Shown here: piece by piece, positions 1 through 64,000 of the stretch | How positions within the stretch are numbered: position 1 is the first letter of the stretch | How the letters are laid out: every line of letters starts with the position of its first letter | NCBI RefSeq assembly: GCF_009392895.1 | Contig: NZ_CP045488.1 | Location: 806,001-870,000, forward strand | From: Natronorubrum aibiense | GTDB lineage: Archaea > Halobacteriota > Halobacteria > Halobacteriales > Natrialbaceae | DNA: 64,000 nt | Reading direction: 5' to 3' | Program-made: the position numbers and the translations under genes | The notes under the pieces: generated by a model | Seen by the model: the letters and a program-made list of their open reading frames with translations, nothing else | What the model was told of the DNA's origin: nothing | The model's database searches: none

Positions 1-1043
1 TCGGTAATCGAGACTGGATACGGTGACGGGGTTGTGCTCGTTCGCTCGCCGGAACCGGTGTCGTACGTGAGCGAAATCGCAACGTTAGTCGACGTCTCGA
101 TCGCGTCGGACGACGACTCGAGACCAAACCGAACCGCTGTTGACTCGCCCGACTCGAGCGTCCCGACGTACGCCGTCGGTGATTCGCTCGACAGAGGTGG
201 CCCGACCTCCAGCGTAGCAACGATACCCGTGATCGTTTCGTTTCCGTCGTTCGTCACCCGTGCTTCGTAGACGGCGTCGCTGTCGACCGGCACGTCGGTC
301 TCGACTGGCGTGATCTCGAGCGGGTGGGCGTCGTCAACGTCGATCCCGAGCACTGATGGGCCACTGGTTTCGGCGGGTTCATCGTCGCCATTGTCATCGT
401 CATCATCGTCGTCGACGCGGTACTGGACGGTCGCGAACAGCGGGTACGTCCCTGAATCGACTCTGGAAGCCGTGACGTCGATGTCGAACTGCTCCGTCTC
501 ACCGTCCTGCAGTTCTTCGAAATAGACCGACTGCGTCGCCTGCGGCGCGGTGGGCGAGCCAAGCGTCACCGACCCGTCCGGCGCTTGGAACGTCACGACG
601 ACGTCAGTCACGTCTTCGTCGCCGTCGTTCGTCACCTCAAGGTCGATCGTCGTCGTATCGCCCGCTCGGACGGATTGATCGTCGTCAATTTCGACGATGA
701 CGTCACCTTCGGGTCCTTGCACCGGAAACGAATCGATCGTCGAGGGCGCTTGGGGGAACTCCTCCGGGACGTCTTCGGTGGGCAATGGCGTCGGGGATTC
801 GTTTTCGGGACGTTGCTCAGGGGGCAACGCCCCGTCGTCGCCTGCGGCGGCCGAGTCGTTCACTTCCGTCTCGTTTCCGGGTTGGTCTTCTTGAACCTGT
901 AGATACCCAGCCGTGGCCGTGTCACTGCTCGCAGCTGCAACGGGTGTCGCGACGCCGCAGAATCCGACGAGGACGAGCACGAGGCAGCCAACAGCGATTC
1001 GGTGTCGCCGACGCTGCTGCGGGGTGGCACCCTCCCTCGTCAT
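1..1043 (-). CDS. Secreted CARDB/COG1361-like protein, C-terminus beyond the window
   Basis: Reading from ATG at 1043 toward the left edge, the frame stays open for about 347 codons with no stop, so the protein is partial. Residues 1-38 form a Sec-type signal: an Arg-rich start, a hydrophobic run and an Ala-rich cleavage zone (PVAAA). An acidic Ser/Pro/Glu linker follows, then at least two beta-sandwich repeats of CARDB/NEW3 type with the recurring pattern 'V-T-N-D-G-(D/N)-E' near residues 130 and 265. A poly-Asp run lies at about residue 206-220. COG1361-type proteins of haloarchaea are exported envelope proteins and often sit beside exporters; here an ABC-2 permease is divergently transcribed 240 bp away. 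The function is unknown. The coding call is firm, the family call moderate. Confidence 0.75.
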   Translation of the reverse strand, partial: MTREGATPQQRRRHRIAVGCLVLVLVGFCGVATPVAAASSDTATAGYLQVQEDQPGNETEVNDSAAAGDDGALPPEQRPENESPTPLPTEDVPEEFPQAPSTIDSFPVQGPEGDVIVEIDDDQSVRAGDTTTIDLEVTNDGDEDVTDVVVTFQAPDGSVTLGSPTAPQATQSVYFEELQDGETEQFDIDVTASRVDSGTYPLFATVQYRVDDDDDDDNGDDEPAETSGPSVLGIDVDDAHPLEITPVETDVPVDSDAVYEARVTNDGNETITGIVATLEVGPPLSSESPTAYVGTLESGESTAVRFGLESSSDAIETSTNVAISLTYDTGSGERTSTTPSPYPVSIT

Positions 1044-1286
1044 TCAGTGGTGAAATGAACGAGCGGTGGATAAATCACACAATCCGTTGCACGGACGAAC
1101 GACCGAGTTACCGGATTCGTATCAACGTAAGTGATCGTTACATCCGCTTTTTGTCTCGAGTATCGCACGCCGGCAGCCCTGTGGGCGGTCAGAGATGCGG
1201 TTCGACGTCCGATACCGACCGCGTTCGTCTCGTGCGCTAATATACAAGGTGCGGGCTCTCGTTAGCCGATACATCCTCTGAGGTCC

Positions 1287-2087
1287 ATGCTCGATATTAC
1301 GTCGTTCGAGGCCGGTCGCCGACTCCGTGGCTCGCTGTTACTGTCCGGTGCGTTGATCGCCTTGATCGTCCTCACGATTGCGCTGTTCCCATCGATTCAG
1401 GAGACCGGTGCCGACCTCGACGCCTACCTCGAGTCGCTCCCGCCCGAAGCGGCACGTGCGTTCGTCGGCAACGTGACCACGCTGACGACGATCGAGGGTT
1501 ATCTCGTCTCGCAACTGTACCAGTTCGGCTGGGTGTTGTTGCTCGCGATCTACTACGCGTACGCTGCCGCGTCGACGATCGCCGGAGAGGTCGAACGCGG
1601 GACGATCGACATGACCCTGACGTTGCCGATCTCCCGCACTCGATTCGTCGTTGGCAAGTTTCTGTCGCTCGTTCCCGGCGTCGTTCTCGTCAACGCGATC
1701 ACGTTCGTTGCGGTTTTGATCGGCGTCGAAGCCGTCGGCGAATCGATCGATGTCGCGGATCTGTTTGCGGTCCACGCCTACTCGATCGCGTACTTGCTGG
1801 CCTGTGCTGGAATCGGGCTGCTCGCTTCCGTCGCGTTCGACTCCGTCCGTCGGGCACAGACCGTCGGTGCTGGTGCTGTCTTCGGTTTGTTCTTGCTCGA
1901 TACGTTCACGTTCGATACCGACTACGACTACCTCGGGGACGTTGCGTTCTCGCGGTATTTCGATCCCGGTGCGATTCTCGTCGACGGCGACATCGCGTGG
2001 ACGGATCTTTCGGTGCTCCTGATCGCTGTCGTCGTCCTTCTCGTCATCTGCAGCGAGTTCTTCGAGCGCCGTGACCTCTCCGGCTAG
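1287..2087 (+). CDS. ABC-2 type transporter permease
   Basis: The 266-residue integral membrane protein has about six hydrophobic segments (near residues 18-36, 70-92, 128-150, 160-180, 185-207 and 240-258). Between the second and third is the 'AGEVERGTIDMTLTLPISR' region typical of ABC-2/NatB-like permeases of the ABC export family (COG1277). Such permeases pair with a separate ATPase, but no ATPase gene is adjacent in this window: the neighbours are the divergent secreted protein and a TnpB remnant. The partner gene may therefore have been displaced or lie elsewhere. The substrate is not predictable. ATG at 1287 gives the usual short cytoplasmic N-terminus. Confidence 0.85.
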   Translation: MLDITSFEAGRRLRGSLLLSGALIALIVLTIALFPSIQETGADLDAYLESLPPEAARAFVGNVTTLTTIEGYLVSQLYQFGWVLLLAIYYAYAAASTIAGEVERGTIDMTLTLPISRTRFVVGKFLSLVPGVVLVNAITFVAVLIGVEAVGESIDVADLFAVHAYSIAYLLACAGIGLLASVAFDSVRRAQTVGAGAVFGLFLLDTFTFDTDYDYLGDVAFSRYFDPGAILVDGDIAWTDLSVLLIAVVVLLVICSEFFERRDLSG

Positions 2088-2120
2088 TCCGGATATTCTC
2101 GAGCGGTACACGGTGAACTA

Positions 2121-2164
2121 CCCCACCCTACTCGCTCGCTTGCGCTCGCTCCTTGAGGGTGGGG
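2121..2164 (-). repeat. Right-end hairpin of an IS200/IS605-type TnpB element
   Basis: A nine-base arm at 2121-2129 (CCCCACCCT) pairs perfectly with 2156-2164 (AGGGTGGGG). The enclosed GC-rich bases can fold further. It overlaps the stop region of the tnpB remnant, where haloarchaeal TnpB elements carry the conserved 3' hairpin that ends the guide RNA (omega RNA). This end appears intact although the gene's 5' half is lost. Confidence 0.6.
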
Positions 2165-2841
2165 CTTCCTGCTTCCATGACGCGCTTTGCAGGAACCGAA
2201 GTGGTTCCTGTAGGGAGCACAGTCTCCACAGGCATTGATTCGGAGCGTCCCGCTCCTACCTGCTTGATACCGCGAGAAAGAATGTTCCATGCCGCGTTCC
2301 AGTCCCGGTCTGCCGTGAAGCCACAGGAGGGACAGGAGTGTTCCCGGACCCACAGCGGTTTGTCGGTCGAGACACCGCACGCCGCACACTCTTTGGTCGT
2401 TCCAGCCGGATCGACGGCGACGAAGTGCGTTCCCTCGCGCTCGCACTTGTACTCGAGCATTCTGAGGAACGTTCCCCACGCTGCTCCGGCACGGTTCCGA
2501 GAGTTCCCGTCAAGTTCGACGAGACCTTTCGCGTCAAGGTCTTCGACCGCGACGAGATCGTACTCTCGAGCGTAGAAGTTCGAGAGTTTGTGCAAGAAAT
2601 CTCGGCGCTTATTCTTCAGGTCGGCGTGGCACTCGGCAACCCGACGGCGTTGCTTCTCGTAGTTGTTCGATCCGTGCTTTTTGCGCGAGAGTTTTCGTTG
2701 CTCACGCTCGAGTTGGTCGCGTTCGTCCGAGAGGTCAACCGATTCAATCGCGTGTTCGTCGGTGTCGTGTGCATACTTCAGGATGCCCACGTCGATGCCG
2801 ACGACGTTCTTCAGTGAGTTGGGCTTTTGCGGTGGCTCTCT
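2128..2841 (-). pseudogene. TnpB (IS200/IS605-type, IS1341 group), N-terminally truncated
   Basis: The reading frame encodes the C-terminal half of a haloarchaeal TnpB. It holds the first RuvC motif (VVGIDVGILKYAHD), the VAVEDLDAKGL motif with its catalytic Glu, the CAAC...CPSC zinc finger, and the final DRDWNAAWN motif with the last catalytic Asp. The usual roughly 170-residue N-terminal segment is absent. Upstream of codon 2826 the homology fades and no Met start exists before an in-frame stop near 2947; the longest annotated-looking ORF begins at an internal GTG (2790). All catalytic residues are present, but with no N-terminal RNA-binding region the protein is probably inactive. No tnpA is present. 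The neighbouring binding-protein gene begins 140 bp upstream, so the missing half was probably lost by deletion. Confidence 0.85.
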
Positions 2842-2982
2842 GTCGACTGTTCTCCTCGTTGGCTTTGTCGGGGTTCTTACTCCTTGAGACGATACTTTCC
2901 TGTGTACTGATTCAGGGCGATGACACTCTCCCTGACCACCGGAAAGCTACTTTAGGAGCCTTGGAGGGAGTTGAGATGGAGG

Positions 2983-4311
2983 ATGTCGCGAAGGTCACAC
3001 GCGAGTAGACGGGAGCGAAGTAACACGAATCGCCGACGGTTTTTGAAAGCGGTTGGGGGAGCGGGCGTCGCCGGCCTAGCGGGCTGTCTGGGTGGCGAGT
3101 CGACGGTAACCGCCACCGCTTCCGAAGCGAGCGATAGCAGCGACGAAGACGATGGAGGTGACGAGCCGTCGACGGACACGATCACGCTCGGCGGCTCGAT
3201 GAGTCTCTCCGGTGACCGCTCCGATATCGGACGGCTGTACGCGGACGCATACGAACTGACCGTCGGCCGTATTAACGACGCTGGCGGCGTCGAAGCTGGC
3301 GACGGTATCCCCTACGAGCTAGAGCTAGTCCTGCGAGACGACGAGAGCGACCCCTCGAGGAGCGAAGTCATCTACCAGAACCTCGTCGATCAGGCGGGGA
3401 TCGACTATCTGGTAGGGCCGTACTCGAGTGCGATTACACTGTCGACCAGTGACGTTGCGGCGAACGCCGAGCGGCCGATGGTCGCGGGTGGCGGCGCCAG
3501 CAGCCAGATCTTCGAGCGCGACAACGAGTGGATTGTCAGCCTGTTACCGGCAGCCGACACGTACGCCACCACGAGCATCGAGATGACGATGGCACAGCCA
3601 GATCCACCATCCTCGGCGGCGATCTTGGCCAAAGCGGATCCGTTCAACCAAGACACTGCGGAGGGAGCGCGCGGAATCTTGCAGTCGGCGGGAATCAACG
3701 TCGTCGTCGACGAGACGATCACTGCTGAGACGACCGACCTATCGACGTCCCTCGCGCTCGTTGAGGATGCCGACGCGGATGTCCTCCTTCTGAACGGCTA
3801 TCAAGAAGATGCGGTGATCGCGGCCGAACAATTAGCGAGCGAGAACGTTGACGTCGATATGGCGTGGGCGCCGGGCACCAACCTCACTGACTCGTTCAGA
3901 GAACAGACCGGGGAGAACGGCGACTACTGGTACGGCCCGTCGCCGTGGGCGACCACTGTCGACTCCGCGGACGACGTCTTTGGATCGACGAGCGAGTTTA
4001 TTTCGGCCATCGAGAACGAGTACGGGTACGAACCCGACTACCACAGTGCGGCCGCCAGCGCCGTCGTCCAGACGTTCCAGCGCGCGTTCACGGCCGTCGA
4101 CGAGCTGACGCCGGGAACCGTGCGCAACGCCATCCGTGGTGTCCAGTTCGACAGCCTTTACGGCCCCGTCCAATTCGACGAGGACGGCGCCATCCTGAGA
4201 GACATGGTCGTCTATCAGTGGCAGCCAGAGGCGGGCAGACAGCTCGTGTGGCCGGAACAGGTCAGTGAAGCCAACTCCATCTATCCAATGCCGAACTGGG
4301 ACGCACGATGA
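2983..4311 (+). CDS. Branched-chain amino acid/amide-type ABC substrate-binding lipoprotein
   Basis: The 442-residue protein begins with a twin-arginine signal (NRRRFLKAVGG) and a lipobox ending in GLAGC, so it is expected to be exported by Tat and lipid-anchored. A Ser/Asp/Glu-rich linker follows, then a periplasmic-binding-protein type I (LivJ/urea-amide) fold. That fold is indicated by 'ITLGGSMSLSGDRSDIGR', 'GGVEAGDGIPYELELVLRDDESDP' and 'YLVGPYSSAITLSTS'. ATG at 2983 is preferred over an in-frame TTG at 2971 because it gives a normal Tat n-region. LivJ proteins work with LivHMGF; none of those genes is next to it, so it is an orphan here. It could also have a sensory role. The family call is firm, the ligand unknown. 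Confidence 0.88.
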   Translation: MSRRSHASRRERSNTNRRRFLKAVGGAGVAGLAGCLGGESTVTATASEASDSSDEDDGGDEPSTDTITLGGSMSLSGDRSDIGRLYADAYELTVGRINDAGGVEAGDGIPYELELVLRDDESDPSRSEVIYQNLVDQAGIDYLVGPYSSAITLSTSDVAANAERPMVAGGGASSQIFERDNEWIVSLLPAADTYATTSIEMTMAQPDPPSSAAILAKADPFNQDTAEGARGILQSAGINVVVDETITAETTDLSTSLALVEDADADVLLLNGYQEDAVIAAEQLASENVDVDMAWAPGTNLTDSFREQTGENGDYWYGPSPWATTVDSADDVFGSTSEFISAIENEYGYEPDYHSAAASAVVQTFQRAFTAVDELTPGTVRNAIRGVQFDSLYGPVQFDEDGAILRDMVVYQWQPEAGRQLVWPEQVSEANSIYPMPNWDAR

Positions 4312-4377
4312 GTTGTTCCGGGGCTCGACCTCGACGGATGGGACCATCTGACGGTCGTCGATAGGTATGAGACAAGT

Positions 4378-4977
4378 ATGAGTCAGGCACTACCCGAGGC
4401 GTGGTTCGCCATTGACACGCGGAACAATGCCGTGATTACGTGGATACTCGTCGCACTCCTCACGATCACAGTCGTTGCGAACCTCTTCGTCGGCTACGTT
4501 CTCGGGGCCGCGTTCGCAGCTATCGCGACGGTGACCGCGGTCGTGCCACCGCTGGTTGCCCGTTCGTGGTCGCACACGCTTCCGTGGCCACTCCTCGCCG
4601 TCGCGTCGCTTCCGCTCGTCCTCGGACCACTCCAGCCAGCGTTCCTCGGCCAGTTTTTCATCGGTGTCGGCGTCGCGGTGCTCAGCATGCTCGTCGTCAG
4701 CACGCTCCAACTCACGACGATGATTCGGATGACGCCCGCCTTCGCCGTGTTCTTCGTCTGTCTCACCACGCTCGCCGTCGCCGGATTCTGGTCGGTCGGC
4801 TCGGCGTTCAGTGCGGCCTATCTCGGCGGCACGTTCGTCAAGACGAACGATGAACTCATGCTGGTCTTCAGTGTCGCGCTCGTCGCGGGACTCGTTTCGG
4901 GCCTCTCCTTCTGGCTGTACTTCCGGTGGCGACTCCGACGCGAACAGTCTCCCTCACGAGAGGTGGAACCGACGTGA
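4378..4977 (+). CDS. Uncharacterised multi-pass membrane protein
   Basis: The 199-residue, strongly hydrophobic protein has five or six predicted membrane spans and a short basic C-terminal tail (RWRLRREQ). No family motif is recognised with confidence. Its stop codon overlaps the GTG start of the next membrane protein (GTGA), so the two are almost certainly co-transcribed and may act together. It starts 66 bp after the binding-lipoprotein gene and could belong to the same transcript. Nothing in it resembles an ABC permease: no EAA-type loop is visible. Confidence 0.75.
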   Translation: MSQALPEAWFAIDTRNNAVITWILVALLTITVVANLFVGYVLGAAFAAIATVTAVVPPLVARSWSHTLPWPLLAVASLPLVLGPLQPAFLGQFFIGVGVAVLSMLVVSTLQLTTMIRMTPAFAVFFVCLTTLAVAGFWSVGSAFSAAYLGGTFVKTNDELMLVFSVALVAGLVSGLSFWLYFRWRLRREQSPSREVEPT

Positions 4978-5627
4978 CGATCCGCGAGCGGTTGAGACCC
5001 ATCGGCAAACGGGATGCCCTACTCGTCCGCCTACTCCAACTTCTCATGATCGCAATTCTCGTGACTGGATTTTGGTTTGGGAGTTTGGGTATAGTGGTCA
5101 ATGCGTCTCTCGGTCTTCTCGTCTCACAACTCCCCGCCCTCTTCAGGCGCCGTTACGGGTTCACGATGAACGTCGGACTCGTCCTCTGGATCACGGTCCC
5201 GATGGTCCTCCACGCGCTCGGGACAGTACCGTTGCCCGGGCTCGGCTTTCTGACGCCGTACCAAGCCGTCTGGTGGTGGGACCACCTGACCCACGCGTTC
5301 TCTTCCTCGCTCGTGGCAGGCGTCGGTTACGCGACCGCTCGAGCACTGGACATACACACCGACGCCGTCAATTTTCCGCCGAAATTTCTGTTCGTGTACC
5401 TTCTCATCTTCATGATGGCGTTCGGTGTCATCTGGGAGCTCTACGAGTTCTACGTCACCATCGCAGCGCAACTCCTCGGTATACCCGGAATTCTCACGCA
5501 GTACGGTCTCGAAGACACCGTTCTCGATCTCACGTACGACCTGCTCGGTGCCCTGCTCGTCTCCGTTCTCGGAACCGCCTACCTCACGGACGTTTCGAAC
5601 CAGCTAGCCGACCTATTTGGCACTTAA
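4974..5627 (+). CDS. YjdF/DUF2238-like membrane protein
   Basis: The 217-residue protein has about six spans. It carries the motif 'VWWWDHLTHAFSSSLVAG', with a WDxxxH pattern in a span, and 'VIWELYEFY' in a later span. This pairing of a D-x-x-x-H helix with a W-E-x-x-E/F helix resembles the DUF2238 (YjdF) membrane family. An upstream in-frame ATG (4926) exists, but GTG 4974 overlaps the previous stop by four bases in the way coupled haloarchaeal genes usually do, so it is preferred. The conserved Asp, His and Glu could bind a metal or form an active site in the membrane; this is inference. Function unknown. Confidence 0.7.
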   Translation: MTIRERLRPIGKRDALLVRLLQLLMIAILVTGFWFGSLGIVVNASLGLLVSQLPALFRRRYGFTMNVGLVLWITVPMVLHALGTVPLPGLGFLTPYQAVWWWDHLTHAFSSSLVAGVGYATARALDIHTDAVNFPPKFLFVYLLIFMMAFGVIWELYEFYVTIAAQLLGIPGILTQYGLEDTVLDLTYDLLGALLVSVLGTAYLTDVSNQLADLFGT

Positions 5628-5696
5628 GCATCCTGACGACTCAAACCGTTCCTTCTGTGTGCGCTGGAAAACGAAACGGTACGCGGATTCCGATCG

Positions 5697-6026
5697 TTAA
5701 TCCCGCAGGATGCGATTGTACAACGAAGCGAGGAGATATCCACTGGTAAATCCGTCCATAAACGCCCAGCCGGCACCGATGATGAGCCCGGACCGGCTCT
5801 CATTGAAGCCGCGGTACATGTCTGCGAGTAGCTGTTCCCACCGTTTTCCCCATCCCACCCGAGCAGTGAGACCGATTGCCGCCACTGCGCCAGCCCAGAA
5901 TATTCCACACGCCAACCCGAACGCATTTGGTTCCAGTCGAGATGGCTCTGAAATCGTGGTTCGGGGCGGTTCTTGCATCGTCTCGGAATCCGATCCTTTC
6001 GCTTTGGTTTTGATCCAGTTACTCAT
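5697..6026 (-). CDS. Small membrane protein of the haloarchaeal 'holin-like' family
   Basis: The 109-residue protein has a hydrophilic, Lys/Ser/Thr-rich N-terminal third. Two hydrophobic segments follow (about residues 36-55 and 80-103) that flank a 'GWGKRWEQLLADMYRGF' amphipathic loop. This arrangement matches small haloarchaeal proteins that databases label phage-holin-like. No lysis gene or prophage signal lies nearby, so the name should not be taken as proof of a phage origin. It is convergent with the preceding membrane gene. Confidence 0.6.
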   Translation of the reverse strand: MSNWIKTKAKGSDSETMQEPPRTTISEPSRLEPNAFGLACGIFWAGAVAAIGLTARVGWGKRWEQLLADMYRGFNESRSGLIIGAGWAFMDGFTSGYLLASLYNRILRD

Positions 6027-6568
6027 ACGAACACCTCTCGAGCCGTGATAGCGGGACAGTCACAATCGGCTCACACTGACGCACGGCAACCCCCTATATA
6101 ATACTATGACGATATTGTCGGATTAATTACTGCCAGTCTGACGGTGCGGCTCGATGTTTTGTAACCCACCTCCGGGGAGGTATCGTCATCGTTCACCGAG
6201 GAGAAAGCCCACGACTTCAGTCGTGTGGAGGATGTCAATCCGTACTGACCGAGCTACCCTATCAGGTATCGAGAAAGAATCCGTACTACATTCACGCTGC
6301 GTATTCAGCACGACCGCTGAGATCTATCACCATTTGAGGATTTTGACGAGAGCATTTCGTATATCTCGGCTGGAAACCTGCGTAGTCCTATACTGTTTAT
6401 CAGGGCGGTCAACAAATGCTGTTGTAACGACACCATGCAACGTGGCCTCTCACGCGACGACTCGGGTAGTAGTCTTGCAGGCCGTCCCGACGCAAACGGT
6501 GACGGCACTGTCCTCCAGATCACGGCACGAACGCATCTGAAAATACTGTCAACACGACATTCGGAGCC
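6027..6568. other. Intergenic region with a solo TnpB-element end, otherwise no gene seen
   Basis: About 540 bases separate the holin-like gene and the TauE/SafE gene. It is less GC-rich than its surroundings near 6090-6130 and 6380-6440. It contains the hairpin described at 6203-6237. Open frames in it lack haloarchaeal codon bias and recognisable motifs. A weak promoter for the TauE gene may lie just upstream of 6569. Confidence 0.5.
6203..6237 (+). repeat. Solo right end resembling an IS200/IS605 TnpB element
   Basis: The sequence GAAAGCCCACGACTTCAGTC continues as GTGTGGAGGATGTCA. It holds a seven-base stem (CACGACT at 6210-6216 with AGTCGTG at 6219-6225) in the arrangement found at the 3' end of haloarchaeal TnpB elements. 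No tnpB remains beside it. A near-identical hairpin core occurs at 49250-49265. Confidence 0.55.
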
Positions 6569-7585
6569 GTGGACCAACCAGTAGACGAACCGGATACGGG
6601 ACCAAAGGCCACGCAGATCCCGCCCGAAGCGCCACCTCGCCAGATCGGTATCGAAGCGGAAGCACTGGATCGCAAGCAGACGGCACTCGAACGGATGCGG
6701 TTGCCGAGACCGGTGCTTCGGCGTTTTGCACTGCTCGGAGTACTATATGTCGTGCTAGTGGGCGGGTTGGCACTCACATTTGACAGCGGACCGCGACGAC
6801 TCTCGCTCGTGCCGGTCGTCGTAGTACTTGCGTTCGCCTTCCAGACGGCGGATTCGGCGGCTGGGATGGGGTTCGGAACGGGACTGGCTCCGCTGTTGTT
6901 CGTCCTCGGCTACGAGCCGCTGCAAATCGTCCCCGTGTTGTTGCTGTCCCAGACGCTCATGGGCCTCGTTGCCGGCGCCGTCCATCACGACATCGACAAC
7001 GTCACGTTTTCGCTCCGGCCGCTCAATGACGAGACGAAACTGCTGTTCTTGCTCGTCGGGATCGGTTCCGTCGCCGTCCTCGGCTCGGTCGTGCTCACGT
7101 ATTTCACGCTCGAACTCTCCGACGTGATCATCGAGTCGTACGTTTCGTTCCTCGTGTTGACAATGGGGGTCGTGGGACTGCTGCGCGCGAGACTGCGGAC
7201 GAGAATCGAATACCGACCACGACGGCTCGCCGCGTTCGCGCTGCTGGCCGGGGTGAACAAGGGTATCGGTGGCGGCGGCTACGGCCCCGTCGTCACGCTG
7301 GGACAGATCCTCTCCGGCGTGTACGAAAAAAGCGCCGTTGCGATCACGACGCTCGCGGAGGGAATAGTCTCGATCACCGGGATCGCCACGTTCTTTATCC
7401 TCTTTTCGTACGGCGTCCCGGTCGACCTCCAGCTGTTGCCTTCTATTTTCGCTGGTGGCTTTCTCGCGGCGATCGTTGGCCCCTACGCGGTTCGAGTCGT
7501 TCCGAATTCGGTTTGGCGCTATCTCATTCCGATCTACGCGTTCGGTATCGGCCTCATCGGACTGCTTTTCGGGGTGGACGTGTGA
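6569..7585 (+). CDS. TauE/SafE (TSUP) family anion permease
   Basis: The 338-residue membrane protein has a cytoplasmic N-terminal tail of about 45 residues and eight or so spans. Two related halves carry the family signatures 'AAGMGFGTGLAPLLFVLGY' and 'GVNKGIGGGGYGPVVTLGQI'. The TSUP family (COG0730) exports sulfite, sulfoacetate and related anions. The GTG at 6569 is used because no ATG occurs before the first span without losing the tail. An OsmC-type protein and a SLAC1/TehA channel follow within 1.7 kb, which favours a role in sulfite or thiol stress. This substrate assignment is inference. Confidence 0.88.
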   Translation: MDQPVDEPDTGPKATQIPPEAPPRQIGIEAEALDRKQTALERMRLPRPVLRRFALLGVLYVVLVGGLALTFDSGPRRLSLVPVVVVLAFAFQTADSAAGMGFGTGLAPLLFVLGYEPLQIVPVLLLSQTLMGLVAGAVHHDIDNVTFSLRPLNDETKLLFLLVGIGSVAVLGSVVLTYFTLELSDVIIESYVSFLVLTMGVVGLLRARLRTRIEYRPRRLAAFALLAGVNKGIGGGGYGPVVTLGQILSGVYEKSAVAITTLAEGIVSITGIATFFILFSYGVPVDLQLLPSIFAGGFLAAIVGPYAVRVVPNSVWRYLIPIYAFGIGLIGLLFGVDV

Positions 7586-7611
7586 CGTCGTTCTCCGTTT
7601 CCGAACGAACG

Positions 7612-8004
7612 CTAGAACGCGTCAGTCTCGACGGTAATGTCGGCGTGGAGCCCCTCACGAAGCGCTGCGTGAACGTGACAGAGCTCTTCGCCGCGTGCGA
7701 TTAGCTCGTCGGGCTCCTCAACGTCCGCTTCGATGGAGAGCACGAATTCGATCGCCTCGAGGTGGTCTTCGTCGTCCAGCGTTGCCTCCGCGTCGATCGT
7801 CATTCGACCGAGGTCGTCGTAGCCGGCTTTCCGTGCACCGAGGCGGACGGCAGGGAGGAAACACGACGCGTAGTCGGCGACGAGCACCGCGTTCGGGTTC
7901 GGTCCCGTCTGTTCCATCGGGTCGATCTCGAGTGTGAAGTCGCCGACGTCGCTTTGCGTTTCGTATCCGTCCTCGCTGGTCGTCGTCAGGGCAATATCGT
8001 CCAT
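7612..8004 (-). CDS. OsmC/Ohr-family peroxiredoxin-like protein
   Basis: The 130-residue protein has the OsmC fold pattern: an N-terminal beta region, then 'MEQTGPNPNAVLVADYASCFLPAVR' split over the helix that carries the first Cys, and a second Cys in 'EELCHVHAALREGL'. OsmC/Ohr proteins reduce organic hydroperoxides with a Cys pair. Here the second site reads CHV where a CP motif is common, so the peroxidatic activity is not certain. The start at ATG 8004 removes a 34-residue upstream extension that lacks codon bias. It is convergent with the TauE gene (26 bp apart). Confidence 0.82.
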   Translation of the reverse strand: MDDIALTTTSEDGYETQSDVGDFTLEIDPMEQTGPNPNAVLVADYASCFLPAVRLGARKAGYDDLGRMTIDAEATLDDEDHLEAIEFVLSIEADVEEPDELIARGEELCHVHAALREGLHADITVETDAF

Positions 8005-8240
8005 TTCTGTATTGTGTAATTCACACCATATCATGAAATGGCTTGTGACTCGCTCGAGTATAAATACGGCGTGGATACGATTAAGACTCGACACTATTTC
8101 AGGCACGAATCAGCAACTAATCGTCGTTCTATGTGACTGTAGCGGTGAATACGTTCTAGATTATTAGAACTGTGATGATAGTGTCCAGTCGGCACGTTCA
8201 AATACTACGCTGAGTAGTTACTACTATATCGAACAATACT

Positions 8241-9362
8241 ATGGGCGAAACTGAACAGGCCACAACAGGTGTGCACTCGCGTGTCGCAACCACGATCGAG
8301 TTCTTCGGGCCACAGTGGTTCGGCTCGACAATGGGCACTGGTGTACTCGGTATCGCCTTGTCGCTGGTCGCGACACGAAGTCACCTCGAGTCCGTCGCGA
8401 TGCTCGCCACAGCTTTCGTCAGTCTGACGCTGGTTGCGACGGTCGCGTTCCTCGTTCCATGGCTGTTGCGGATCGGCTACTACCCAGATCGGGTGCGGAC
8501 CGACCTGATCCATCCGGTCCGAAGCCAATTCTTCCCGACGATGCCGATCACGCTGCTCGTCCTCGGCGTCGGTATCGACCAGACGATGGGCCATCTTCTC
8601 TCCGATGCGACGCTACAGTCTCTCCTCACGCTGTTTTTCGTCGTTGGAAGCGTGGGGATCTTCGGCTTCGGGCTGTTGCTCGTGACGCTCATGTTCACCA
8701 ACGACCGGATTGGTCCTGACGACGGCGTCTTCGCGTGGTACATCCCGCCTGTGTCCCACCTCGTGATCCCGCTCCTCGGTTTCTTGCTCGTTAGCGACTA
8801 CTACGCCGGCACGCTCACAGGGCAGATCATTTTCGTCGTGTCGGTGATCGCACTCGGCGTCGGGACGTTCATGTTCCTGTTTTTCGGCTCGATCGTTTTG
8901 TATCGGTACGCCTACGCGACGCTCCCACACGAGAAACTCGCCCCGACGTTCGCCATCGGGCTCGCTCCGACATCCGTGCTCGTCATCGATATCGCCCGTC
9001 TCACGTACGCGTTGCAAGCTGGCGTCGGCGTTGACATTTCGCTCGCACCGCTCGAGCCGCTGTTGAAGCTGCTCGCGCTGTTGCTGTGGGGCTTTTCGGC
9101 CTGGTGGTTCGTTCTGACGGGTGCGCTCGTTGCCTACTATATTACACGCCGGACACACCCGTTTTTCTTTACGTGGTGGGCCTACACCTTCCCGATCGGT
9201 GCGTTCGCCGTCTCGACTGACGTGCTCGCCAATCTTCTCGACGTTGCGGCCTTCGGCTTCGTTCTGATCGGTGTGACGGCGCTGCTCTTGGTTGTCTGGA
9301 CGATTACAGCGGGCCAAACCTGGCGACTCGTGGCTCGTGGACGTGCGTTCACCGCTGATTAA
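8241..9362 (+). CDS. SLAC1/TehA/Ssu1 (TDT) family anion channel or sulfite exporter
   Basis: The 373-residue protein has about ten membrane helices. It begins with the family signature 'FFGPQWFGSTMGTGVLGIAL' and has the polar-poor pore helices of the tellurite-resistance/dicarboxylate transporter (TDT) family. Members include fungal sulfite pump Ssu1, plant anion channel SLAC1 and bacterial TehA. Grouping with a TSUP permease and an OsmC protein supports export of sulfite or a related anion. It has its own AT-rich upstream region (8160-8240). Family firm, substrate inferred. Confidence 0.85.
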   Translation: MGETEQATTGVHSRVATTIEFFGPQWFGSTMGTGVLGIALSLVATRSHLESVAMLATAFVSLTLVATVAFLVPWLLRIGYYPDRVRTDLIHPVRSQFFPTMPITLLVLGVGIDQTMGHLLSDATLQSLLTLFFVVGSVGIFGFGLLLVTLMFTNDRIGPDDGVFAWYIPPVSHLVIPLLGFLLVSDYYAGTLTGQIIFVVSVIALGVGTFMFLFFGSIVLYRYAYATLPHEKLAPTFAIGLAPTSVLVIDIARLTYALQAGVGVDISLAPLEPLLKLLALLLWGFSAWWFVLTGALVAYYITRRTHPFFFTWWAYTFPIGAFAVSTDVLANLLDVAAFGFVLIGVTALLLVVWTITAGQTWRLVARGRAFTAD

Positions 9363-9370
9363 CGAAATTC

Positions 9371-9802
9371 TTAGCGATCCTCGAACCATCCGACTGAGAC
9401 GTCTTCCTCGTCGACCAACGGGACGTACGGTTTCACGTCGAGTATCGGCGTCCCGTCGACGAGGTCGAGGCCGCGGACACGAAGTGTCGTCCCGTCGCGC
9501 TCGAGCAACTCGACGACAGTCTGGGCGAGCGGCGTCGGCCGGTGTGGGCTCCGCGTTGCGAACACGCCGACCTCGAGGTCGTCGACGTGTGGCGGCCGCG
9601 CAGTCAGTTGGGATTCGTTGATTTCGTCGAGATGGGCGAAGACAACAATGTGAGAGAACCCATCGATCCCCTCGAGACCGGCCTCGTACTCCTCCTCGAG
9701 GACGACTTCACCGCCCGTTTCGGAGACCTCATCGTGGATGACGTCTTCGGGGGTGTCGTATGGCGATCGAACGCGTCCGATTGGTGTGTAGCTGATCTCC
9801 AT
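9371..9802 (-). CDS. trmO: TrmO, tRNA N6-threonylcarbamoyladenosine-37 methyltransferase
   Basis: The 143-residue protein belongs to the TsaA/TrmO (UPF0066, VirR-like beta-barrel) family. It has the opening 'YTPIGRVRSPY', the central 'IDGFSHIVVFAHLDE' and the signature 'ATRSPHRPTPLAQTVVELL', which includes the RSPxRP motif for S-adenosylmethionine binding. TrmO methylates t6A37 in tRNA. The length equals the short archaeal form, without the C-terminal domain of E. coli TrmO. It is convergent with the SLAC1-type gene, 8 bp apart. Confidence 0.85.
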   Translation of the reverse strand: MEISYTPIGRVRSPYDTPEDVIHDEVSETGGEVVLEEEYEAGLEGIDGFSHIVVFAHLDEINESQLTARPPHVDDLEVGVFATRSPHRPTPLAQTVVELLERDGTTLRVRGLDLVDGTPILDVKPYVPLVDEEDVSVGWFEDR

Positions 9803-9999
9803 CGGTATGCTTTGGTAGCAACTAGACTCGTATATGTGGCCATCTTGGACCCAATACCGCTGGTTGTCGGACGGCAGCCTTTTGGCATCAACGGGTTTTG
9901 CCGGGGGTTGCCGTACTTGCTGCAGGAGTTACTGAACCTATCACTCTCTGACAATTTCAACACAGGCGTGTGGAGCGAAAAGCAACACCGCACTTGGTA

Positions 10000-10535
10000 A
10001 TGAAGTTCGGCATTCAGCTCTACCCTGCTGGGCTCTCGCCTTCAGATACTGTTCGAGTTCTCGATATATTCGGCGTTGAGTAGGCTCAGTCCACGGTTCA
10101 TAACCGGATTCACGAAACTGATCTACAGCCAAAATCTAGTCAGAACCCGGATCACGTCGCGATTGATAAGATCGTGGTCTGACTTAATAACAAGCAGTGT
10201 TGGCTGTGCGTAGCAGTCGATCCTGACTCGAATAGAAACCTGCATACACGGCTCGAGTCGACCAGAATGAAGGCTATCGCTAGCGCGTTCTTTACCGAAC
10301 CACACGAGAAACATACAGTCGAAGATGCCATGTTTTTCATTGATTACGACAAATAACTGAATGACGCTGGTCACCGATACAACTTCAATCTCAGATACGA
10401 ACGCATGCCAATCGGAACAGTATTGAACATATATTGAAAGAGATAAAATATCGGACTTCTTCATTCTCAAACTACTTTCGGAACGCACAAGCAACAACTA
10501 CTGATCAGTGGCTTAACTCAGTCGCGGTCACATGA
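10000..10535 (+). pseudogene. Decayed IS6-family (haloarchaeal IS240-like) transposase
   Basis: Starting at ATG 10000, a recognisable transposase can be read with several lesions: 'KFGIQLYPAGLSPSDTVRVL', an in-frame stop after GVE, 'STVHNRIHETDLQPKS', then 'PDHVAIDKIVV', a stop, and 'NNKQCWLCVAVDPDSN'. Next come 'RMKAIASAFFTEPHEKH', 'EDAMFFIDYDK', more stops, and a C-terminal 'SFSNYFRNAQATTTDQWLN' ending at 10535. The order and motifs match the DDE transposases of haloarchaeal IS6 elements, with the catalytic Asp region in 'VAVDPDS' and 'FFIDYDK'. At least four stops and one or more frameshifts make it a fossil. Base composition is lower in GC than the neighbours. Terminal repeats are not identifiable. 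Confidence 0.75.
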
Positions 10536-10787
10536 AATTAAATGATTCGAATACGGTGGAATCGCCGCACGAAGAACTTCCGGTGGTGTCAGGCCACACC
10601 TGCCACCTGATCAGATTCGCGGACGTTAATGAACGCGCTTTGCGGGAACTCCCGGCACAGTACGCCCCATTCACGAAACCTTGTTTGGTTTACGTCAGAA
10701 TATTTGTGCGGTTAGAGAAACTGAAATAGGTTAACTGGTGAATTTTTATACAATAGCCTTTTCTTTACTGAAACGTAGGCTGTGGTG
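10536..10787. other. sufB upstream region with TATA-type promoter
   Basis: Between the transposase fossil and sufB the sequence includes a T-rich TATA-like box (TTTTTATA, 10743-10750) about 40 nt before the SufB ATG, implying a leader of roughly a dozen bases. A 65-codon open frame beginning at 10532 has no recognisable features and is not called. Confidence 0.5.
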
Positions 10788-12218
10788 ATGAGTTCCGATC
10801 AAGATCACCTCCGCGAAACGGACACCGAGGAACGGTTCGACTTCAAAAAGGAAGAGACGGCCGCGTTCAAAACCGATAAGGGCCTGACCGAGGAGACGAT
10901 TCGTCTCATTTCCGAAGATAAAGACGAGCCGGAGTGGATGCTCGAGCGCCGCCTGCGTGCGCTCAAGCAGTACCAGAACATGCCGATGCCGACAGACTGG
11001 CCCGGCCAGCCGGACCTCTCCGAACTGGACATCGAAGAGATTGTCCCCTACATCCGTCCAGATGTCGACACGCGTGAAGGCGTCGACGACTGGACGGAAC
11101 TGCCAGACGAAATCAAAGATACCTTCGACAAACTGGGCATTCCGGAAGCCGAGAAGAACGCCCTCTCCGGCGTCGGCGCCCAGTACGAATCGGAAGTCGT
11201 CTACCAGAACATGCAGGAGCAGTGGGAGGAGAAAGGCGTCATCTTCATGAACATGGACCGGGCGGTCCAGGAGCATCCTGAGATCGTCAAAGAGTACTTC
11301 ATGACGACGTGTGTGCCTCCAAGTGATAACAAGTTCGCCGCGCTCCACGGCGCTATCTGGTCCGGTGGCTCGTTCGTCTACGTTCCCGAAGACGTCACCG
11401 TCGAGATGCCTGTCCAGGCGTATTTCCGGATGAACTCCGAAGGGATGGGCCAGTTCGAGCACACACTGATCATCGCCGAACCCGGCAGTGAGGTTCACTA
11501 CATTGAGGGCTGTTCCGCCCCGAAGTATTCGGCATTCAATCTCCATTCGGGAGGTGTCGAGGTGTTCGTCAAAGAGGGAGCTCACGTCCAGTACTCGACG
11601 GTCCAGAACTGGTCGAAAAACACCTACAACCTCAACACGAAACGTGCCATCGCCGAACGGGACGCTACGATGGAATGGATCTCGGGTTCGATGGGTTCGA
11701 AAGCGACCATGCTCTATCCCTCGACAATTCTAAAGGAACCTGGTGCGACGGACACCCACATCACGATCGCCTTCGCCGGCGAAGGCCAGAACATCGACAC
11801 TGGTGCGAAGGTCTACCACAACGCGCCAAACACGAAGTCGACAGTCGAGTCGAAATCCATCAGTAAAGATGGCGGCCGCACCAACTACCGCGGCCTCGTT
11901 CACATCGCCGACGGTGCCGAGAACTCCTCGACTGCAGTGGAGTGTGACGCGTTGATGTTCGACAACGAGTCCACCTCCGACACGATGCCGTACATGGAGA
12001 TCGAGGAGTCGAAAGTCGACGTCGCTCACGAGGCGACCGTCGGCAAGATCGGCGATGAGGACATCTTCTACCTCCAGTCGCGTGGACTGGACGACGACGA
12101 CGCCAAAAAGATGATCGTCGCCGGTTTCATCAAACCGATCACCGAGGAGTTGCCGATCGAGTACGCCGTCGAGTTGAACCGGCTGATCGAACTCGAGATG
12201 GAAGGAAGCCTCGGATAA
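10788..12218 (+). CDS. sufB: SufB, Fe-S cluster scaffold assembly protein
   Basis: The 476-residue protein matches SufB over its whole length. It shows the N-terminal segment 'ETIRLISEDKDEPEWMLERR', 'DWPGQPDLSELDIEEIVPY', and the beta-helix core with 'IEGCSAPKYSAFNLHSGGVE'. The Cys-containing 'AVECDALMFDNESTSDTMP' and the C-terminal 'YLQSRGLDDDDAKKMIVAGF' complete the match. SufB forms the scaffold with SufC and SufD in the cytoplasm. ATG 10788 is chosen over the GTG two codons upstream. In most haloarchaea sufC, sufB and sufD are contiguous; here neither partner is adjacent, so this is either a separated or an extra copy. A Cys-rich zinc-ribbon gene follows 80 bp downstream. Confidence 0.95.
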   Translation: MSSDQDHLRETDTEERFDFKKEETAAFKTDKGLTEETIRLISEDKDEPEWMLERRLRALKQYQNMPMPTDWPGQPDLSELDIEEIVPYIRPDVDTREGVDDWTELPDEIKDTFDKLGIPEAEKNALSGVGAQYESEVVYQNMQEQWEEKGVIFMNMDRAVQEHPEIVKEYFMTTCVPPSDNKFAALHGAIWSGGSFVYVPEDVTVEMPVQAYFRMNSEGMGQFEHTLIIAEPGSEVHYIEGCSAPKYSAFNLHSGGVEVFVKEGAHVQYSTVQNWSKNTYNLNTKRAIAERDATMEWISGSMGSKATMLYPSTILKEPGATDTHITIAFAGEGQNIDTGAKVYHNAPNTKSTVESKSISKDGGRTNYRGLVHIADGAENSSTAVECDALMFDNESTSDTMPYMEIEESKVDVAHEATVGKIGDEDIFYLQSRGLDDDDAKKMIVAGFIKPITEELPIEYAVELNRLIELEMEGSLG

Positions 12219-12298
12219 CCTGTCGAGCCAATGAACCACTCTCGCCAGCAATCGATCGTCGTTCGGACCCAAAACGGTGCGTTCAGAGGTGATTGCCC

Positions 12299-12697
12299 GT
12301 GAGCATACGGATGTTGCGATGTTTCGAGTGCGGGCACGGCTACATCGGCGATGACCCGCATCCTGCGCGCTGTCCAGCGTGTCGCTCGTCGTTGGTTCCA
12401 CCGGCGGGTTCTCTGGCGATCTTCGATCAATCGACGTGGAAAAGTGCAAACGGACTCTCAAAGCTTCGAATCAGCGCCGTAGACGAGCATGGTCGACTGT
12501 TCGAGTTCGGTATCGCCGCCCGCAACGGCATGGCAAAACTGGTCGAACTCCGCATCGACGATGCACCCGTCGATCCGCGCTTCGTCCGCACCGCGGTCCA
12601 GATACCATCGCTGATCGAGACGAAGCTTGAGGAGACCGGATTGTCCGTCGAATCACCGGTGGATTCCTTCCCGCCGCGCTCGTCGGCTCGAGACTGA
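12299..12697 (+). CDS. Zinc-ribbon domain protein, function unknown
   Basis: The 132-residue protein starts with a CxxC...CxxC zinc ribbon (CFECGHGY and CPACRSSL, residues about 7-30). A beta-rich domain of about 90 residues with no recognised family follows. Three starts are possible (TTG 12293, GTG 12299, ATG 12311); GTG 12299 is preferred because a GGTG element lies about nine bases upstream. It follows SufB in the same direction and may share its transcript. A role in metal or Fe-S handling would be guesswork. Confidence 0.65.
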   Translation: MSIRMLRCFECGHGYIGDDPHPARCPACRSSLVPPAGSLAIFDQSTWKSANGLSKLRISAVDEHGRLFEFGIAARNGMAKLVELRIDDAPVDPRFVRTAVQIPSLIETKLEETGLSVESPVDSFPPRSSARD

Positions 12698-12759
12698 TCG
12701 GTAACCACCAATCAGGAACTGACTGCTCGAGGAACGGGTGGGTTTCTGGTAGGCGGCAC

Positions 12760-12776
12760 GAGAGTATTACTCTCGG
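12760..12776. terminator. Short perfect hairpin between convergent genes
   Basis: CGAGAGT (12760-12766) pairs with ACTCTCG (12770-12776) around a three-base loop. It lies in the 156-bp gap between the convergent zinc-ribbon gene and the hydantoinase gene. It could help end transcription from either side, or be a relic of a mobile-element end. No U-tract follows. Confidence 0.3.
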
Positions 12777-12853
12777 GATGCTGTCCCTCTTCTTCGTTCA
12801 CTCGCGTCGCTCATTCGCAGCGGAAGGACTCGCTGTCTACCGCCGGGAAACTC

Positions 12854-14269
12854 TCACTCTGCAGAGGCAACGCCGTCTTCATAGCGTGGCAGGTACGAGC
12901 CGATCCCGCCTTCCGTGAGGACGTCGTTGTGTTCGACGACGAGTTCACCGCCTTTGATCGTGTGTGTCGGTGCGCCGGTCAGTTCGCGGCCGAACGCCGA
13001 ACACCAGCGGTTGTCCAGCCCGTAGAGGAAGTCCTCGTCGACGGTAAACTCCTTTTTCAGGTCGACGATCACGGCATCGGCGTCTGCGCCTTCGACGAGT
13101 GCACCTTTCCGCGGATAGATACCGAACCGTTTCGCGTTGTTCGTCGAGCAGACTTCGACCATCCGCTCCATCGAGATCCGGTTTTTGTTCACACCTTCGC
13201 TAAGCATGAGCGGAAGGAACGTCTGGAGGCCCTGATCACCCGGCGGTGCTTCCCAGACGCTGCCGTCGCGGGGGCCTTTGAACTCGAGTTGGTACGGGCA
13301 GTGGTCGGTGCCGACGTGGTCGAACGTGCCGTTTCGGAGGGCCTTCCAGAGCGCCTCCTGATCCCTTTTGTACCCGATCGGGGGCGAAATCTTTCCCCAG
13401 AGGCCGACGTCCTCGTCTTCGCAGTGGTTGGCGAGGAAACTCGGCAAGGTTTCGCCGTGGATGCTGACGCCACGTTCGTTGTACCGTCCGAGTGCGTCGA
13501 CGGTTTCTTCCATGCTGTTGTGGACGACGTACGTCGTCGCGCCGGTGTGTTCGGTGAGCATACCGATCTGTTCGATCTGCATCGCCTGACTGATCCCCGG
13601 TGAAGCGTCGGCCCACGCGCTCAGGTCGTCCCGACCCTCCCCCTTGATTTCATCGATTTTCACCGGCCCGAGGTCGTCGTTTTCGGCGTGGAACATGACG
13701 ACCGCGTTCTCCATCTCGGCCGTCTTTTTCAAGACTGTGTAGACGCGACCGGCGTCGGAGTGGCCGATTCCCAACTCCGGAGCCGACGTCTTGTACATGT
13801 TGAAAAACAGTTTAAACGATCGGACCCCTTCCTCGGCGAGAGCGTCGATCTCGTCGACGTGGTGGTCCTGATGGACGATCGCGTGGAAACCGAAGTCGAT
13901 GTAGGACTGTTGTTCACCCGTCTCGACGAAAAAATCCATGTCGGGGACGTACGGCTCCTCCTGAAGGAGGAACGTGAAGAACGACGTCACGCCGCCGGCG
14001 AGACAGGCTTTCGTCTCAGTTTCCATATCGAGTTCGTACTGGGTGTGATAGTCGTGTTCGTACCGAGAGATACCCATGTGGTTGTGTGGACAGATGATGC
14101 CCGGAATGAGGTAATTCCCATCCGCGTCGATCGTCTCGTCGGCTTCGGGCAGCGAACTATCCGATCCGATGGCGACGATTTTCCCGTCTTTGGCGGCCAT
14201 TCCGCCGTGGATCGTTCCGGATGGTGTGACGACACGTGCGTTAACGACTCTACTGGTAGCTTCTACCAT
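12854..14269 (-). CDS. Hydantoinase/dihydropyrimidinase-like amidohydrolase
   Basis: The 471-residue cyclic amidohydrolase should open hydantoin- or dihydropyrimidine-like rings to N-carbamoyl amino acids. Metal ligands visible are H62 and H64 (PHNH, where PHVH is usual), the carboxylated-lysine segment SFKLFFNMYK (K153-K160), the His in 'VVMFHAEN', the His in 'TTYVVHNSMEE' and the Asp in 'HVGTDHCPY'. Length and motif order fit dihydropyrimidinase/D-hydantoinase rather than dihydroorotase. ATG 14269 is preferred; three extra codons upstream are possible. It is divergent from an SDR gene across a 139-bp region with repeat sequences that look regulatory. It is the first gene of the catabolic island. 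Confidence 0.88.
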   Translation of the reverse strand: MVEATSRVVNARVVTPSGTIHGGMAAKDGKIVAIGSDSSLPEADETIDADGNYLIPGIICPHNHMGISRYEHDYHTQYELDMETETKACLAGGVTSFFTFLLQEEPYVPDMDFFVETGEQQSYIDFGFHAIVHQDHHVDEIDALAEEGVRSFKLFFNMYKTSAPELGIGHSDAGRVYTVLKKTAEMENAVVMFHAENDDLGPVKIDEIKGEGRDDLSAWADASPGISQAMQIEQIGMLTEHTGATTYVVHNSMEETVDALGRYNERGVSIHGETLPSFLANHCEDEDVGLWGKISPPIGYKRDQEALWKALRNGTFDHVGTDHCPYQLEFKGPRDGSVWEAPPGDQGLQTFLPLMLSEGVNKNRISMERMVEVCSTNNAKRFGIYPRKGALVEGADADAVIVDLKKEFTVDEDFLYGLDNRWCSAFGRELTGAPTHTIKGGELVVEHNDVLTEGGIGSYLPRYEDGVASAE

Positions 14270-14295
14270 ACCACACACAGAGCGAGCGAGGGCTT

Positions 14296-14323
14296 AACTC
14301 TACAGGAAAATACAACTCTACAG
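14296..14323. promoter_or_regulatory. Ten-base direct repeats upstream of the hydantoinase gene
   Basis: AACTCTACAG occurs twice, at 14296-14305 and 14314-14323, an 18-bp period. On the minus strand the first copy overlaps a TATA-like GAGTTAAG placed about 27 nt before the hydantoinase ATG. The position suits a regulator site. Confidence 0.45.
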
Positions 14324-14378
14324 ACAGTACCGGCGTATCGGTGGTGTGACAGCGAAGCGGCACTCAACCGACGTGAAC

Positions 14379-14400
14379 AGTTATACCATGAGTGTGGTAT
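14379..14400 (+). promoter_or_regulatory. TATA box and overlapping inverted repeat of the SDR promoter
   Basis: A TTATAC box (centre about 14382) lies 27 nt before the SDR ATG at 14409, which predicts a leaderless transcript. The inverted repeat ATACCA (14383-14388), six bases, TGGTAT (14395-14400) covers the box and the start-site side, as expected for a repressor operator. Which regulator binds is unknown; the nearby IclR protein is a candidate. Confidence 0.45.
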
Positions 14401-14408
14401 TGGTGTAC

Positions 14409-15161
14409 ATGGTTCGACTAGACGGCACGCAGGCGTTAGTAACAGGAGCGAGCAAGGGTATCGGGCGCGGAATCGCCGAGGGGTTGGCCACCGAGGGAGC
14501 GACCGTTGGCGTCAACTATCCCCCACAGGAAGACACAGCACACGCCGATGACGTCGTCGAGACGATCGAAGCCAGTGGAGGAACCGCACGCGCGTTCGAA
14601 GCCGACGTCAGCGACGCAGCCGACGTTGAGTCAATGCTCGATGCGTTCGACGACGCGTTCGGGACAATCGACGTCCTCGTCAACAACGCGGGGATCCTTA
14701 CTCAGTCACCGCTCGCGGAGATGCCCGTCGAGATGTGGGACGAAACGATCGCGGTGGACCTTCGCGGGACGTTCCTCCCGACCCGTTTCGCCCTTCCAAA
14801 GATGCTCGAGTCGGGCGGCGGCTCGATCATCAACGTGGCCTCACAGCTGGGCATCCTCGGCGGTGAGGAGTTAGTCCACTACTCGGCTGCCAAAGGTGGC
14901 GTGATCGCGATGACGCGAGCGCTCGCCCGCGAGGTGTCGCCGACGGTCCGGGTCAACGCCGTCGCGCCGGGGCCAGTTCAGACCGAGCTGTTGGACGACA
15001 TCAGCGAGGAATGGCGCGAGGCGAAAGCGGCACAGCTCCCGATGGATCGACTCGGCGAGGTCGAGGATATCGTTCCGACTGTCGTCTTCCTCGCCTCCGA
15101 GGAGAGCAGCTATTATACGGGACAGACGCTCAGCCCTGACGGCGGGGATGCAATGCATTAG
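14409..15161 (+). CDS. Short-chain dehydrogenase/reductase (SDR)
   Basis: The 250-residue classical SDR has the cofactor motif TGASKGIGRG (residues about 11-20), NNAG at about 90 and the catalytic YSAAK (Tyr/Lys) after a Ser in 'INVASQLG'. It also has the 'NAVAPGPVQT' segment and the C-terminal 'YYTGQTLSPDGG'. It oxidises or reduces an alcohol/keto group with NAD(P). The start at 14409 is fixed by a TATA box 27 nt upstream. It is divergent from the hydantoinase. The substrate is probably an intermediate of the island's pathway. Confidence 0.9.
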   Translation: MVRLDGTQALVTGASKGIGRGIAEGLATEGATVGVNYPPQEDTAHADDVVETIEASGGTARAFEADVSDAADVESMLDAFDDAFGTIDVLVNNAGILTQSPLAEMPVEMWDETIAVDLRGTFLPTRFALPKMLESGGGSIINVASQLGILGGEELVHYSAAKGGVIAMTRALAREVSPTVRVNAVAPGPVQTELLDDISEEWREAKAAQLPMDRLGEVEDIVPTVVFLASEESSYYTGQTLSPDGGDAMH

Positions 15162-15169
15162 CTCGGGTT

Positions 15170-15799
15170 TCAGGTGTCGCGTAGATACTCACACACCTCC
15201 TCGACCGGTTTGACGTCGCCGTACTTCGCGTGGATATCGAAGAGGTTCGCCGCATGTGGCTCCTCGAGTCGGTCACCGACGCTCCCCTCGGGGACGATCA
15301 CGCGAAAGCCGTGGGCACAGCCGTCGACGGCTGTGGCACGGACACAGCCGCTGGTCGTACAGCCGGCGACGACGAGCGTATCGACGCCCCACGCAGATAG
15401 CATCGAGTGGAGTTCCGTCTCGTGGAACGAGCTCGCCTGTCGTTTGTCCAGCCGGTGGTCGTCGGCTTGAAGCTCGAGTCGGTCGTCGAATTTGACCCAC
15501 TCCGAGTCCACGGACAGCACCTCGAGCGTCGGGATCTTTTTGACCCACATCCCGAGATCAGCTGCCTCCGGGTGGGTAGTGATAATGCGGGTTGCCACGA
15601 CGGGACAGTCGGTGTCGTGGGCGGCCTCGAGGAGTGCATTCGTTCGTTCGACGACGGCTGTGAGATCGCCGCCAAGCGAGCACGAGGGATCGGTGAAGCC
15701 CTGTTGCAGATCGACGACGATCAGTGCGGGCGTGTCTCCGTAGCCGATTTCGTTGTCCAGTCCTGCACGGTCGTAAACGTCCGGTGTGTCTGCTGGCAT
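15170..15799 (-). CDS. Isochorismatase-fold amidohydrolase, N-carbamoylsarcosine amidase-like
   Basis: The 209-residue cysteine hydrolase has the family catalytic triad: Asp in 'ALIVVDLQQGFTDP', Lys in 'DDHRLDKRQASSFHET' and Cys in 'LVVAGCTTSGCVRATAVDG'. The opening 'YDRAGLDNEIGYGDTPALI' resembles N-carbamoylsarcosine amidohydrolase, which hydrolyses N-carbamoylsarcosine to sarcosine. ATG 15799 is preferred: the open frame extends to 15967, but the extension has weak third-position GC bias. It is convergent with the SDR gene (8 bp). RutB of pyrimidine breakdown is another member, so an ureidoacrylate-like substrate is an alternative. Confidence 0.82.
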   Translation of the reverse strand: MPADTPDVYDRAGLDNEIGYGDTPALIVVDLQQGFTDPSCSLGGDLTAVVERTNALLEAAHDTDCPVVATRIITTHPEAADLGMWVKKIPTLEVLSVDSEWVKFDDRLELQADDHRLDKRQASSFHETELHSMLSAWGVDTLVVAGCTTSGCVRATAVDGCAHGFRVIVPEGSVGDRLEEPHAANLFDIHAKYGDVKPVEEVCEYLRDT

Positions 15800-15991
15800 G
15801 GTGAACCGCCTGTAGAGTGGTCCATCGCGAACGAGTCGCACGTCGGTTCGCGAATGGATACCACGACGTCGCTTGAAGGCGGCAAAAAGCTTCGCGTCGT
15901 CGTGGTATTCGGAAATCAGTAGATCGTCCAGTTCGGTCCGTACTGGTTGCTGCATCTTCTGTTCCAATTATATAAGGAAATCCCCAATACT

Positions 15992-16014
15992 ACCGTTTAA
16001 CACAGCGAAACGGT
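15992..16014 (+). promoter_or_regulatory. Inverted repeat abutting the iclR-type promoter
   Basis: ACCGTTT (15992-15998) and AAACGGT (16008-16014) form a seven-base inverted repeat with a nine-base spacer. Its right arm joins a TGATTTA TATA-like box whose centre lies about 29 nt before the regulator's ATG (16047). This is a good candidate for autoregulation by the IclR protein. Confidence 0.45.
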
Positions 16015-16046
16015 GATTTAGCTGGAGTGGTATTGTATCACATAAC

Positions 16047-16814
16047 ATGGCAAACGTCGCCCCTGGCTCGTCGGTAAAGTCGGTTGATCGGCTGTTCGAG
16101 ATCATCCGCATTCTGGACGAACTCAACGGCGCACGCGTGACCGAGGTTGCGACCCGACTCGACATGCCAAAGAGCACCGTCCACGACCATCTCTCGACGA
16201 TGTACCAGCACGAGTACGTCGTCAAAGAGGGCAACGAGTACTACCTCAGTCTCCAGTTCCTTCGACTCGGCGAGCACGCTCGGTGGCGAAAGGAGGCGTA
16301 TCGACTCACGTACGAAAAGGTGAGCCGACTGGCCGAACGGACCGGCGAGCGCGCCCAGTTCATCATCGAAGAACACGGGAAGGGGGTCTACATTCACCGC
16401 GAAACGGGCGAGTACGGCGTGAAAACCAACTCGGACATCGGCGAACGCGTTCCCTTACACGCGACTGCCGCGGGGAAGGCGATCCTCAGCGCACTTCCCG
16501 TTCCGTACATGGAGGCGCTGCTCGCAGAACTCGAACTCGAGCGGTTCACCGAGTATACGGTCACGGACGTCGACGAACTGCGGGCGGAACTGCAGATTGC
16601 GCGGGAACAGAATTACGTATTCAACGAGGAGGAGTACACGAAGGGGTTGACCGCTGTCGGCGTGCCGGTACTCGAACAGTCGGGGGCGGTCCTCGGTGCA
16701 ATCAGTCTCTCCGGGCCGACGTATCGGATGCAGGGTGAGTGGTTCACCGATGAAGTGCCGTCGATGCTGCTGGGTACGGTCAACGAACTCGAGCTCGATA
16801 TCACGTTTTCGTAG
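16047..16814 (+). CDS. IclR family transcriptional regulator
   Basis: The 255-residue protein has an N-terminal winged helix-turn-helix (residues about 11-72, including 'VTEVATRLDMPKSTVHDHL'). The IclR effector-binding domain follows, with 'HATAAGKAILSALP' and 'GLTAVGVPVLEQSGAVLGAISLSGP'. IclR proteins are local regulators that bind small metabolites. Its placement between the carbamoylsarcosine-amidase-like gene and the N-carbamoyl hydrolase gene suggests it controls this island, and inverted repeats upstream of its own gene and of the SDR gene are candidate sites. The effector is unknown. Confidence 0.92.
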   Translation: MANVAPGSSVKSVDRLFEIIRILDELNGARVTEVATRLDMPKSTVHDHLSTMYQHEYVVKEGNEYYLSLQFLRLGEHARWRKEAYRLTYEKVSRLAERTGERAQFIIEEHGKGVYIHRETGEYGVKTNSDIGERVPLHATAAGKAILSALPVPYMEALLAELELERFTEYTVTDVDELRAELQIAREQNYVFNEEEYTKGLTAVGVPVLEQSGAVLGAISLSGPTYRMQGEWFTDEVPSMLLGTVNELELDITFS

Positions 16815-16894
16815 CGGCGACGTTTACGTTCGTTAATGAACATGCGTGTTGTTCACACACAAAGGCTTATCTACGATTCCCGAGAGGTAGCTGT

Positions 16895-18133
16895 ATGCCC
16901 ATTGCGTTACAGCGAGAGCGCTTCGTATCGACGATGAAAGAGCAGGCCGAAATTGGTGGGACCGCCGACGGTGGCTTACACAGACTCACGCTCTCCGACG
17001 ACGACAAGGAAATCCGCGACTGGTTCATGGAGCAGATGACTGCGGCCGACCTCTCGGTCCGGGTCGACGAGTTCGGAAACATGTTTGGACGCCGTGCGGG
17101 CACTGATCCCGACGCAAAGCCAGTGTTGGTCGGCTCCCATCTCGATTCCCAGCCCTACGGCGGCATATACGACGGTGCACTCGGTGTGATCGCTGCTCTG
17201 GAGCTGATCCGGACGCTCAACGACAACGAGATCGAGACCGAACACCCGATCGAGATCGTCAACTGGACCAACGAGGAGGGGTCGCGGTTCCAGCCGGCGA
17301 TGCAGGGAAGCGGCGTCTGGGCCGGCGCGCACGACCTCGAGGAAGAGTACGCGAAGACCGACGTCGACGGCACCGTGTTCAAAGACGAACTCGAGCGCAT
17401 CGGCTACAAAGGCGACGAGCCCTGTGAGCCCCCCGAAGAGTACGAGGCGTATCTCGAGCTCCACGTCGAGCAGGGGCCCTACCTCGAGGAAAACGGGAAA
17501 GACGTCGGCGTCGTCACGGGAATCGTCGGCTTCACGTGGGGGGCGATTACGTTCTACGGCGAGGCCGACCACTCCGGTCCGACGCCGATGCATTACCGAC
17601 AGGATGCGCTGGTCGCTGCGGCCGACGTCATCACCCAGATCCGGCGTATTCCGAGCACGCTCGGCGAGCGCACCGTCGGAACCACGGGGTACATCGACGC
17701 CAAGCCGAACTCGATCAACATCATCCCCGAGGAAGTCACGTTCACATGGGGGTTCCGTGATCCCTCCGACGACGTGATCGACGAGGCTCGTCGGCGCGTC
17801 CTCGAGGAAGCTGAGTGGGCCGCCGAGCGGGAGGGCCTCGAGTGGGAGTATGAAGACCGTATGCGTGCCCCGGCAGTCGAGTTCGCCGAGGGGTGTGTCG
17901 ATGCGGTCCAGACGGCTGCGGACGAACTCGGCTACGATAGCATGCAAATTTTCAGCGGCGCGGGACACGACGCGACACATATGCACAGCATCTGCGATAC
18001 GGGAATGGTGTTCGCGGTGAGCGAGAACGGCAAGAGCCACAACGAGTCGGAGTACACCAGCTGGGACGACTGTTATGCAGCGGCATCGACGCTTGCGAAC
18101 GCTGCGGTCGACCTCGCTGGAGGTGCGCAATGA
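16895..18133 (+). CDS. N-carbamoyl-L-amino acid hydrolase/allantoate amidohydrolase-type M20 enzyme
   Basis: The 412-residue dimetal hydrolase of the M20/M28 amidase group (HyuC, AllC, beta-ureidopropionase) has its metal ligands in place. They lie in 'GSHLDSQPYGGIYDGALGV' (His, Asp), 'NWTNEEGSRF' (the two Glu) and 'LELHVEQGPYLEE' (His), with a C-terminal His in 'SGAGHDATHM'. The dimerisation-domain segment 'GEADHSGPTPMHYRQDAL' and 'INIIPEEVTFTW' is typical. It removes the carbamoyl group from N-carbamoyl amino acids, giving ammonia and CO2, so it acts after ring opening. It overlaps the LLM flavoenzyme gene by ATGA, showing co-transcription. Confidence 0.9.
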   Translation: MPIALQRERFVSTMKEQAEIGGTADGGLHRLTLSDDDKEIRDWFMEQMTAADLSVRVDEFGNMFGRRAGTDPDAKPVLVGSHLDSQPYGGIYDGALGVIAALELIRTLNDNEIETEHPIEIVNWTNEEGSRFQPAMQGSGVWAGAHDLEEEYAKTDVDGTVFKDELERIGYKGDEPCEPPEEYEAYLELHVEQGPYLEENGKDVGVVTGIVGFTWGAITFYGEADHSGPTPMHYRQDALVAAADVITQIRRIPSTLGERTVGTTGYIDAKPNSINIIPEEVTFTWGFRDPSDDVIDEARRRVLEEAEWAAEREGLEWEYEDRMRAPAVEFAEGCVDAVQTAADELGYDSMQIFSGAGHDATHMHSICDTGMVFAVSENGKSHNESEYTSWDDCYAAASTLANAAVDLAGGAQ

Positions 18134-19167
18134 GTGACCCCACGTTCGACCGCCTCGGCATCTGGAACTGGGAACGCGAGAACGTCTCCGACGAGATTGA
18201 GGACGCGAAGTACGCCGAGTCCAAGGGATTCGACTCGGTCTGGCAAGGTGAGTCACGACTGGTTCGCGACGCCATGACAATCATGGGGGCCTACACACAG
18301 GTGACCGACTCGGTCAAGTTTGGGCCGGGCGTGACCAACTGCTACACGCGAAACGTCGCCCTGATGGCCCAGACGTTCTCGACGCTCGACGAACTGTCGG
18401 GCGGTCGGGCGATGCTCGGCATCGGCGCGTGGTGGGACCCGCTTGCGAGCAAGGTAGGGATCGACCGCCAGAATCCGCTTCGGTACATGTGGGAGTACTG
18501 TACCGTCCTCAAGAAACTGCTCGACCTCGAGACCGTCACCTACGACGGGCAGTACATTCAGGTCGAGGACATCGAACTCGATCTGGTGCGAGCCAACGCC
18601 GAGCCACGAACGGTCCCGATCTACATCGGGGCGACCGGGCTGACGATGAACAAGATGGCCGGCGAACTCGTCGGCAACGGCACCATCGACGGCGTCTACA
18701 TGAACTACCTGATCCCGCCGTCACACAACGAGCGGGCGATGGAGAAGCTCACCGAGGGCGTCGAGAAACAGGGCGGGACGATCGACGACGTCGACCGGCC
18801 ACAGCTCATCGCGGTCTCGATGGACGAGGACGCAGACGTCGCCATCGACAACGCCCGCGGGCTGGTCACCCAGTACATCGGACAACAGCCCCACATCACG
18901 AAAGCGTCGGGAATCGACCCCGAAGTGGGCGAACAGGTCGGCGAGGAACTCGGCGGCTGGCCCGCCTCGGCCGAGGACATCGAGCGCGCCAGCCGACTGG
19001 TGCCCGACGAGGTCGTCACGAACATCGTCGCTGCTGGCACGCCCGAGGACTGCGTCCAGAAGGTCGCCGACTACTGTACCGCCGGCTGTACCGAACCGTC
19101 GCTGTACTCGCTCGGCCCGAACGTTCGGGACGTAATCGACGTCTTCGCCGAGTTCAAAACAGCGTAG
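18130..19167 (+). CDS. LLM-class (luciferase-like) flavin/F420-dependent oxidoreductase
   Basis: The 345-residue TIM-barrel enzyme of the bacterial luciferase-like family shows 'DSVWQGESRLVRDAMTIMGAY', 'VKFGPGVTNCYTRNVALMAQ' and 'TLDELSGGRAMLGIGAWWDP'. The C-terminal part contains 'IVAAGTPEDCVQKVADYC'. Haloarchaeal members mostly use coenzyme F420, but FMN-dependent monooxygenases such as RutA belong here too. It overlaps the N-carbamoyl hydrolase gene by four bases, so it almost surely acts in the same pathway, possibly on an N-heterocycle before ring opening. The cofactor and reaction cannot be settled from sequence. Confidence 0.87.
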   Translation: MSDPTFDRLGIWNWERENVSDEIEDAKYAESKGFDSVWQGESRLVRDAMTIMGAYTQVTDSVKFGPGVTNCYTRNVALMAQTFSTLDELSGGRAMLGIGAWWDPLASKVGIDRQNPLRYMWEYCTVLKKLLDLETVTYDGQYIQVEDIELDLVRANAEPRTVPIYIGATGLTMNKMAGELVGNGTIDGVYMNYLIPPSHNERAMEKLTEGVEKQGGTIDDVDRPQLIAVSMDEDADVAIDNARGLVTQYIGQQPHITKASGIDPEVGEQVGEELGGWPASAEDIERASRLVPDEVVTNIVAAGTPEDCVQKVADYCTAGCTEPSLYSLGPNVRDVIDVFAEFKTA

Positions 19168-19234
19168 CTCGAGCGATCACGACGGCTCGCTTCGAATCGC
19201 GCACTTAACCCTCTCCCCCGACGAACGAACCGGT

Positions 19235-19750
19235 ATGGACCACAACGACCGACCCGACATCGACGAAACGGACGTCGCGATCCTCAAGCGCGTCGAGCGC
19301 GATGCCGATGTCAACCTCGCGGATCTGGCTGCGGAACTCGAGCTCTCGAAGTCGGCGGTTCACTACCGGCTGACCAAACTCAAAGACGAAGACGTCATCA
19401 CCTCGATCTCGGCGGACGTCGATCCGCTTGCACTCGGCCTCGAGATGGTGGTTATCACGGAAGTGTCGGTCGCCCACGAGAGCGGCTACGCCGACGAAAT
19501 TGGCCACGCACTCGCCGAGATCGACGGCGTGTTTCAGGTCTACTATACGATGGGCGACGTCGATTTCATCGTTCACTCTCGCGTCCAAAACCGCGAGCAG
19601 ATGAACGACCTCATCGACGAGATCGTGACGATCGATGGCGTCAACGAGACCGCTTCGACGTTCGTGATGAAAGAGTTGCAGACGAACCCAAAGACGGTCG
19701 CGAACATGTCCACGGAGATGATCGAGAACGTCGTCGACGGGACGGAGTGA
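19235..19750 (+). CDS. Lrp/AsnC family transcriptional regulator
   Basis: The 171-residue protein has an N-terminal helix-turn-helix ('LADLAAELELSKSAVHYRL', residues about 28-47) and the C-terminal RAM/AsnC effector domain ('GVFQVYYTMGDVDFIVHSR'). Lrp/AsnC proteins sense amino acids or related compounds and often control catabolic genes next door. It stands 67 bp after the LLM gene and may be the regulator of this segment alongside IclR. Confidence 0.93.
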   Translation: MDHNDRPDIDETDVAILKRVERDADVNLADLAAELELSKSAVHYRLTKLKDEDVITSISADVDPLALGLEMVVITEVSVAHESGYADEIGHALAEIDGVFQVYYTMGDVDFIVHSRVQNREQMNDLIDEIVTIDGVNETASTFVMKELQTNPKTVANMSTEMIENVVDGTE

Positions 19751-19768
19751 GGTCGTCGCTGCGCTCGA

Positions 19769-20224
19769 TTACTCGCCGTCGCCGTCGTTAGTGAGGTCGT
19801 ACGTAAACGAGTAACAGTACTTCTCGTAGCCGAGTCTGTCGGTGTAAAACCGGTGTGCGTCGTCGCGCCAGAGCCCCGACTCGAGTTCGACGGCCTCACA
19901 GCCTTCACCCACCGCCCAGTCGTGGACGAATTCGAGCAGTTCCGCCCCGAACCCCTCCGAGCGCCGGGACTCGGTCGTCACGAGATCGTATACGTAGGCA
20001 TGTTTGCCGAGGTAGAAGTTGGTCGCCGTTTTGACGCCAGTGACGGCGACGAGTTCGTCACCGTCGTAGAGACCGAACAGCCGATATCCCTCCTCGTGCA
20101 TCTGTTCGTACTGCTCGGCGAACGACTCCTCGTCCAAGTGGGTCCGCAGTTCGTTGAGGATCGGAAACGCCGCGCGTCGTTCGGCATCGGTCGATAGCTG
20201 CGTGATGGTGGTTGTGGTGCGCAT
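19769..20224 (-). CDS. GNAT family N-acetyltransferase
   Basis: The 151-residue GNAT enzyme has the acetyl-CoA binding core 'VYDLVTTESRRSEGFGAELLEFVHDWA' split across beta 4 and alpha 3 (here R-R-S-E-G-F-G, close to the R/QxxGxG/A consensus). It also has the late motif 'FYTDRLGYEKYCYSF'. The acceptor is unknown. ATG 20224 is chosen over a 41-codon upstream extension lacking coding character. It is convergent with the Lrp gene. Confidence 0.85.
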   Translation of the reverse strand: MRTTTTITQLSTDAERRAAFPILNELRTHLDEESFAEQYEQMHEEGYRLFGLYDGDELVAVTGVKTATNFYLGKHAYVYDLVTTESRRSEGFGAELLEFVHDWAVGEGCEAVELESGLWRDDAHRFYTDRLGYEKYCYSFTYDLTNDGDGE

Positions 20225-20368
20225 CTGTATCTCGCCTCGAGTCCCTGCCGTCTGCTGACTGGCCGCTGGTCGATCGGCGACGACAGATGATCGATAGCAG
20301 CGTGATTGAGACAGCCTATCATAAAAAACGTTTCGTCGAGCCATCAACAGGACGACGGTGGCGCCGTC

Positions 20369-22342
20369 TCAGCGCCACTCGGCCGCTGCTCGCCGCTCGA
20401 GCATCTCGCGGAACTGGGCCGTCGTGCGCTCGAGTAACTCGCCGGACTCCCACTCGAGGATCACGCCGTACCGCCGGACGAGATCCAGCTGATCGAGGTC
20501 GCCCTCGCGGTAGCGTTCGGCGACCGATTCGGGGTCTTCCTCGAGCCAGCCCTCGCGATGCTCGCGGATATGGTCGCGTTTCGCCGCCGTCGCTTCGTGA
20601 TCGATCTCGTACTCACACAGCTCCGGATCGATCGCATCGATCACCACGCCGTAATCACGCTCGGCGCGTTCGATCGAGACGTACTCGTCGATGACGTCCT
20701 CGCGAACCGCGTCGGGGTCGCGCTCGAGCGGATCGCCGAACCCGCCACCGCCGGAGGACGGTCGGGTGAACCGGTCGCCGGTCTCGATCGGCTTGTTCGA
20801 GAACACCGTCCCGAGGTCTTTGGGGTCGTCGTCTGCACGCGTGAGGGTGACGCCGTGAGGGACACCCGGCAGGCCGCCATCCAACCCCCACGTGACCGAG
20901 TACGCCCGGTCGGAACAGTAGGAGATGACGCTGTTTTCACACTCGAGCAAGCGTCCGCCCTTCTCGACGCCACAGCCGCCACGGAACTCCCCGGGGCCAG
21001 CCGAATCTGTGACGATCGAGTGTTGGCTCGTCAACAGCGGCGTGTCGCGCTCTTGGCCCTCGAGCGACTGGACGGCCAGTCCGGCACCGAAAACCGGCGC
21101 GGTCGCGTTCGCGCCGTCTAAGCCGTCGCGACCACCCCAGCCGCCGGCCATCCAGTCGTACCACATGAACTCCGTGCCGTCACGGTCGGGGCGGCGATCC
21201 GTTCCACCCGAGAGCAGATACTCGAGGTTGAAGGCACAGGCCATCGCCCGTTCTGGAAGCACCTCCGACCACATCTCGAAGATGGCGTTCATCACCTTCT
21301 CGTACGCGCCGGCGACCGACCCCGTGACAGGGACAGGCTCCGGTGCGTTAACCACCGTTCCTTCGGGAAGCGTCGCGTCGACGACCCGGTACATTCCCGA
21401 GTTGAGCGGGACGTCCGGGAAGAACATCTTCGTCCCGGCGATCACCGCCGAAAACGACGTGCCGTACGTGGAGTTCAGGAAGTTGCCGATGTATTCGTCC
21501 GACCCCGAGAGGTCGTAGTGAACCTCGTCGTCGTCGATCGTCATCTCGACGTCGATCGTGACGAAACCCTCTTCTTTCGCCGGGTCGCCGTCGATGTAAT
21601 CTTGCGTTCGCCACGTGCCGTTTGGCAGCTCGCGAATCCGTTCGCGCATGATCCGTTCGACGTAGTTTTTCGACTCGTCGAACGCCGTTTTGACGGTGTC
21701 GATCCCGTACTTGTCGACGAGCTCGAGGAGGCGCTCCTCGGCGATTCTGGTCGCTTCGGTCTGGGCACGCAGGTCACCCATGCGGTCCTCCGAGAGGCGC
21801 ATGTTCGTCACTAACAGGTTGGCGACGTCGTCCTGAAACTCGCCGCGGTCCCAGATTTTCAGCGGCGGAATGCGCAGCCCCTCCGCGAAGTGGCTGTTCG
21901 CCTCGATGTTGAACGAGCCCGGCGACGGGCCACCGACGTCGGCCCAGTGACCGTTCGACTGCGTGACAGCGATCAGTTCGTCGTCGTAGAACACCGGCCG
22001 CATGATCCGGACGTCGTTGATGTGCGTCGCCCCAAGATACGGGTCGTTGACGATGTAGACGTCGCCCGGGTTGATGTTCCCCTCGAAGTACTCGAGGGTC
22101 TCCTTGCAGGTGTAGTGGAGCGTGCCGACGTGGACGGCGATGTCCTGTGAGCCCTGCATCACCGTATTTCCTTCTGCGTCGTTCAGGCAGTTACTGAAGT
22201 CGCGATTGTAGATCACGAACGAGTAACACGTTCGCTGGATCTGTTCGGCCATCCGGTCGACGAGGTTCGTAAACGAACTCCGCAGGACTTCGAACGTGAC
22301 TGGATCGAGGTCGATATCCGTGTGTACGTCTGTCTGTGACAT
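20369..22342 (-). CDS. hyuB: HyuB, hydantoinase B/5-oxoprolinase beta-like subunit (copy 1)
   Basis: The 657-residue hydantoinase B family protein shows 'VTFEVLRSSFTNLVDRMAEQ' at the N-terminus, then 'MQGSQDIAVHVGTLHYTC' and 'GDVYIVNDPYLGATHINDV'. Later come 'GHWADVGGPSPGSFN' and the glycine-rich 'RPSSGGGGFGDPLERDP' near the C-terminus. With HyuA it forms an ATP-dependent hydrolase of hydantoins or 5-oxoproline-like lactams, or the related acetone/acetophenone carboxylases. It starts two bases after the HyuA stop and is surely co-translated with it. The substrate is not deducible. Confidence 0.92.
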   Translation of the reverse strand: MSQTDVHTDIDLDPVTFEVLRSSFTNLVDRMAEQIQRTCYSFVIYNRDFSNCLNDAEGNTVMQGSQDIAVHVGTLHYTCKETLEYFEGNINPGDVYIVNDPYLGATHINDVRIMRPVFYDDELIAVTQSNGHWADVGGPSPGSFNIEANSHFAEGLRIPPLKIWDRGEFQDDVANLLVTNMRLSEDRMGDLRAQTEATRIAEERLLELVDKYGIDTVKTAFDESKNYVERIMRERIRELPNGTWRTQDYIDGDPAKEEGFVTIDVEMTIDDDEVHYDLSGSDEYIGNFLNSTYGTSFSAVIAGTKMFFPDVPLNSGMYRVVDATLPEGTVVNAPEPVPVTGSVAGAYEKVMNAIFEMWSEVLPERAMACAFNLEYLLSGGTDRRPDRDGTEFMWYDWMAGGWGGRDGLDGANATAPVFGAGLAVQSLEGQERDTPLLTSQHSIVTDSAGPGEFRGGCGVEKGGRLLECENSVISYCSDRAYSVTWGLDGGLPGVPHGVTLTRADDDPKDLGTVFSNKPIETGDRFTRPSSGGGGFGDPLERDPDAVREDVIDEYVSIERAERDYGVVIDAIDPELCEYEIDHEATAAKRDHIREHREGWLEEDPESVAERYREGDLDQLDLVRRYGVILEWESGELLERTTAQFREMLERRAAAEWR

Positions 22343-22344
22343 GG

Positions 22345-24369
22345 TTAGATTTCGATGATCAGGTTCCCCGTCTGCTCGACTTCCACGCTGGCCTCGGGGG
22401 GAACGACCACGGTGGAGTCCATCTGTTCGACAATCGCGGGGCCGCTGAACGTTGCCCCGGCACCCAGTTGCTCGCGCTGGTAGAGATCCGTCTCGACGAA
22501 TCCGCCTGCATCCTCGAAGTACACCTCTCGAGTGCCGAGGTGGGCGTCGTCGACGCTGCCCGACTCGATTTCGGGGAACGAGGGTTTCTCGACGAGGCCG
22601 CGTCCCGTGACGCGAATCCCGTAGATTTCGACGGTCGCGTCGCGGTCCGAGTAGGCGTAGACGCGCTCGTGTTCCTCGTGGAAGCGCTCGCGGATCTCAT
22701 CAACGCTCTCGATCGGCAGCGAACACGGCACGGCGAGCGACCGCCACTGGCCTGCATAGCGCATCTTCACTTCGTGTTCGAGGCGGATCTGGTCGTCTTC
22801 GATCTCTTCGGCGCGCAGTCGCTCGAGGATCTCCGATTCGACCTCGGCGAGGGTCGCTTCCAGCTCGTCGGCGATCTCTTCGGTCGCGTTGGCGACGAAC
22901 GTCTTCGAGAGGTCGTGTTCGACGTCGACGAGCAGACAGCCCAGCGCGGAGTTAATGCCGGGGTACGGTGGGACGATAACGTTCGGAATGTTCATCTCAC
23001 GGGCGACGTGAGCCGCGTGCATCGGGCCGGCGCCGCCGAAGGCGACGATGGCGAAGTCACGGGGATCGTACCCTTTGCTCGTCGAGACGAGTCTGACGGC
23101 GTTGCACATGTTCGCGATGGCGATCTGCTCGATCGCGGAGGCCGCCTCGGTGACGTCGAGATCGAGCGGGTCGGCGACGTCGCGTTCGATTACGTCTCGA
23201 GACGGACCAGCTGTCGCGTCCATCTCGCCCCCGAGGAACTTGTCGGGGTCGACCCAGCCGAGCAATACGTTCGCGTCGGTGATCGTCGGCTTGTCCCCGC
23301 CGCGCATGTAGCAAGCGGGGCCGGGGTCTGCCCCTTGGCTGCGTGGCCCGACACGGAGCGAGCCACCCTCGTCGATCCAGGCGATCGAGCCGCCGCCTGC
23401 GCCGATCGTCTTGATGTCCGTCGAGGGAAACATGATCGGGTAGCCGTACTCGACGGCCCACTCGTCGGTCATCTCGATGTCGCCGCCGTAAGTGAGCGAG
23501 ACGTCGACGCTAGTGCCACCCATGTCGAAGCCGATCGCGTTGTCGAACCCGCACTGCTCGGCGATGTACTGGCCGGCGATCGCTCCCGCCGTCGGGCCGG
23601 AGTTGGCGATCCGGGCCGCGTAGTAGGCGATCGCTTCGGTGGTCATCATCCCGCCACCGGAGTGCATCGCGAGCACGTCGTTTTCGTAGCCACGGGACTC
23701 GAGCTGGTCGGCGAGATCGGTCAGATATTCCTTGACGACCGGCACCAGCGCCGCGTTGACGATCGTCGTGCTCGTCCGCTCGTGTTCGAACATCTCCGGG
23801 AGGATCTCGTGTGAGCAACAGACGAACGCGTCGGGGTGTTCGTCCTCGACGATCTCTTGAACCCGCCGTTCGTGGTCGCCGTTGACGTAGGCGTTGATCA
23901 GCGAGATCGCGATCGTGTCGATGCCTCGCTTTTTGAACACCTGCACGACCTTCCGAACGTCGTCTTCGTCGAGCGGCGTCACGACATCTCCGGTGTAATC
24001 GATTCGTTCCGTTACCTCGAGTCGATCCCGCCGTTTCACGTAGGGGTCTGCGACGTCGGTGTAGGCGTCCCAGACGTCCTCTTTCGTGGCGTCACGGATC
24101 TCGTGGACGTCTCGGAAGCCCTCCGTCGTGATCAGACCCGTTCGCGGCAGGTCGCGCTCGATCAGGGCGTTGGTCCCGACCGTCGACCCGTGCGAGAAGA
24201 AGTCCAGATCGCTGATCGCCGTCTCCGCTTTCGTCAGTCCGTTGATCACCCCTTCCGCGGAGTTGTCTGGCGTGGACGGTGTTTTCGTGATCTCGATACT
24301 CCCCGTTTTCTCGTCGAAGACGATCAGGTCCGTAAACGTCCCGCCGATATCGATACCGGCTCGAGTCAT
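22345..24369 (-). CDS. hyuA: HyuA, hydantoinase A/5-oxoprolinase alpha-like subunit (copy 1)
   Basis: The 674-residue protein has the actin-like ATPase fold of the hydantoinase A family. It shows phosphate-1 'AGIDIGGTFTDLIVFDEK', 'FFSHGSTVGTNALIERD', phosphate-2 'GFDMGGTSVDVSLTYGG', 'IGAGGGSIAWIDEGG' and 'VAFGGAGPMHAAHVAREM'. It activates the substrate with ATP for ring opening with HyuB. A TATA-like box at 24402-24409 lies about 36 nt before the ATG, implying a very short leader. It is divergent from the amidase gene (about 190 bp). Confidence 0.93.
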   Translation of the reverse strand: MTRAGIDIGGTFTDLIVFDEKTGSIEITKTPSTPDNSAEGVINGLTKAETAISDLDFFSHGSTVGTNALIERDLPRTGLITTEGFRDVHEIRDATKEDVWDAYTDVADPYVKRRDRLEVTERIDYTGDVVTPLDEDDVRKVVQVFKKRGIDTIAISLINAYVNGDHERRVQEIVEDEHPDAFVCCSHEILPEMFEHERTSTTIVNAALVPVVKEYLTDLADQLESRGYENDVLAMHSGGGMMTTEAIAYYAARIANSGPTAGAIAGQYIAEQCGFDNAIGFDMGGTSVDVSLTYGGDIEMTDEWAVEYGYPIMFPSTDIKTIGAGGGSIAWIDEGGSLRVGPRSQGADPGPACYMRGGDKPTITDANVLLGWVDPDKFLGGEMDATAGPSRDVIERDVADPLDLDVTEAASAIEQIAIANMCNAVRLVSTSKGYDPRDFAIVAFGGAGPMHAAHVAREMNIPNVIVPPYPGINSALGCLLVDVEHDLSKTFVANATEEIADELEATLAEVESEILERLRAEEIEDDQIRLEHEVKMRYAGQWRSLAVPCSLPIESVDEIRERFHEEHERVYAYSDRDATVEIYGIRVTGRGLVEKPSFPEIESGSVDDAHLGTREVYFEDAGGFVETDLYQREQLGAGATFSGPAIVEQMDSTVVVPPEASVEVEQTGNLIIEI

Positions 24370-24401
24370 GGTACCATCTCACGCTGTAGAACACGGAAGG
24401 A

Positions 24402-24409
24402 GTATATAA
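24402..24409 (-). promoter_or_regulatory. TATA box for hyuA copy 1
   Basis: On the minus strand the box reads TTATATAC, centred about 36 nt upstream of the HyuA ATG at 24369. This predicts a start site near 24379 and a leader of about ten bases. Confidence 0.5.
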
Positions 24410-24555
24410 CGTTTTACTCGCCGGAATCGCTGTCTCCACGGCTGTCGATACGACTAAGCACATTGAGTGTCATTCGAGCGCATGACCCGACGTGTCAGCG
24501 ACCGCCGACAGTCCGGACAGCGCCGAGAACAAGTGCCCGACGGAGGCATCCAACG

Positions 24556-25989
24556 ATGACCGACTCCGACCTCGCTGAGATGCAGACTCAGGCCGAACGC
24601 CTCGGCTTCGACCTCTCCGAGTCGCTGCTTGAGGAGATCCTCGAGACGGCGACCGCTGCCGAGACAGCTGCGACGGGGACGGCGACACTCTCAGAGGAGG
24701 GCATCGGCCACCGTGCCAACGACAACGAAAACGCCTTGCTTGCCGTCTTCGACGAGCCGCGCGTGCGCACTGATTCGGGACCGCTCGCGGGGACGACCCT
24801 CGCGGTCAAAGACAACATCGCTGTCGCCGACCTCAAGATGACCTGCGGTTCGACGGCCTACTCCGTCGTTCCCTCGGAGACTGCTCCGTCGGTCGATCGG
24901 CTCCTCGATGCGGGTATCGAACTCGTCGGCAAGGCCAACATGGAGCCGTTCGCGATGGGGCCGACCGGCGAGTTCAGCGACTTCGGCCATGTCACGAACC
25001 CGCTCGACCCCGATATCGTCGCCGGCGGCTCCTCGAGTGGCAGCGCTGCTGCCGTCGCAGCCGGTAGCGTCGACGTCGCACTCGGCACCGACACGGGCGG
25101 CAGCGTCCGCATTCCGGCGGCCTGCTGTGGTATCGTCGGTGTCAAGTCCTCACATCGACTCGTCCCACGGAACGGCTTCGTCGACTTCGCGCCCTCGCTC
25201 GATACGATTGGCCCGATGACTCGAGACGTCTCGACGGCGGCGAGCGCGCTCGCGGCCATGGCCGGTCCGGACCCCCACGATCCAACGTCGGCCGATCGGC
25301 CACTCGAGTTCGAGACGCTTGAGGACCTCGACGACGCCGACGGGTTGACCGTCGGCATCCCGGAGACGCCGTTCGAGCGGTCTTCGGACGAGATCGCCAA
25401 TGCCGTTCGGACGATTACCGACCGGCTCTCGACGCTCGGCATCGAGACCGTCCCCGTCGAACTGGATCTCGGCGACACCGAAGCGGCCTACCTGAACATC
25501 GGCGCAGCGGAGTTCTCATGGCTCATCTCCGGCAACGGCGTCACCAGAGGGCAAGGAACGGGCTACGACGAAGAACTGCGGCAGGCGTTCGCGGCTGCCC
25601 GCGAAGACGGCCTCGGCGAGCACGTCGCGAGACGGATTCTGCCGCCCGCGTTCCTCGACATGACCAGCGGTGGAGCGACCTACGCCGCCGCTCGAGCCGA
25701 AGGTATCGAGTTCACCACCCGACTCGAGGCAGCGTTCGAATCCGTCGACGCGCTCGTCATGCCGACGCTTCGCGTTCGGCCACCGGCCGTCGAGACGGTC
25801 ACGACGCGTGCGGATCTCATCCCGATCCTCGGCAACACGGCCCCGTTCAACATCGCCGGCACGCCGGCCGTCACCGTGCCCGTAACGTCGCTCGATGGGC
25901 TGCCGGTGAGTGCACAGGCGGTCGCCCCGCAGTTCGAGGACGGCCGGGCGCTTCGTGTGGCACGCGCACTCGAGCGCGTGGCCGACTGA
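24556..25989 (+). CDS. Amidase signature family amidase
   Basis: The 477-residue amidase has the complete Ser-cisSer-Lys triad: K85 in 'TLAVKDNIAV', the Ser run in 'AGGSSSGSAAAVAAG' (157-170) and nucleophile S183 in 'GTDTGGSVRIPAA'. It hydrolyses a carboxamide to acid and ammonia. Although GatA of the transamidosome has the same fold, no gatB/gatC lies nearby and the location between two hyuAB pairs favours a catabolic role, for example on carbamoylated or amide intermediates. ATG 24556 is chosen over a long in-frame extension that is the shadow of hyuA on the other strand. Confidence 0.9.
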   Translation: MTDSDLAEMQTQAERLGFDLSESLLEEILETATAAETAATGTATLSEEGIGHRANDNENALLAVFDEPRVRTDSGPLAGTTLAVKDNIAVADLKMTCGSTAYSVVPSETAPSVDRLLDAGIELVGKANMEPFAMGPTGEFSDFGHVTNPLDPDIVAGGSSSGSAAAVAAGSVDVALGTDTGGSVRIPAACCGIVGVKSSHRLVPRNGFVDFAPSLDTIGPMTRDVSTAASALAAMAGPDPHDPTSADRPLEFETLEDLDDADGLTVGIPETPFERSSDEIANAVRTITDRLSTLGIETVPVELDLGDTEAAYLNIGAAEFSWLISGNGVTRGQGTGYDEELRQAFAAAREDGLGEHVARRILPPAFLDMTSGGATYAAARAEGIEFTTRLEAAFESVDALVMPTLRVRPPAVETVTTRADLIPILGNTAPFNIAGTPAVTVPVTSLDGLPVSAQAVAPQFEDGRALRVARALERVAD

Positions 25990-26042
25990 GCTGGTTCGTC
26001 GCTCGAGCGCTCCCTACCCCGATCGTAAAAAATAATTGGCGA

Positions 26043-27875
26043 CTACTCGTTCCGAAGTTCCTCCGTCGCCGCCGTATCGAGCGTTCCGTCCTCGATGACG
26101 ACGCCGTACTCCTCGCGGGCGGCGGTCTCCGAAACCAGCCCGTCGAGGTAGTCCTCGTAGACGGTGTCGGCCGGTCGCTCGTGTGGATCGCCGTAGCCGC
26201 CGCCGCTCGCCGTTTTGATGAGTACACGGTCGTTGGCTTCGAACTTGTAGCCGGACTCCTTCGAGTGGAGATCCAGCACCTCGCCGTCGGCTTTAATGTG
26301 TTTCAGGTCGCCGTGAGTCCCCTCGCCGCCGCCGAAGAGGCCGTGCGGGCGGTACGTGTTCCCGTCGCCTTCCATCGTCATTACGGCGTCCGTGAGGAAC
26401 TGTGACTCGCGGACGATCCCGTGGCCGCCTCGAGTCCGGCCGGCACCGTGGCCGTCCTCCCGGAGCCCGTAGCGTTCGACCCGCATCGGGTGGGAGAGTT
26501 CGATGTCCTCGACGGGCCGATTCTTCGTGTTGTGGACGAGCGCGTCGACCGCGTCGAGGCCGTCGGCTTCGGGCCGGCCACCGTAGGAACCCTCGTTGAC
26601 CTCGAGGTAGACCCAGTACTCGCCGTCGTCGTTCGTCCCGCCGTAGCTCACGAAGTACACCTGTCCGCAGGTGCCCGCACAGACCTTCTCGGGGATGGCT
26701 TCGGCGAGCGCCTCGATGATGAGGTCGCTCATCTTGTCGACCTGATTGATACGGGCGAACGCCGACGTCGGCGGCGTCGGGTTGAACATACAGCCCGGTC
26801 GCGCCTTCGGATGAACGGGGGCGAACGTCCCCGAGTTCTGGGGCAGATACTCGTCGCGGACGAAGGTGTCCATCAGGATCGACCGGATCGTGAAGTAGAT
26901 ACAGACGTCGGTCGAGCCGTGGAACGGAATGTTGTAGCCGGTCGGCGTCTGGTCGGCCGACTTGCTCATGTCGACGGTGATGTCGCTGCCGTCGACGGTC
27001 ACCTCCGCGGCGATCTTCAGGCGCTGATCGCGGTTGCGCCCGTCGTCGTCGAGATAATCCTCGGCGTAGTACGTCCCGTCGGGGATCGTCCGGATCTCGT
27101 TTCGCAGGAGCGCTTCGGCGTAATCCATCAGCGCCTCGCCAGCCTGCTGGATCTCCTCGAGTCCGTACTTTTCGACGAGGTCGAGATACCGTTCCTCGCC
27201 GACGTGACACGAGGAAATCTGGGCCTGCAGGTCACCGATGACCTCCCGCGGCGTCCGGACGTTGTCCTCGATGAAGTCCCAGATGCCGTCGACTCGCTCG
27301 CCCTGATCGTAGACTTTCGTCGCTCGGAACAGGCTCCCTTCCGCGTACATGTCCTCGAGGTCGATGGCGAGGCCGGGCGTCGCCGAGCCGATGTCGAGGT
27401 GGTGGGCCGTGTTCGCCGCCCAGGCGATGTGTTCGCCCTCGTAGAAAATGGGCACGGCGACGGCGATGTCAGGCGAGTGGCTTGCGCCGTAGTGAGGGTG
27501 GTTGTGGATGAAGACGTCGCCCTCGTTGATGATCTCCTCGCGGTCGACGCCGCGCTCCTCGAACGTCTTGTACATGCCGTCGAGGTAGCCGATCAGCGAG
27601 CCGACGTGCATCGGCGTCGAGTCGCTTTCGCACAGTTCGCGACAGTCCGTGGTGAAGATCCCCGCCCCCATGTCCTCGCTCTCGCGAATAATCGAGGAGT
27701 ACGACGAGCGAATGAGTTTGTACCCCATCTCTTGGGCGATCGTATCGAGTTCGCCGCCGATGACCTGCATCGTCACCGGATCGATATCCCGTTCGCGGAG
27801 GACGTCCGCCGCCGTCGTGTCGTCGTGTTCGTCGTCCGGTGCCGTCTGGTCCGTTTTGTCTGGATGTGTCGTCAT
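26043..27875 (-). CDS. hyuB: HyuB, hydantoinase B-like subunit (copy 2)
   Basis: The 610-residue second HyuB starts with an acidic Asp/Thr-rich tail of about 28 residues. The family core follows: 'VTMQVIGGELDTIAQEMGYK', 'GDVFIHNHPHYGASHSPDI', 'PHGLFGGGEGTHG' and 'TASGGGYGDPHERP'. It differs widely from copy 1, so the two pairs are not a recent duplication. The first residues of its gene overlap the HyuA stop (ATGA). The acidic head may simply be a halophilic adaptation. The subgroup resembles carboxylase-related HyuB proteins as well as N-methylhydantoinases, so hydrolase and carboxylase functions both stay open. Confidence 0.92.
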   Translation of the reverse strand: MTTHPDKTDQTAPDDEHDDTTAADVLRERDIDPVTMQVIGGELDTIAQEMGYKLIRSSYSSIIRESEDMGAGIFTTDCRELCESDSTPMHVGSLIGYLDGMYKTFEERGVDREEIINEGDVFIHNHPHYGASHSPDIAVAVPIFYEGEHIAWAANTAHHLDIGSATPGLAIDLEDMYAEGSLFRATKVYDQGERVDGIWDFIEDNVRTPREVIGDLQAQISSCHVGEERYLDLVEKYGLEEIQQAGEALMDYAEALLRNEIRTIPDGTYYAEDYLDDDGRNRDQRLKIAAEVTVDGSDITVDMSKSADQTPTGYNIPFHGSTDVCIYFTIRSILMDTFVRDEYLPQNSGTFAPVHPKARPGCMFNPTPPTSAFARINQVDKMSDLIIEALAEAIPEKVCAGTCGQVYFVSYGGTNDDGEYWVYLEVNEGSYGGRPEADGLDAVDALVHNTKNRPVEDIELSHPMRVERYGLREDGHGAGRTRGGHGIVRESQFLTDAVMTMEGDGNTYRPHGLFGGGEGTHGDLKHIKADGEVLDLHSKESGYKFEANDRVLIKTASGGGYGDPHERPADTVYEDYLDGLVSETAAREEYGVVIEDGTLDTAATEELRNE

Positions 27876-29971
27876 CGTTCCTCCGTCGTCAGTATGATCG
27901 ATCCGTTCGCTTCGACCGTCGCCGTCCAGTCAGGGTTGACGACGACCGTGCTGTCGAACTCGTCGATGATCGCCGGCCCGTCGATCTCGGTGCCGGCCGC
28001 CAGCTTCGCGCGCTCGTATCGCGGGACAGTCTGCTCCTCGGGGGCGTCCGGGGTGCCGAAGACGACCGTCGACTCCGTCGTCTTGGCTGCCTCGAGCGCA
28101 CCGTCGGCTGCGATCTCGGGTGGGGCGTACGATTCCACGTCGCCGATCGCAGTCACGCGGACGTTGAGCAGTTCGACCGGGTCCGCCTCGAAGTAGTGGC
28201 CGTACTCGGCTTCGTGTCGCTCCTCGAAGCGTTCGCGGAGTCTGGCGTGCCAGTCGCCGTCGGTTCCGTCGAAGTCGATGTTCAACTCGTAGCCCTGCCC
28301 GTCGTACAGGCAGTCGACCGACGATCTGAACGTCCACCGCGAGGGATCGATCTCGTCGCGCTCGAGTTGCTCACGACCCCGCGCCTCGAGTCGCTCGAAT
28401 GTGTCTTCGATAAATTCACCGTCGACTTCCTCGAGTGGGCTGCTGATCGTCTGCTGGTAGTCGTATTTCACGTTCCCCGTCAGAAGCCCGCGAGCCGAGG
28501 CGATCCCCGGCGACGGCGGCACCAGCACCGTCGAGACCTCCAGTTTCTCGGCGATGCTCGCGCCGTGCATCGGCCCGGCCCCGCCGAAGGCGACCATCGT
28601 ATACTCGCGTGGATCGTAGCCCCGCTGGACGGTCTGTTCGCGAATCGCCCGGTACATGTTCGTGTTCGCGACTTCGAGCGTGGCGAGTGCGGCCTGTTCC
28701 GGCGTCTCGAACTGCGCCTGATCGGTGCGATCACACAACTGCGTCTGTAACGCCTCTCGGGAGCGTTCGGGCTCGAGGTCGAGGTCACCGCCGAGGAAGC
28801 TGTCGGGATCGATCCGACCGAGGACGACCTGTGCGTCGGTCGTCGTCGGCTGGTCGTTGCCGCGAGCATAACAGGCCGGCCCCGGATTCGCGCCAGCGCT
28901 TTTCGGGCCGACGTTGAAGCCCATCGCGTCGTCGAACCAGGCGATCGAGCCGCCACCCGCACCGATCGTTTCGATGTCGAGCATAGGCGTGATCGTCGGA
29001 TAGCCGCCGACAGTACTGTCTCGCGGGTCGCGCTCGAGGACGCGCCCGGGTATCACGGAGATGTCCGCACTGGTACCACCCATATCCAGCATGACGAGGT
29101 TCGGCTCGTCGACGTTCTCCCCTTCGAACGCCGCCGAGAGCACGCCCGCGGCTGGCCCGGAGACGAGCGTCGTGACCGGTTGTTCGGCGACGTTCTGGAC
29201 GCTTGCCATGCCGCCGTTGGACTGCATGATGAGCACTTCGGCGTCGAAGCCCTCGTCGGTGAGTCCGTCGCTGAGTCTCGTCAGATACGTCGACATTACG
29301 GGCTCGAGGCGGGCGTTGATCGCCGTCGTCGTGAACCGCTCGAACTCCCGGAACTGGGCGACGACCTCGCTCGAGGTCGAGACGCTGACGTCGGGGAACT
29401 TCTCGTGAATGAGTTCTTTCGTTCGGTCTTCGTGCTCGCGATTGAGATAGGAGTGGAGATAACAGACAGCGATCGATTCAACGCCATCAGCGACGAGATC
29501 GCCAGTTTGCTCCAGTACTGCGTCTTCATCCAACGGAGTGATAACGTCGCCAGGTGGGAAAATCCGCTCCGAGATTTCTTTTCGATGTCGTCGCTTGACG
29601 ACCGGCTGTTCTTGCCACGAAACTGTCTGCTGGAGAGAGAAACTGTGAGGTTTTCGGTGACGGCCGATATGCAACACGTCACGGAACCCGTCCGTCGTAA
29701 GCAAGCCCGTTTTCGCGCCCTCGTGTTCGATAAGCGCATTCGTCGCGACCGTCGTCCCGTGGAGGATCTGATCGACGTCGGCGGGTTCGATCCCGGCGAG
29801 TTGACAGACTTCGACGATCCCGGTGAGCGTCGACTGCGACGGGTCCGCCGTCGAGGGTGTTTTGAACGTGAACTCGTCGTCCTCGGTGACGAGAATGACG
29901 TCCGTGTTCGTGCCACCGACGTCGACGCCGACACGGGTCTCACTACTGCTATCCGTACTCTTGCTAGCCAT
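27872..29971 (-). CDS. hyuA: HyuA, hydantoinase A-like ATPase subunit (copy 2)
   Basis: The 699-residue HyuA family protein has phosphate-1 'VGVDVGGTNTDVILVTED', 'ILHGTTVATNALIEHEG', phosphate-2 'MLDMGGTSADISVIPG', 'IETIGAGGGSIAWFDDA' and 'VAFGGAGPMHGASIAEKL'. ATG 29971 is used because the open frame upstream of it (to 30394) is antisense to the acyl-CoA dehydrogenase gene. Its stop overlaps the hyuB2 start. The promoter region is shared with the divergent acyl-CoA dehydrogenase and holds an inverted repeat just upstream of the ATG. Confidence 0.93.
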   Translation of the reverse strand: MASKSTDSSSETRVGVDVGGTNTDVILVTEDDEFTFKTPSTADPSQSTLTGIVEVCQLAGIEPADVDQILHGTTVATNALIEHEGAKTGLLTTDGFRDVLHIGRHRKPHSFSLQQTVSWQEQPVVKRRHRKEISERIFPPGDVITPLDEDAVLEQTGDLVADGVESIAVCYLHSYLNREHEDRTKELIHEKFPDVSVSTSSEVVAQFREFERFTTTAINARLEPVMSTYLTRLSDGLTDEGFDAEVLIMQSNGGMASVQNVAEQPVTTLVSGPAAGVLSAAFEGENVDEPNLVMLDMGGTSADISVIPGRVLERDPRDSTVGGYPTITPMLDIETIGAGGGSIAWFDDAMGFNVGPKSAGANPGPACYARGNDQPTTTDAQVVLGRIDPDSFLGGDLDLEPERSREALQTQLCDRTDQAQFETPEQAALATLEVANTNMYRAIREQTVQRGYDPREYTMVAFGGAGPMHGASIAEKLEVSTVLVPPSPGIASARGLLTGNVKYDYQQTISSPLEEVDGEFIEDTFERLEARGREQLERDEIDPSRWTFRSSVDCLYDGQGYELNIDFDGTDGDWHARLRERFEERHEAEYGHYFEADPVELLNVRVTAIGDVESYAPPEIAADGALEAAKTTESTVVFGTPDAPEEQTVPRYERAKLAAGTEIDGPAIIDEFDSTVVVNPDWTATVEANGSIILTTEER

Positions 29972-29976
29972 ACACA

Positions 29977-29993
29977 ACCAGTATCTCTCTGGT
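29977..29993. promoter_or_regulatory. Inverted repeat just upstream of hyuA copy 2
   Basis: ACCAG (29977-29981), seven bases, CTGGT (29989-29993) lies between the HyuA ATG (29971) and a GTTAA box about 30 nt upstream, the position of a repressor operator. A second five-base repeat (TCATC/GATGA, 30030-30046) sits farther toward the divergent acyl-CoA dehydrogenase. Confidence 0.35.
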
Positions 29994-30098
29994 AGAGGAG
30001 TTAACCCTTTCCCCTGTTGCGTGAGTGATTCATCACTGGTGGATGATACATAATTGACAATGCGTAACTTTATCTCACCTACCCCAGAAAGGACAGTG

Positions 30099-31304
30099 AT
30101 GGCCACAGTAGCGACGGATACCATAGAGCTATCAGAACAGCAACAACTCGTCAGAGAGAACATCCGAGACATCTGTAGTGAGTTCGACGACGAGTACTGG
30201 CGAGAAAAAGACCGCGCCAGCGAATACCCCGACGAGTTCGTTACGACGCTCGGCGAGCACGGATGGCTGGGGGTACTCGTTCCCGAAGAGTACGGCGGCG
30301 CAGGCATGGGAACCGCCGAGGTCGTCGTGATGATGGAGGAGATTGCAGCCAGCGGCGGTGGGTTTGCGGCAGCACAGGCGATCCATGGCGGCATCTACAA
30401 CTCCGTGCCGATCGTTCGCCACGGCAGCGACGAACTGAAAGAGCGACTTCTCCCGGATGTTGCCGCCGGCGACGTGGCGATCCAGTCGCTCGGGCTGACC
30501 GAACCGAACGCGGGTTCAGACTCGACGTCGATCGAAACCGTCGCTGAACAACGCGACGGCGAGTACGTCATCAACGGGCAGAAAATCTGGACGTCTCGAG
30601 TCGATGCGAGCGATTATCTGCTCGTCGTTGCTCGAACGACGCCGAAATCAGAGGTTGAGAAACGAACGCGAGGGATTTCGATGTTCCTCGTCAACGTCCA
30701 CGACGCACTCGATGCCGGGACACTCGAGATGAAATCGATCCCGAAGACGGCGAGCAGTGCCGTTCACGCCTACGAACTTTGGTTAGACGATCTTCGGGTC
30801 CCCGCCGACAATCTCATCGGCGAGCGTGGAAACGGCTTTTATCACCTGCTGGATGGGCTCAACGAGGAACGACTGGTAATCGCCGCCGAGTGTCTCGGCC
30901 TCGGTGAACTGGCGGTTCAGAAAGGGGTCGACTACGCCAACGAGCGCGAAGTGTTCAACCGGCCGATCGGTCAGAATCAGGCGATTCAACACCCGCTGGC
31001 GAAAGCCTACGCCGAGATTCAGGCCGCAAAGCAACTGACGTACAACGCCGCGACTGTCGTCGAGGGGGAGTCGGGCGCGGCCGTCGGTGCACAGGCGAAC
31101 ATGGCGAAGTATCTGTCCGCTGAAGCTGCCTTTACGGCTGCCGACGCCGCTGTTCAGGCCCATGGCGGATTCGGTGTCGCACGTGAGTACGATGTCGAGC
31201 GATACTTCAGAGAAGCGCGACTCACACGACTCGTCCCGATCACACAGGAACTCGTCCTCAACTACATCGGGGAGAACGTGCTGGGACTGCCGCGGTCGTA
31301 CTGA
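30099..31304 (+). CDS. Acyl-CoA dehydrogenase
   Basis: The 401-residue FAD-dependent dehydrogenase has 'LTEPNAGSDSTSIETVA' and 'YVINGQKIWTSRVDASDYLL' of the FAD/acyl-CoA site. It also has 'FNRPIGQNQAIQHPLAK' and the C-terminal 'AVQAHGGFGVAREYDVERYF', where a Gly-Gly-x-Gly replaces the catalytic-Glu loop of some subfamilies. The enzyme would oxidise an acyl-CoA to an enoyl-CoA, fitting the CoA-transferase and MaoC hydratase genes 2-4 kb away. ATG 30099 is preferred over an upstream frame beginning at 30054. Confidence 0.93.
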   Translation: MATVATDTIELSEQQQLVRENIRDICSEFDDEYWREKDRASEYPDEFVTTLGEHGWLGVLVPEEYGGAGMGTAEVVVMMEEIAASGGGFAAAQAIHGGIYNSVPIVRHGSDELKERLLPDVAAGDVAIQSLGLTEPNAGSDSTSIETVAEQRDGEYVINGQKIWTSRVDASDYLLVVARTTPKSEVEKRTRGISMFLVNVHDALDAGTLEMKSIPKTASSAVHAYELWLDDLRVPADNLIGERGNGFYHLLDGLNEERLVIAAECLGLGELAVQKGVDYANEREVFNRPIGQNQAIQHPLAKAYAEIQAAKQLTYNAATVVEGESGAAVGAQANMAKYLSAEAAFTAADAAVQAHGGFGVAREYDVERYFREARLTRLVPITQELVLNYIGENVLGLPRSY

Positions 31305-32276
31305 CCAGCAAGTCGGTCGTCATACTGCCCGACAACAGTCAGTGAACGTCCGATCGCGTCTCACGGCTTGTCGATTCCGGTGACGACCGTTCGCGTGCGA
31401 TCGGTGCGTGAATCGTTTCGTCCGGCAGTATCAGTCTCAGCGTTCGACCATCCGAACTGTTGACTCCCGTTTCTCGTTGCGATCGTCCGCTCGTATCCTG
31501 TGTCCACTCGTCTGCCGGCGAACTCGAGCAAGACCTATTTAAAATTCGGTATCACCGAAACAGCGGTGATTTTACTGACAGGTTCTCGATCGAGGTGGAC
31601 GTGTATTCGGAGTAGTAGCACGCAAGTTGGTTATTGTTGACACTGTACAAACACACGATGTTGCAGGTGAAAAAATTTCGTTTTTAATTTGAAATCGAAT
31701 AGATAATGTATACATACATCTATTGATCAGTTTGGGTGAGGAATCCACCTATATCCACGTATAAGTGTACAAAGATGAAAATCAGCTCCAGAATCCGGAC
31801 GATCTCGAGAACGAGAACATTTGGCCGCGCTCGTCGATAATAAAGTGCGGTATTACCGGACGAAATCGGGTATGTTGGTATCGTCGAAACTGCACGACTG
31901 CGAGCCGGTGTGACGCTCGAGCGATTCATCGCAATCAGATCGAAAGTTCGAGCGTAGAACGCATCCGTATTCATTAATTACATTTGTACTTTTGTAATCC
32001 ACGCATTGTGATCACGAATCGCATACTCTCGAGTAGCAAGTGTTCCGTTCGATGCAAGATCAGTTACAGGCGTATGATTGTAATTGTTCTGTGATCGATC
32101 CTGTATCCGTCACGCTGAACCGCTCGAAACGGGCGGTCTGTGGGTGTAAGATATATAATCCGGCGATACCGGACACACGTTACCAATCCACACTCCTTGA
32201 CTGTCTATTCGTTCCGTTCGGAACGCGGTCGCTCATGGGTGAAAAAACGAGAACAGGTCTCCGCTCGGGGCTGCGA
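31305..32276. other. 970-bp AT-rich gene-poor region
   Basis: No open frame here has haloarchaeal codon bias or a recognisable motif. From about 31540 to 32180 the sequence is markedly richer in A+T than the rest of the window. The notable element is the inverted repeat at 31551-31570 preceded by ATTTAAAA. It may hold a promoter, a small RNA, or decayed foreign DNA. Confidence 0.5.
31551..31570. promoter_or_regulatory. Perfect seven-base inverted repeat with adjacent TATA-like box
   Basis: ATCACCG (31551-31557) and CGGTGAT (31564-31570) are separated by AAACAG. An ATTTAAAA box lies just upstream (31537-31544). The half-site CGGTGATTT also occurs at the iclR promoter (16011-16019). No gene begins within a normal distance on either strand. 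Confidence 0.4.
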
Positions 32277-33008
32277 CTACAGCTGGTAGCGGTCGGGGTA
32301 GCCGACGATCTCCTTCGATTCCGGCGGCTTGTACGTCCGAATCGAACTCGTTTGCTTGCCCAGTTTGACGAGCGCTTCTGCGAGGACCGCACCCGCGCCG
32401 ACGCTGTCGATGACGGGGACCGGCAACGCCGCCTCGAGCGGTTCGTCGAGACCGCCCATGCCGGCACAGCCGAGACAGATCACTTCGGCACCGTCTTCCT
32501 CGATCGCCTGCCAGCTCGCCTCGAGGAGCGCGTCGGCTGCCGCATCGCGAGTGTTTTCGGTCTCGACGACGGTCAACTCGGTACAGCGAACCGATGCGCA
32601 GTGATCCTCGAGTCCCGTCTTTCGGACGGCTTCCTCGATGAAATCGCGCGCTCGAGGGAGGATCGTCGCCACCGAGAAGTTCGCGCCCAGCATGTTCGCG
32701 ACGTACATCGAGCCCTCGGCGATGCCGACAACCGGTTTGTCGGTGACCTCCCGACACGCGTCAAGCCCTGGGTCGCCCCAGCACGAATTAACGAATGCGT
32801 CGTACTCGTCGTCCTCGTCTTTGAGGATTTCGTCGAGAAGACCGGGCACGGCGAGGTAGTCGTCGTAGTACGATTCGATACTGATCGGTCCACGCTCGGG
32901 CGAGACGGCGACGACCTCGGTTTCGTCGCTCGTATATTTGTTCGCAACCGTCCCGATGTTCTCGGTCATCTCGAGGGTGGTGTTCGGATTGATAGCTTTG
33001 ATTTTCAT
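32277..33008 (-). CDS. Asp/Glu/hydantoin racemase family protein
   Basis: The 243-residue protein of the Asp/Glu racemase superfamily, hydantoin-racemase branch, begins 'MKIKAINPNTTLEMT' with the NPNT motif of this branch. The two catalytic cysteines are C76 ('NSCWGDPGL') and C181 ('CLGCAGM'). Hydantoin racemase interconverts D- and L-5-substituted hydantoins so that stereospecific hydantoinases can use both. The start at 33008 drops a 44-codon upstream extension. It follows the CoA-transferase gene in the same direction (82 bp). Confidence 0.88.
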   Translation of the reverse strand: MKIKAINPNTTLEMTENIGTVANKYTSDETEVVAVSPERGPISIESYYDDYLAVPGLLDEILKDEDDEYDAFVNSCWGDPGLDACREVTDKPVVGIAEGSMYVANMLGANFSVATILPRARDFIEEAVRKTGLEDHCASVRCTELTVVETENTRDAAADALLEASWQAIEEDGAEVICLGCAGMGGLDEPLEAALPVPVIDSVGAGAVLAEALVKLGKQTSSIRTYKPPESKEIVGYPDRYQL

Positions 33009-33090
33009 GGGCGTACGCCACGACAAGAGGTTCTCGGGAGCGAGCAAAGCTGTTTCTCCGGTCGAGTCGGGCGAACGTGACGGCGAGCAG

Positions 33091-34533
33091 TCAGGAGCGC
33101 CAGGCGAATGCCGACTCGAGGTCGTGGGGAGCGTGTCCACCGGCGCTCTCGCTGCGTTCGACGTACGCCTCGAGGTCGTCGACGAACTGCGGGTGGGCGC
33201 ACCTCTCGATGAGCAGCTGGCTACGCTCGCGCGGACAACTCCCTCGAAGGTCGGCGACGCCCTGCTCGGTGATCACGACCGAGATGTCGTGTTCCGTGTG
33301 ATCGACGTGCGGACACATCGGGACGAGACAGGATGTCTCCGTGCCGTGTCTCGAGGGCAACGTCGTAATCGTGAGCGGAGAATTGCGGTTGAAATCGCCG
33401 CTGCCACCGACCCCGTTCAGGACGCGCGAGCCGCCGACGTGCGTCGAGTTGACGTGCCCGTAGAGGTCGACTTCGACGGCGCTGTTGATCCCGACGACGC
33501 CGAAGCGGTCGATCAGCGCCGGGCTGTTCGAGAGCGATGCCGTCCGGAGGATGACTGACTCGCTGTATCGATCGATGTCGTCGAACAGTCGCCGTTGCCC
33601 CTCCACGGAGAGCGCAAACGACGTCGCGCTGGCACCGGTGAGCGTCCCGTTCTCGATCATCTCGAGGAGACCATCTTGAAACACCTCGCCGTAGTAGTAG
33701 ACGTCTCGATCGCCGAAGTCAATGTCCGACAGTGCGCCCATGAGCGCGTTGCCGAGGCTGCCAACGCCGAACTGCAGCGCGATCCGGTCGTCGAAGATCG
33801 AACAGCGCTCGAGTTCGGCCTCGAGAAACGTCGCGAGATTGGTTGCGATCTCTCGGTCGGTCGCCGATGGTTCGCGGAAGCTGTAGGGATCGTCGGGCGT
33901 TTCGGTCTCGACGACGGCAAGGAGAGTATCCGGATCGAACCGAATCTTCGACTCGCCGATCCGATCGGCTGGATGCTCGAGGGGAATGGGCTTTCGGTTC
34001 GGTGGCAGTTCGCGTTCGTAGACGTCGTGGAACTGGCCGATCTCACGTGGGATCGAGCCGTTGACTTCGATGATCAGTTTCGGTGCGGCCCGCACGTAGG
34101 CCGCCGTGTGGCCGATCGACAGCGATGGGACGAACCAGTCCTCGCCGACGGCCACCGCTTCGACGATCGCGACGTCGGGCGTCGGGATATGTCCCAGCGA
34201 GACTTCGTCACCAACCGCCGAAATGAACCGATCCTGATAGGCGATCGTCCCGTCGTTGACCGCCTCCCGCGCCGCAGGGCGCGACTGATAGGGGTAGCGA
34301 CGGGCGACTGCCCCTGTCTCGACGAGCGCCGTATCGATCTCCTTGCCGACGCTGCCGCCGCTGACGACTGTCAGTTCGAGGTCCCGATCGGCTTCGGCGA
34401 GTGCCAACGGCAGCGCCTTCGGGTAGCCGACCGCGCCGAACCCGCTGACGGCAACGACCGCATCGCTGTCGACGTGGGCGGCGGCCGTCTCGGCGTCGAC
34501 CGGTTCGATCGCGCCCTCGAGTCGGTTGTTCAT
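33091..34533 (-). CDS. Acetyl-CoA hydrolase/CoA-transferase family protein
   Basis: The 480-residue class I CoA-transferase of the succinyl-CoA:acetate/acetyl-CoA hydrolase (Cat1/Ach1) group has 'VSGFGAVGYPKALPLALAE' near the N-terminus. It also has the catalytic-Glu segment 'GINSAVEVDLYGHVNSTHVG', 'GVGGSGDFNRNSPLTITTLP' and 'VVITEQGVADLRG'. It would activate a free acid of the pathway as its CoA ester. The start overlaps the MaoC stop by ATGA, so the two are one transcriptional unit with the racemase. Confidence 0.9.
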   Translation of the reverse strand: MNNRLEGAIEPVDAETAAAHVDSDAVVAVSGFGAVGYPKALPLALAEADRDLELTVVSGGSVGKEIDTALVETGAVARRYPYQSRPAAREAVNDGTIAYQDRFISAVGDEVSLGHIPTPDVAIVEAVAVGEDWFVPSLSIGHTAAYVRAAPKLIIEVNGSIPREIGQFHDVYERELPPNRKPIPLEHPADRIGESKIRFDPDTLLAVVETETPDDPYSFREPSATDREIATNLATFLEAELERCSIFDDRIALQFGVGSLGNALMGALSDIDFGDRDVYYYGEVFQDGLLEMIENGTLTGASATSFALSVEGQRRLFDDIDRYSESVILRTASLSNSPALIDRFGVVGINSAVEVDLYGHVNSTHVGGSRVLNGVGGSGDFNRNSPLTITTLPSRHGTETSCLVPMCPHVDHTEHDISVVITEQGVADLRGSCPRERSQLLIERCAHPQFVDDLEAYVERSESAGGHAPHDLESAFAWRS

Positions 34534-35096
34534 CGATCGGGCTCCGGCTGCGTGCCGATGCCTTCGGGCCAGCCCGGTGGCTGTGCGGCCGAGGGGTCGG
34601 CGTGACTGCGTTTGAGGACCATCGGGGTGCGCTCGAGCGAAAGGACGAGGTCGTTGTCCTGGTTGTACGCTCGGAGTTCGGTCGTGACGATCCCGACGTG
34701 GTCGCGGGACTCGAGTTCGCGTTTATGCAAGACCTCGCTTTCGGCGAAGATCGTATCGCCGTGATAGACGGGATTGTGGTGGCGAATGTCGTCGTAGCCG
34801 AGATTGGCCGTGGCGTTGACCGAGATGTCGATGACGCTCATTCCGACTGCGAGTGCAATGACGAACGTCCCGTCGACGAGCCGTTCGCCGAACTCCGTTT
34901 CGGCCGCGTAGGCCTCGTTGAAGTGCATCGGATTGAGGTTCATCGTGACATTCGTCATCCAGACGTTATCCGTCTCGGTGACGGTGCGTCCGAACGGGTG
35001 TTTGTAGACGTCGCCGACTTCGAAATCCTCGTAGTAGCGGCCGTGCCACCCCTCGACAATGTGCTTCTCGCCGTCCGTTGGTTCGTCTGTTGTCAT
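34530..35096 (-). CDS. MaoC family (hot-dog) dehydratase
   Basis: The 188-residue single hot-dog protein has 'YYEDFEVGDVYKHPFGRTVTE', 'NLNPMHFNEAYAAETEFGE' and 'RLVDGTFVIALAVGMSV'. The Asn/His pair (N-P-M-H-F-N) is in the usual catalytic place for hydration of enoyl-CoA thioesters. Haloarchaeal mesaconyl-CoA hydratase is a relative but about twice as long. In this unit it probably hydrates the enoyl-CoA made by the acyl-CoA dehydrogenase; this is inference. Confidence 0.87.
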   Translation of the reverse strand: MTTDEPTDGEKHIVEGWHGRYYEDFEVGDVYKHPFGRTVTETDNVWMTNVTMNLNPMHFNEAYAAETEFGERLVDGTFVIALAVGMSVIDISVNATANLGYDDIRHHNPVYHGDTIFAESEVLHKRELESRDHVGIVTTELRAYNQDNDLVLSLERTPMVLKRSHADPSAAQPPGWPEGIGTQPEPDR

Positions 35097-35385
35097 AGCT
35101 TTCTCTGGATTTTCGACGTGCTCTCGAGCAGCCGGTAACTCGAACGTGGGCGAAACCGCCGGCTCTCTGCCGGTCGTCTCTGCGCTGTCGCTGGCTGTCC
35201 GACAGTCTCGTCGATTGCGTTACTCCGTGTCGTGGGAGTGATACTCGTTCTCGTCGAATCGGTATAGCTGTTACTGCTGATATCTGGAACACGCGTTCGT
35301 CGAATACCGGCCACGGCCCGTGATCAGCGGTCTGTGGGTCGCCACGCGAGAACGTATATACGTCTCCTAGTCCTCTGCTGTATGT

Positions 35386-36042
35386 ATGCCAACCGACGAC
35401 CGGACCGACGGCCGGGACGCCCCTGAAGCCGGCGACGACGTGCTCGCCGAGCAGGCTGCCGACGCAATCGAATGCATCGACCTCGACGAAGCGGATCGGC
35501 GTGCCCTCCTCGAGCGGCTAGATGTCGACGAACAGATTCAACACGTCCTTCGCGGGCGGCTCATGGATTACGAGACGGACGATCCGGACCGCGAGCGTCG
35601 TGAAGAGAGCCGCACCCGCAAGATGGCAAGTCACGGTCGTGACCTGCTGACGGTCGTGACAACTCGGCGGCTGCTAGTCGTGGTACAGCGACAGTCACCC
35701 GACGATCACGAGTACCGATCGATCGCCGATGACGACATCACAGCTGTGTCACTCGAGACGGCAAACGGCAATCAGCGGCTGGTGATTCGGGGGGCCACCC
35801 GGTACTATATCGACGTTGGACGAAGCCCCACCGACGTCGCCAGCGCTGCGTACGCACAGCTTCGCAAGCGGCTCGACATCCAGCTGACTGCCGAACAGTC
35901 GACAGACGCCACGTCGGCTGCCGAACAGTCGGATGACGATCCACTCGAGCGTCTCGAGCGACTCGCAACCCTGTTCGAACAGGGACATCTCACGGAGAGA
36001 GAGTTCGAGGCCAAAAAACGGGAGTTGCTGGATCGGATCTAA
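35386..36042 (+). CDS. PH-like domain plus C-terminal SHOCT protein
   Basis: The 218-residue protein has an acidic N-terminus and a central beta-rich domain (residues about 65-165: 'LLTVVTTRRLLVVVQRQ' and 'NQRLVIRGATRYYIDVG') that resembles bacterial PH-type domains. It ends with a short SHOCT motif ('RLATLFEQGHLTEREFEAKKRELL'). SHOCT proteins are thought to aid oligomerisation or signalling; the function is unknown. A GTATATAC box about 35 nt before ATG 35386 fits a short-leader promoter. It interrupts the metabolic island and may be unrelated to it. Confidence 0.75.
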   Translation: MPTDDRTDGRDAPEAGDDVLAEQAADAIECIDLDEADRRALLERLDVDEQIQHVLRGRLMDYETDDPDRERREESRTRKMASHGRDLLTVVTTRRLLVVVQRQSPDDHEYRSIADDDITAVSLETANGNQRLVIRGATRYYIDVGRSPTDVASAAYAQLRKRLDIQLTAEQSTDATSAAEQSDDDPLERLERLATLFEQGHLTEREFEAKKRELLDRI

Positions 36043-36060
36043 TCGGATGTGGCCGGTCGA

Positions 36061-36897
36061 TCAGTTGTTCTCGCGGAACTCGGTGGCGACGGTGTCCATC
36101 TCTTCGAACTCGACGTCGTCGTGGCTTTTCATGTGTTCGATCAGTTCCTCGAGTCGCGAGATGCGGTGGGCCTGTCCGATGACCTGCGGGTGCAGCGTCA
36201 AGATGAACACGCCGTCGTCGACGTTCTCGTGCATCCAATCGAACTGGTCGTAGTAGCGCTGGAACAGCGAATCCTCGCTCACGTACCCCATGCGGTGTGG
36301 GCGCGCCCAGGTGAACGTCAGGGCGGGCCAGTCGTCGCGCTGCCACGAAACGGGGAGTTCGACGAGATCGGTTGGTTCGCCGCGGTCGTACGGGCCATCC
36401 TCGGGCGCGCTCCAGTTGCCGTACAGCCAGTGGGGCTCGAAGTCGGATGCCATCTTGCTCGAGTCCCATTCGATGCCGACTTCGTCTAAGATGTCGAGCG
36501 TGTTCGCCGAGTAGTCCCACGCTGGCGAGCGGTAGCCGGTTGGTTTGCGACCGGTGAGATCGACGATCGAGTCGATCGCTCGTTCGACGTCTGCCATCTC
36601 ATCTTCTTTGGTTTCGTACGTTGCGGGTCCGGTGTGACTCCAGCCGTGATGCTGGATATCGTAGCCACGGTCCCACACCTCAGCACTGATCTCCGGGAAG
36701 CTGTCGATCGTGTGACCGGGGATAAACCACGTCGCAGGAATGTCGTGTTTGTCGTGGAGGTCGAGCAGGCGCGGCGCACCGACGTTGGCGCCATAGACGC
36801 CTCGAGAATGTCGTGTTGGCATATCCCATGAGTCATATGACCATAGCCACGTCGATACCGCGTCAAAGTCGTACGTAAGGCATACTTTGGACGTCAT
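36061..36897 (-). CDS. Polysaccharide deacetylase family (PuuE/allantoinase-like) hydrolase
   Basis: The 278-residue NodB-fold protein has 'CLTYDFDAVSTW' (the two Asp), 'DIQHHGWSHTGP' (His-x3-His metal site) and 'PTGYRSPAWDYSA'. No signal peptide is present, so it acts in the cytoplasm. Cytoplasmic members with this layout include metal-independent allantoinase PuuE and related cyclic-amide hydrolases, which fits the ureide theme better than polysaccharide work. A TTTTAAGA box 27 nt upstream of ATG 36897 predicts a leaderless transcript. Confidence 0.88.
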   Translation of the reverse strand: MTSKVCLTYDFDAVSTWLWSYDSWDMPTRHSRGVYGANVGAPRLLDLHDKHDIPATWFIPGHTIDSFPEISAEVWDRGYDIQHHGWSHTGPATYETKEDEMADVERAIDSIVDLTGRKPTGYRSPAWDYSANTLDILDEVGIEWDSSKMASDFEPHWLYGNWSAPEDGPYDRGEPTDLVELPVSWQRDDWPALTFTWARPHRMGYVSEDSLFQRYYDQFDWMHENVDDGVFILTLHPQVIGQAHRISRLEELIEHMKSHDDVEFEEMDTVATEFRENN

Positions 36898-37004
36898 TGC
36901 GAATTCGAGTTCGAGAGGTATCTTAAAAGCCTTTTCTTATGTTTGGTTGATAGTACCACGCATGATCCGGCCGCGGAAACGAATCACCGAATTCCAAGGC
37001 GGCG

Positions 37005-37853
37005 TCAGGACTGTCTAGAACCGTAGACGACGAGTCCACCGGCGACGAGGAGCAACAGGGTGGAAAACACTGTGGTCACGCTCCCGAGGGCGAACAGTTC
37101 GGGGGTTGCACGCTCGGCGGAGGCGATACTGAACACTTCCATCGGCATGGTTCGGTCGCGGCCGACGAGGAGCAAACCACGTTCGGCCTCGTTGTACGAG
37201 AGCGTAAACGCGAAGACGGCCGCACCGAGGACAGTCGGTGCGATCTGTGGCAACACGATTTCACGGAACGTCGTTAGGCGACTCGCGCCCATCACTCGAG
37301 CGGCCTCTTCGTTCTGTGCCAAGTTCGGCGGGAAGCCGGCGAGCAAGACGATGACGGCAAACGGGACCGTCCAGACGACGTGTGCCGGCAGCGCGAGCCA
37401 CATCGACCGGGAGAGGCCGAGAACCTCGTTCAGAAACAGCGTCGAACCGACGCTGAAGGCGATCCCCGGCGTGATGATCCCGAGCACGATCAGGTACAGG
37501 AACAGCTTCCGGCCACGGAAATCAAAGCGGTACGCGAGTGCTGCGGCAGTGCCGAGTACCGTCGTGATCACCGTGACAACGAGCGCGAGTTGGACCGATC
37601 GCATGACCGAAGAGATGATCCCCTGATTCGCGAGTAATTCACTGTACCACGCCAACGTAAATCCTTGATACGGCGGTGAGATTCCGCCCGCGTTGAACGA
37701 GAACCCGATCAGCGCGATCATCGGCGCGTAGATGTACAGCGAGATCAGGATGAAATACGTTGCCAGCAGCCGTTTCATATTGAACCACTGTACGAGCCGC
37801 GTCAGTGCAGGTTGTTTCAACTCGGCATCGACCGAAGAGTGCTTTGTTGCCAT
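37005..37853 (-). CDS. ABC transporter permease, PotC-like (second membrane subunit)
   Basis: The 282-residue protein has six spans and the EAA loop 'EEAARVMGASRLTTFREIVLPQIAPTVLG' (split around residues 195-222) that contacts the ATPases. It belongs to the BPD_transp_1 family, spermidine/putrescine PotC group. Its partner permease and binding protein lie at 39.8-42.1 kb, separated from it by the opposite-strand chaperonin-like gene. A TATA-like element about 25 nt upstream (37874-37883) gives it its own promoter. Confidence 0.92.
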   Translation of the reverse strand: MATKHSSVDAELKQPALTRLVQWFNMKRLLATYFILISLYIYAPMIALIGFSFNAGGISPPYQGFTLAWYSELLANQGIISSVMRSVQLALVVTVITTVLGTAAALAYRFDFRGRKLFLYLIVLGIITPGIAFSVGSTLFLNEVLGLSRSMWLALPAHVVWTVPFAVIVLLAGFPPNLAQNEEAARVMGASRLTTFREIVLPQIAPTVLGAAVFAFTLSYNEAERGLLLVGRDRTMPMEVFSIASAERATPELFALGSVTTVFSTLLLLVAGGLVVYGSRQS

Positions 37854-37988
37854 CTACCCTGAGTACTGGTGGCATATCATATAAAGATACTGCGCAGGAT
37901 TTCTGTCAACGAGCCATAGGAATCGGACAGATCCGGCCATTCGTGGATAGGTTTTTATCCGCTGGCCGTCGGAATGACAGTGTTACAC

Positions 37989-39758
37989 ATGGAAGACGGA
38001 GCCGAAACAGGTGGGGAAATCCAGTTTCCACACGCAAACATCGTCGCCGCTCGAGCGGTCACTGGTGTCCTCGAGAGTTCGGTCGGGCCGCTCTCTCACG
38101 ACACACTGATCACGGGCCGTCCGCCCGGAGACCGGGAACCGGGCGAACCCGAAACCCTGACTGATACGATCAGCAGCGACGGCGCGACGATTCTCGAGGA
38201 GCTCCCGATCGAACACCCGATGGGCCCGATTATTCGGCGGCTCGTCGCGCCGGAGCGACCGGGAACGACAGACGTCGTCGGCGAACTCGTGCCCGATGGT
38301 GTCGGAACGACCGTGGTGTTACTGGGTGCGCTGTTAGCGGAGGGTGAGCGCCTGCTCGAGCAGGGATTGCATCCGACGACCATCGAGGAGGGGTACAGCC
38401 TGGGCCTCGAGCGGGTCGAACGAACGCTCCAGTCGCTTTCGAGGCCGCTCGAGGAGTTCGACGATCCGACTGCTGCCGCCGAGATGGTCGCACGCTCGGC
38501 GATGACAGGTAACGACATCGGAAACGCACGGGACGTGTGGGCGGCGGGTGCTGTCGAAGCGGCGAGGCAGGTGGGGATGCCGGACGAGGAGACGCTTGCG
38601 ATCCGCCAGATTCGATCGGGATCGATCGCCGACTCACGGCTCGTCTCCGGAACGGTCCTCGATCGAAACGAGATCTGCGACGACCGGATGCCCCGTCGAA
38701 TCGAGGACGCGAACGTGCTGGTACTCAGCGGGTTCAAACGCGGGAAGGCAAACGACGGCAAAACGGGCGGGTTGCAGGATCCCGACTTCCAGCAAGATGG
38801 TGAGCGGATCGTCGTCGATTCGCCGGACGAGATCGCCGAGTTCGACGAGGTGTTCGTCCGCCGCCGCGAACAGGTCGTCGCCGGTCTCGTCGACGCCGGT
38901 GTCGACGTCGTCGTGACCAGAACCGGAATCAACGATGCGTATCAGGACTTGCTCGTCGAACACGGCATCGTGGGTATCCGCGGTGTCAACCGGCTCAAAC
39001 TCACACAGCTGGCGCAGGCAACGGGTGCGACGCCAGTCGTCGACCCGACCGATGTAACGCCAGCCGATCTCGGCTCCGCGGGCCTCGTCGAACAGCAGGT
39101 TATCGACCAGCGACAGGGCCGTCGAAAGCGCCGGCGCATGGTCGTCTTCGACGACTGTTCGGATCCGGAGTCGGTGACGTTCCTCCTCCACGGCGCTCAC
39201 GGTCAACTCGGCGAACAAGCCGCGACGGAGATCAGAAAAGCCGTCGCGGCGGTTGCGACGGCGACCGGCCAGACGACCGGGCCGGCGGGCGTCCTCCCCG
39301 GTGGCGGCGCAACGGAACTCGCGGTCGCGCAGTCGCTCCGTCGCGACGCTCTCGACGTCGACGGCCGGAAACAGCTCGTCCTCGAGGCCTTCGCCGATGC
39401 GACGGAGCAGTTCGTGTCGACGCTCGCTCGGAACGCGGGGATGGACACGCTCACGACGCTGACGAACCTTCGGGAGGCGACGACGAACGCGACGAACGGG
39501 ACCAGTCCGGGACTCGTCTTGCCAGAGAAACGCGTCGGCGACGTCCTCAAGGCAGGGCTGCTCGACCCGACGGGGATCCGGCTACGGTGTTACCGACACG
39601 CCGTCGACGTCGCCGTGCTCATCCTTCGCGTTGACGACGCGATCGATGCGACGTTTACCGACGAGCCGACGGAACCGGGTGATGCGATCTACGACGAGCA
39701 CGCGGAACTCCATCAGGAGTATCTCGACGAACAGGACGAGACGATCTGGCACCAGTAG
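37989..39758 (+). CDS. Divergent TCP-1/cpn60 (group II) chaperonin-like protein, predicted ATPase-deficient
   Basis: The 589-residue protein aligns with thermosome subunits through equatorial, intermediate and apical domains. It shows 'SDGATILEELPIEHP' (63-77), 'RIEDANVLVLSGF' (237-249), 'GINDAYQDLLVEHGIVGIRG' (313-332) and 'QLAQATGATPVVDPTDVTPADLG' (340-362). It also shows 'LPGGGATELAVAQSLR' (436-451) and 'EAFADATEQFVSTLARNAG' (466-484). Two ATPase residues are changed: GDGTT reads GVGTT (V105), with a residue missing just after, and the catalytic Asp of the (I/V)EDAL helix reads IRKAV (K417). A TTTTTAT box at 37951-37958 favours ATG 37989 over ATG 37974. It lies between two permease genes on the opposite strand. 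Its role is unknown: scaffold, partner of true thermosome subunits, or a specialised folding factor for island enzymes. Confidence 0.88.
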   Translation: MEDGAETGGEIQFPHANIVAARAVTGVLESSVGPLSHDTLITGRPPGDREPGEPETLTDTISSDGATILEELPIEHPMGPIIRRLVAPERPGTTDVVGELVPDGVGTTVVLLGALLAEGERLLEQGLHPTTIEEGYSLGLERVERTLQSLSRPLEEFDDPTAAAEMVARSAMTGNDIGNARDVWAAGAVEAARQVGMPDEETLAIRQIRSGSIADSRLVSGTVLDRNEICDDRMPRRIEDANVLVLSGFKRGKANDGKTGGLQDPDFQQDGERIVVDSPDEIAEFDEVFVRRREQVVAGLVDAGVDVVVTRTGINDAYQDLLVEHGIVGIRGVNRLKLTQLAQATGATPVVDPTDVTPADLGSAGLVEQQVIDQRQGRRKRRRMVVFDDCSDPESVTFLLHGAHGQLGEQAATEIRKAVAAVATATGQTTGPAGVLPGGGATELAVAQSLRRDALDVDGRKQLVLEAFADATEQFVSTLARNAGMDTLTTLTNLREATTNATNGTSPGLVLPEKRVGDVLKAGLLDPTGIRLRCYRHAVDVAVLILRVDDAIDATFTDEPTEPGDAIYDEHAELHQEYLDEQDETIWHQ

Positions 39759-39829
39759 CGGCGAGCGCGTCGGCTCCAAATGTCGTGTGAACTTTTTGGG
39801 TGAAAAAACGGTGTGTCGCGTGTTCGGAG

Positions 39830-40738
39830 TTAGTCTTGACTCGCGATCTCGGTGATGTCGACGACTCTGAACAGCAGGAACACGAACGCGAAGATGACCA
39901 CGAGTAGCGTAATCGAGAGCGCAGCAGCCGAGGGGTAGTTGAGCCCCTGACCGTAGCGGCTGTAGATCAGCGTTGGAACGGTGTTCGACCCGCCGCTGAG
40001 AAACGACGGCACAGTGAAGTTCCCGATCGTCAGCACGAAGGTGAACATACAGCCGATCGCGACGCCGGGAAGGCTCAGCGGCCACGTAACGTTCTTGAAC
40101 GTCTCGACTGGATCACCGCGCAGCGTTTCGGAGGCGTCGAGCAGTCCTTCGTCGATCTGCGACAGCGAGATGTAGATCGGTGCCGCCATGAACACGACGT
40201 AGTTCTGGAGATAGCCAACAGCCTGTGAGAACGACGAGAACAGCAGCCAACTGACCGGACTACTAGTGAGCCCGACGTTCATCAATAGGCCGTTGATGAT
40301 CCCGTTTCGTCCCAGAATTGGGAACCAGCCGAACGTTCGGATCAGCTCCGACGTCCAGAACGGGATGACGAGGAACAACAGCAAGACGAGTCCCACCATC
40401 GGCGTGGTGTAGAATCGAAGGTAGTACGCAAGCGGGTAGCCGAACACGAGCGTGATAAGCGTCACGACGACACCGACGCCGATCGTTCGGACGAACGCAC
40501 CACGGACTGCACCGGAACCGAACACGCCATCAACCCACGCCGTGAGCGTAAACTCGTTGATCACGTTGAACGACTGATAGGTGAGGAAGCTGTAGTAGAA
40601 AATAACGAGCAACGGTAGCAGTAAGAAGACAGCGAACCACAGCACTGTCGGCGCTATTAGCCCGGTTACTTCGTTTATCAAGTCGTCCCTGTCGGTTGCA
40701 AGTAGACCCGAGATGCCGGTTTTGGGTTCAGAACTCAT
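39830..40738 (-). CDS. ABC transporter permease, PotB-like (first membrane subunit)
   Basis: The 302-residue protein has six spans. The loop 'LLDASETLRGDPVETFKNVTWPLSLPG' (about residues 200-226) is the EAA-type ATPase contact of PotB-like permeases. It follows the binding-protein gene by 47 bp in the same direction and is surely co-transcribed with it. Substrates of this transporter group include polyamines, thiamine, phosphonates and opine-like compounds; the setting suggests an N-containing nutrient. Confidence 0.92.
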   Translation of the reverse strand: MSSEPKTGISGLLATDRDDLINEVTGLIAPTVLWFAVFLLLPLLVIFYYSFLTYQSFNVINEFTLTAWVDGVFGSGAVRGAFVRTIGVGVVVTLITLVFGYPLAYYLRFYTTPMVGLVLLLFLVIPFWTSELIRTFGWFPILGRNGIINGLLMNVGLTSSPVSWLLFSSFSQAVGYLQNYVVFMAAPIYISLSQIDEGLLDASETLRGDPVETFKNVTWPLSLPGVAIGCMFTFVLTIGNFTVPSFLSGGSNTVPTLIYSRYGQGLNYPSAAALSITLLVVIFAFVFLLFRVVDITEIASQD

Positions 40739-40785
40739 GTGATTGTGTCTCCGGTTGTGGTAAGATGATCGTAACCATACTCGAG

Positions 40786-42114
40786 TTAGGCCGAGAGGAA
40801 GTCCTCCCAGCGTGAGATCATGTAGTCAGCCTCACTGGGCCAGATCTGGAAGAAGCCGATACGGTCGATCCGTTCTTCGATCGGACCACTGTCGCGGGTG
40901 CCGCCGTTCGAATCGGGCGAGCCTTCCTCCATCGACCAGTCGTAGTCGAGCGGATCGAACAGCGCCGGTTCGTCGATCGACTCGTACGTCGCTTCGCCGC
41001 GGTACGCCCAGTCGTAGTACTCCGGCCCCATGCCGTCGCCGGAGTCATCCGAGCCGTCGCGGACGAGTTCTTCGTTTTCGTAGTGAGGCACGGAGTAGCC
41101 ACGTCCCTGAACGAATCCGGGGAACCACGCACCGAGGTGGACCTGATCGTACAGGAACGTGACCTGCTCGACGTTCTGGCGCTCCCGTGCACCCTCGAGA
41201 GTCGCCATCCCGCCGTACCAGTAGCGGTAGCCCTGAATGCCCTCACTCATCGTGGCGTAGGTGCACGGCGTCCCCTCTCGGCGGACGTCCATCGCTGCCG
41301 GCTGCCAGACGTCGCCGATAACCGCCTCTTCGCCGGCCATCAGCGTCACGGACTCGCCGTAAGCTTCCCAGGTCGAACGGAACTGCCCGGCTTCTTTCTG
41401 CTCGATGAGGTAATCGATCGCCGTATCGAGTTGGTCCTGCGTCGGGTTGTTCAATTGGCCGATGTCGCCATCGATCATGTCGTTGTCCAACAGGTGCATG
41501 ATCGCCTGCGGAATGGTGATCGCTGCCGTTTCTCCGACGATCACCTCTCCCTCGTACTGTTCGTCGAACTGGGTACTCCACAGGGAGACGTCGTCGACGA
41601 ACGACGGGTTGTACCCCATCGCGTCGAAGTTGTACGCGTACGGCGAGAACAGAATCTCGTCGCGGGTGTCGCCGTCGACCCATAGTTCCTGATTGACCGT
41701 CTCGACTTGCTCACCGAGGTGACTGAGCCGCTCGGCCGGATTGGTGAACAGATCGGAAATCTGCTCTTCGTCCCAGTTTTCTAAGTCGTCGACTGGCATC
41801 GGAATCGTCGACGGGTTATCTCGAGTGAGTGCCCCAGCACCTGTCGTGTCCGAGGTGAACACGTCCGTGTTCTGTGAGCCGCCACCGAGGAGTTGGGCCT
41901 GCGTGTCACCGATCGTCGCAATCGTCGTGTTCACCTCGACGCCCGACATCTCCTCCATTTTGGCAGCCTGCTCGTCACTGACCGCCCAGTCCGGGCCGAT
42001 CCACTCCATTGGTCGTGCTGGGCCGTCGTCGCCGCCGACACACCCGGCGAGCGCGGCGCCCGCTGCTGCTCCACCGTACGCTACAAAGTTTCGCCTACTG
42101 ATACCGTCTGGCAT
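40786..42114 (-). CDS. ABC transporter extracellular substrate-binding lipoprotein, PotD-like
   Basis: The 442-residue protein begins with a Tat signal (SRRNFVAYGG) and a lipobox ending LAGC, and is thus exported folded and lipid-anchored. The mature part fits family 1 / PotD-type binding proteins ('EEMSGVEVNTTIATIGDTQAQ', 'NFDAMGYNPSFVDD', 'GDVWQPAAMDVRREG'). It is the first gene of the transporter operon. A GTTTAATA box about 30 nt before the ATG predicts a leaderless transcript. It is divergent from the asparaginase gene. Confidence 0.92.
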   Translation of the reverse strand: MPDGISRRNFVAYGGAAAGAALAGCVGGDDGPARPMEWIGPDWAVSDEQAAKMEEMSGVEVNTTIATIGDTQAQLLGGGSQNTDVFTSDTTGAGALTRDNPSTIPMPVDDLENWDEEQISDLFTNPAERLSHLGEQVETVNQELWVDGDTRDEILFSPYAYNFDAMGYNPSFVDDVSLWSTQFDEQYEGEVIVGETAAITIPQAIMHLLDNDMIDGDIGQLNNPTQDQLDTAIDYLIEQKEAGQFRSTWEAYGESVTLMAGEEAVIGDVWQPAAMDVRREGTPCTYATMSEGIQGYRYWYGGMATLEGARERQNVEQVTFLYDQVHLGAWFPGFVQGRGYSVPHYENEELVRDGSDDSGDGMGPEYYDWAYRGEATYESIDEPALFDPLDYDWSMEEGSPDSNGGTRDSGPIEERIDRIGFFQIWPSEADYMISRWEDFLSA

Positions 42115-42268
42115 TACAAGCAGTCACATACCCTGAGCCGTATTAAACGTTCCTCTTAGGAGAACGTAAATCGGGGATTTTTCACATAACAACGACTATG
42201 AGTTGAATATTCCTAAGTATCGGCCGCATGTACAAAAGAGATATCCACCGAGAGACTGATCAACAGGT

Positions 42269-43252
42269 ATGCCACTATCAGTCGTGATCCTCAGCACGGG
42301 CGGCACAATCGCAAGTACCGGCGCCGACGGCGGTGCGACGCCGAGCAAACGGGGTGCAGAACTGGTCGACGCCGTCCCAGAACTCGAGGAGTACGCCGAC
42401 CTCACGGTCGAAGAGCTCGCACAGGTGCCGAGCTACGATATGACGTTCGACACCATGACGGAACTCGCCGCAGCCGTGCGGCGCGTCGCGGCTGACGGCG
42501 CGGACGGCGTCGTCGTCACCCACGGCACCGATACAATCGAAGAATCCGCGTACTTCCTCGACCTCACGCTCGAGTGTGCGATTCCGGTCGTTTTCACCGG
42601 CGCACAGCGCCGTCCCGACGAGGTCAGCCCGGACGGTCCGGCAAACCTGCTCACGGCAATTCGGGCTGCAACGCACACTGATTTCCACGATGGCGTCTAC
42701 GTCGCTGCAAACGACGAGGTCCACGCCGCACGCGACGTGACGAAAACTCACACTAGCGCACTCGAGACCTTCGACTCGCCGAGTACGGGACCGATCGCCT
42801 CGGTGACGCGCGCTGCCGTTCGGATCGTCCGTGAGCCGCGAAGCTACTCGGCGACATTCGACGTTCGAGACGTGACGAGCGACATCGTGATCGTCGCCAG
42901 CGGCGCAGACATGGGTCGTCGACAGATCGATCATGCGCTCGAGGACGACGTCGATGGCATCGTCGTCGACGGGACGGGGCTCGGGAATACGACGAGCGAA
43001 CTCGGAGACGCGATCGCCGACGCCGTTGCCACGGAGACACCTGTCGTCGTCACCTCGCGATGTCCGGCCGGAACGACGGAACCTGTGTACGGCGGTGGCG
43101 GTGGCGGGGAAACGTTGCGCTCACACGGGGCGATCTTCGGCGCCGATCTCCCGGCTCAGAAAGCGCGAATCAAACTCGCAGTCGTCTGTGCCGTCACCGA
43201 CGATCTCGAGGAGCGACGACAGCTGTTCGCCGGCGAGGAACTCGAACGATAG
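42269..43252 (+). CDS. L-asparaginase family amidohydrolase
   Basis: The 327-residue protein has both active-site Thr motifs: 'ILSTGGTIASTGADGG' at the N-terminus and 'VVTHGTDTIEESAYFLDL' (residues about 82-99). The C-terminal domain includes 'GIVVDGTGLGNTTSEL'. It lacks a signal peptide, so it is cytoplasmic (type I-like). It releases ammonia from asparagine or a related beta-amide, in keeping with the other amidases here. It is followed 33 bp later by an SDR gene. Confidence 0.92.
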   Translation: MPLSVVILSTGGTIASTGADGGATPSKRGAELVDAVPELEEYADLTVEELAQVPSYDMTFDTMTELAAAVRRVAADGADGVVVTHGTDTIEESAYFLDLTLECAIPVVFTGAQRRPDEVSPDGPANLLTAIRAATHTDFHDGVYVAANDEVHAARDVTKTHTSALETFDSPSTGPIASVTRAAVRIVREPRSYSATFDVRDVTSDIVIVASGADMGRRQIDHALEDDVDGIVVDGTGLGNTTSELGDAIADAVATETPVVVTSRCPAGTTEPVYGGGGGGETLRSHGAIFGADLPAQKARIKLAVVCAVTDDLEERRQLFAGEELER

Positions 43253-43285
43253 CTATTTGCCCTCGAGTGCGGTTGGTGGTACCGA

Positions 43286-44059
43286 ATGTCAGACAAACGC
43301 CTAGCGGGACGTGTCGCACTCGTTACGGGTGCGAGTTCGGGTATCGGAAACGCGATTGCAGCGAAATTCGGGGCCGAAGGGGCCAGCGTCGTCGTCGCCG
43401 ACATCAGACGCGAGCCGAAACTCGAGGACGAACAATCCGTCTTCGATCGGCTCGACGCCGTCGGCGCCGACTACGAGTTCGTCGAGATGGACGTCACGGA
43501 CGAAGACGCGATCATCGACGCACTCGAGACGGCACAAGCCGAGTTCGGCGGGCTGGATATCCTCGTGAACAACGCGGGGATCTACTTCCAGAATCAAGCC
43601 CACGAGACGCCGATCGACGAGTACGACGCGATCATGGACGTCAACCTTCGGGGCGTGTTCCTCGCGAGTAAACACGCGCTCGAGTCGCTGAAAGTGAGCG
43701 ATCACGGAAAGATCATCAATCTCTCGTCGATCTATGGGCTGGTTGGCGGACCGAACAGCGCCGCCTACTGCGCGTCGAAAGGAGGCGTCTCCAATCTGAC
43801 CCGACAGTTGGCGCTCGATTACGCGAGCGACGAGATCAACGTCAACGCGCTGGCTCCGGGCATCATCGAGACCGCTCAGAATGCCGAGTGGCGCGAAACC
43901 GACGAGGAACTGCTCGCCGACTGGCAGGCCTCGACGCCGTGGCCGCGCTTCGGAACGCCTGAAGACGTCGCCGATGCGGCCCTGTTTCTGGCGAGCGACG
44001 AGAGCGAGTTCGTCACCGGCCACGTCCTGCGCGTCGACGGCGGCTGGACGGCGTGGTGA
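43286..44059 (+). CDS. Short-chain dehydrogenase/reductase (SDR)
   Basis: The 257-residue classical SDR has 'VTGASSGIGNAIAAKFG', 'DILVNNAGIYF', Ser in 'IINLSSIYGLVG' and the catalytic YCASK. The final 'GHVLRVDGGWTAW' is typical of the fold. It is the second SDR of the island and is not especially close to the first. The stop overlaps the start of the DUF3830 gene, so their products are probably used together. Confidence 0.92.
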   Translation: MSDKRLAGRVALVTGASSGIGNAIAAKFGAEGASVVVADIRREPKLEDEQSVFDRLDAVGADYEFVEMDVTDEDAIIDALETAQAEFGGLDILVNNAGIYFQNQAHETPIDEYDAIMDVNLRGVFLASKHALESLKVSDHGKIINLSSIYGLVGGPNSAAYCASKGGVSNLTRQLALDYASDEINVNALAPGIIETAQNAEWRETDEELLADWQASTPWPRFGTPEDVADAALFLASDESEFVTGHVLRVDGGWTAW

Positions 44060-44496
44060 TTCGCGTGAGCGAACTCCACCTCACCGTTGGCGAAAAGACG
44101 TACGTCGCACCGCTGCTCGAGGACGAAGCGCCCGAGTCGGTACGTGCGCTGAAATCGTTCCTGCCACTGGAATCGGAGCTGATGCACGTCCGCTGGAGTG
44201 GCCACGCGACGTGGATCAATATCGACGAGATCGAGTTGCCGGACCTGCCGCGGGAGAACCACACCGTCTACCCCTCTCGTGGCGACGTTCTGCTCTACCC
44301 CGGCTACAAGAACGAACAGGAGATTCTGGTCGCATGCGGGCCGACGTGTTTCAAAAGTCCGGCGGGTGAACTCGCCGGCAACCACGTCGCGACGCTCGAG
44401 GCAACGCGTGACGAACTCACCGCACTGGAAGAGCACACGCTCAGAGACGGCGTGCAGCCGGTTACAGTAGCAATCCGCGAGTCAACCGAAGACTGA
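44056..44496 (+). CDS. DUF3830 family protein
   Basis: The 146-residue protein matches DUF3830, a cyclophilin-like small barrel: 'LLEDEAPESVRALKSFLPLE', 'MHVRWSGHATWINIDEI' and 'YPSRGDVLLYPGYKNEQEIL'. Two GTG codons (44053, 44056) and a later GTG (44065) could start it; 44056 forms a GTGA overlap with the SDR stop. DUF3830 proteins are recurrently found beside hydantoinase, racemase and transporter genes but have no known activity. It is one of the better clues that this island handles an unusual ureide. Confidence 0.82.
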   Translation: MIRVSELHLTVGEKTYVAPLLEDEAPESVRALKSFLPLESELMHVRWSGHATWINIDEIELPDLPRENHTVYPSRGDVLLYPGYKNEQEILVACGPTCFKSPAGELAGNHVATLEATRDELTALEEHTLRDGVQPVTVAIRESTED

Positions 44497-44533
44497 GACA
44501 ATAGGAATCGACCGCGATCCCGGATTGCTCTAC

Positions 44534-45736
44534 TTATTCACCCAGAATGTCCGTCTCGAGGTCGATGCCGTCGACGACGCTCGTCCGCTCGAGGAGGGTC
44601 GCATGGTCTGCGCTCCAGCCGATGGTGACGGTTTCGGCTGGATCGATACGCTCGAACGATTTCAGCTGGAGTTCGTGTGCGTCGCCGTCGGTTGTCGTCG
44701 CCTCGAGGATCACGTGCGTTCCCGAACCGGGTTGGTGGATAACGTCATCGACCCGGCAGCTGACGCTGTTGTCGAGCTCATCGGAGACCTCGAGATACTG
44801 CGGCCGAACGGAAAAGGGGACTTGCTCGCCGATGAGCAGCGCCGGTTCGGAGCGGAGGTTCGACGTGGTCGCGAGAAACGTTCCGAGCGGTGTCTCGATA
44901 TGCGCGTGGTTGCCGTCGTCGGTGACGTCGGTCAACTCGCCTGTAAAGATATTCGAGTCGCCGACGAACGCCGAGACGAACGCCGTCGCGGGCTCGTTGT
45001 AGACGCGCTCGACGGTGTCGGATTGTTCGACTTTGCCATCGTTCATGACGACGATCTGGTCGGCGAGGCGCATCGCTTGTGTCTGGTCGTGCGTGACGTA
45101 GACGAACGTCGTATCGAGTTCGCGGTGGAGTCGAAGCAGTTCCCGCTCCATGTGTTTCTGGAGCTTGTAGTCCATGTCCCCGAGCGGTTCGTCGAGCAAG
45201 AGGAGTCTCGGTTCGAGGACCATACTCCGAGCGAGCGCGACGCGCTGTTTTTGCCCGGCGGAGAGCTCTTCGGGCTGGCGCTCGATGAGGTCGCCGAGTC
45301 GCATCATCTCGACGATATCGTTGACGCGGGTCGTTCGTTCGTCTTTCTCGACGCCGAGGCGTTCTAACCCGTAGGCGATGTTTTCCTCGACGGTCAGATG
45401 TGGAAACAGCTGAAAGTCCTGAAATACGAGCCCGATATCGCGTTCGTATGTGGGTGCATCGGTCACGTTTTTCCCACCGAGTCGGATCTCCCCTTCGGTG
45501 ACCGGTATTTTCCCGACGAGCGAGTGCAGCGTCGTCGACTTCCCACAGCCGCTAGGACCGATCAAGACGCAGAAGTCGCCGTCCGTGATACTGAAGTCGA
45601 TGTCGTCGACAGCGAGCGTTCCGTCGGGATAGATCTTCGTCAGTCCGCACACCTCGAGTGCGAGGTCATCAATCGGTTCGTCGAGTGTCGGTTCGGTCGG
45701 CGAGACGTCCGCCCCGGAGTGGTCTGTATCAGACAT
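44534..45736 (-). CDS. ABC transporter ATP-binding protein (PotA-like) 1
   Basis: The 400-residue ATPase has Walker A 'GPSGCGKST', signature 'LSAGQKQR', Walker B 'LLLLDEPLGDMD' and the switch His in 'VYVTHDQTQAM'. A C-terminal TOBE/OB regulatory domain follows (about residues 265-400). An acidic N-terminal tail of about 25 residues precedes the domain. ATG 45736 is the natural start. It lies 2 bp from the second ATPase gene, both reading toward the permeases. Two distinct ATPases suggest a heterodimeric motor. Confidence 0.93.
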   Translation of the reverse strand: MSDTDHSGADVSPTEPTLDEPIDDLALEVCGLTKIYPDGTLAVDDIDFSITDGDFCVLIGPSGCGKSTTLHSLVGKIPVTEGEIRLGGKNVTDAPTYERDIGLVFQDFQLFPHLTVEENIAYGLERLGVEKDERTTRVNDIVEMMRLGDLIERQPEELSAGQKQRVALARSMVLEPRLLLLDEPLGDMDYKLQKHMERELLRLHRELDTTFVYVTHDQTQAMRLADQIVVMNDGKVEQSDTVERVYNEPATAFVSAFVGDSNIFTGELTDVTDDGNHAHIETPLGTFLATTSNLRSEPALLIGEQVPFSVRPQYLEVSDELDNSVSCRVDDVIHQPGSGTHVILEATTTDGDAHELQLKSFERIDPAETVTIGWSADHATLLERTSVVDGIDLETDILGE

Positions 45737-45738
45737 GG

Positions 45739-46866
45739 TCAGTTGTCGATGAGTTCGGCAGCGGTCACTGCATCGGTCACGCTGAGCTCGTCGAAGTAAA
45801 GCGCATCGTCGGCGTTCCACCCGAGCACGATCGGATCGCCGACTGTGCCGGTATCCGGACTGTTCGGGACGACGACGTGGAAATCGCGGTCGAGTCCATC
45901 GAGCGAGACCGCGAATTCGGTCGTTTCGCCGGTGTATGTCCGTCCTTCGAGGGTTCCAGTGAGCGTTACATCGCAGTCGTCCGTCTCGAGCGAGACGGCT
46001 TCTGGACGGATGATCACGACACCTGTACTCTTCTCGGAACCGTTCTGAGCAGTCGCCGTAATCGATCCGATTTCGGTCTCGACGTCGACGGTCTCGCCGT
46101 CGACATTGGTCGGAGCGCCATCCGCCATCAGCACGTTCGAGTCACCAACGAACCGGCAGACGAACGCCGTCTTCGGATCGTGATACACCGTCTCGGGGGA
46201 GCCGATCTGTTCGATCATCCCGTGGTTCATCACGACAACTTTGTCGGCGAGTTTGAGCGCCTGATCTTGATTGTGCGTGATGTAGAGGAACGTGCTCCCG
46301 AGCGTCGAGTGGAGACTCCGCATCTCGAGTTCCATCCGCTTTTGAAGCTTGTAGTCGAGGTCGGCGAGCGGATCGTCGAACAGCATGACCGAACACTCGC
46401 GGCTCAACTGTCGCGCCAACTCCACGCGCTGTTGTTGCCCGCCCGAGAGCGCACCCGGCAGGTCGTCTTTGGTCTCCTCGATCGCGAGTAACTCGAGCAT
46501 CTCGTCGATCGTGGCTTCGATCTCCGCTGTGGAACGCTCACGGCTTCCCTGCTCGAGACCGAACGCGATGTTCTCGGCGACGGTTTTGTGCGGAAACAGC
46601 GTCTCTTCGAACTCCTGAAACACGTAGCCGAGTTCGCGCTCCTGTACCGACAGCTCGGACGCATCACGACCGTCGAGTGAGATCCTACCGTCATCGGACT
46701 CGATCAATCCAGCGATGCACTTGAGCAGCGTACTCTTTCCACAGCCGCTCGGTCCAAGGACGACGCAGAATTCCCCGTCCTCGACCTCGAGTTCGATATC
46801 TCGAAGCACCGTTTCCTCACGAAACGATTTAGTCACTGACTCGATCGAAATTGCGCTAGTCGTCAT
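45739..46866 (-). CDS. ABC transporter ATP-binding protein (PotA-like) 2
   Basis: The 375-residue ATPase has Walker A 'GPSGCGKST', signature 'LSGGQQQR', Walker B 'VMLFDDPLADLD' and switch 'LYITHNQDQAL'. A TOBE domain follows ('VVIIRPEAVSLE'). Walker B ends in D-D-P rather than the usual D-E-P, so the catalytic Glu is an Asp here; ATPase 1 keeps the Glu. This could make one site of a heterodimer degenerate. The first gene of the unit starts at ATG 46866. Confidence 0.93.
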   Translation of the reverse strand: MTTSAISIESVTKSFREETVLRDIELEVEDGEFCVVLGPSGCGKSTLLKCIAGLIESDDGRISLDGRDASELSVQERELGYVFQEFEETLFPHKTVAENIAFGLEQGSRERSTAEIEATIDEMLELLAIEETKDDLPGALSGGQQQRVELARQLSRECSVMLFDDPLADLDYKLQKRMELEMRSLHSTLGSTFLYITHNQDQALKLADKVVVMNHGMIEQIGSPETVYHDPKTAFVCRFVGDSNVLMADGAPTNVDGETVDVETEIGSITATAQNGSEKSTGVVIIRPEAVSLETDDCDVTLTGTLEGRTYTGETTEFAVSLDGLDRDFHVVVPNSPDTGTVGDPIVLGWNADDALYFDELSVTDAVTAAELIDN

Positions 46867-47247
46867 CACATCACATTGTGTAGGGCGAGCATTTAGCTCT
46901 ATCTGCTCTGCAGTCGATTCGGAACAGTAGTCGTGACAGCTCATCAAACCGCCGTGGTGACTCCAAGAGGACTCTCGATACGGAATTCACATTTGGGTTG
47001 CGAATTTGTGACACTCTTTGACAAGACCCCGCGGGTGCGCGCTGTGAACTACCAGTATAGTGCCGGGAGAGTTGCTCGAACAGGAGATGGATTGTCCGTG
47101 CTCGAGTCATCGTTCGGTTCCAATCGGGATGGTTCACATGGCAGAAAGATCATATATAACCCCACAATAGTGTATAGTTGTGTACACATTATAAAATATA
47201 AGCTGGACAGTTAACGCGATACCGACTAACCCGTCAGTGGTTTTCGG
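46867..47247. other. Intergenic region upstream of the ATPase genes
   Basis: This 381-bp stretch has no supportable gene. Its last 110 bases are AT-rich and include ATCATATATAAC (about 47148) and the palindrome TGTGTACACA (about 47177-47187), which look like promoter/operator material. No gene on the plus strand begins within reach, and the gene on the minus side (OsmC) ends here. Confidence 0.4.
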
Positions 47248-47853
47248 TCAGTCGTCGCCGGCCACTTCAATCGGAGTGTCGACAGTCATATCGATGTCCT
47301 GAGCGAGCGAGACAAGCGTGTAGACGGGTGCCCGTCGTGCCCATTCGTCGATCAGATCCTGATCGAGGTTTTCGCCGTCGAGTTCGATTTCGGCGGTCAC
47401 GTTCTCGAAGACCGAGTCGGCCTCTTTGAGTTCCTCGAGACCGAAGAGGACCGCTGGATCGAAATCGGTCCGGACGCGCGTCTGGAGGTGGTCAATGTCG
47501 ACGCCGTTGGCAGCAGCATTGATACTAATGCCGACGTTGATACAGGCAGCCAGCGCTGAGAGCGCTGCTTCGACCGGCTCGATTCGGTCGGTCGCACCAA
47601 TCCACCCACCAGCATCCAGGACTTCCTTCCATCCGCCGTACGGAAGGGTGTACTCGCGCGTTTCGCGGACGATCGTGTCGCCCCCGAGTTCGTAGCTATC
47701 GATTTTCGCCAGACTGTGAGCGGCCGTCCCCTCGTAGGTTGCGGTGGCCCCGAGCCCAAGCTGGACTGCTTCGGGATTTTCGGCTGCGTGTTGGGCGAAC
47801 CCCTCAAGTGTCTCGAGGTCGATGCCGTGTGCGGTTTGCTGATTGTCAGTCAT
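47248..47853 (-). CDS. OsmC family protein (long form)
   Basis: The 201-residue OsmC-like protein has 'RIEPVEAALSALAACINVGI' with the first Cys in the classical helix and 'LQTRVRTDFDPAVLFGLEEL' in the second beta layer. The second Cys of Ohr/OsmC is not evident, so peroxidase chemistry is doubtful. It differs strongly from the 130-residue OsmC protein at 7.6-8.0 kb. It is the last gene of the minus-strand block. Confidence 0.82.
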   Translation of the reverse strand: MTDNQQTAHGIDLETLEGFAQHAAENPEAVQLGLGATATYEGTAAHSLAKIDSYELGGDTIVRETREYTLPYGGWKEVLDAGGWIGATDRIEPVEAALSALAACINVGISINAAANGVDIDHLQTRVRTDFDPAVLFGLEELKEADSVFENVTAEIELDGENLDQDLIDEWARRAPVYTLVSLAQDIDMTVDTPIEVAGDD

Positions 47854-47929
47854 TTGAGTCGCCTCCCTACAAGAGACGCTACGGTGCTGGAGATACTGTA
47901 GCTACTCTGTGACATTTCGGCAGGAACTG

Positions 47930-48080
47930 CTGTCCCTGCAGTTTCTGAAACCAGAGCAGTTCCTGCAATCTGGCGACGAGCCGCTCTAGTGACAACTGGA
48001 ACGATTTACCTGAATTGAGGCGCTAATGCCCCTTCCTCAGCGAGCGCCGAAGGCGCGAGCAGGGTGGGGAAGAAGTCACC
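47930..48080 (+). repeat. Decayed 3' end of a TnpB element (solo right end)
   Basis: Short segments resemble a TnpB gene end: CAGGAACTGCTGTCCCTGCA near 47930, GCAGTTCCTGCAA near 47960, then the GC-rich hairpin CCCC..CCT (48029-48037) / AGGGTGGGG (48061-48069), followed by AAGAAGTCACC. The tail resembles the end seen at 2121-2164. No coding frame survives. Confidence 0.4.
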
Positions 48081-48091
48081 GTGAGCGGATA

Positions 48092-48913
48092 TCAAGAGTT
48101 GAGTTCTGGTTCCACCGGCAGCGCATCGGATCTGTACGTTTCGTACGTCGACTCCGCCCATTCGCGAACCGCCGCTACATCGGTATCGACCAGTGCCTGA
48201 ACCGTCCCGCTTTCTTGCTCGTAACAACTGATGGCGACGCGATCGTCAAGGAGACCCAGTCCATAGGGAGGAAGGCTGTCGTACTCCAGAACCGTGAAAT
48301 TATTCCGTTGCATCATCTCTGCACTACGCTCCGGGTACGTTGTTATAAAGTATGTATGGCTATCCGGCTGGTCGATCAGAACGATGTCGACTCCCTCGTC
48401 AAGCAATTGCAGAAGGACGTCAAGACAGGGTTCCATCAAAGCAATCTTGGGGTGGACAAATCGAAATTCAGCCGTCTCCTCGAGCAGTGATTCGAATCGG
48501 TTAACTGGGCGGTATGGTGCATCGGGTCCGGCGACGGTGACGGTCATCGCTGCCCACGTCTCGACGGAGAAGTCGCTGATCTCGTCAGGGAGCCAGTGCC
48601 AGACATCGCGCAATTGTCGCTCCGTTTCGACCTGTTCGACCAACTCTTCCATTCCTGAAGCGACAACCTCACCTAACCGTGTTGCTGCATACTGGTATCC
48701 GTCTTTGCGGATCCAGATTCGGTCTTCAAACTCGTCCAACGTTCGCCGTATCGTGGACGACGAAACACCGGTCAACTCGCAGAGCTCAGAGCGGCTCCGA
48801 GGACGCTCTGTCAGCGCGACAAGTGCCGGGACGCGGTGGTCAGACCGCGCGAGATACGCGATATCACCGATTGGCGAGTCCGCATTTTGTTGAGGTATGT
48901 TATCATAGCCCAT
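48092..48913 (-). CDS. Winged-helix regulator with FilR1-type domain
   Basis: The 273-residue protein has an N-terminal winged helix ('SRSELCELTGVSSSTIRRTL', residues about 40-60). The C-terminal half ('EPCLDVLLQLLDEGVDIVLID', 'YGLGLLDDRVAISCYEQESG') resembles the FilR1 methanogenesis-regulator middle domain found in many haloarchaeal regulators. It likely represses a nearby or distant gene in response to a small ligand; no target is evident. It is transcribed toward the decayed TnpB end. Confidence 0.82.
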   Translation of the reverse strand: MGYDNIPQQNADSPIGDIAYLARSDHRVPALVALTERPRSRSELCELTGVSSSTIRRTLDEFEDRIWIRKDGYQYAATRLGEVVASGMEELVEQVETERQLRDVWHWLPDEISDFSVETWAAMTVTVAGPDAPYRPVNRFESLLEETAEFRFVHPKIALMEPCLDVLLQLLDEGVDIVLIDQPDSHTYFITTYPERSAEMMQRNNFTVLEYDSLPPYGLGLLDDRVAISCYEQESGTVQALVDTDVAAVREWAESTYETYRSDALPVEPELNS

Positions 48914-49059
48914 ATACTGGGTACGTAAACGAGGCCTAAAACGATTCGCCTCCCTATTCGGCGATTCGGCGATCTACACCAGCAATATTTCGATTTGTAA
49001 CAATACCGTACAACCGGTATATTAAAAGAATTTTGGTAAGACGTATTCGTAGGCGAAAT

Positions 49060-49260
49060 ATGTCCACAACGACCGCTCTCGAGAGTCGCCGGCGAACCGT
49101 ATCGGTGTACCAACTGGAGTACTGTCCGTCGACTCGAGAACATGACATGGCAAACCTGCCACTGAACGGTTCGTTCGCTGGCTTCCTTCGACACCTACCA
49201 AAGTCGGGACGTGACTTTTTATCAGTCACAGAGGTAAGAGGCGGAAGCCCACGACTTTAG
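49060..49260 (+). CDS. Doubtful 66-residue ORF
   Basis: A TATATTAAAAG box at about 49017-49027 precedes ATG 49060 by roughly 38 nt. The predicted peptide has no recognised motif and its last residues (EVRGGSPRL) run into the TnpB-type right-end hairpin, as if an insertion replaced its original C-terminus. It could be a truncated gene or chance. Confidence 0.2.
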   Translation: MSTTTALESRRRTVSVYQLEYCPSTREHDMANLPLNGSFAGFLRHLPKSGRDFLSVTEVRGGSPRL

Positions 49261-49273
49261 TCGTGAGGAAGCC
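49243..49273 (+). repeat. Solo right end resembling an IS200/IS605 TnpB element
   Basis: GGAAGCCCACGACTTTAGTC followed by GTGAGGAAGCC has the same stem (CACGACT 49250-49256 / AGTCGTG 49259-49265) as the element at 6203-6237. No transposon gene is attached. Confidence 0.5.
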
Positions 49274-49341
49274 GACAAAACGCTACACAGTCCACCACTG
49301 TCTGTGGTACCGTTAACTGTCCGTACATCGTACAATCTGTG

Positions 49342-51024
49342 ATGAGCGTCCTCGAGACGGTTCTCGTCGAACTCGTCGTCATCTTGCTGATCGCGGCGAC
49401 GGTCGGTGTCGCCCTCGCACGGGTCGCGGACATTCCGTACACCATCGCGTTGCTACTCGTCGGCGTCGGCGCATCGGCGTTCGGGGTTCCATACACGATC
49501 AGGCTCACCGAGGAGATCATTCTGCTCGTCGTCCTTCCCGCGTTGTTGTTTCAGGGTGGCTCGAACGTCGACCTGCAGCGCCTTCGCGAGAATCTTCCAG
49601 CGGTGGTTCTTTTGGCCGGCCCCGGCCTCGTGCTTTCGATACTCCTCCTCGGTATCGTCGGACGGTATGCATTCGGCTACTCGTTGCTCGTCGCCCTGCT
49701 GTTCGCGGCGATGATCCTGCCGACGGATGCGGTCTCGGTGGTCGCCGTGTTCGAAGATATCGGGGCACCAGAGCAGCTCGCGACGATCATCGAAAGCGAG
49801 AGTCTGCTCAACGACGGCGTCGGCGTAGCCCTCTACACGTCACTGCTTGCGGTCGTTCTCGAGGCCGTTCAACGCGGGATCTCACCGGCAGCTGTGACGT
49901 CAGGGTCGGAACTGGCCCAGACCGTCGCGGTCGAACTGCTCGTGGCAAGCCTCGGCGGATTGCTGGTCGGCGTCGTGGCCGGGCATCTCGTCTATCGGGC
50001 GATGATCGTCGCAAACGACGCGATGCTCGGCGTCACACTCACCGTCGGCTTGGCGTATGGATCGTACTTTATCGCCGACGCGCTTGGCGCAAGCGGTGCG
50101 ATCGCCGCCGTCGTCGCTGGACTGCTCATCGGTGATCGCGGCGAGACCGAAGCGCTCGAGTCGCGAACGCGGGTGACGGTCGCGACGACCTGGGATGCCG
50201 TCGCTTTCCTGCTCAACACGCTCCTGTTCGTTCTCATCGGCCTCGAGACGCCGATCGGGAACTTCGCCGACAACGCCGAACTCGTCGTGATCGCGTTCGT
50301 CCTCGTCGTAGCCGCTCGGTCCGTCGTCGTCTATCCGCTCGTGACGGTCGCCAACCGCTGGCTCACAGCACCGCTCTCGCGACCGGCCCAGCATATCGTC
50401 ACTTGGAGCGGCTTGCACGCGTCGATTCCCATCGCGCTGGTACTCGGATTACCGTCCGAACTCCCGGTTGCACTTCGAGAGGAGCTGCAGACACTGGTCT
50501 TCGGTGTGGCCGCACTCAGTCTCCTCGTCCAAGGCCTTACGATCGGTCCGCTGCTCGAGCGACTCGACATCACCCGCCGGTCGTCAGCGGAAGAAGCCTA
50601 TCGACTCCTGACCACCCGTCTGCGAGGAGTCGACGCCGCGATTGCGAGTGCAAGTGCACTGCATCGAAGCGAAGAGCTTCCGAGAGACCTCTACCTCGAG
50701 TTCTGCGAGGAGTACGGCTGGGAGAAATACCGCCTCGAGACGGCGATTTCACAGCTCCTCGAGCGATACCCATCGGTTCGTCGCCGAGCGGAACTCGAAG
50801 GGGAGCGACGCATTCTCGAGAGCGAGAAAGAGGCGGTCATGAACGCGATCAAAGCAGGTGTTGTCGACAGGGACGATGCCGACCGACTGCTCGAAACCGT
50901 CGATGCGCGACTCGAGCGTGTCGACGCAGGCGAGAGCGATATCCGGCAACTCGAGGAAACGGCGTTCCACGAGTTCTGGACTGATGTGGTCGACACGTAC
51001 GATATCGATATCGACGAGTTCTAG
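49342..51024 (+). CDS. CPA1-family Na+/H+ antiporter (NhaP-like)
   Basis: The 560-residue protein has about 12 membrane helices in residues 1-400 with the CPA1 core 'MILPTDAVSVVAVFEDIGAP' and 'ESESLLNDGVGVALYTSLL'. The ND pair is the ion-binding site. A Glu/Arg-rich cytoplasmic tail of about 150 residues follows, with likely regulatory coiled helices. It expels Na+ in exchange for H+, expected for a halophile. ATG 49342 is chosen over the preceding GTG. Confidence 0.92.
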   Translation: MSVLETVLVELVVILLIAATVGVALARVADIPYTIALLLVGVGASAFGVPYTIRLTEEIILLVVLPALLFQGGSNVDLQRLRENLPAVVLLAGPGLVLSILLLGIVGRYAFGYSLLVALLFAAMILPTDAVSVVAVFEDIGAPEQLATIIESESLLNDGVGVALYTSLLAVVLEAVQRGISPAAVTSGSELAQTVAVELLVASLGGLLVGVVAGHLVYRAMIVANDAMLGVTLTVGLAYGSYFIADALGASGAIAAVVAGLLIGDRGETEALESRTRVTVATTWDAVAFLLNTLLFVLIGLETPIGNFADNAELVVIAFVLVVAARSVVVYPLVTVANRWLTAPLSRPAQHIVTWSGLHASIPIALVLGLPSELPVALREELQTLVFGVAALSLLVQGLTIGPLLERLDITRRSSAEEAYRLLTTRLRGVDAAIASASALHRSEELPRDLYLEFCEEYGWEKYRLETAISQLLERYPSVRRRAELEGERRILESEKEAVMNAIKAGVVDRDDADRLLETVDARLERVDAGESDIRQLEETAFHEFWTDVVDTYDIDIDEF

Positions 51025-51132
51025 CGGGACAACAACGATCAGTCAGTGATCGTCGAAAAAACGACCACCGAAATCGGAGAGATCACCGGTCATCGACTCG
51101 AGTCGCAAGTCGGCTCCCGTCACGAGAGCGGC

Positions 51133-52566
51133 TCAGCTGTCGGGTACTGCCGGCAACGTAATCGAGAACGTCGATCCAACACCCGGCTCCGAGTCAACCC
51201 TAATTTCGCCGCCGTGGCGTTCGACGATCCGTTTGCACAGGGCGAGTCCAATTCCGGTTCCCTCGTACTCCTCGGAGCTGTGGAGGCGCTGAAACACCTC
51301 GAAAATACGCCCAGTGTCGTCGGGGTCGATACCGATACCCTCGTCGCGAATCGAAATTCGCCACTCTCGCCCGTCACGTTCGGCAGTGATATGAACGCGG
51401 GGAGGCCCTTCGCCGCTGTATTCGATCGCGTTGCTCAACAGGTTCTGGAACACGTGTCGCAACTGTCCGTCGTCACCGTAGACCTGAGGGAGTTCACCGA
51501 TCGTGATCTTCGCATCGGTGTCTTCGATCCGAAGTTGCAGATCAGTTCGGACGTCAGCGACGATCTGTGCTAGCTCAACCGGTTCGAAGGGGTCTCCCTG
51601 CGTCTCGACGCGAGAGTACGTGAGCAGGCCGTCGATCATCTCGCGCATCCGTTCGGCACCGTCGACGGCAAACTCGATGAACTCTTCCCCGTCTGTATCG
51701 AGGTCGTCGCCGTATCGCTCCTCGAGCAGTTGCAAGTAGCTCGTAATCATCCGCAGCGGCTCTTGCAGGTCGTGGGACGCAGCGTACGCGAACTGCTCTA
51801 AGCGTTCGTTTGATTCCTCGAGTTTGCGCTGATACTCGACGCGTGTCGTGATGTCTCGAAGGATCGAGAGATGTTGTCCAGCGGAGATATCTCGTGAGGC
51901 AGCGTACTCGACGTGTCTGGTCGTTCCATCCGATCGAACGAGCGGAAAGGTTCCGCGTTCGTTTGTCGACGTCTGAAAATCCTGCCACTCTTCTTCGAAA
52001 TCGTACCCCTGGGGCGCGAATTCGTCGATCGTACGACCGCGTAACTCGTCGGCTGAGTGGCCGAAGAGCTTGGATGCGCTCTCGTTGATATCAATATAAC
52101 GCCCACTGTCGTCGGCGATGACCATCGCGTCGAACGAACGGTCGAACACCGCCCGGAATCGATCGTGCTCTCGCTGCAGTTCGTGCTCACGGGTAAGCGC
52201 GCGGGCGTCGTGAATGCCGATCCCGAGGCCTGCAACCGAGGCGATAGCAAGGGCGATTGCTCTCGTCGAGTGAGAAAACGGGTTGCTGATCCCGGGATGG
52301 AGGGCACGAATGAATAAAAAGACGAGCATCACGCCAACACCGCCAAGACTCCATCTGATGACCCGCGGGTAGAACGCCGCATCGATTTCACTGCTCGTTA
52401 CCCAAGAGCCGACGTACACAGTCAGTAGCCCCGAGAATCCGATCAGCAGAAAGTCGAAGACGGCGTTCAAAACGAGGCCACCGGTAACGACTTTGTAGAC
52501 AGAATGAATCGCTGCGACAATCAGCAAGAGATAGCCAAGAACGACGATATTCCTCGAGTTGGCCAT
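51133..52566 (-). CDS. PAS-domain sensor histidine kinase
   Basis: The 477-residue kinase has four membrane helices (about residues 7-25, 32-52, 69-89, 102-119) and a PAS domain ('RFRAVFDRSFDAMVIADDSG' to about 240). A HisKA domain carries H265 ('YAASHDLQEP'). The HATPase domain has N box 'NLLSNAIEYSG', G1 'DEGIGIDPDD' and G2 'GTGIGLALCKRIVERHGG'. It is a membrane sensor that phosphorylates an unidentified response regulator; none is adjacent. ATG 52566 is preferred; the longer frame runs into the TnpB relic. Confidence 0.92.
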   Translation of the reverse strand: MANSRNIVVLGYLLLIVAAIHSVYKVVTGGLVLNAVFDFLLIGFSGLLTVYVGSWVTSSEIDAAFYPRVIRWSLGGVGVMLVFLFIRALHPGISNPFSHSTRAIALAIASVAGLGIGIHDARALTREHELQREHDRFRAVFDRSFDAMVIADDSGRYIDINESASKLFGHSADELRGRTIDEFAPQGYDFEEEWQDFQTSTNERGTFPLVRSDGTTRHVEYAASRDISAGQHLSILRDITTRVEYQRKLEESNERLEQFAYAASHDLQEPLRMITSYLQLLEERYGDDLDTDGEEFIEFAVDGAERMREMIDGLLTYSRVETQGDPFEPVELAQIVADVRTDLQLRIEDTDAKITIGELPQVYGDDGQLRHVFQNLLSNAIEYSGEGPPRVHITAERDGREWRISIRDEGIGIDPDDTGRIFEVFQRLHSSEEYEGTGIGLALCKRIVERHGGEIRVDSEPGVGSTFSITLPAVPDS

Positions 52567-52723
52567 TGACAAGATGGTTAATACGGCGCCGTATTTTAAT
52601 GACTCGGCGCTACGTGTCTCCATTCCTGTACGGTACGTACGTCGGGAAGGTTGCAGCACAAGGAACCACGAAGGAGTGCGATCGGTGTGGTGTGGAGGCG
52701 GCGAAGCCTATCTATAGTAGAAA

Positions 52724-53723
52724 TTAGAAATAATTACTCATTTTTGGTATAGAGAGCTGGTTAAGAGCTGTATCAATCACCGTTGTAAGATCGTCGAGTG
52801 ACTTAAAGAAGCGGTTGCTGAGAGCGCCTCGGAGTTGTCTCCAGCACTCTTCGACAGGATTTAGCTCTGGCAAGTATGCCGGTAACGTGACAAAGTCGAG
52901 GTCGTCACGGGTCGCCAGGTCCGTGACGGCCGACGTCTGAAAATACGGCACACCATCCAGCACGATAAGCAAGTCATCTTCGAATTCTTTGCATAATATG
53001 AGAATGAAATGTTTGGCGTGTTCGGCGGTTACGTACTCTTTGAATCGAGCGAAAAAGCGATCGCCGTCTTCGGTGATCGCGCCCAACAGACACGTCCAGT
53101 CGCGTTGGCCGGATAGTTCAACAGCGGCCGCGTGCCGCGTGGTTTCCTCGCGGCACGCGGCTCGACTTGCACGGATTTCTTGGTCTGATCGATACAGACT
53201 ACTGTGGCGTCCATATCCCGCCGCTTTTTTTGAATTCCTCGCGGAACGTTTCTTGCTCGTCGACATCGGATTCAGCGGCTGTGCGGCGTGGTTTTTGATA
53301 GCTCAATCCTGCTTCTTTGAGCAACCGCCGGCAACTCGGGATTGAGTACTCGACATCGTATGTCTCGTCAAGATACTGCTGGACGAGCGCCGGCGTCCAC
53401 GCCGGCGCGTCGAGCTCAACTTCCTCAGGAGATTCGTGGACAGTTGCTTCAAACTGTTCTTGCTCTTTTTCCGAGAGCTTTCGCTTTCTCCCAGATCGAT
53501 GAGCATCAAAAACAGCCTGCTCAAGCGACTCATCAGTATCGAGCCGCTTGAGCCAACTATAGATCGTCCGTCGCTGCACGCCGTACCACCCGGCTAGTTC
53601 AGTCTGCGTGACGCCGTTTTTGTACGCTATTGCGGCTAAGAGCCGTTGTGTCGACTTCTTCCCGTCCACGTTGTCGAGAGCATCTTGCAACTCTTCGACT
53701 GAGATCTCGTCGAGATGATCCAC
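52724..53723 (-). pseudogene. IS630-family transposase, frameshifted
   Basis: The N-terminal frame (53723 to 53199) has a helix-turn-helix domain ('TQTELAGWYGVQRRTIYSWL') and extends to 'EEFKK'. There the run A7G (about 53224-53231, minus strand) lies at the reading-frame change: a -1 shift continues as KRRDMDATVVCIDQTKK, with the first catalytic Asp. A second change of frame near 53118-53126 leads to 'VELSGQRDWTCLLGAI', 'LDGVPYFQTSAV' and 'YLPELNPVEECWRQL', carrying the remaining Asp and Glu residues and ending SNYF. The first shift may be programmed; the second looks like a mutation. All three DDE residues are recoverable. Confidence 0.78.
53127..53161. repeat. 13-bp perfect inverted repeat inside the IS630 transposase
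   Basis: GCCGCGTGCCGCG (53127-53139) and CGCGGCACGCGGC (53149-53161) flank a nine-base loop (53140-53148, TGGTTTCCT on the plus strand). On the coding strand the loop reads AGG AAA CCA (RKP) between RAA and RGTRP. Its reverse complement would code for WFP. Confidence 0.7.
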
Positions 53724-53885
53724 TGTCTGTTGTATGACTTTATGAGCAAATAGTTCTAACGGTTACTATAGGTTCGTGACCACTCGTGTCCAGCATGTGG
53801 ATTCGAAACAGACAGAGACGCAAACGCGGTCGTCAGACTCGAGTGGTAGGCGCGTATGGGTCCTGTAGATTCAAACATAGCGCCG

Positions 53886-54042
53886 ACCACTCAAGTCGCC
53901 GTCACCCATTCGACCACGTAGAGTACGTGCAAGGTCGCATCGTTTCGCTGTGCGAACTTGATGGCCTGTTTCGCACGTTACGGGCGGATTTGCTTCCGTC
54001 GGTCGGAACCAGAATGTCATCGAAGTCGTGCGTGTCGTCCAT
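53886..54042 (-). pseudogene. Universal stress protein (UspA) N-terminal fragment
   Basis: From ATG 54042 the frame reads 'DDFDDILVPTDGSKSARNV'-like sequence (MDDTHDFDDILVPTDGSKSA), the ATP-binding N-terminus of UspA. After a frameshift near 53970 the homology continues as 'AKQAIKFAQRNDATLHVLYV' and VEW, ending at a stop about 53890. The remaining two thirds of a normal 140-residue UspA are missing. It lies directly next to the TnpB relic, whose arrival may have broken it. Confidence 0.75.
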
Positions 54043-54221
54043 ACCTACTGAGCGTAGTACACATCTCATCCATTACCATTTCTTCACTCGAGTGCGAAAA
54101 CCCACTTCGAACGACGTTGTCGGGCTCCGTCCGACTGTCTGAGAGATCTTTGATCCCTCTCTGTTTATGGCGAAGAAAAGCTCACCCCAAGACTTTACAT
54201 CGTATTGCGAGTTTATCCTCC

Positions 54222-54575
54222 ATGACCTCAGGGCTGGATCCGACGGAGGAATACGACGGTTCGATCACTGTTCGACTCTTAGATGACCACACTGGAACGG
54301 AGAACGTCAACTGCTCCTCGTACGAAGAAGCGATTGAGGTCGTCAAAGCGAACCAGTATTCGGTCACAGCTGCAAAGATCGAAGATCGAGATAATAATAT
54401 CGTATTCACGTCCACTGATATGGACATCGATGACTGGGAAAGTGTCTGGCGACAGGAGAGACTCCGTCAGTCTGTCAACGTAGACGAGTACGACTGTCCC
54501 TACGATAGCATTTCGTGTTTTGCTGACGACTTATGTGTTCAATGCAAAATAGATAAAGTGCAAAATCAGTATTGA
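54222..54575 (+). CDS. Conserved haloarchaeal small protein with C-terminal Cys cluster
   Basis: The 117-residue acidic protein has 'YDGSITVRLLDDHTGTENV' and 'DNNIVFTSTDMDIDDWESVW', and a C-terminal Cys group (YDCPYDSISCFADDLCVQCK: four Cys). The spacing could bind zinc or an Fe-S cluster; this is inference. Proteins of this shape recur in haloarchaea as conserved hypotheticals. ATG 54222 is used because the longer frame overlaps the degraded UspA region. Confidence 0.65.
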   Translation: MTSGLDPTEEYDGSITVRLLDDHTGTENVNCSSYEEAIEVVKANQYSVTAAKIEDRDNNIVFTSTDMDIDDWESVWRQERLRQSVNVDEYDCPYDSISCFADDLCVQCKIDKVQNQY

Positions 54576-54732
54576 TCGAATTTAGCTCTCTCACCCGTAC
54601 AAGTGCAACCAAGAAACGAAAGAGTTCCTCGACCCAGAACGGACCGGAGTGTCTTCTGGACGCCCTGCCGAACCACTGTGAATTGATACTTTCGACCACA
54701 ATAGTTAGCAACCAGACGAGTGAGTATCACGT

Positions 54733-55659
54733 ATGGGGAGCGACTGTCATTCACGAGCACGAGGAATCTTGCTGGGACTCGCATGTGGGGACGCGCTCGG
54801 ACGCCCAGTAGAATTCCAAGGGCCAGAGCGAATTGAACGAACACACGGTCGGGTTACTGAAATGCTCGCTCACGGGACTCATGGGCAGCCTGCAGGGACG
54901 ATCACCGATGATACGGAGATGGCTCTTTGTATCGCCCGAAGTCTGGCAGAATACGATACATTTGAGCCAGAAGACGTCGCTGCCCGATTCGTTGACTGGA
55001 AGCAATCTGGACCGTTCGACATCGGGATTATGACCTCGAGTGCACTCCAACGAATCCAGAACGGCGAGTCGTGGGACGAAGCCGGCCAGCGTGAATGGGA
55101 AGCGAGCATGGAGGGGAGTAACGCCGGCAACGGCAGCCTGATGCGGTGTGCGCCGTACGCCATCGCGTATCGAAACGACCCTGCTGAACTCGTCGAGATC
55201 AGCCGGCAGTCGTCGGCGATCACCCACGCTGATCTGCGGTGTCAATGGAGTTGTGCGCTCTTCAACCGGACGCTCGCGAATCTTATGACTGATGTCGAAC
55301 GGCCGCTCGAAACAGTCCTGGATGATATTGGATCGAAACTCCCCGACGACGTTCGGAACGTCGTTGAACCAGTCACCGCCGCTCGCCGCGGCGAACCAGT
55401 GGACATCTCTCTCGAGAACTCAGGATATGTCGTCACGACGCTCCAAACAGGCCTGTATCACGGACTGACCGCCGAGACTGCTGAAGACGCGATCGTCGAC
55501 GCAGTGATGATGGGTGGCGATACGGATACGATCGGTGCCGTCACCGGCGCAGTTGCAGGTGCCCGGTTCGGAGCGGGTGCACTGCCTGAGCGATGGCGAA
55601 CAGCGATCGACGAAGCCGACGAACTGCGTCGATTGGCGACTGATCTAATCGAACGATAG
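54733..55659 (+). CDS. ADP-ribosylglycohydrolase family protein
   Basis: The 308-residue all-helical hydrolase has the metal-binding motifs 'GLACGDALGRPVEFQGP', 'AGTITDDTEMALCIARSL' and 'MMGGDTDTIGAVTGAVAGA'. They supply the Asp/Thr ligands for two Mg ions, as in DraG/ARH3. It removes ADP-ribose from proteins or cleaves ADP-ribosyl ligands. No ADP-ribosyltransferase gene is visible nearby. Confidence 0.92.
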   Translation: MGSDCHSRARGILLGLACGDALGRPVEFQGPERIERTHGRVTEMLAHGTHGQPAGTITDDTEMALCIARSLAEYDTFEPEDVAARFVDWKQSGPFDIGIMTSSALQRIQNGESWDEAGQREWEASMEGSNAGNGSLMRCAPYAIAYRNDPAELVEISRQSSAITHADLRCQWSCALFNRTLANLMTDVERPLETVLDDIGSKLPDDVRNVVEPVTAARRGEPVDISLENSGYVVTTLQTGLYHGLTAETAEDAIVDAVMMGGDTDTIGAVTGAVAGARFGAGALPERWRTAIDEADELRRLATDLIER

Positions 55660-55751
55660 CGCGCCTACCCGCCAACGGGGTGGTGTCCAATGCACTACCT
55701 CCCGTCGGTCAGCGAGTCCACGGCAAGTACCACGCAAAACACCGATCCGCG

Positions 55752-57083
55752 TTACTCTTGAGAGAGTCGCCCCGGCGTCCAGTCGCCGTCGAACTCCTCG
55801 TGACGGAACGGCTTTGCATCCTCTCCAGCATACGTCCCGACGATCTGGCCATCACCCTCGAGGTGATACTTGTACGTCGTCAGACCCTCGAGACCGACTG
55901 GACCACGAGCGTGGATCTTGCCGGTGCTGATGCCAACCTCTGCACCGAGACCGAATCGGAAGCCGTCGCTAAAGCGCGTCGAGGCGTTGTGGAAAACGCT
56001 CGCCGAATCGAGACTTCGCATGAAGGTGCTGGCTCGGTCGGCGTCCTCGGTCACGATCGACTCCGTGTGCTTGGAACTGTACTCGGTGATGTGATCGATG
56101 GCGTCCTCGAGCGAGTCGACGACTTTGATCGAGAGGATGAGATCGCCGTACTCGGTCGACCAGTCCTCCTCGGTCGCTGCCTCCATCTCGACGATCGCAC
56201 GCGACGCTTCGTCGCCACGCAGTTCGACGTCAGCGTCCTCGTAGCGGGCGACGATTTCGGGGAGGAACTCCTCGGCGACGTCCGCGTGGATCAGCAGCGT
56301 CTCGACGGCGTTACAGACGGCCGGATACTGGACTTTCGCGTCGTAGGCGATGTCGACGGCCATCTCGAGGTCGGCATCGTCGTCGACGAAGACGTGACAG
56401 ACGCCTTCGGTATGGCCGAGCACGGGAATGCTCGTGTTGTCCTGGATGTAGCGGACGAACTCGGAGCTGCCACGTGGCATGAGCAGGTCGATCGAGTCGT
56501 CCATCTCGAGCATGGCGTTGACGTCTTCTCGGGCTTCGATGAGTTGGGCCCAGCCGTCGGGCTTGTCGGACGTGGCCTCCGCGATGATGTCGTAGAGCAC
56601 CCGGTTCGAGTGGCTAGCTTCGCTGCCGCCTTTCAGCATGACGGCGTTGCCGGATTTGAGGCTGAGCGCAGCAATCTGGACCAGAGCATCGGGCCGGGAC
56701 TCGAAGACGGTCCCGATGACGCCGATCGGGACGGCGACCTTGTACAGTTCGAGGTTGTCGTCGAGGCGTCGCGAGGTGAGTGTTTTCCCGAGTGGGTCGT
56801 CTTGGTCGGCGACACTTCTGACCATCTCGGTGATGGATTCGAGTTTCGATTCCGACAGCTTCAGGCGATCGACGAGCGCCTGACTGTACTCGCCTTCCTC
56901 GAGCAGCTTCTCGGCTTCCGCGACGTCTTTCTCGTTGGCCTCGAGGATCTCCTCGTGGCGTTCGTCGATCGCATCGGCGATCGCTCGCAGGCCCGCACTT
57001 CGTTCGTCGTCGTCGAGTTTCGCCAACTCGAGGGCGGCGGTCTGTGCCTCCTGAACTTTGGTTTCCGTTGTCTTCTCAGTCAT
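55752..57083 (-). CDS. proA: Glutamate-5-semialdehyde (gamma-glutamyl phosphate) reductase
   Basis: The 443-residue ALDH-like reductase has '[20 protein letters not shown]', '[15 protein letters not shown]' and the catalytic-Cys segment '[14 protein letters not shown]'. The C-terminal '[19 protein letters not shown]' is typical of ProA. It makes glutamate-5-semialdehyde from gamma-glutamyl phosphate with NADPH in proline synthesis. Its ATG (57083) overlaps the ProB stop, and it is the last gene of proC-proB-proA. Confidence 0.96.
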
Positions 57084-57915
57084 CGATGACACCGTTGATG
57101 GGAAGGAATAACGTCCCCACGGGCTTGGCAGCAGCGATTTTCTCGAGGACGTCTTCCTCGGTCGACCTGGCGATAATGGCTGGAATGCCGTGCTCGCTAA
57201 CGTCTCGTGCGCCTTTGACCTTCGTCTGGATGCCGCCGAACTGGGAACTCGAACTCTCGTCGATGATCGACTGTACTTCGTCGTAGTTCCGACCGACGGC
57301 CTCGATGCGTTCCGCGTCGGGATCTTCTTTCGGATTCCCGGTGTAGACGCCGCCGACGTCGGTGAGCGTAACTAGCAGGTCGACATCGACGCCGAGCGCG
57401 ACCGACGACGAGAGCATATCGTTGTCGCCGATCCGAATCTCCTGCGTTGCGACCGCGTCGTTCTCGTTGATAATCGGGACGACACCCCACTCGAGGAGGG
57501 TTTCAATCGTGTTGTGGACGTTCGTAAACCGCTCGGGGTTCTCAAGGTCGTGTTGGGTGAGCAAGAGCTGGGCGACTTTCCGGTCGTAGCGCTCGAAACT
57601 CTCCGTATAGCGTCGCATGAGGTGGCTCTGACCGACGGTCGCCAGCGCCTGCGACTCCTCGACGGTCTCGCCGGTGTAGCCGATCCGTCCCACGCCTGCA
57701 CCAACTGCACCTGAGGAGACGAGGATCACTTCCTTCCCCCGCTCAAGGAGGTCAGCGAGGTCGTCGACGAGTTTATCGAGTTTCTCGTCGTCGAGGTTCG
57801 ACTCCTCATCGGTAAGAGAGTTGGTCCCGGCTTTGACGATCACGCGGTCGGCGTCGGCCGCGAGTTGTCGCGCCTGATCGACTTCTCCGGCGTCGATTTC
57901 GGTCCCCTTACTCAT
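57076..57915 (-). CDS. proB: Glutamate 5-kinase, without PUA domain
   Basis: The 279-residue amino acid kinase fold protein has '[13 protein letters not shown]', '[18 protein letters not shown]', '[22 protein letters not shown]' split across the glutamate site, and '[12 protein letters not shown]'. It phosphorylates glutamate with ATP. The C-terminal PUA domain of the 370-residue bacterial enzyme is absent, as in shorter archaeal and some bacterial ProB; feedback control may differ. ATG 57915 overlaps the end of proC by eight bases. Confidence 0.95.
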
Positions 57916-58684
57916 CTTCGGACTCCATTGCGAGTTCTTTGGATCGCCGTTCGGCCGCACTGACTGCGTCGACAACCGCCTCGTCGGCGTTACTGTCCCA
58001 CAGCACTTCCATGCCTTCGATGGTCGTTCCGTTGGGCGAACAGACCGCATCGATCAGGTCGTCGATACTCTGGTCGGACTGCAAAACGGTTTCCGCGGCG
58101 CCTTTGAACGTCTGTGCGGCGAGCGTTTTGGCCTCGTCATCATCGAGGCCGCCCTCGACGCCCGCCTGTTTCATCGCATTCAGGAGATAGAACACGAACG
58201 CCGGCCCACTTCCATTGACGGCCGTCGCGATGTCCATCTGCTGTTCGTCGATCTCGACGAACTCCCCGACGTCGTCAAGGAGTTCTCTGACGTCGTCGGT
58301 GACGCTGTGTTGGGTCACGGCCGCTGCCATGTTCCCCGTCTCAGCCGCGAGGTTCGGCATGATCCGAACGACCGTCGCGTCAGTGTGTGGCTCGATTACG
58401 TCCGTCGAGACCCCCGCAGCGAGTGTGACCAGCGTCTGGTCCGCCGAGAGATCGATGTCGTCGACGACGTGCATGACGATATCTGGTTTCACCGCGACGA
58501 TAACCACATCAGCTTCCGCTGCGACGGCGGGATCCGACGTCGTCGTCGAACTGTACTCGGCTACCGACTCGAGCGCGTCTGGGTCCAGGTCACACGCCGT
58601 CAGCGTGTGACTACCGGCCTTCGAGAGCCCTTTCAACAGGGCACTCCCCATGTTTCCGCACCCGATGACGCTCACATCTGTCAT
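57908..58684 (-). CDS. proC: Pyrroline-5-carboxylate reductase
   Basis: The 258-residue NADPH-dependent reductase has a Rossmann start '[18 protein letters not shown]'. It also has '[18 protein letters not shown]', '[18 protein letters not shown]', '[20 protein letters not shown]' and the late '[19 protein letters not shown]'. It makes the last step of proline synthesis and heads the proC-proB-proA operon with overlapping genes. Confidence 0.96.
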
Positions 58685-58968
58685 CCTATTACAGTTGAGG
58701 CGGTAAGAGCAACATACAGTTTTGGGTTCTCGCTCACACCCATATGGAAATGTATTGATAATATAGTCGTTGCACTCAAACAGATACTGCAGAGGTGTTC
58801 TGGCCGCTCAGCGTTCTTCGTCCGAACTAAGATGCACGCAACCGGTCTGCAGCAGTTCACTCGAGTCTTGATTCGTATGGTAATTTCCAATACGTTCCCA
58901 CACTTGCTAAATGACTGAATACTAAGCCACCAGTGAATTTAATGTATTCGACAACGTAACAAGCAACT

Positions 58969-59259
58969 ATGTACGATCTGACCGGCTTCCAGCGCGACCT
59001 GCTCTACGTCGCTGCCGGACTGGATAATCCCCACGGACTCGCGATCGAAGAGGAACTCGAGGACTACTACGAGTCGGAGATCCATCACGGCCGCCTCTAT
59101 CCGAACCTCGATACGCTCGTCGACAAAGGTCTGCTCGAGAAAGGCAGCAAAGACCGTCGAACCAATTTCTACACGGTTACCCGCCGGGGAACGCGCGAGA
59201 TCGAGGACCGACGAAACTGGGAGGATCAGTACGTCGACGATCTGCTCGAAGAACAATAA
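58969..59259 (+). CDS. PadR family transcriptional regulator
   Basis: The 96-residue winged-helix protein has 'TGFQRDLLYVAAGLDNPHGLA' at its start and 'HGRLYPNLDTLVDKGLLEKG' (recognition region). The ending 'FYTVTRRGTREIEDRR' is typical of short haloarchaeal PadR regulators. It is convergent with the DUF1254 gene 37 bp away and may control that family, but no operator can be named. Confidence 0.92.
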   Translation: MYDLTGFQRDLLYVAAGLDNPHGLAIEEELEDYYESEIHHGRLYPNLDTLVDKGLLEKGSKDRRTNFYTVTRRGTREIEDRRNWEDQYVDDLLEEQ

Positions 59260-59295
59260 CGGACAGTCACATCGAGCAGAGTCATTGTGCAGAAC

Positions 59296-60420
59296 TCACT
59301 CCACTGGCTGGGCATCGGGGAACTGATAGCTCCCGTCGAGGATCTCCTCGCGCGGCTCGTAGAGTCGAACGGTGTAGTTCCATTCCTCCGGCGTATAAAG
59401 ATAATTCGGCTGGTCGGGGTCACCGCCGAAGTGAATCGTGACACTGCCGTCATCGGCTGACTCTGCAGTCACGTTGTTGATCGCGTACGCATCGTATTCG
59501 TTTTCCTCGAGGTACCAGTCGCTGTTGTAGACGGTGACCGACCAGTACCCGTCGACGGGGACGTCCTCGACGGTGAGCGTATATGGCGTGTCGCCGTCGT
59601 TGCCCTCGGGCGTTCGCCAGAGGACGAACTCGTCCGTCTCCGGACTGCCGCCCCAGGCAACCGCGGTACCGAGGAGGTGCTTGACGGGATCGACCTCGTC
59701 GGCGTCGCCCCACACGCCCCGGGAGTCATCCATCGTCTCCCCGACCGTGATAAGCGCATTGCGGATTTCCTCGAGTGAGTCCTGATCCCAGTTGGGGATC
59801 TCGAACGTTCCGGTCGATTCCTGACTCGCCGTAATCTCGTCTTGGATGGCGTGAACGGTTTCGATGTCGTCCGGATCGTTCGGATCGAATAACGTGCGGA
59901 CCAGAACCAGACAGTACCGCGTCCCGACTTCGTCCTGTGTCAGCGTGTATTCGCCGGCGGTCGTGGACGATCCTCGCAAGTAGTTATTTTGATTGATGAT
60001 GATCAGCAACTGATAGCGGTCACCGGTGTCCGGTTGGGTGACGGTGACCGGCTCGGTCAGGTCGAAGACACCAGCCGAGTAAAGCGTATCACGATTCATC
60101 TGGATGACGTCCTGCTCGTCGATGGGGACTAGCTCTCGGATGTGATAGAATTCGCCGAACCCGCCCAGTTCGGCGTATCGCGCGAGGTACGTGTCGGACT
60201 CTGCGCGCGGGTAGTTCTCCCACGTGACCGGGACTGGCTCGTCTGTCTCGTTTTCAGTCTGGTGGGTATTTACCTCCGGGGAGTGTTGGCTGGCAGTTGC
60301 GCTGCCGCCGCCCATCGCGAGTACGCCGGCAAGACCCGCTCCGTAAAGCGCGGTGCGACGGGTTGCTTGCAGCGGTTCGGAGTCTGACTCTGGCGTCGTG
60401 TGGTGTGGTTCGTTGCTCAT
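59296..60420 (-). CDS. DUF1254/DUF1214 domain protein, Tat-type signal (copy 1)
   Basis: The 374-residue protein has a twin-arginine signal ('TRRTALYGAGLAGVLAMGG') and an Ala-rich cleavage area. The DUF1254 region has 'YPRAESDTYLARYAELGGFG' and 'NRDTLYSAGVFDLTEPVTVT'. The C-terminal DUF1214 half has 'YWSVTVYNSDWYLEENEYDA' and 'LYTPEEWNYTVRLYEPREE'. It is probably exported folded. The family has no settled function. Its promoter and leader are close copies of those of the gene at 61849-63000. Confidence 0.88.
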   Translation of the reverse strand: MSNEPHHTTPESDSEPLQATRRTALYGAGLAGVLAMGGGSATASQHSPEVNTHQTENETDEPVPVTWENYPRAESDTYLARYAELGGFGEFYHIRELVPIDEQDVIQMNRDTLYSAGVFDLTEPVTVTQPDTGDRYQLLIIINQNNYLRGSSTTAGEYTLTQDEVGTRYCLVLVRTLFDPNDPDDIETVHAIQDEITASQESTGTFEIPNWDQDSLEEIRNALITVGETMDDSRGVWGDADEVDPVKHLLGTAVAWGGSPETDEFVLWRTPEGNDGDTPYTLTVEDVPVDGYWSVTVYNSDWYLEENEYDAYAINNVTAESADDGSVTIHFGGDPDQPNYLYTPEEWNYTVRLYEPREEILDGSYQFPDAQPVE

Positions 60421-60488
60421 GCCGTATCTTTCTGAGTAGCTCACAGGAACGGTGGGAGCCGACTCAGACACTCCCACTCCAGCGTTCC

Positions 60489-60497
60489 ATATAATAC
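60489..60497 (-). promoter_or_regulatory. TATA box for DUF1254 copy 1
   Basis: On the minus strand the box reads TATTATATG, about 70 nt before ATG 60420, predicting a leader of about 45 bases. The block TCCATATAAT-NN-AGTG (plus strand) recurs upstream of copy 2. Confidence 0.55.
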
Positions 60498-60612
60498 AGT
60501 GACGATTATTAGAAATAATGTCATGACAAGATGAGTGTATCGAGGTGATGTGTTAATCGAGTCGGTATCCAGTCCGAGAGGGCCACTGTCGGTGAGTGAG
60601 TGATCGACCCGG

Positions 60613-61512
60613 TTACGAATCTCCGTTCGTTGTCGGGTCGAAGGACTCGACTAACCATGCCGCCAGCCCGTCGAGGCCAGGGAAGAGCGTCCGGTGGTTG
60701 ACGTTCGACTGGGTGAGTTTCTCCCGGAACGTCCGTTTTTTCTCGGCCGGGATGATGACTCTCCGGAAGAACTCCGGGTGGGTCTCGAGCCATTTGTCCA
60801 TCGGCTGCTGAGGGTCGGCCGGAAACCAACTCGAAAAGAGTGCTCCTTGGTTGGCAATCCGCTGGTCGATCGGTGGTGGTTCGAAGAACACTGCATACGG
60901 CTCTGGGTGCTGGTTGATGAATTCCGTCACGATTGCGTTGATCTCTAACAGGCTTGCCGACCCAGTGCGCACGTGAGCCTGTGCCGTCTCCTCACCGCTC
61001 CCCTCGAGTATCATTTCGATCCCTGCTTCCAGCAGATCGATGTCGAGCATCTCGGTCTCTGCCAGCTCACAGACGTCCTGTAGACTGTCCGGCAGGTGTT
61101 CGTGAGCAGCTGCGTAGTCCACGACGAGCACTTCCCCATCGACGTCGGGATCACCACCTGTCGCGAAGTACGTCGCTACCAGTGGCGAATACGTCCAGTC
61201 GAGGAGCCGCGTCGGAAGCCCGTGGTGTTGTGCGAGCGACTGAAGACGAGGGAACGATTCCGGTTCGTCGATGAACTGTTGGGCATACTTGTTGAACGCT
61301 CGCAAGAGGTGGATCTCCAGTTGCCACTCGCCAGTGGTGCCGACGAATCGTTGGAGAGAGGTCTGGAGCGTGTATGCCTCGTTGGAGTGCCCACGGAATA
61401 CCTCCGACGTATGATACTGGCTGCTTGATTCCTCGGGCAACCCCTCGTAGAGGAGTCGCTGAAGGGTCTGCCAGTCTTCGGCCCGGTCGACCGTCACGCT
61501 ACCGTTCGCCAT
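60613..61512 (-). CDS. FRG domain-containing protein
   Basis: The 299-residue protein carries an FRG domain (about residues 33-130) with 'SEVFRGHSNEAYTLQTSLQR', the Phe-Arg-Gly motif near the start, and 'LAQHHGLPTRLLDWTYSPLV' followed by 'YFATGGDPDVDGEVLVVDY'. FRG proteins occur in phage-defence contexts and are a predicted toxin-like or enzyme domain. It lies between two DUF1254 paralogues, all on the minus strand, and may be an insertion into that array. No partner antitoxin gene is evident. Confidence 0.85.
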   Translation of the reverse strand: MANGSVTVDRAEDWQTLQRLLYEGLPEESSSQYHTSEVFRGHSNEAYTLQTSLQRFVGTTGEWQLEIHLLRAFNKYAQQFIDEPESFPRLQSLAQHHGLPTRLLDWTYSPLVATYFATGGDPDVDGEVLVVDYAAAHEHLPDSLQDVCELAETEMLDIDLLEAGIEMILEGSGEETAQAHVRTGSASLLEINAIVTEFINQHPEPYAVFFEPPPIDQRIANQGALFSSWFPADPQQPMDKWLETHPEFFRRVIIPAEKKRTFREKLTQSNVNHRTLFPGLDGLAAWLVESFDPTTNGDS

Positions 61513-61848
61513 ACTGGTAAAACGAGTGCTAACAAGTTATAGTGCGAGGCAGCGCTCGTCACCGCACCCTGAAGTCCGGATGCTGACGCCGAACGACGGG
61601 TCACCCCATGGTGAGTGCACGATCAGGTCCACGGACAGACCCACCCGCAGTGAATAAGGCTGGTGGCGCAAGCGAAGGAGCAGAGGGTCTTCGACTATGG
61701 TTCGAACGGGATCGGTGTCGAGACTGGCCTGTTAGACACAGCGCATACGTTCAGCACGCCCGTCAGCACAAAACGGAAGTCAAGACCACGGTCGATAGCG
61801 CGCCGACTCGGTTGTACTGGCCAACACAGTCGAATCCGCGCTCCTGTC
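61513..61848. other. Intergenic region between FRG gene and DUF1254 copy 2
   Basis: The 336-bp stretch has no supportable gene. It has a sharp AT-rich patch just upstream of the FRG start (about 61515-61545), where that gene's promoter probably lies. The rest is GC-rich without a motif I can name. Confidence 0.45.
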
Positions 61849-63000
61849 TCACTCGAGTGGCTCGGCTTCGGGGAACTGATAGCTTCCATCGAGAACCTCC
61901 TCACGTGGTCGGTAGAGTCGGACGATATAGCGCCATCCTTCCGGAGTGTAGAGGAAGTTCGGTTGATCGGGGTCACCGCCGAGGTGTACCGTGACAGTAC
62001 CGTCATCGTCCCGTTCTGCGGTCACGTTGTTAACCGAGTACGCGTCGTACTCGTTCTCCTCGAGCAACCAGTCGCTGCTGTAGACGGTGACCGACCAGAA
62101 CGCGTCAACGGGGACAGTATCCGGTTCGTCGACGGTGAGTGTGTACGGTGTTTCGCCGTCGTTCTGTTCGGGATACCGCATCACTAGTAACGACTCCCAC
62201 TCAGGAAGTCCGCCAACCCCGAACGCCGCGGAGCCGATGTAATGCTTGACGGGGTCAACTTCGTCGACATCGCCATAGACGCCTCCTAAGTCGTCCATTG
62301 TCTCTCCGACCGTGATGAGCGCCGCCTGGAGTTCTTCGAACGATTCTTGATCCCAGTTGGGAATCTCGAACGATCCCGACGATTGTTGACGTACCGTCGT
62401 TTCGTCCTGTAGTCTATGAACTTCGTTCACATCATCTGAATCATTCAGGTCGACAAACGTGCGCATGAGGGCACTGACATACTGCGTTCCGATCTCATCC
62501 TGCGTCAACGTGTACTCGCCGGGATCAGAGAGAACCCCTTTCACGTACTGATCTTGGTTGGTAAGAACTATCGACTGGTATCGGTCACCGGTGTCCGGTT
62601 TCGTGATGGTAACCGGCTCGGTTAGGTCGAATATTCCCCACGAGTAAAGCACCTCATGATTTGGTGCCTTTGGTTGGTTGACCTGCTCCTCTATGGGGGG
62701 AATATCTCGGTAGTGCTTGAACTCGCCAAATCCGTCGATTTCGACATGTGATTCGAAGTAGTCATCTGCTTGGGCGCGTAGGAAGTTCTCCCACGTCACT
62801 GGGATTGGTTCGTCATCCGCTGACGTCTCGCTTTCAGCCTGCTGGGTGTTCGCCACCGAGGCGGTTTGGCTGGCAGTGGCGCTGCCACCACCCAGCGCGA
62901 GCATTCCGGCGAGACCCGCCCCGCGAAGTGCGTTTCGGCGCGTTGCCCGCAGCAGTTCGGAACTCGATTCTGGCGTCGTGTGGTTTGTCTCTTTGCTCAT
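61849..63000 (-). CDS. DUF1254/DUF1214 domain protein, Tat-type signal (copy 2)
   Basis: The 383-residue paralogue of copy 1 is similar along its whole length, from the signal ('TRRNALRGAGLAGMLALGG') to the end ('LYTPEGWRYIVRLYRPREEV'). In between it shows 'VPVTWENFLRAQADDYFESH'-type and 'EVLYSWGIFDLTEPVTITKP' segments. The upstream region is also duplicated. The two must come from a gene duplication including the promoter. Both retain the family core, so neither looks broken. Confidence 0.88.
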   Translation of the reverse strand: MSKETNHTTPESSSELLRATRRNALRGAGLAGMLALGGGSATASQTASVANTQQAESETSADDEPIPVTWENFLRAQADDYFESHVEIDGFGEFKHYRDIPPIEEQVNQPKAPNHEVLYSWGIFDLTEPVTITKPDTGDRYQSIVLTNQDQYVKGVLSDPGEYTLTQDEIGTQYVSALMRTFVDLNDSDDVNEVHRLQDETTVRQQSSGSFEIPNWDQESFEELQAALITVGETMDDLGGVYGDVDEVDPVKHYIGSAAFGVGGLPEWESLLVMRYPEQNDGETPYTLTVDEPDTVPVDAFWSVTVYSSDWLLEENEYDAYSVNNVTAERDDDGTVTVHLGGDPDQPNFLYTPEGWRYIVRLYRPREEVLDGSYQFPEAEPLE

Positions 63001-63317
63001 GACTCGTATCTCTCTGAGTGGCCCACAGCAGCGGTTGAGGCCGACTCACACGTTCGCACTCCAGCAGTCCATATAATTTAGTGTCGATACTGGGGAATAG
63101 TTTCATGTCATGATGATAGTGGTAGATGGATGACCATCTCTGAGCTCTCGATCGACTATTTATACCTGTAGTGAGAGATCATAAACATCAGTTCGTGCTG
63201 CATTCGCGCCTTCCATTCAGCAGACTCTGATCGAACTCCCGAGTCGCTGTCAAAAACGGCGTACTGGACGCAGAAAACGCAAGCCAACTGTCTGGTTGGA
63301 GATGACGGTAGAAGGTG
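63001..63317. other. Intergenic region with the promoter of DUF1254 copy 2
   Basis: It holds the TATA box described at 63071-63078 and an AT-rich stretch to about 63200. No gene is seen between copy 2 and the end of copy 3. Confidence 0.5.
63071..63078 (-). promoter_or_regulatory. TATA box for DUF1254 copy 2
   Basis: ATATAATT on the plus strand, about 75 nt upstream of ATG 63000. The surrounding bases match those upstream of copy 1. Confidence 0.55.
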
Positions 63318-64000
63318 TCACTCTTCTACAGGGACGACTTCGGGCATGTCGTAGGAGCCGTCGACCACCGACCAACGGGGACCGTAGAACCGCGCCGCGA
63401 ATCGCATATCTCCCTCGGGAGCAGGCAGCCAATTCGTCGCCTGCTCGGGATCGTCCGGTTCCTCATTCTGCACGTAGATGACGAGTTCGTTACCGTCGGT
63501 GTGTAACAGCCCTTCTTCGAGCATGTAGCTGTTAATGCTGTAGCGGTCGAGTTCGTTCTCGACGAAGTAGCCCTGCGCGTCGTAGATCGGAATCTCCCAA
63601 AACTCGGTGACCGGCGGCAGGTCCTCGAGGTCGAACGTGATGGTGTACCGGTTCGACCCGTCCAGTTGCTCGCCGTTCGCGTCGGTGAATTTGAACCCAG
63701 CAACGTGAGACGCGGGCGAATCGGGCCCCGCGAAGCCGAAGTCGGCCACGGCGGCCCGGGTCAACCAGTCGGTTCTGAAGTCCCCTGTGTTCTGAACGAC
63801 GTTCCAGCCGTTCATGTCTACCACGACGTCGCTGTTGCTCTCCACGACGGTGGCTCTGACGCGCTCGAATCCGCTCTCGAATCCGCTGGTCAGGGCCTCC
63901 TGGACGTCGGTCTCGAGGGCGGACCAGTCGAACTCCAGTCCCGGGCCGATTCCGACCTGCTCTAGCCGCTCGAGCATCGCAGCCTCCTGGCGGGAGTCGT
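63318..64000 (-). CDS. DUF1254/DUF1214 domain protein (copy 3), N-terminus beyond the window
   Basis: The frame is open to the right edge (about 227 codons seen). Visible are 'RQEAAMLERLEQVGIGPGLE', 'YTITFDLEDLPPVTEFWEIP', 'DAQGYFVENELDRYSINSYM' and 'DMRFAARFYGPRWSVVDGSY', which place it in the DUF1254/DUF1214 family. It is much less similar to copies 1 and 2 than these are to each other. An internal ATG at 63977 is not the natural start, because the homology continues upstream (DSRQEAAM). Confidence 0.85.
   Translation of the reverse strand, partial: DSRQEAAMLERLEQVGIGPGLEFDWSALETDVQEALTSGFESGFERVRATVVESNSDVVVDMNGWNVVQNTGDFRTDWLTRAAVADFGFAGPDSPASHVAGFKFTDANGEQLDGSNRYTITFDLEDLPPVTEFWEIPIYDAQGYFVENELDRYSINSYMLEEGLLHTDGNELVIYVQNEEPDDPEQATNWLPAPEGDMRFAARFYGPRWSVVDGSYDMPEVVPVEE

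Follow-up and report, generated by a model that had tools for sequence, protein, structure and literature searches.

A haloarchaeal group II chaperonin homologue with a replaced catalytic aspartate is co-inherited with one predicted ABC importer

Introduction

Chaperonins are viewed as ATP-driven general folding machines. What, then, might a chaperonin do whose ATPase site is altered and whose neighbours are transporter genes? This question is raised by a locus of the haloarchaeon Natronorubrum aibiense, in which a chaperonin-like gene is flanked by two permease genes running on the opposite strand. The window, that is, the whole stretch of DNA that was analysed, comprises 64,000 nucleotides. 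A previous sequence-only reading of it had described a pseudo-ATPase chaperonin lacking both ATPase aspartates within a ureide catabolic island, and had suggested a dedicated scaffold or a protein that caps or modulates thermosome rings.

Results and Discussion

The gene encodes an intact group II chaperonin homologue

The gene and its upstream element are as follows:

37989..39758, plus strand: chaperonin-like gene, 589 aa, a member of clade I (see below), supported by the Pfam Cpn60_TCP1 match, the AlphaFold2 model and dN/dS
37950..37959, plus strand: conserved TATA-like element GGTTTTTATC, lying about 35 bases before the chaperonin-like gene starts

The open reading frame is intact. An in-frame ATG at 37974 provides a second possible start upstream, and the start at 37989 agrees with those of the orthologues. 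The protein matched Pfam Cpn60_TCP1 over residues 60–554 (E 5.9e-87), and group II chaperonins were its best NCBIfam and PDB matches, with far lower scores for GroEL models. With 297 and 284 bits against the NCBIfam thermosome alpha and beta models, respectively, it remained below both curated cut-offs (450 and 400). In the AlphaFold2 monomer model, a full chaperonin fold was predicted (pLDDT 81.2, pTM 0.80), although the input alignment contained canonical thermosomes and was therefore biased toward this fold; the low-confidence parts were residues 251–255 and 269–272 of the apical insertion. A VIA structure match to TF55 (4xcg_B; Z 40.7, rmsd 4.1, 463 residues) and a Foldseek match of the model to Mm-cpn 5w79 (E 1.4e-37) were also obtained. 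In line with the alignment to group II chaperonins over three domains reported earlier, the product is a genuine homologue of group II chaperonins that is under selection and has a predicted three-domain fold.

The TATA-like element was common to the upstream regions of six Natronorubrum orthologues, and we infer that it gives the gene a promoter of its own, from which transcription diverges from that of the potC-like gene. Three canonical thermosome genes of the host lie on the same contig, away from the chaperonin-like gene, and their products share approximately 30–34% identity with the chaperonin-like protein. The earlier placement of the gene between transporter genes and apart from other chaperonin genes was thus correct.

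The catalytic aspartate is lost and the GDGTT aspartate is kept

Residues of the active site were mapped by alignment to the following codons:

38178..38180, plus strand: D64, the GroEL D52 equivalent, kept (SDGATIL)
38295..38303, plus strand: D103-G104-V105, with the GDGTT Asp kept and its first Thr changed to V105
38511..38513, plus strand: N175, at the Mm-cpn K161 position (MTGK changed to MTGN)
39237..39239, plus strand: K417, at the Mm-cpn D386 / GroEL D398 position (catalytic Asp, IEDAL helix)

In the profile alignment to the Methanococcus maripaludis chaperonin (Mm-cpn), the clade column 'rK' corresponded to D in wild type 3kfb and to A in the D386A chain 5w74, which agrees with the replacement of the catalytic IEDAL aspartate by K417 that had been read from the sequence. 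No Asp or Glu was found from residue 414 to the GGG motif (stretch 415–440, IRKAVAAVATATGQTTGPAGVLPGGG), and hence a shifted catalytic Asp is ruled out. The second proposed loss, however, proved to be wrong: the residue taken for a substituted GDGTT Asp, V105, occupies the position of the first Thr, while D103 aligned to the Asp in all three alignments made (phmmer, MAFFT and profile to PDB chains; PDGVGTT vs. GDGTTTA). A loss of both aspartates is therefore ruled out, and the description as a pseudo-ATPase in a metabolic island is supported, except that a single catalytic Asp is missing instead of two.

Besides the D52 and D87 equivalents of GroEL, the nucleotide-loop Gly-Pro and the GGG motif were kept; the SDGATIL and GGGATE motifs, as already noted, are both present. 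Further changes, beyond those in the sequence-only reading, concern K161 (Asn), the Thr pair of GDGTT and the Lys of LGPKG, a motif that reads GPLSH here. Mm-cpn K161 is presumably the nucleotide-sensing lysine. With regard to the catalytic position, the nearest functional comparison is the Mm-cpn D386A mutant, where the same residue is lost and ATP is bound but not hydrolysed (PMC5019054); that variant is an engineered single change, whereas the clade described next carries a natural D to K replacement plus further losses.

The same changes define a conserved, mobile clade

A tree to see whether homologues share the losses had been suggested earlier, and it recovered a monophyletic, haloarchaeal clade with support 100/100 (17 clade rows), here called clade I, whose members lie in similar islands. 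The position of Mm-cpn D386 was Lys in 15 of the 17 members and Gln in two, that of K161 was Asn in all 17, and the first Thr of GDGTT was Val or Ile in every row. By contrast with these losses, the GDGTT Asp (D103 equivalent) and the GroEL D52 equivalent were Asp in 17/17.

Orthologues with 71–88% identity were present in six other of ten Natronorubrum genomes. They showed the same gene order, the chaperonin gene being flanked by the two permease genes and running in the opposite direction, and the three genomes without the gene also lacked the permease orthologue. More distant members occurred in another two genomes from the family to which Natronorubrum belongs, and Haladaptatus, Halarchaeum, Halobellus and Haloarcula carry such members on plasmids. 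In a profile search of 392 sampled Halobacteriales genomes, clade I was detected in 15 genomes from six GTDB families, with a wide gap between its scores (at least 766 bits) and those of all other chaperonins (at most 363). Outside Halobacteriales, no member was found when 295 genomes of the phylum were sampled, the best other match reaching 379 bits. The plasmid and order-wide searches, by extending the clade to six families, ruled out an oddity of Natronorubrum only.

Identity between families within clade I was 44–50%, with the clade-specific residues still invariant. Pairwise dN/dS across the Natronorubrum genes ranged from 0.08 to 0.29, and variable sites were distributed over the three codon positions as 176/137/464, the third being the most variable, a clear signature of purifying selection in these sequences.

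Clade I is further characterized by a clade-wide insertion of approximately 11–17 residues within the stem-loop that follows the P-loop, by about 8 additional residues before PDG and by four residues inserted ahead of V[LV]PGGG. Part of the clade carries a glycine-rich apical insertion, which is invariant in Natronorubrum (FKRGKANDGKTGGLQDP). In most members, the GGM tail of thermosomes is replaced by a conserved acidic tail ending in TIW.

This C-terminal tail has the pattern EPT.PGDAIYDEHAE.HQ.YL.E..TIW (residues 556–589, window 39654–39755) and is absent in the Haladaptatus halobius member. Another peculiarity is the strongly basic stretch RQGRRKRRR at residues 375–383 (R375...R383, window 39111–39137), which is unusual for a haloarchaeal protein; most of clade I conserves it, whereas the members from Haloarcula litorea and Halarchaeum show it weakly or not at all.

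The constant partner is an ABC importer

The island genes in the window are listed below, with their occurrence among the 17 islands examined:

37005..37853, minus strand: ABC importer permease, PotC-like (BPD_transp_1, PotC the best NCBIfam match); in 17/17 islands
39830..40738, minus strand: ABC importer permease, PotB-like (domain matches); in 17/17 islands
40786..42114, minus strand: substrate-binding protein (SBP_bac_8, translation) with a Tat/lipoprotein-type N terminus (SRRNFV...LAGC), the signal being judged by eye; in 17/17 islands
44534..45820, minus strand: ABC importer ATPase 2 (ABC_tran and TOBE_2); in 17/17 islands
45739..46947, minus strand: ABC importer ATPase 1 (ABC_tran and TOBE_2); in 17/17 islands
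36061..36897, minus strand: PuuE-like polysaccharide deacetylase / allantoinase-type hydrolase (Polysacc_deac_1, PuuE domain match); not in all islands
42269..43252, plus strand: asparaginase family (domain match); in some islands only
43286..44059, plus strand: SDR oxidoreductase (domain match); variable among islands
44056..44496, plus strand: DUF3830 protein; variable among islands
26043..30394, minus strand, with another pair at 20369–24369: hydantoinase/oxoprolinase A and B genes; variable among islands
32277..33140, minus strand: Asp/Glu/hydantoin racemase; variable among islands

The binding protein and the clade I chaperonin were found in exactly the same 15 of 392 Halobacteriales genomes, the former at 59% identity or more and without any match in the E range from 1e-173 to 1e-60. 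The corresponding Fisher p of 2e-27 ignores phylogeny and joint transfer and is descriptive only. In three genomes (G227, G166 and G418), the two genes are separated by 17–19 kb. The binding protein, both permeases, both ABC ATPases and the chaperonin occurred together in all 17 islands, whereas the PuuE-like hydrolase, asparaginase, hydantoinase A, SDR, DUF3830, racemase and CoA-metabolism genes were each absent from some, with the proviso that islands were read as stretches of about 18–38 kb, so that a gene scored as missing could lie farther off. All the tested window enzymes were absent from the stretch read in Haloarcula litorea, where importer and chaperonin are present.

Since no catabolic gene occurs in every island, the chaperonin is tied to the ABC importer and not to ureide catabolism. 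Synteny with hydantoinase genes, also proposed for scrutiny, holds for some islands, but hydantoinase A is missing from others among the 17. Taken together, these genome comparisons show that the clade I chaperonin is inherited as a unit with one predicted Tat-type binding-protein ABC importer.

The PuuE-like hydrolase was considered as a constant partner and ruled out: it is missing from several islands and, at 68–69% identity, also occurs in genomes without a clade I chaperonin. Where present, it usually shows 81–84% between families vs. 44–68% for the chaperonin and importer genes, a high conservation that suggests recent transfer or stronger constraint. With regard to the hydantoinase/oxoprolinase genes, the two A and B pairs lie on the same strand within 10 kb, and the second A gene has an unusually long predicted N terminus (840 aa).

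A proposed role and its alternatives

The loss of the catalytic Asp, together with the constant co-inheritance with the importer, suggests a chaperonin rebuilt for one transporter and not for the whole cell. Our preferred reading, to which we assign a probability of roughly 0.4, is that clade I represents a dedicated, non-hydrolysing chaperonin for that importer. The protein would probably still bind nucleotide and, because this would not be hydrolysed, would not run an open/close folding cycle. Instead, it might be dedicated to a soluble component of the importer and act as its chaperone or assembly factor, the likeliest clients being the binding protein and the paired ABC ATPases. The binding protein would probably be folded in the cytoplasm before its export by Tat, and a client may be held or templated by the clade I protein as opposed to being folded through ATP cycling.

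Several lines of evidence are consistent with a dedicated importer chaperonin: the retention with the importer in 15/15 genomes and 17/17 islands, each enzyme gene being missing from some; the occurrence of PuuE without the chaperonin; the predicted fold (pLDDT 81), the 100/100 clade and dN/dS values of 0.08–0.29; the conserved TATA-like element of its own, divergent from the potC-like gene; the behaviour of Mm-cpn D386A, which binds but cannot hydrolyse ATP (PMC5019054); and the precedent of the GroEL of SmoABCD-type clusters (PMC11057499). However, plasmid-borne joint transfer can yield co-inheritance without physical partnership, and the majority of the binding proteins that haloarchaea export by Tat evidently need no chaperonin of their own. 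In addition, the PuuE-like gene directly adjoins the chaperonin gene in five islands, and evolutionary-distance correlations between the chaperonin and the importer genes (0.67–0.85) single out no client.

The clade I protein could alternatively enter the CCT1/2/3 rings of the host as an extra non-hydrolysing subunit, retuning their asymmetry or client range upon expression of the island. Hetero-oligomeric assemblies are formed by eukaryotic CCT and by many archaeal thermosomes, three canonical thermosome genes are available in the host and the whole predicted fold is kept. Nevertheless, we consider such a mixed ring unlikely given that identity to the host subunits is just 30–34%, that the stem-loop insertion, the replaced tail and the 8 extra residues before PDG could disturb ring contacts, and that a gene mobile over six families would need to fit many different thermosomes. 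A homo-oligomeric ring or monomer might otherwise provide the island's catabolic enzymes with a compartment or with a scaffold, the latter in keeping with the sequence-only reading. The island holds hydantoinases, a racemase, an asparaginase and the PuuE-like hydrolase; other haloarchaeal chaperonin lineages likewise adjoin formamidase or sugar-acid enzymes. The finding that no enzyme gene is common to all 17 islands, and that Haloarcula litorea keeps importer and chaperonin in a stretch without the tested enzymes, makes this quite improbable.

The conserved basic stretch R375...R383 and the divergent transcription from the potC-like gene would fit a sensor or regulator, binding nucleotide, ligand or possibly nucleic acid, of the expression or activity of the importer. 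We regard this as very doubtful, as the stretch is weak or lost in two members (those of Haloarcula litorea and Halarchaeum), the domain search of the protein found no DNA-binding domain and several clade I islands already have annotated IclR or Lrp regulators. Equally improbable is ordinary cycling with ATP hydrolysis, in which Lys417 or another residue would compensate for the missing Asp: the D52 and D87 equivalents, Gly-Pro and the GGG motif are intact, but the single D386A change suffices to abolish hydrolysis in Mm-cpn (PMC5019054), and K161 and the Thr pair are altered too. Finally, the loss of catalytic residues could point to a functionless, decaying thermosome duplicate. This is contradicted by the open frames, the low dN/dS, the clade-specific residues that stay invariant at 44–50% between-family identity and the strict retention with the importer, so that a pseudogene is ruled out by selection and conservation and the notion of decay is scarcely tenable.

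Precedents and other divergent haloarchaeal chaperonins

Clade I shares with thermosomes and CCT (Mm-cpn 3kfb, 5w74) the three-domain fold, the Gly-Pro, the GDG and SDG aspartates and the GGG motif, and differs from them in Asp386 (Lys), Lys161 (Asn), the GDGTT Thr pair and LGPKG, as well as in its stem-loop insertion and, in most members, an acidic TIW tail in place of GGM. The nearest precedents of a dedicated or non-hydrolysing chaperonin are the GroELs dedicated to di-iron monooxygenase operons and the MKKS/BBS chaperonins, which are pseudo-ATPases. Along with the GroEL of SmoABCD clusters, MmoG and MimG are operon-dedicated GroEL paralogues of soluble di-iron monooxygenases. The SmoABCD-linked groEL is part of a functional di-iron monooxygenase cluster (PMC11057499). 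These systems resemble clade I in that a private chaperonin gene is kept with one catabolic cluster; they belong to group I, however, whereas clade I consists of group II proteins in which the hydrolysis site is broken and the constant partner is an ABC importer. MKKS/BBS6, BBS10 and BBS12 are divergent group II chaperonin-like proteins of animals with altered ATP-hydrolysis motifs, and MKKS has been reported at centrosomes as a free monomer (PMC2846930). They are similar to clade I in both divergence and motif alteration but are eukaryotic and presumably of independent origin. A description of haloarchaeal clade I was not found in the open-licence literature searched.

A more general proposal, which we put forward as speculative and unlikely as a whole, is that haloarchaea have on several occasions enlisted group II chaperonins to serve single nutrient-uptake or catabolic systems as private and largely non-hydrolysing partners, clade I being the obligate assembly factor of one ABC importer and possibly escorting its Tat-exported binding protein. 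If true, importer assembly and Tat binding-protein escort would be a chaperonin use not described so far. Being mobile, with hydrolysis given up, the fold kept and one importer as partner, clade I offers a natural test of a motorless chaperonin and of whether private group II chaperonins exist. Gain and loss experiments would be direct, as some haloarchaea are genetically tractable and most are without the gene.

Three other divergent lineages were recognized. Lineage II chaperonins (100/100) adjoin or lie near formamidase (fmdA) in Haloarcula marismortui, Natronomonas pharaonis, Natrinema and Halocatena, and their catalytic Asp position is Thr or Gly in Natronomonas and Natrinema. Mandelate-racemase / dihydrodipicolinate-synthase islands harbour lineages IIIA and IIIB, and several of these islands also contain sugar-type ABC importers. 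The D386 position was lost in 3/3 rows of IIIA, 1/3 of IIIB and 2/4 of lineage II; in IIIA, the equivalents of GroEL D52 and D398 are both lost. One common origin of the island-linked chaperonins (I, II, IIIA and IIIB) was unsupported and, because the deep branches are weak (63/64), an independent origin of these lineages is possible.

The lineage II loci (L083:5854-7470, L147:5932-7578, L148:5908-7623 and L149:5911-7614) are plasmid-borne in haloarchaea and are often accompanied by AmiS/UreI or other transporters. Those of IIIA and IIIB (L084:5701-9048, L144:8001-9695, L145:8001-9572 and L146:8001-11260) belong to Halomarina and Haladaptatus, and in some replicons the two genes are adjacent.
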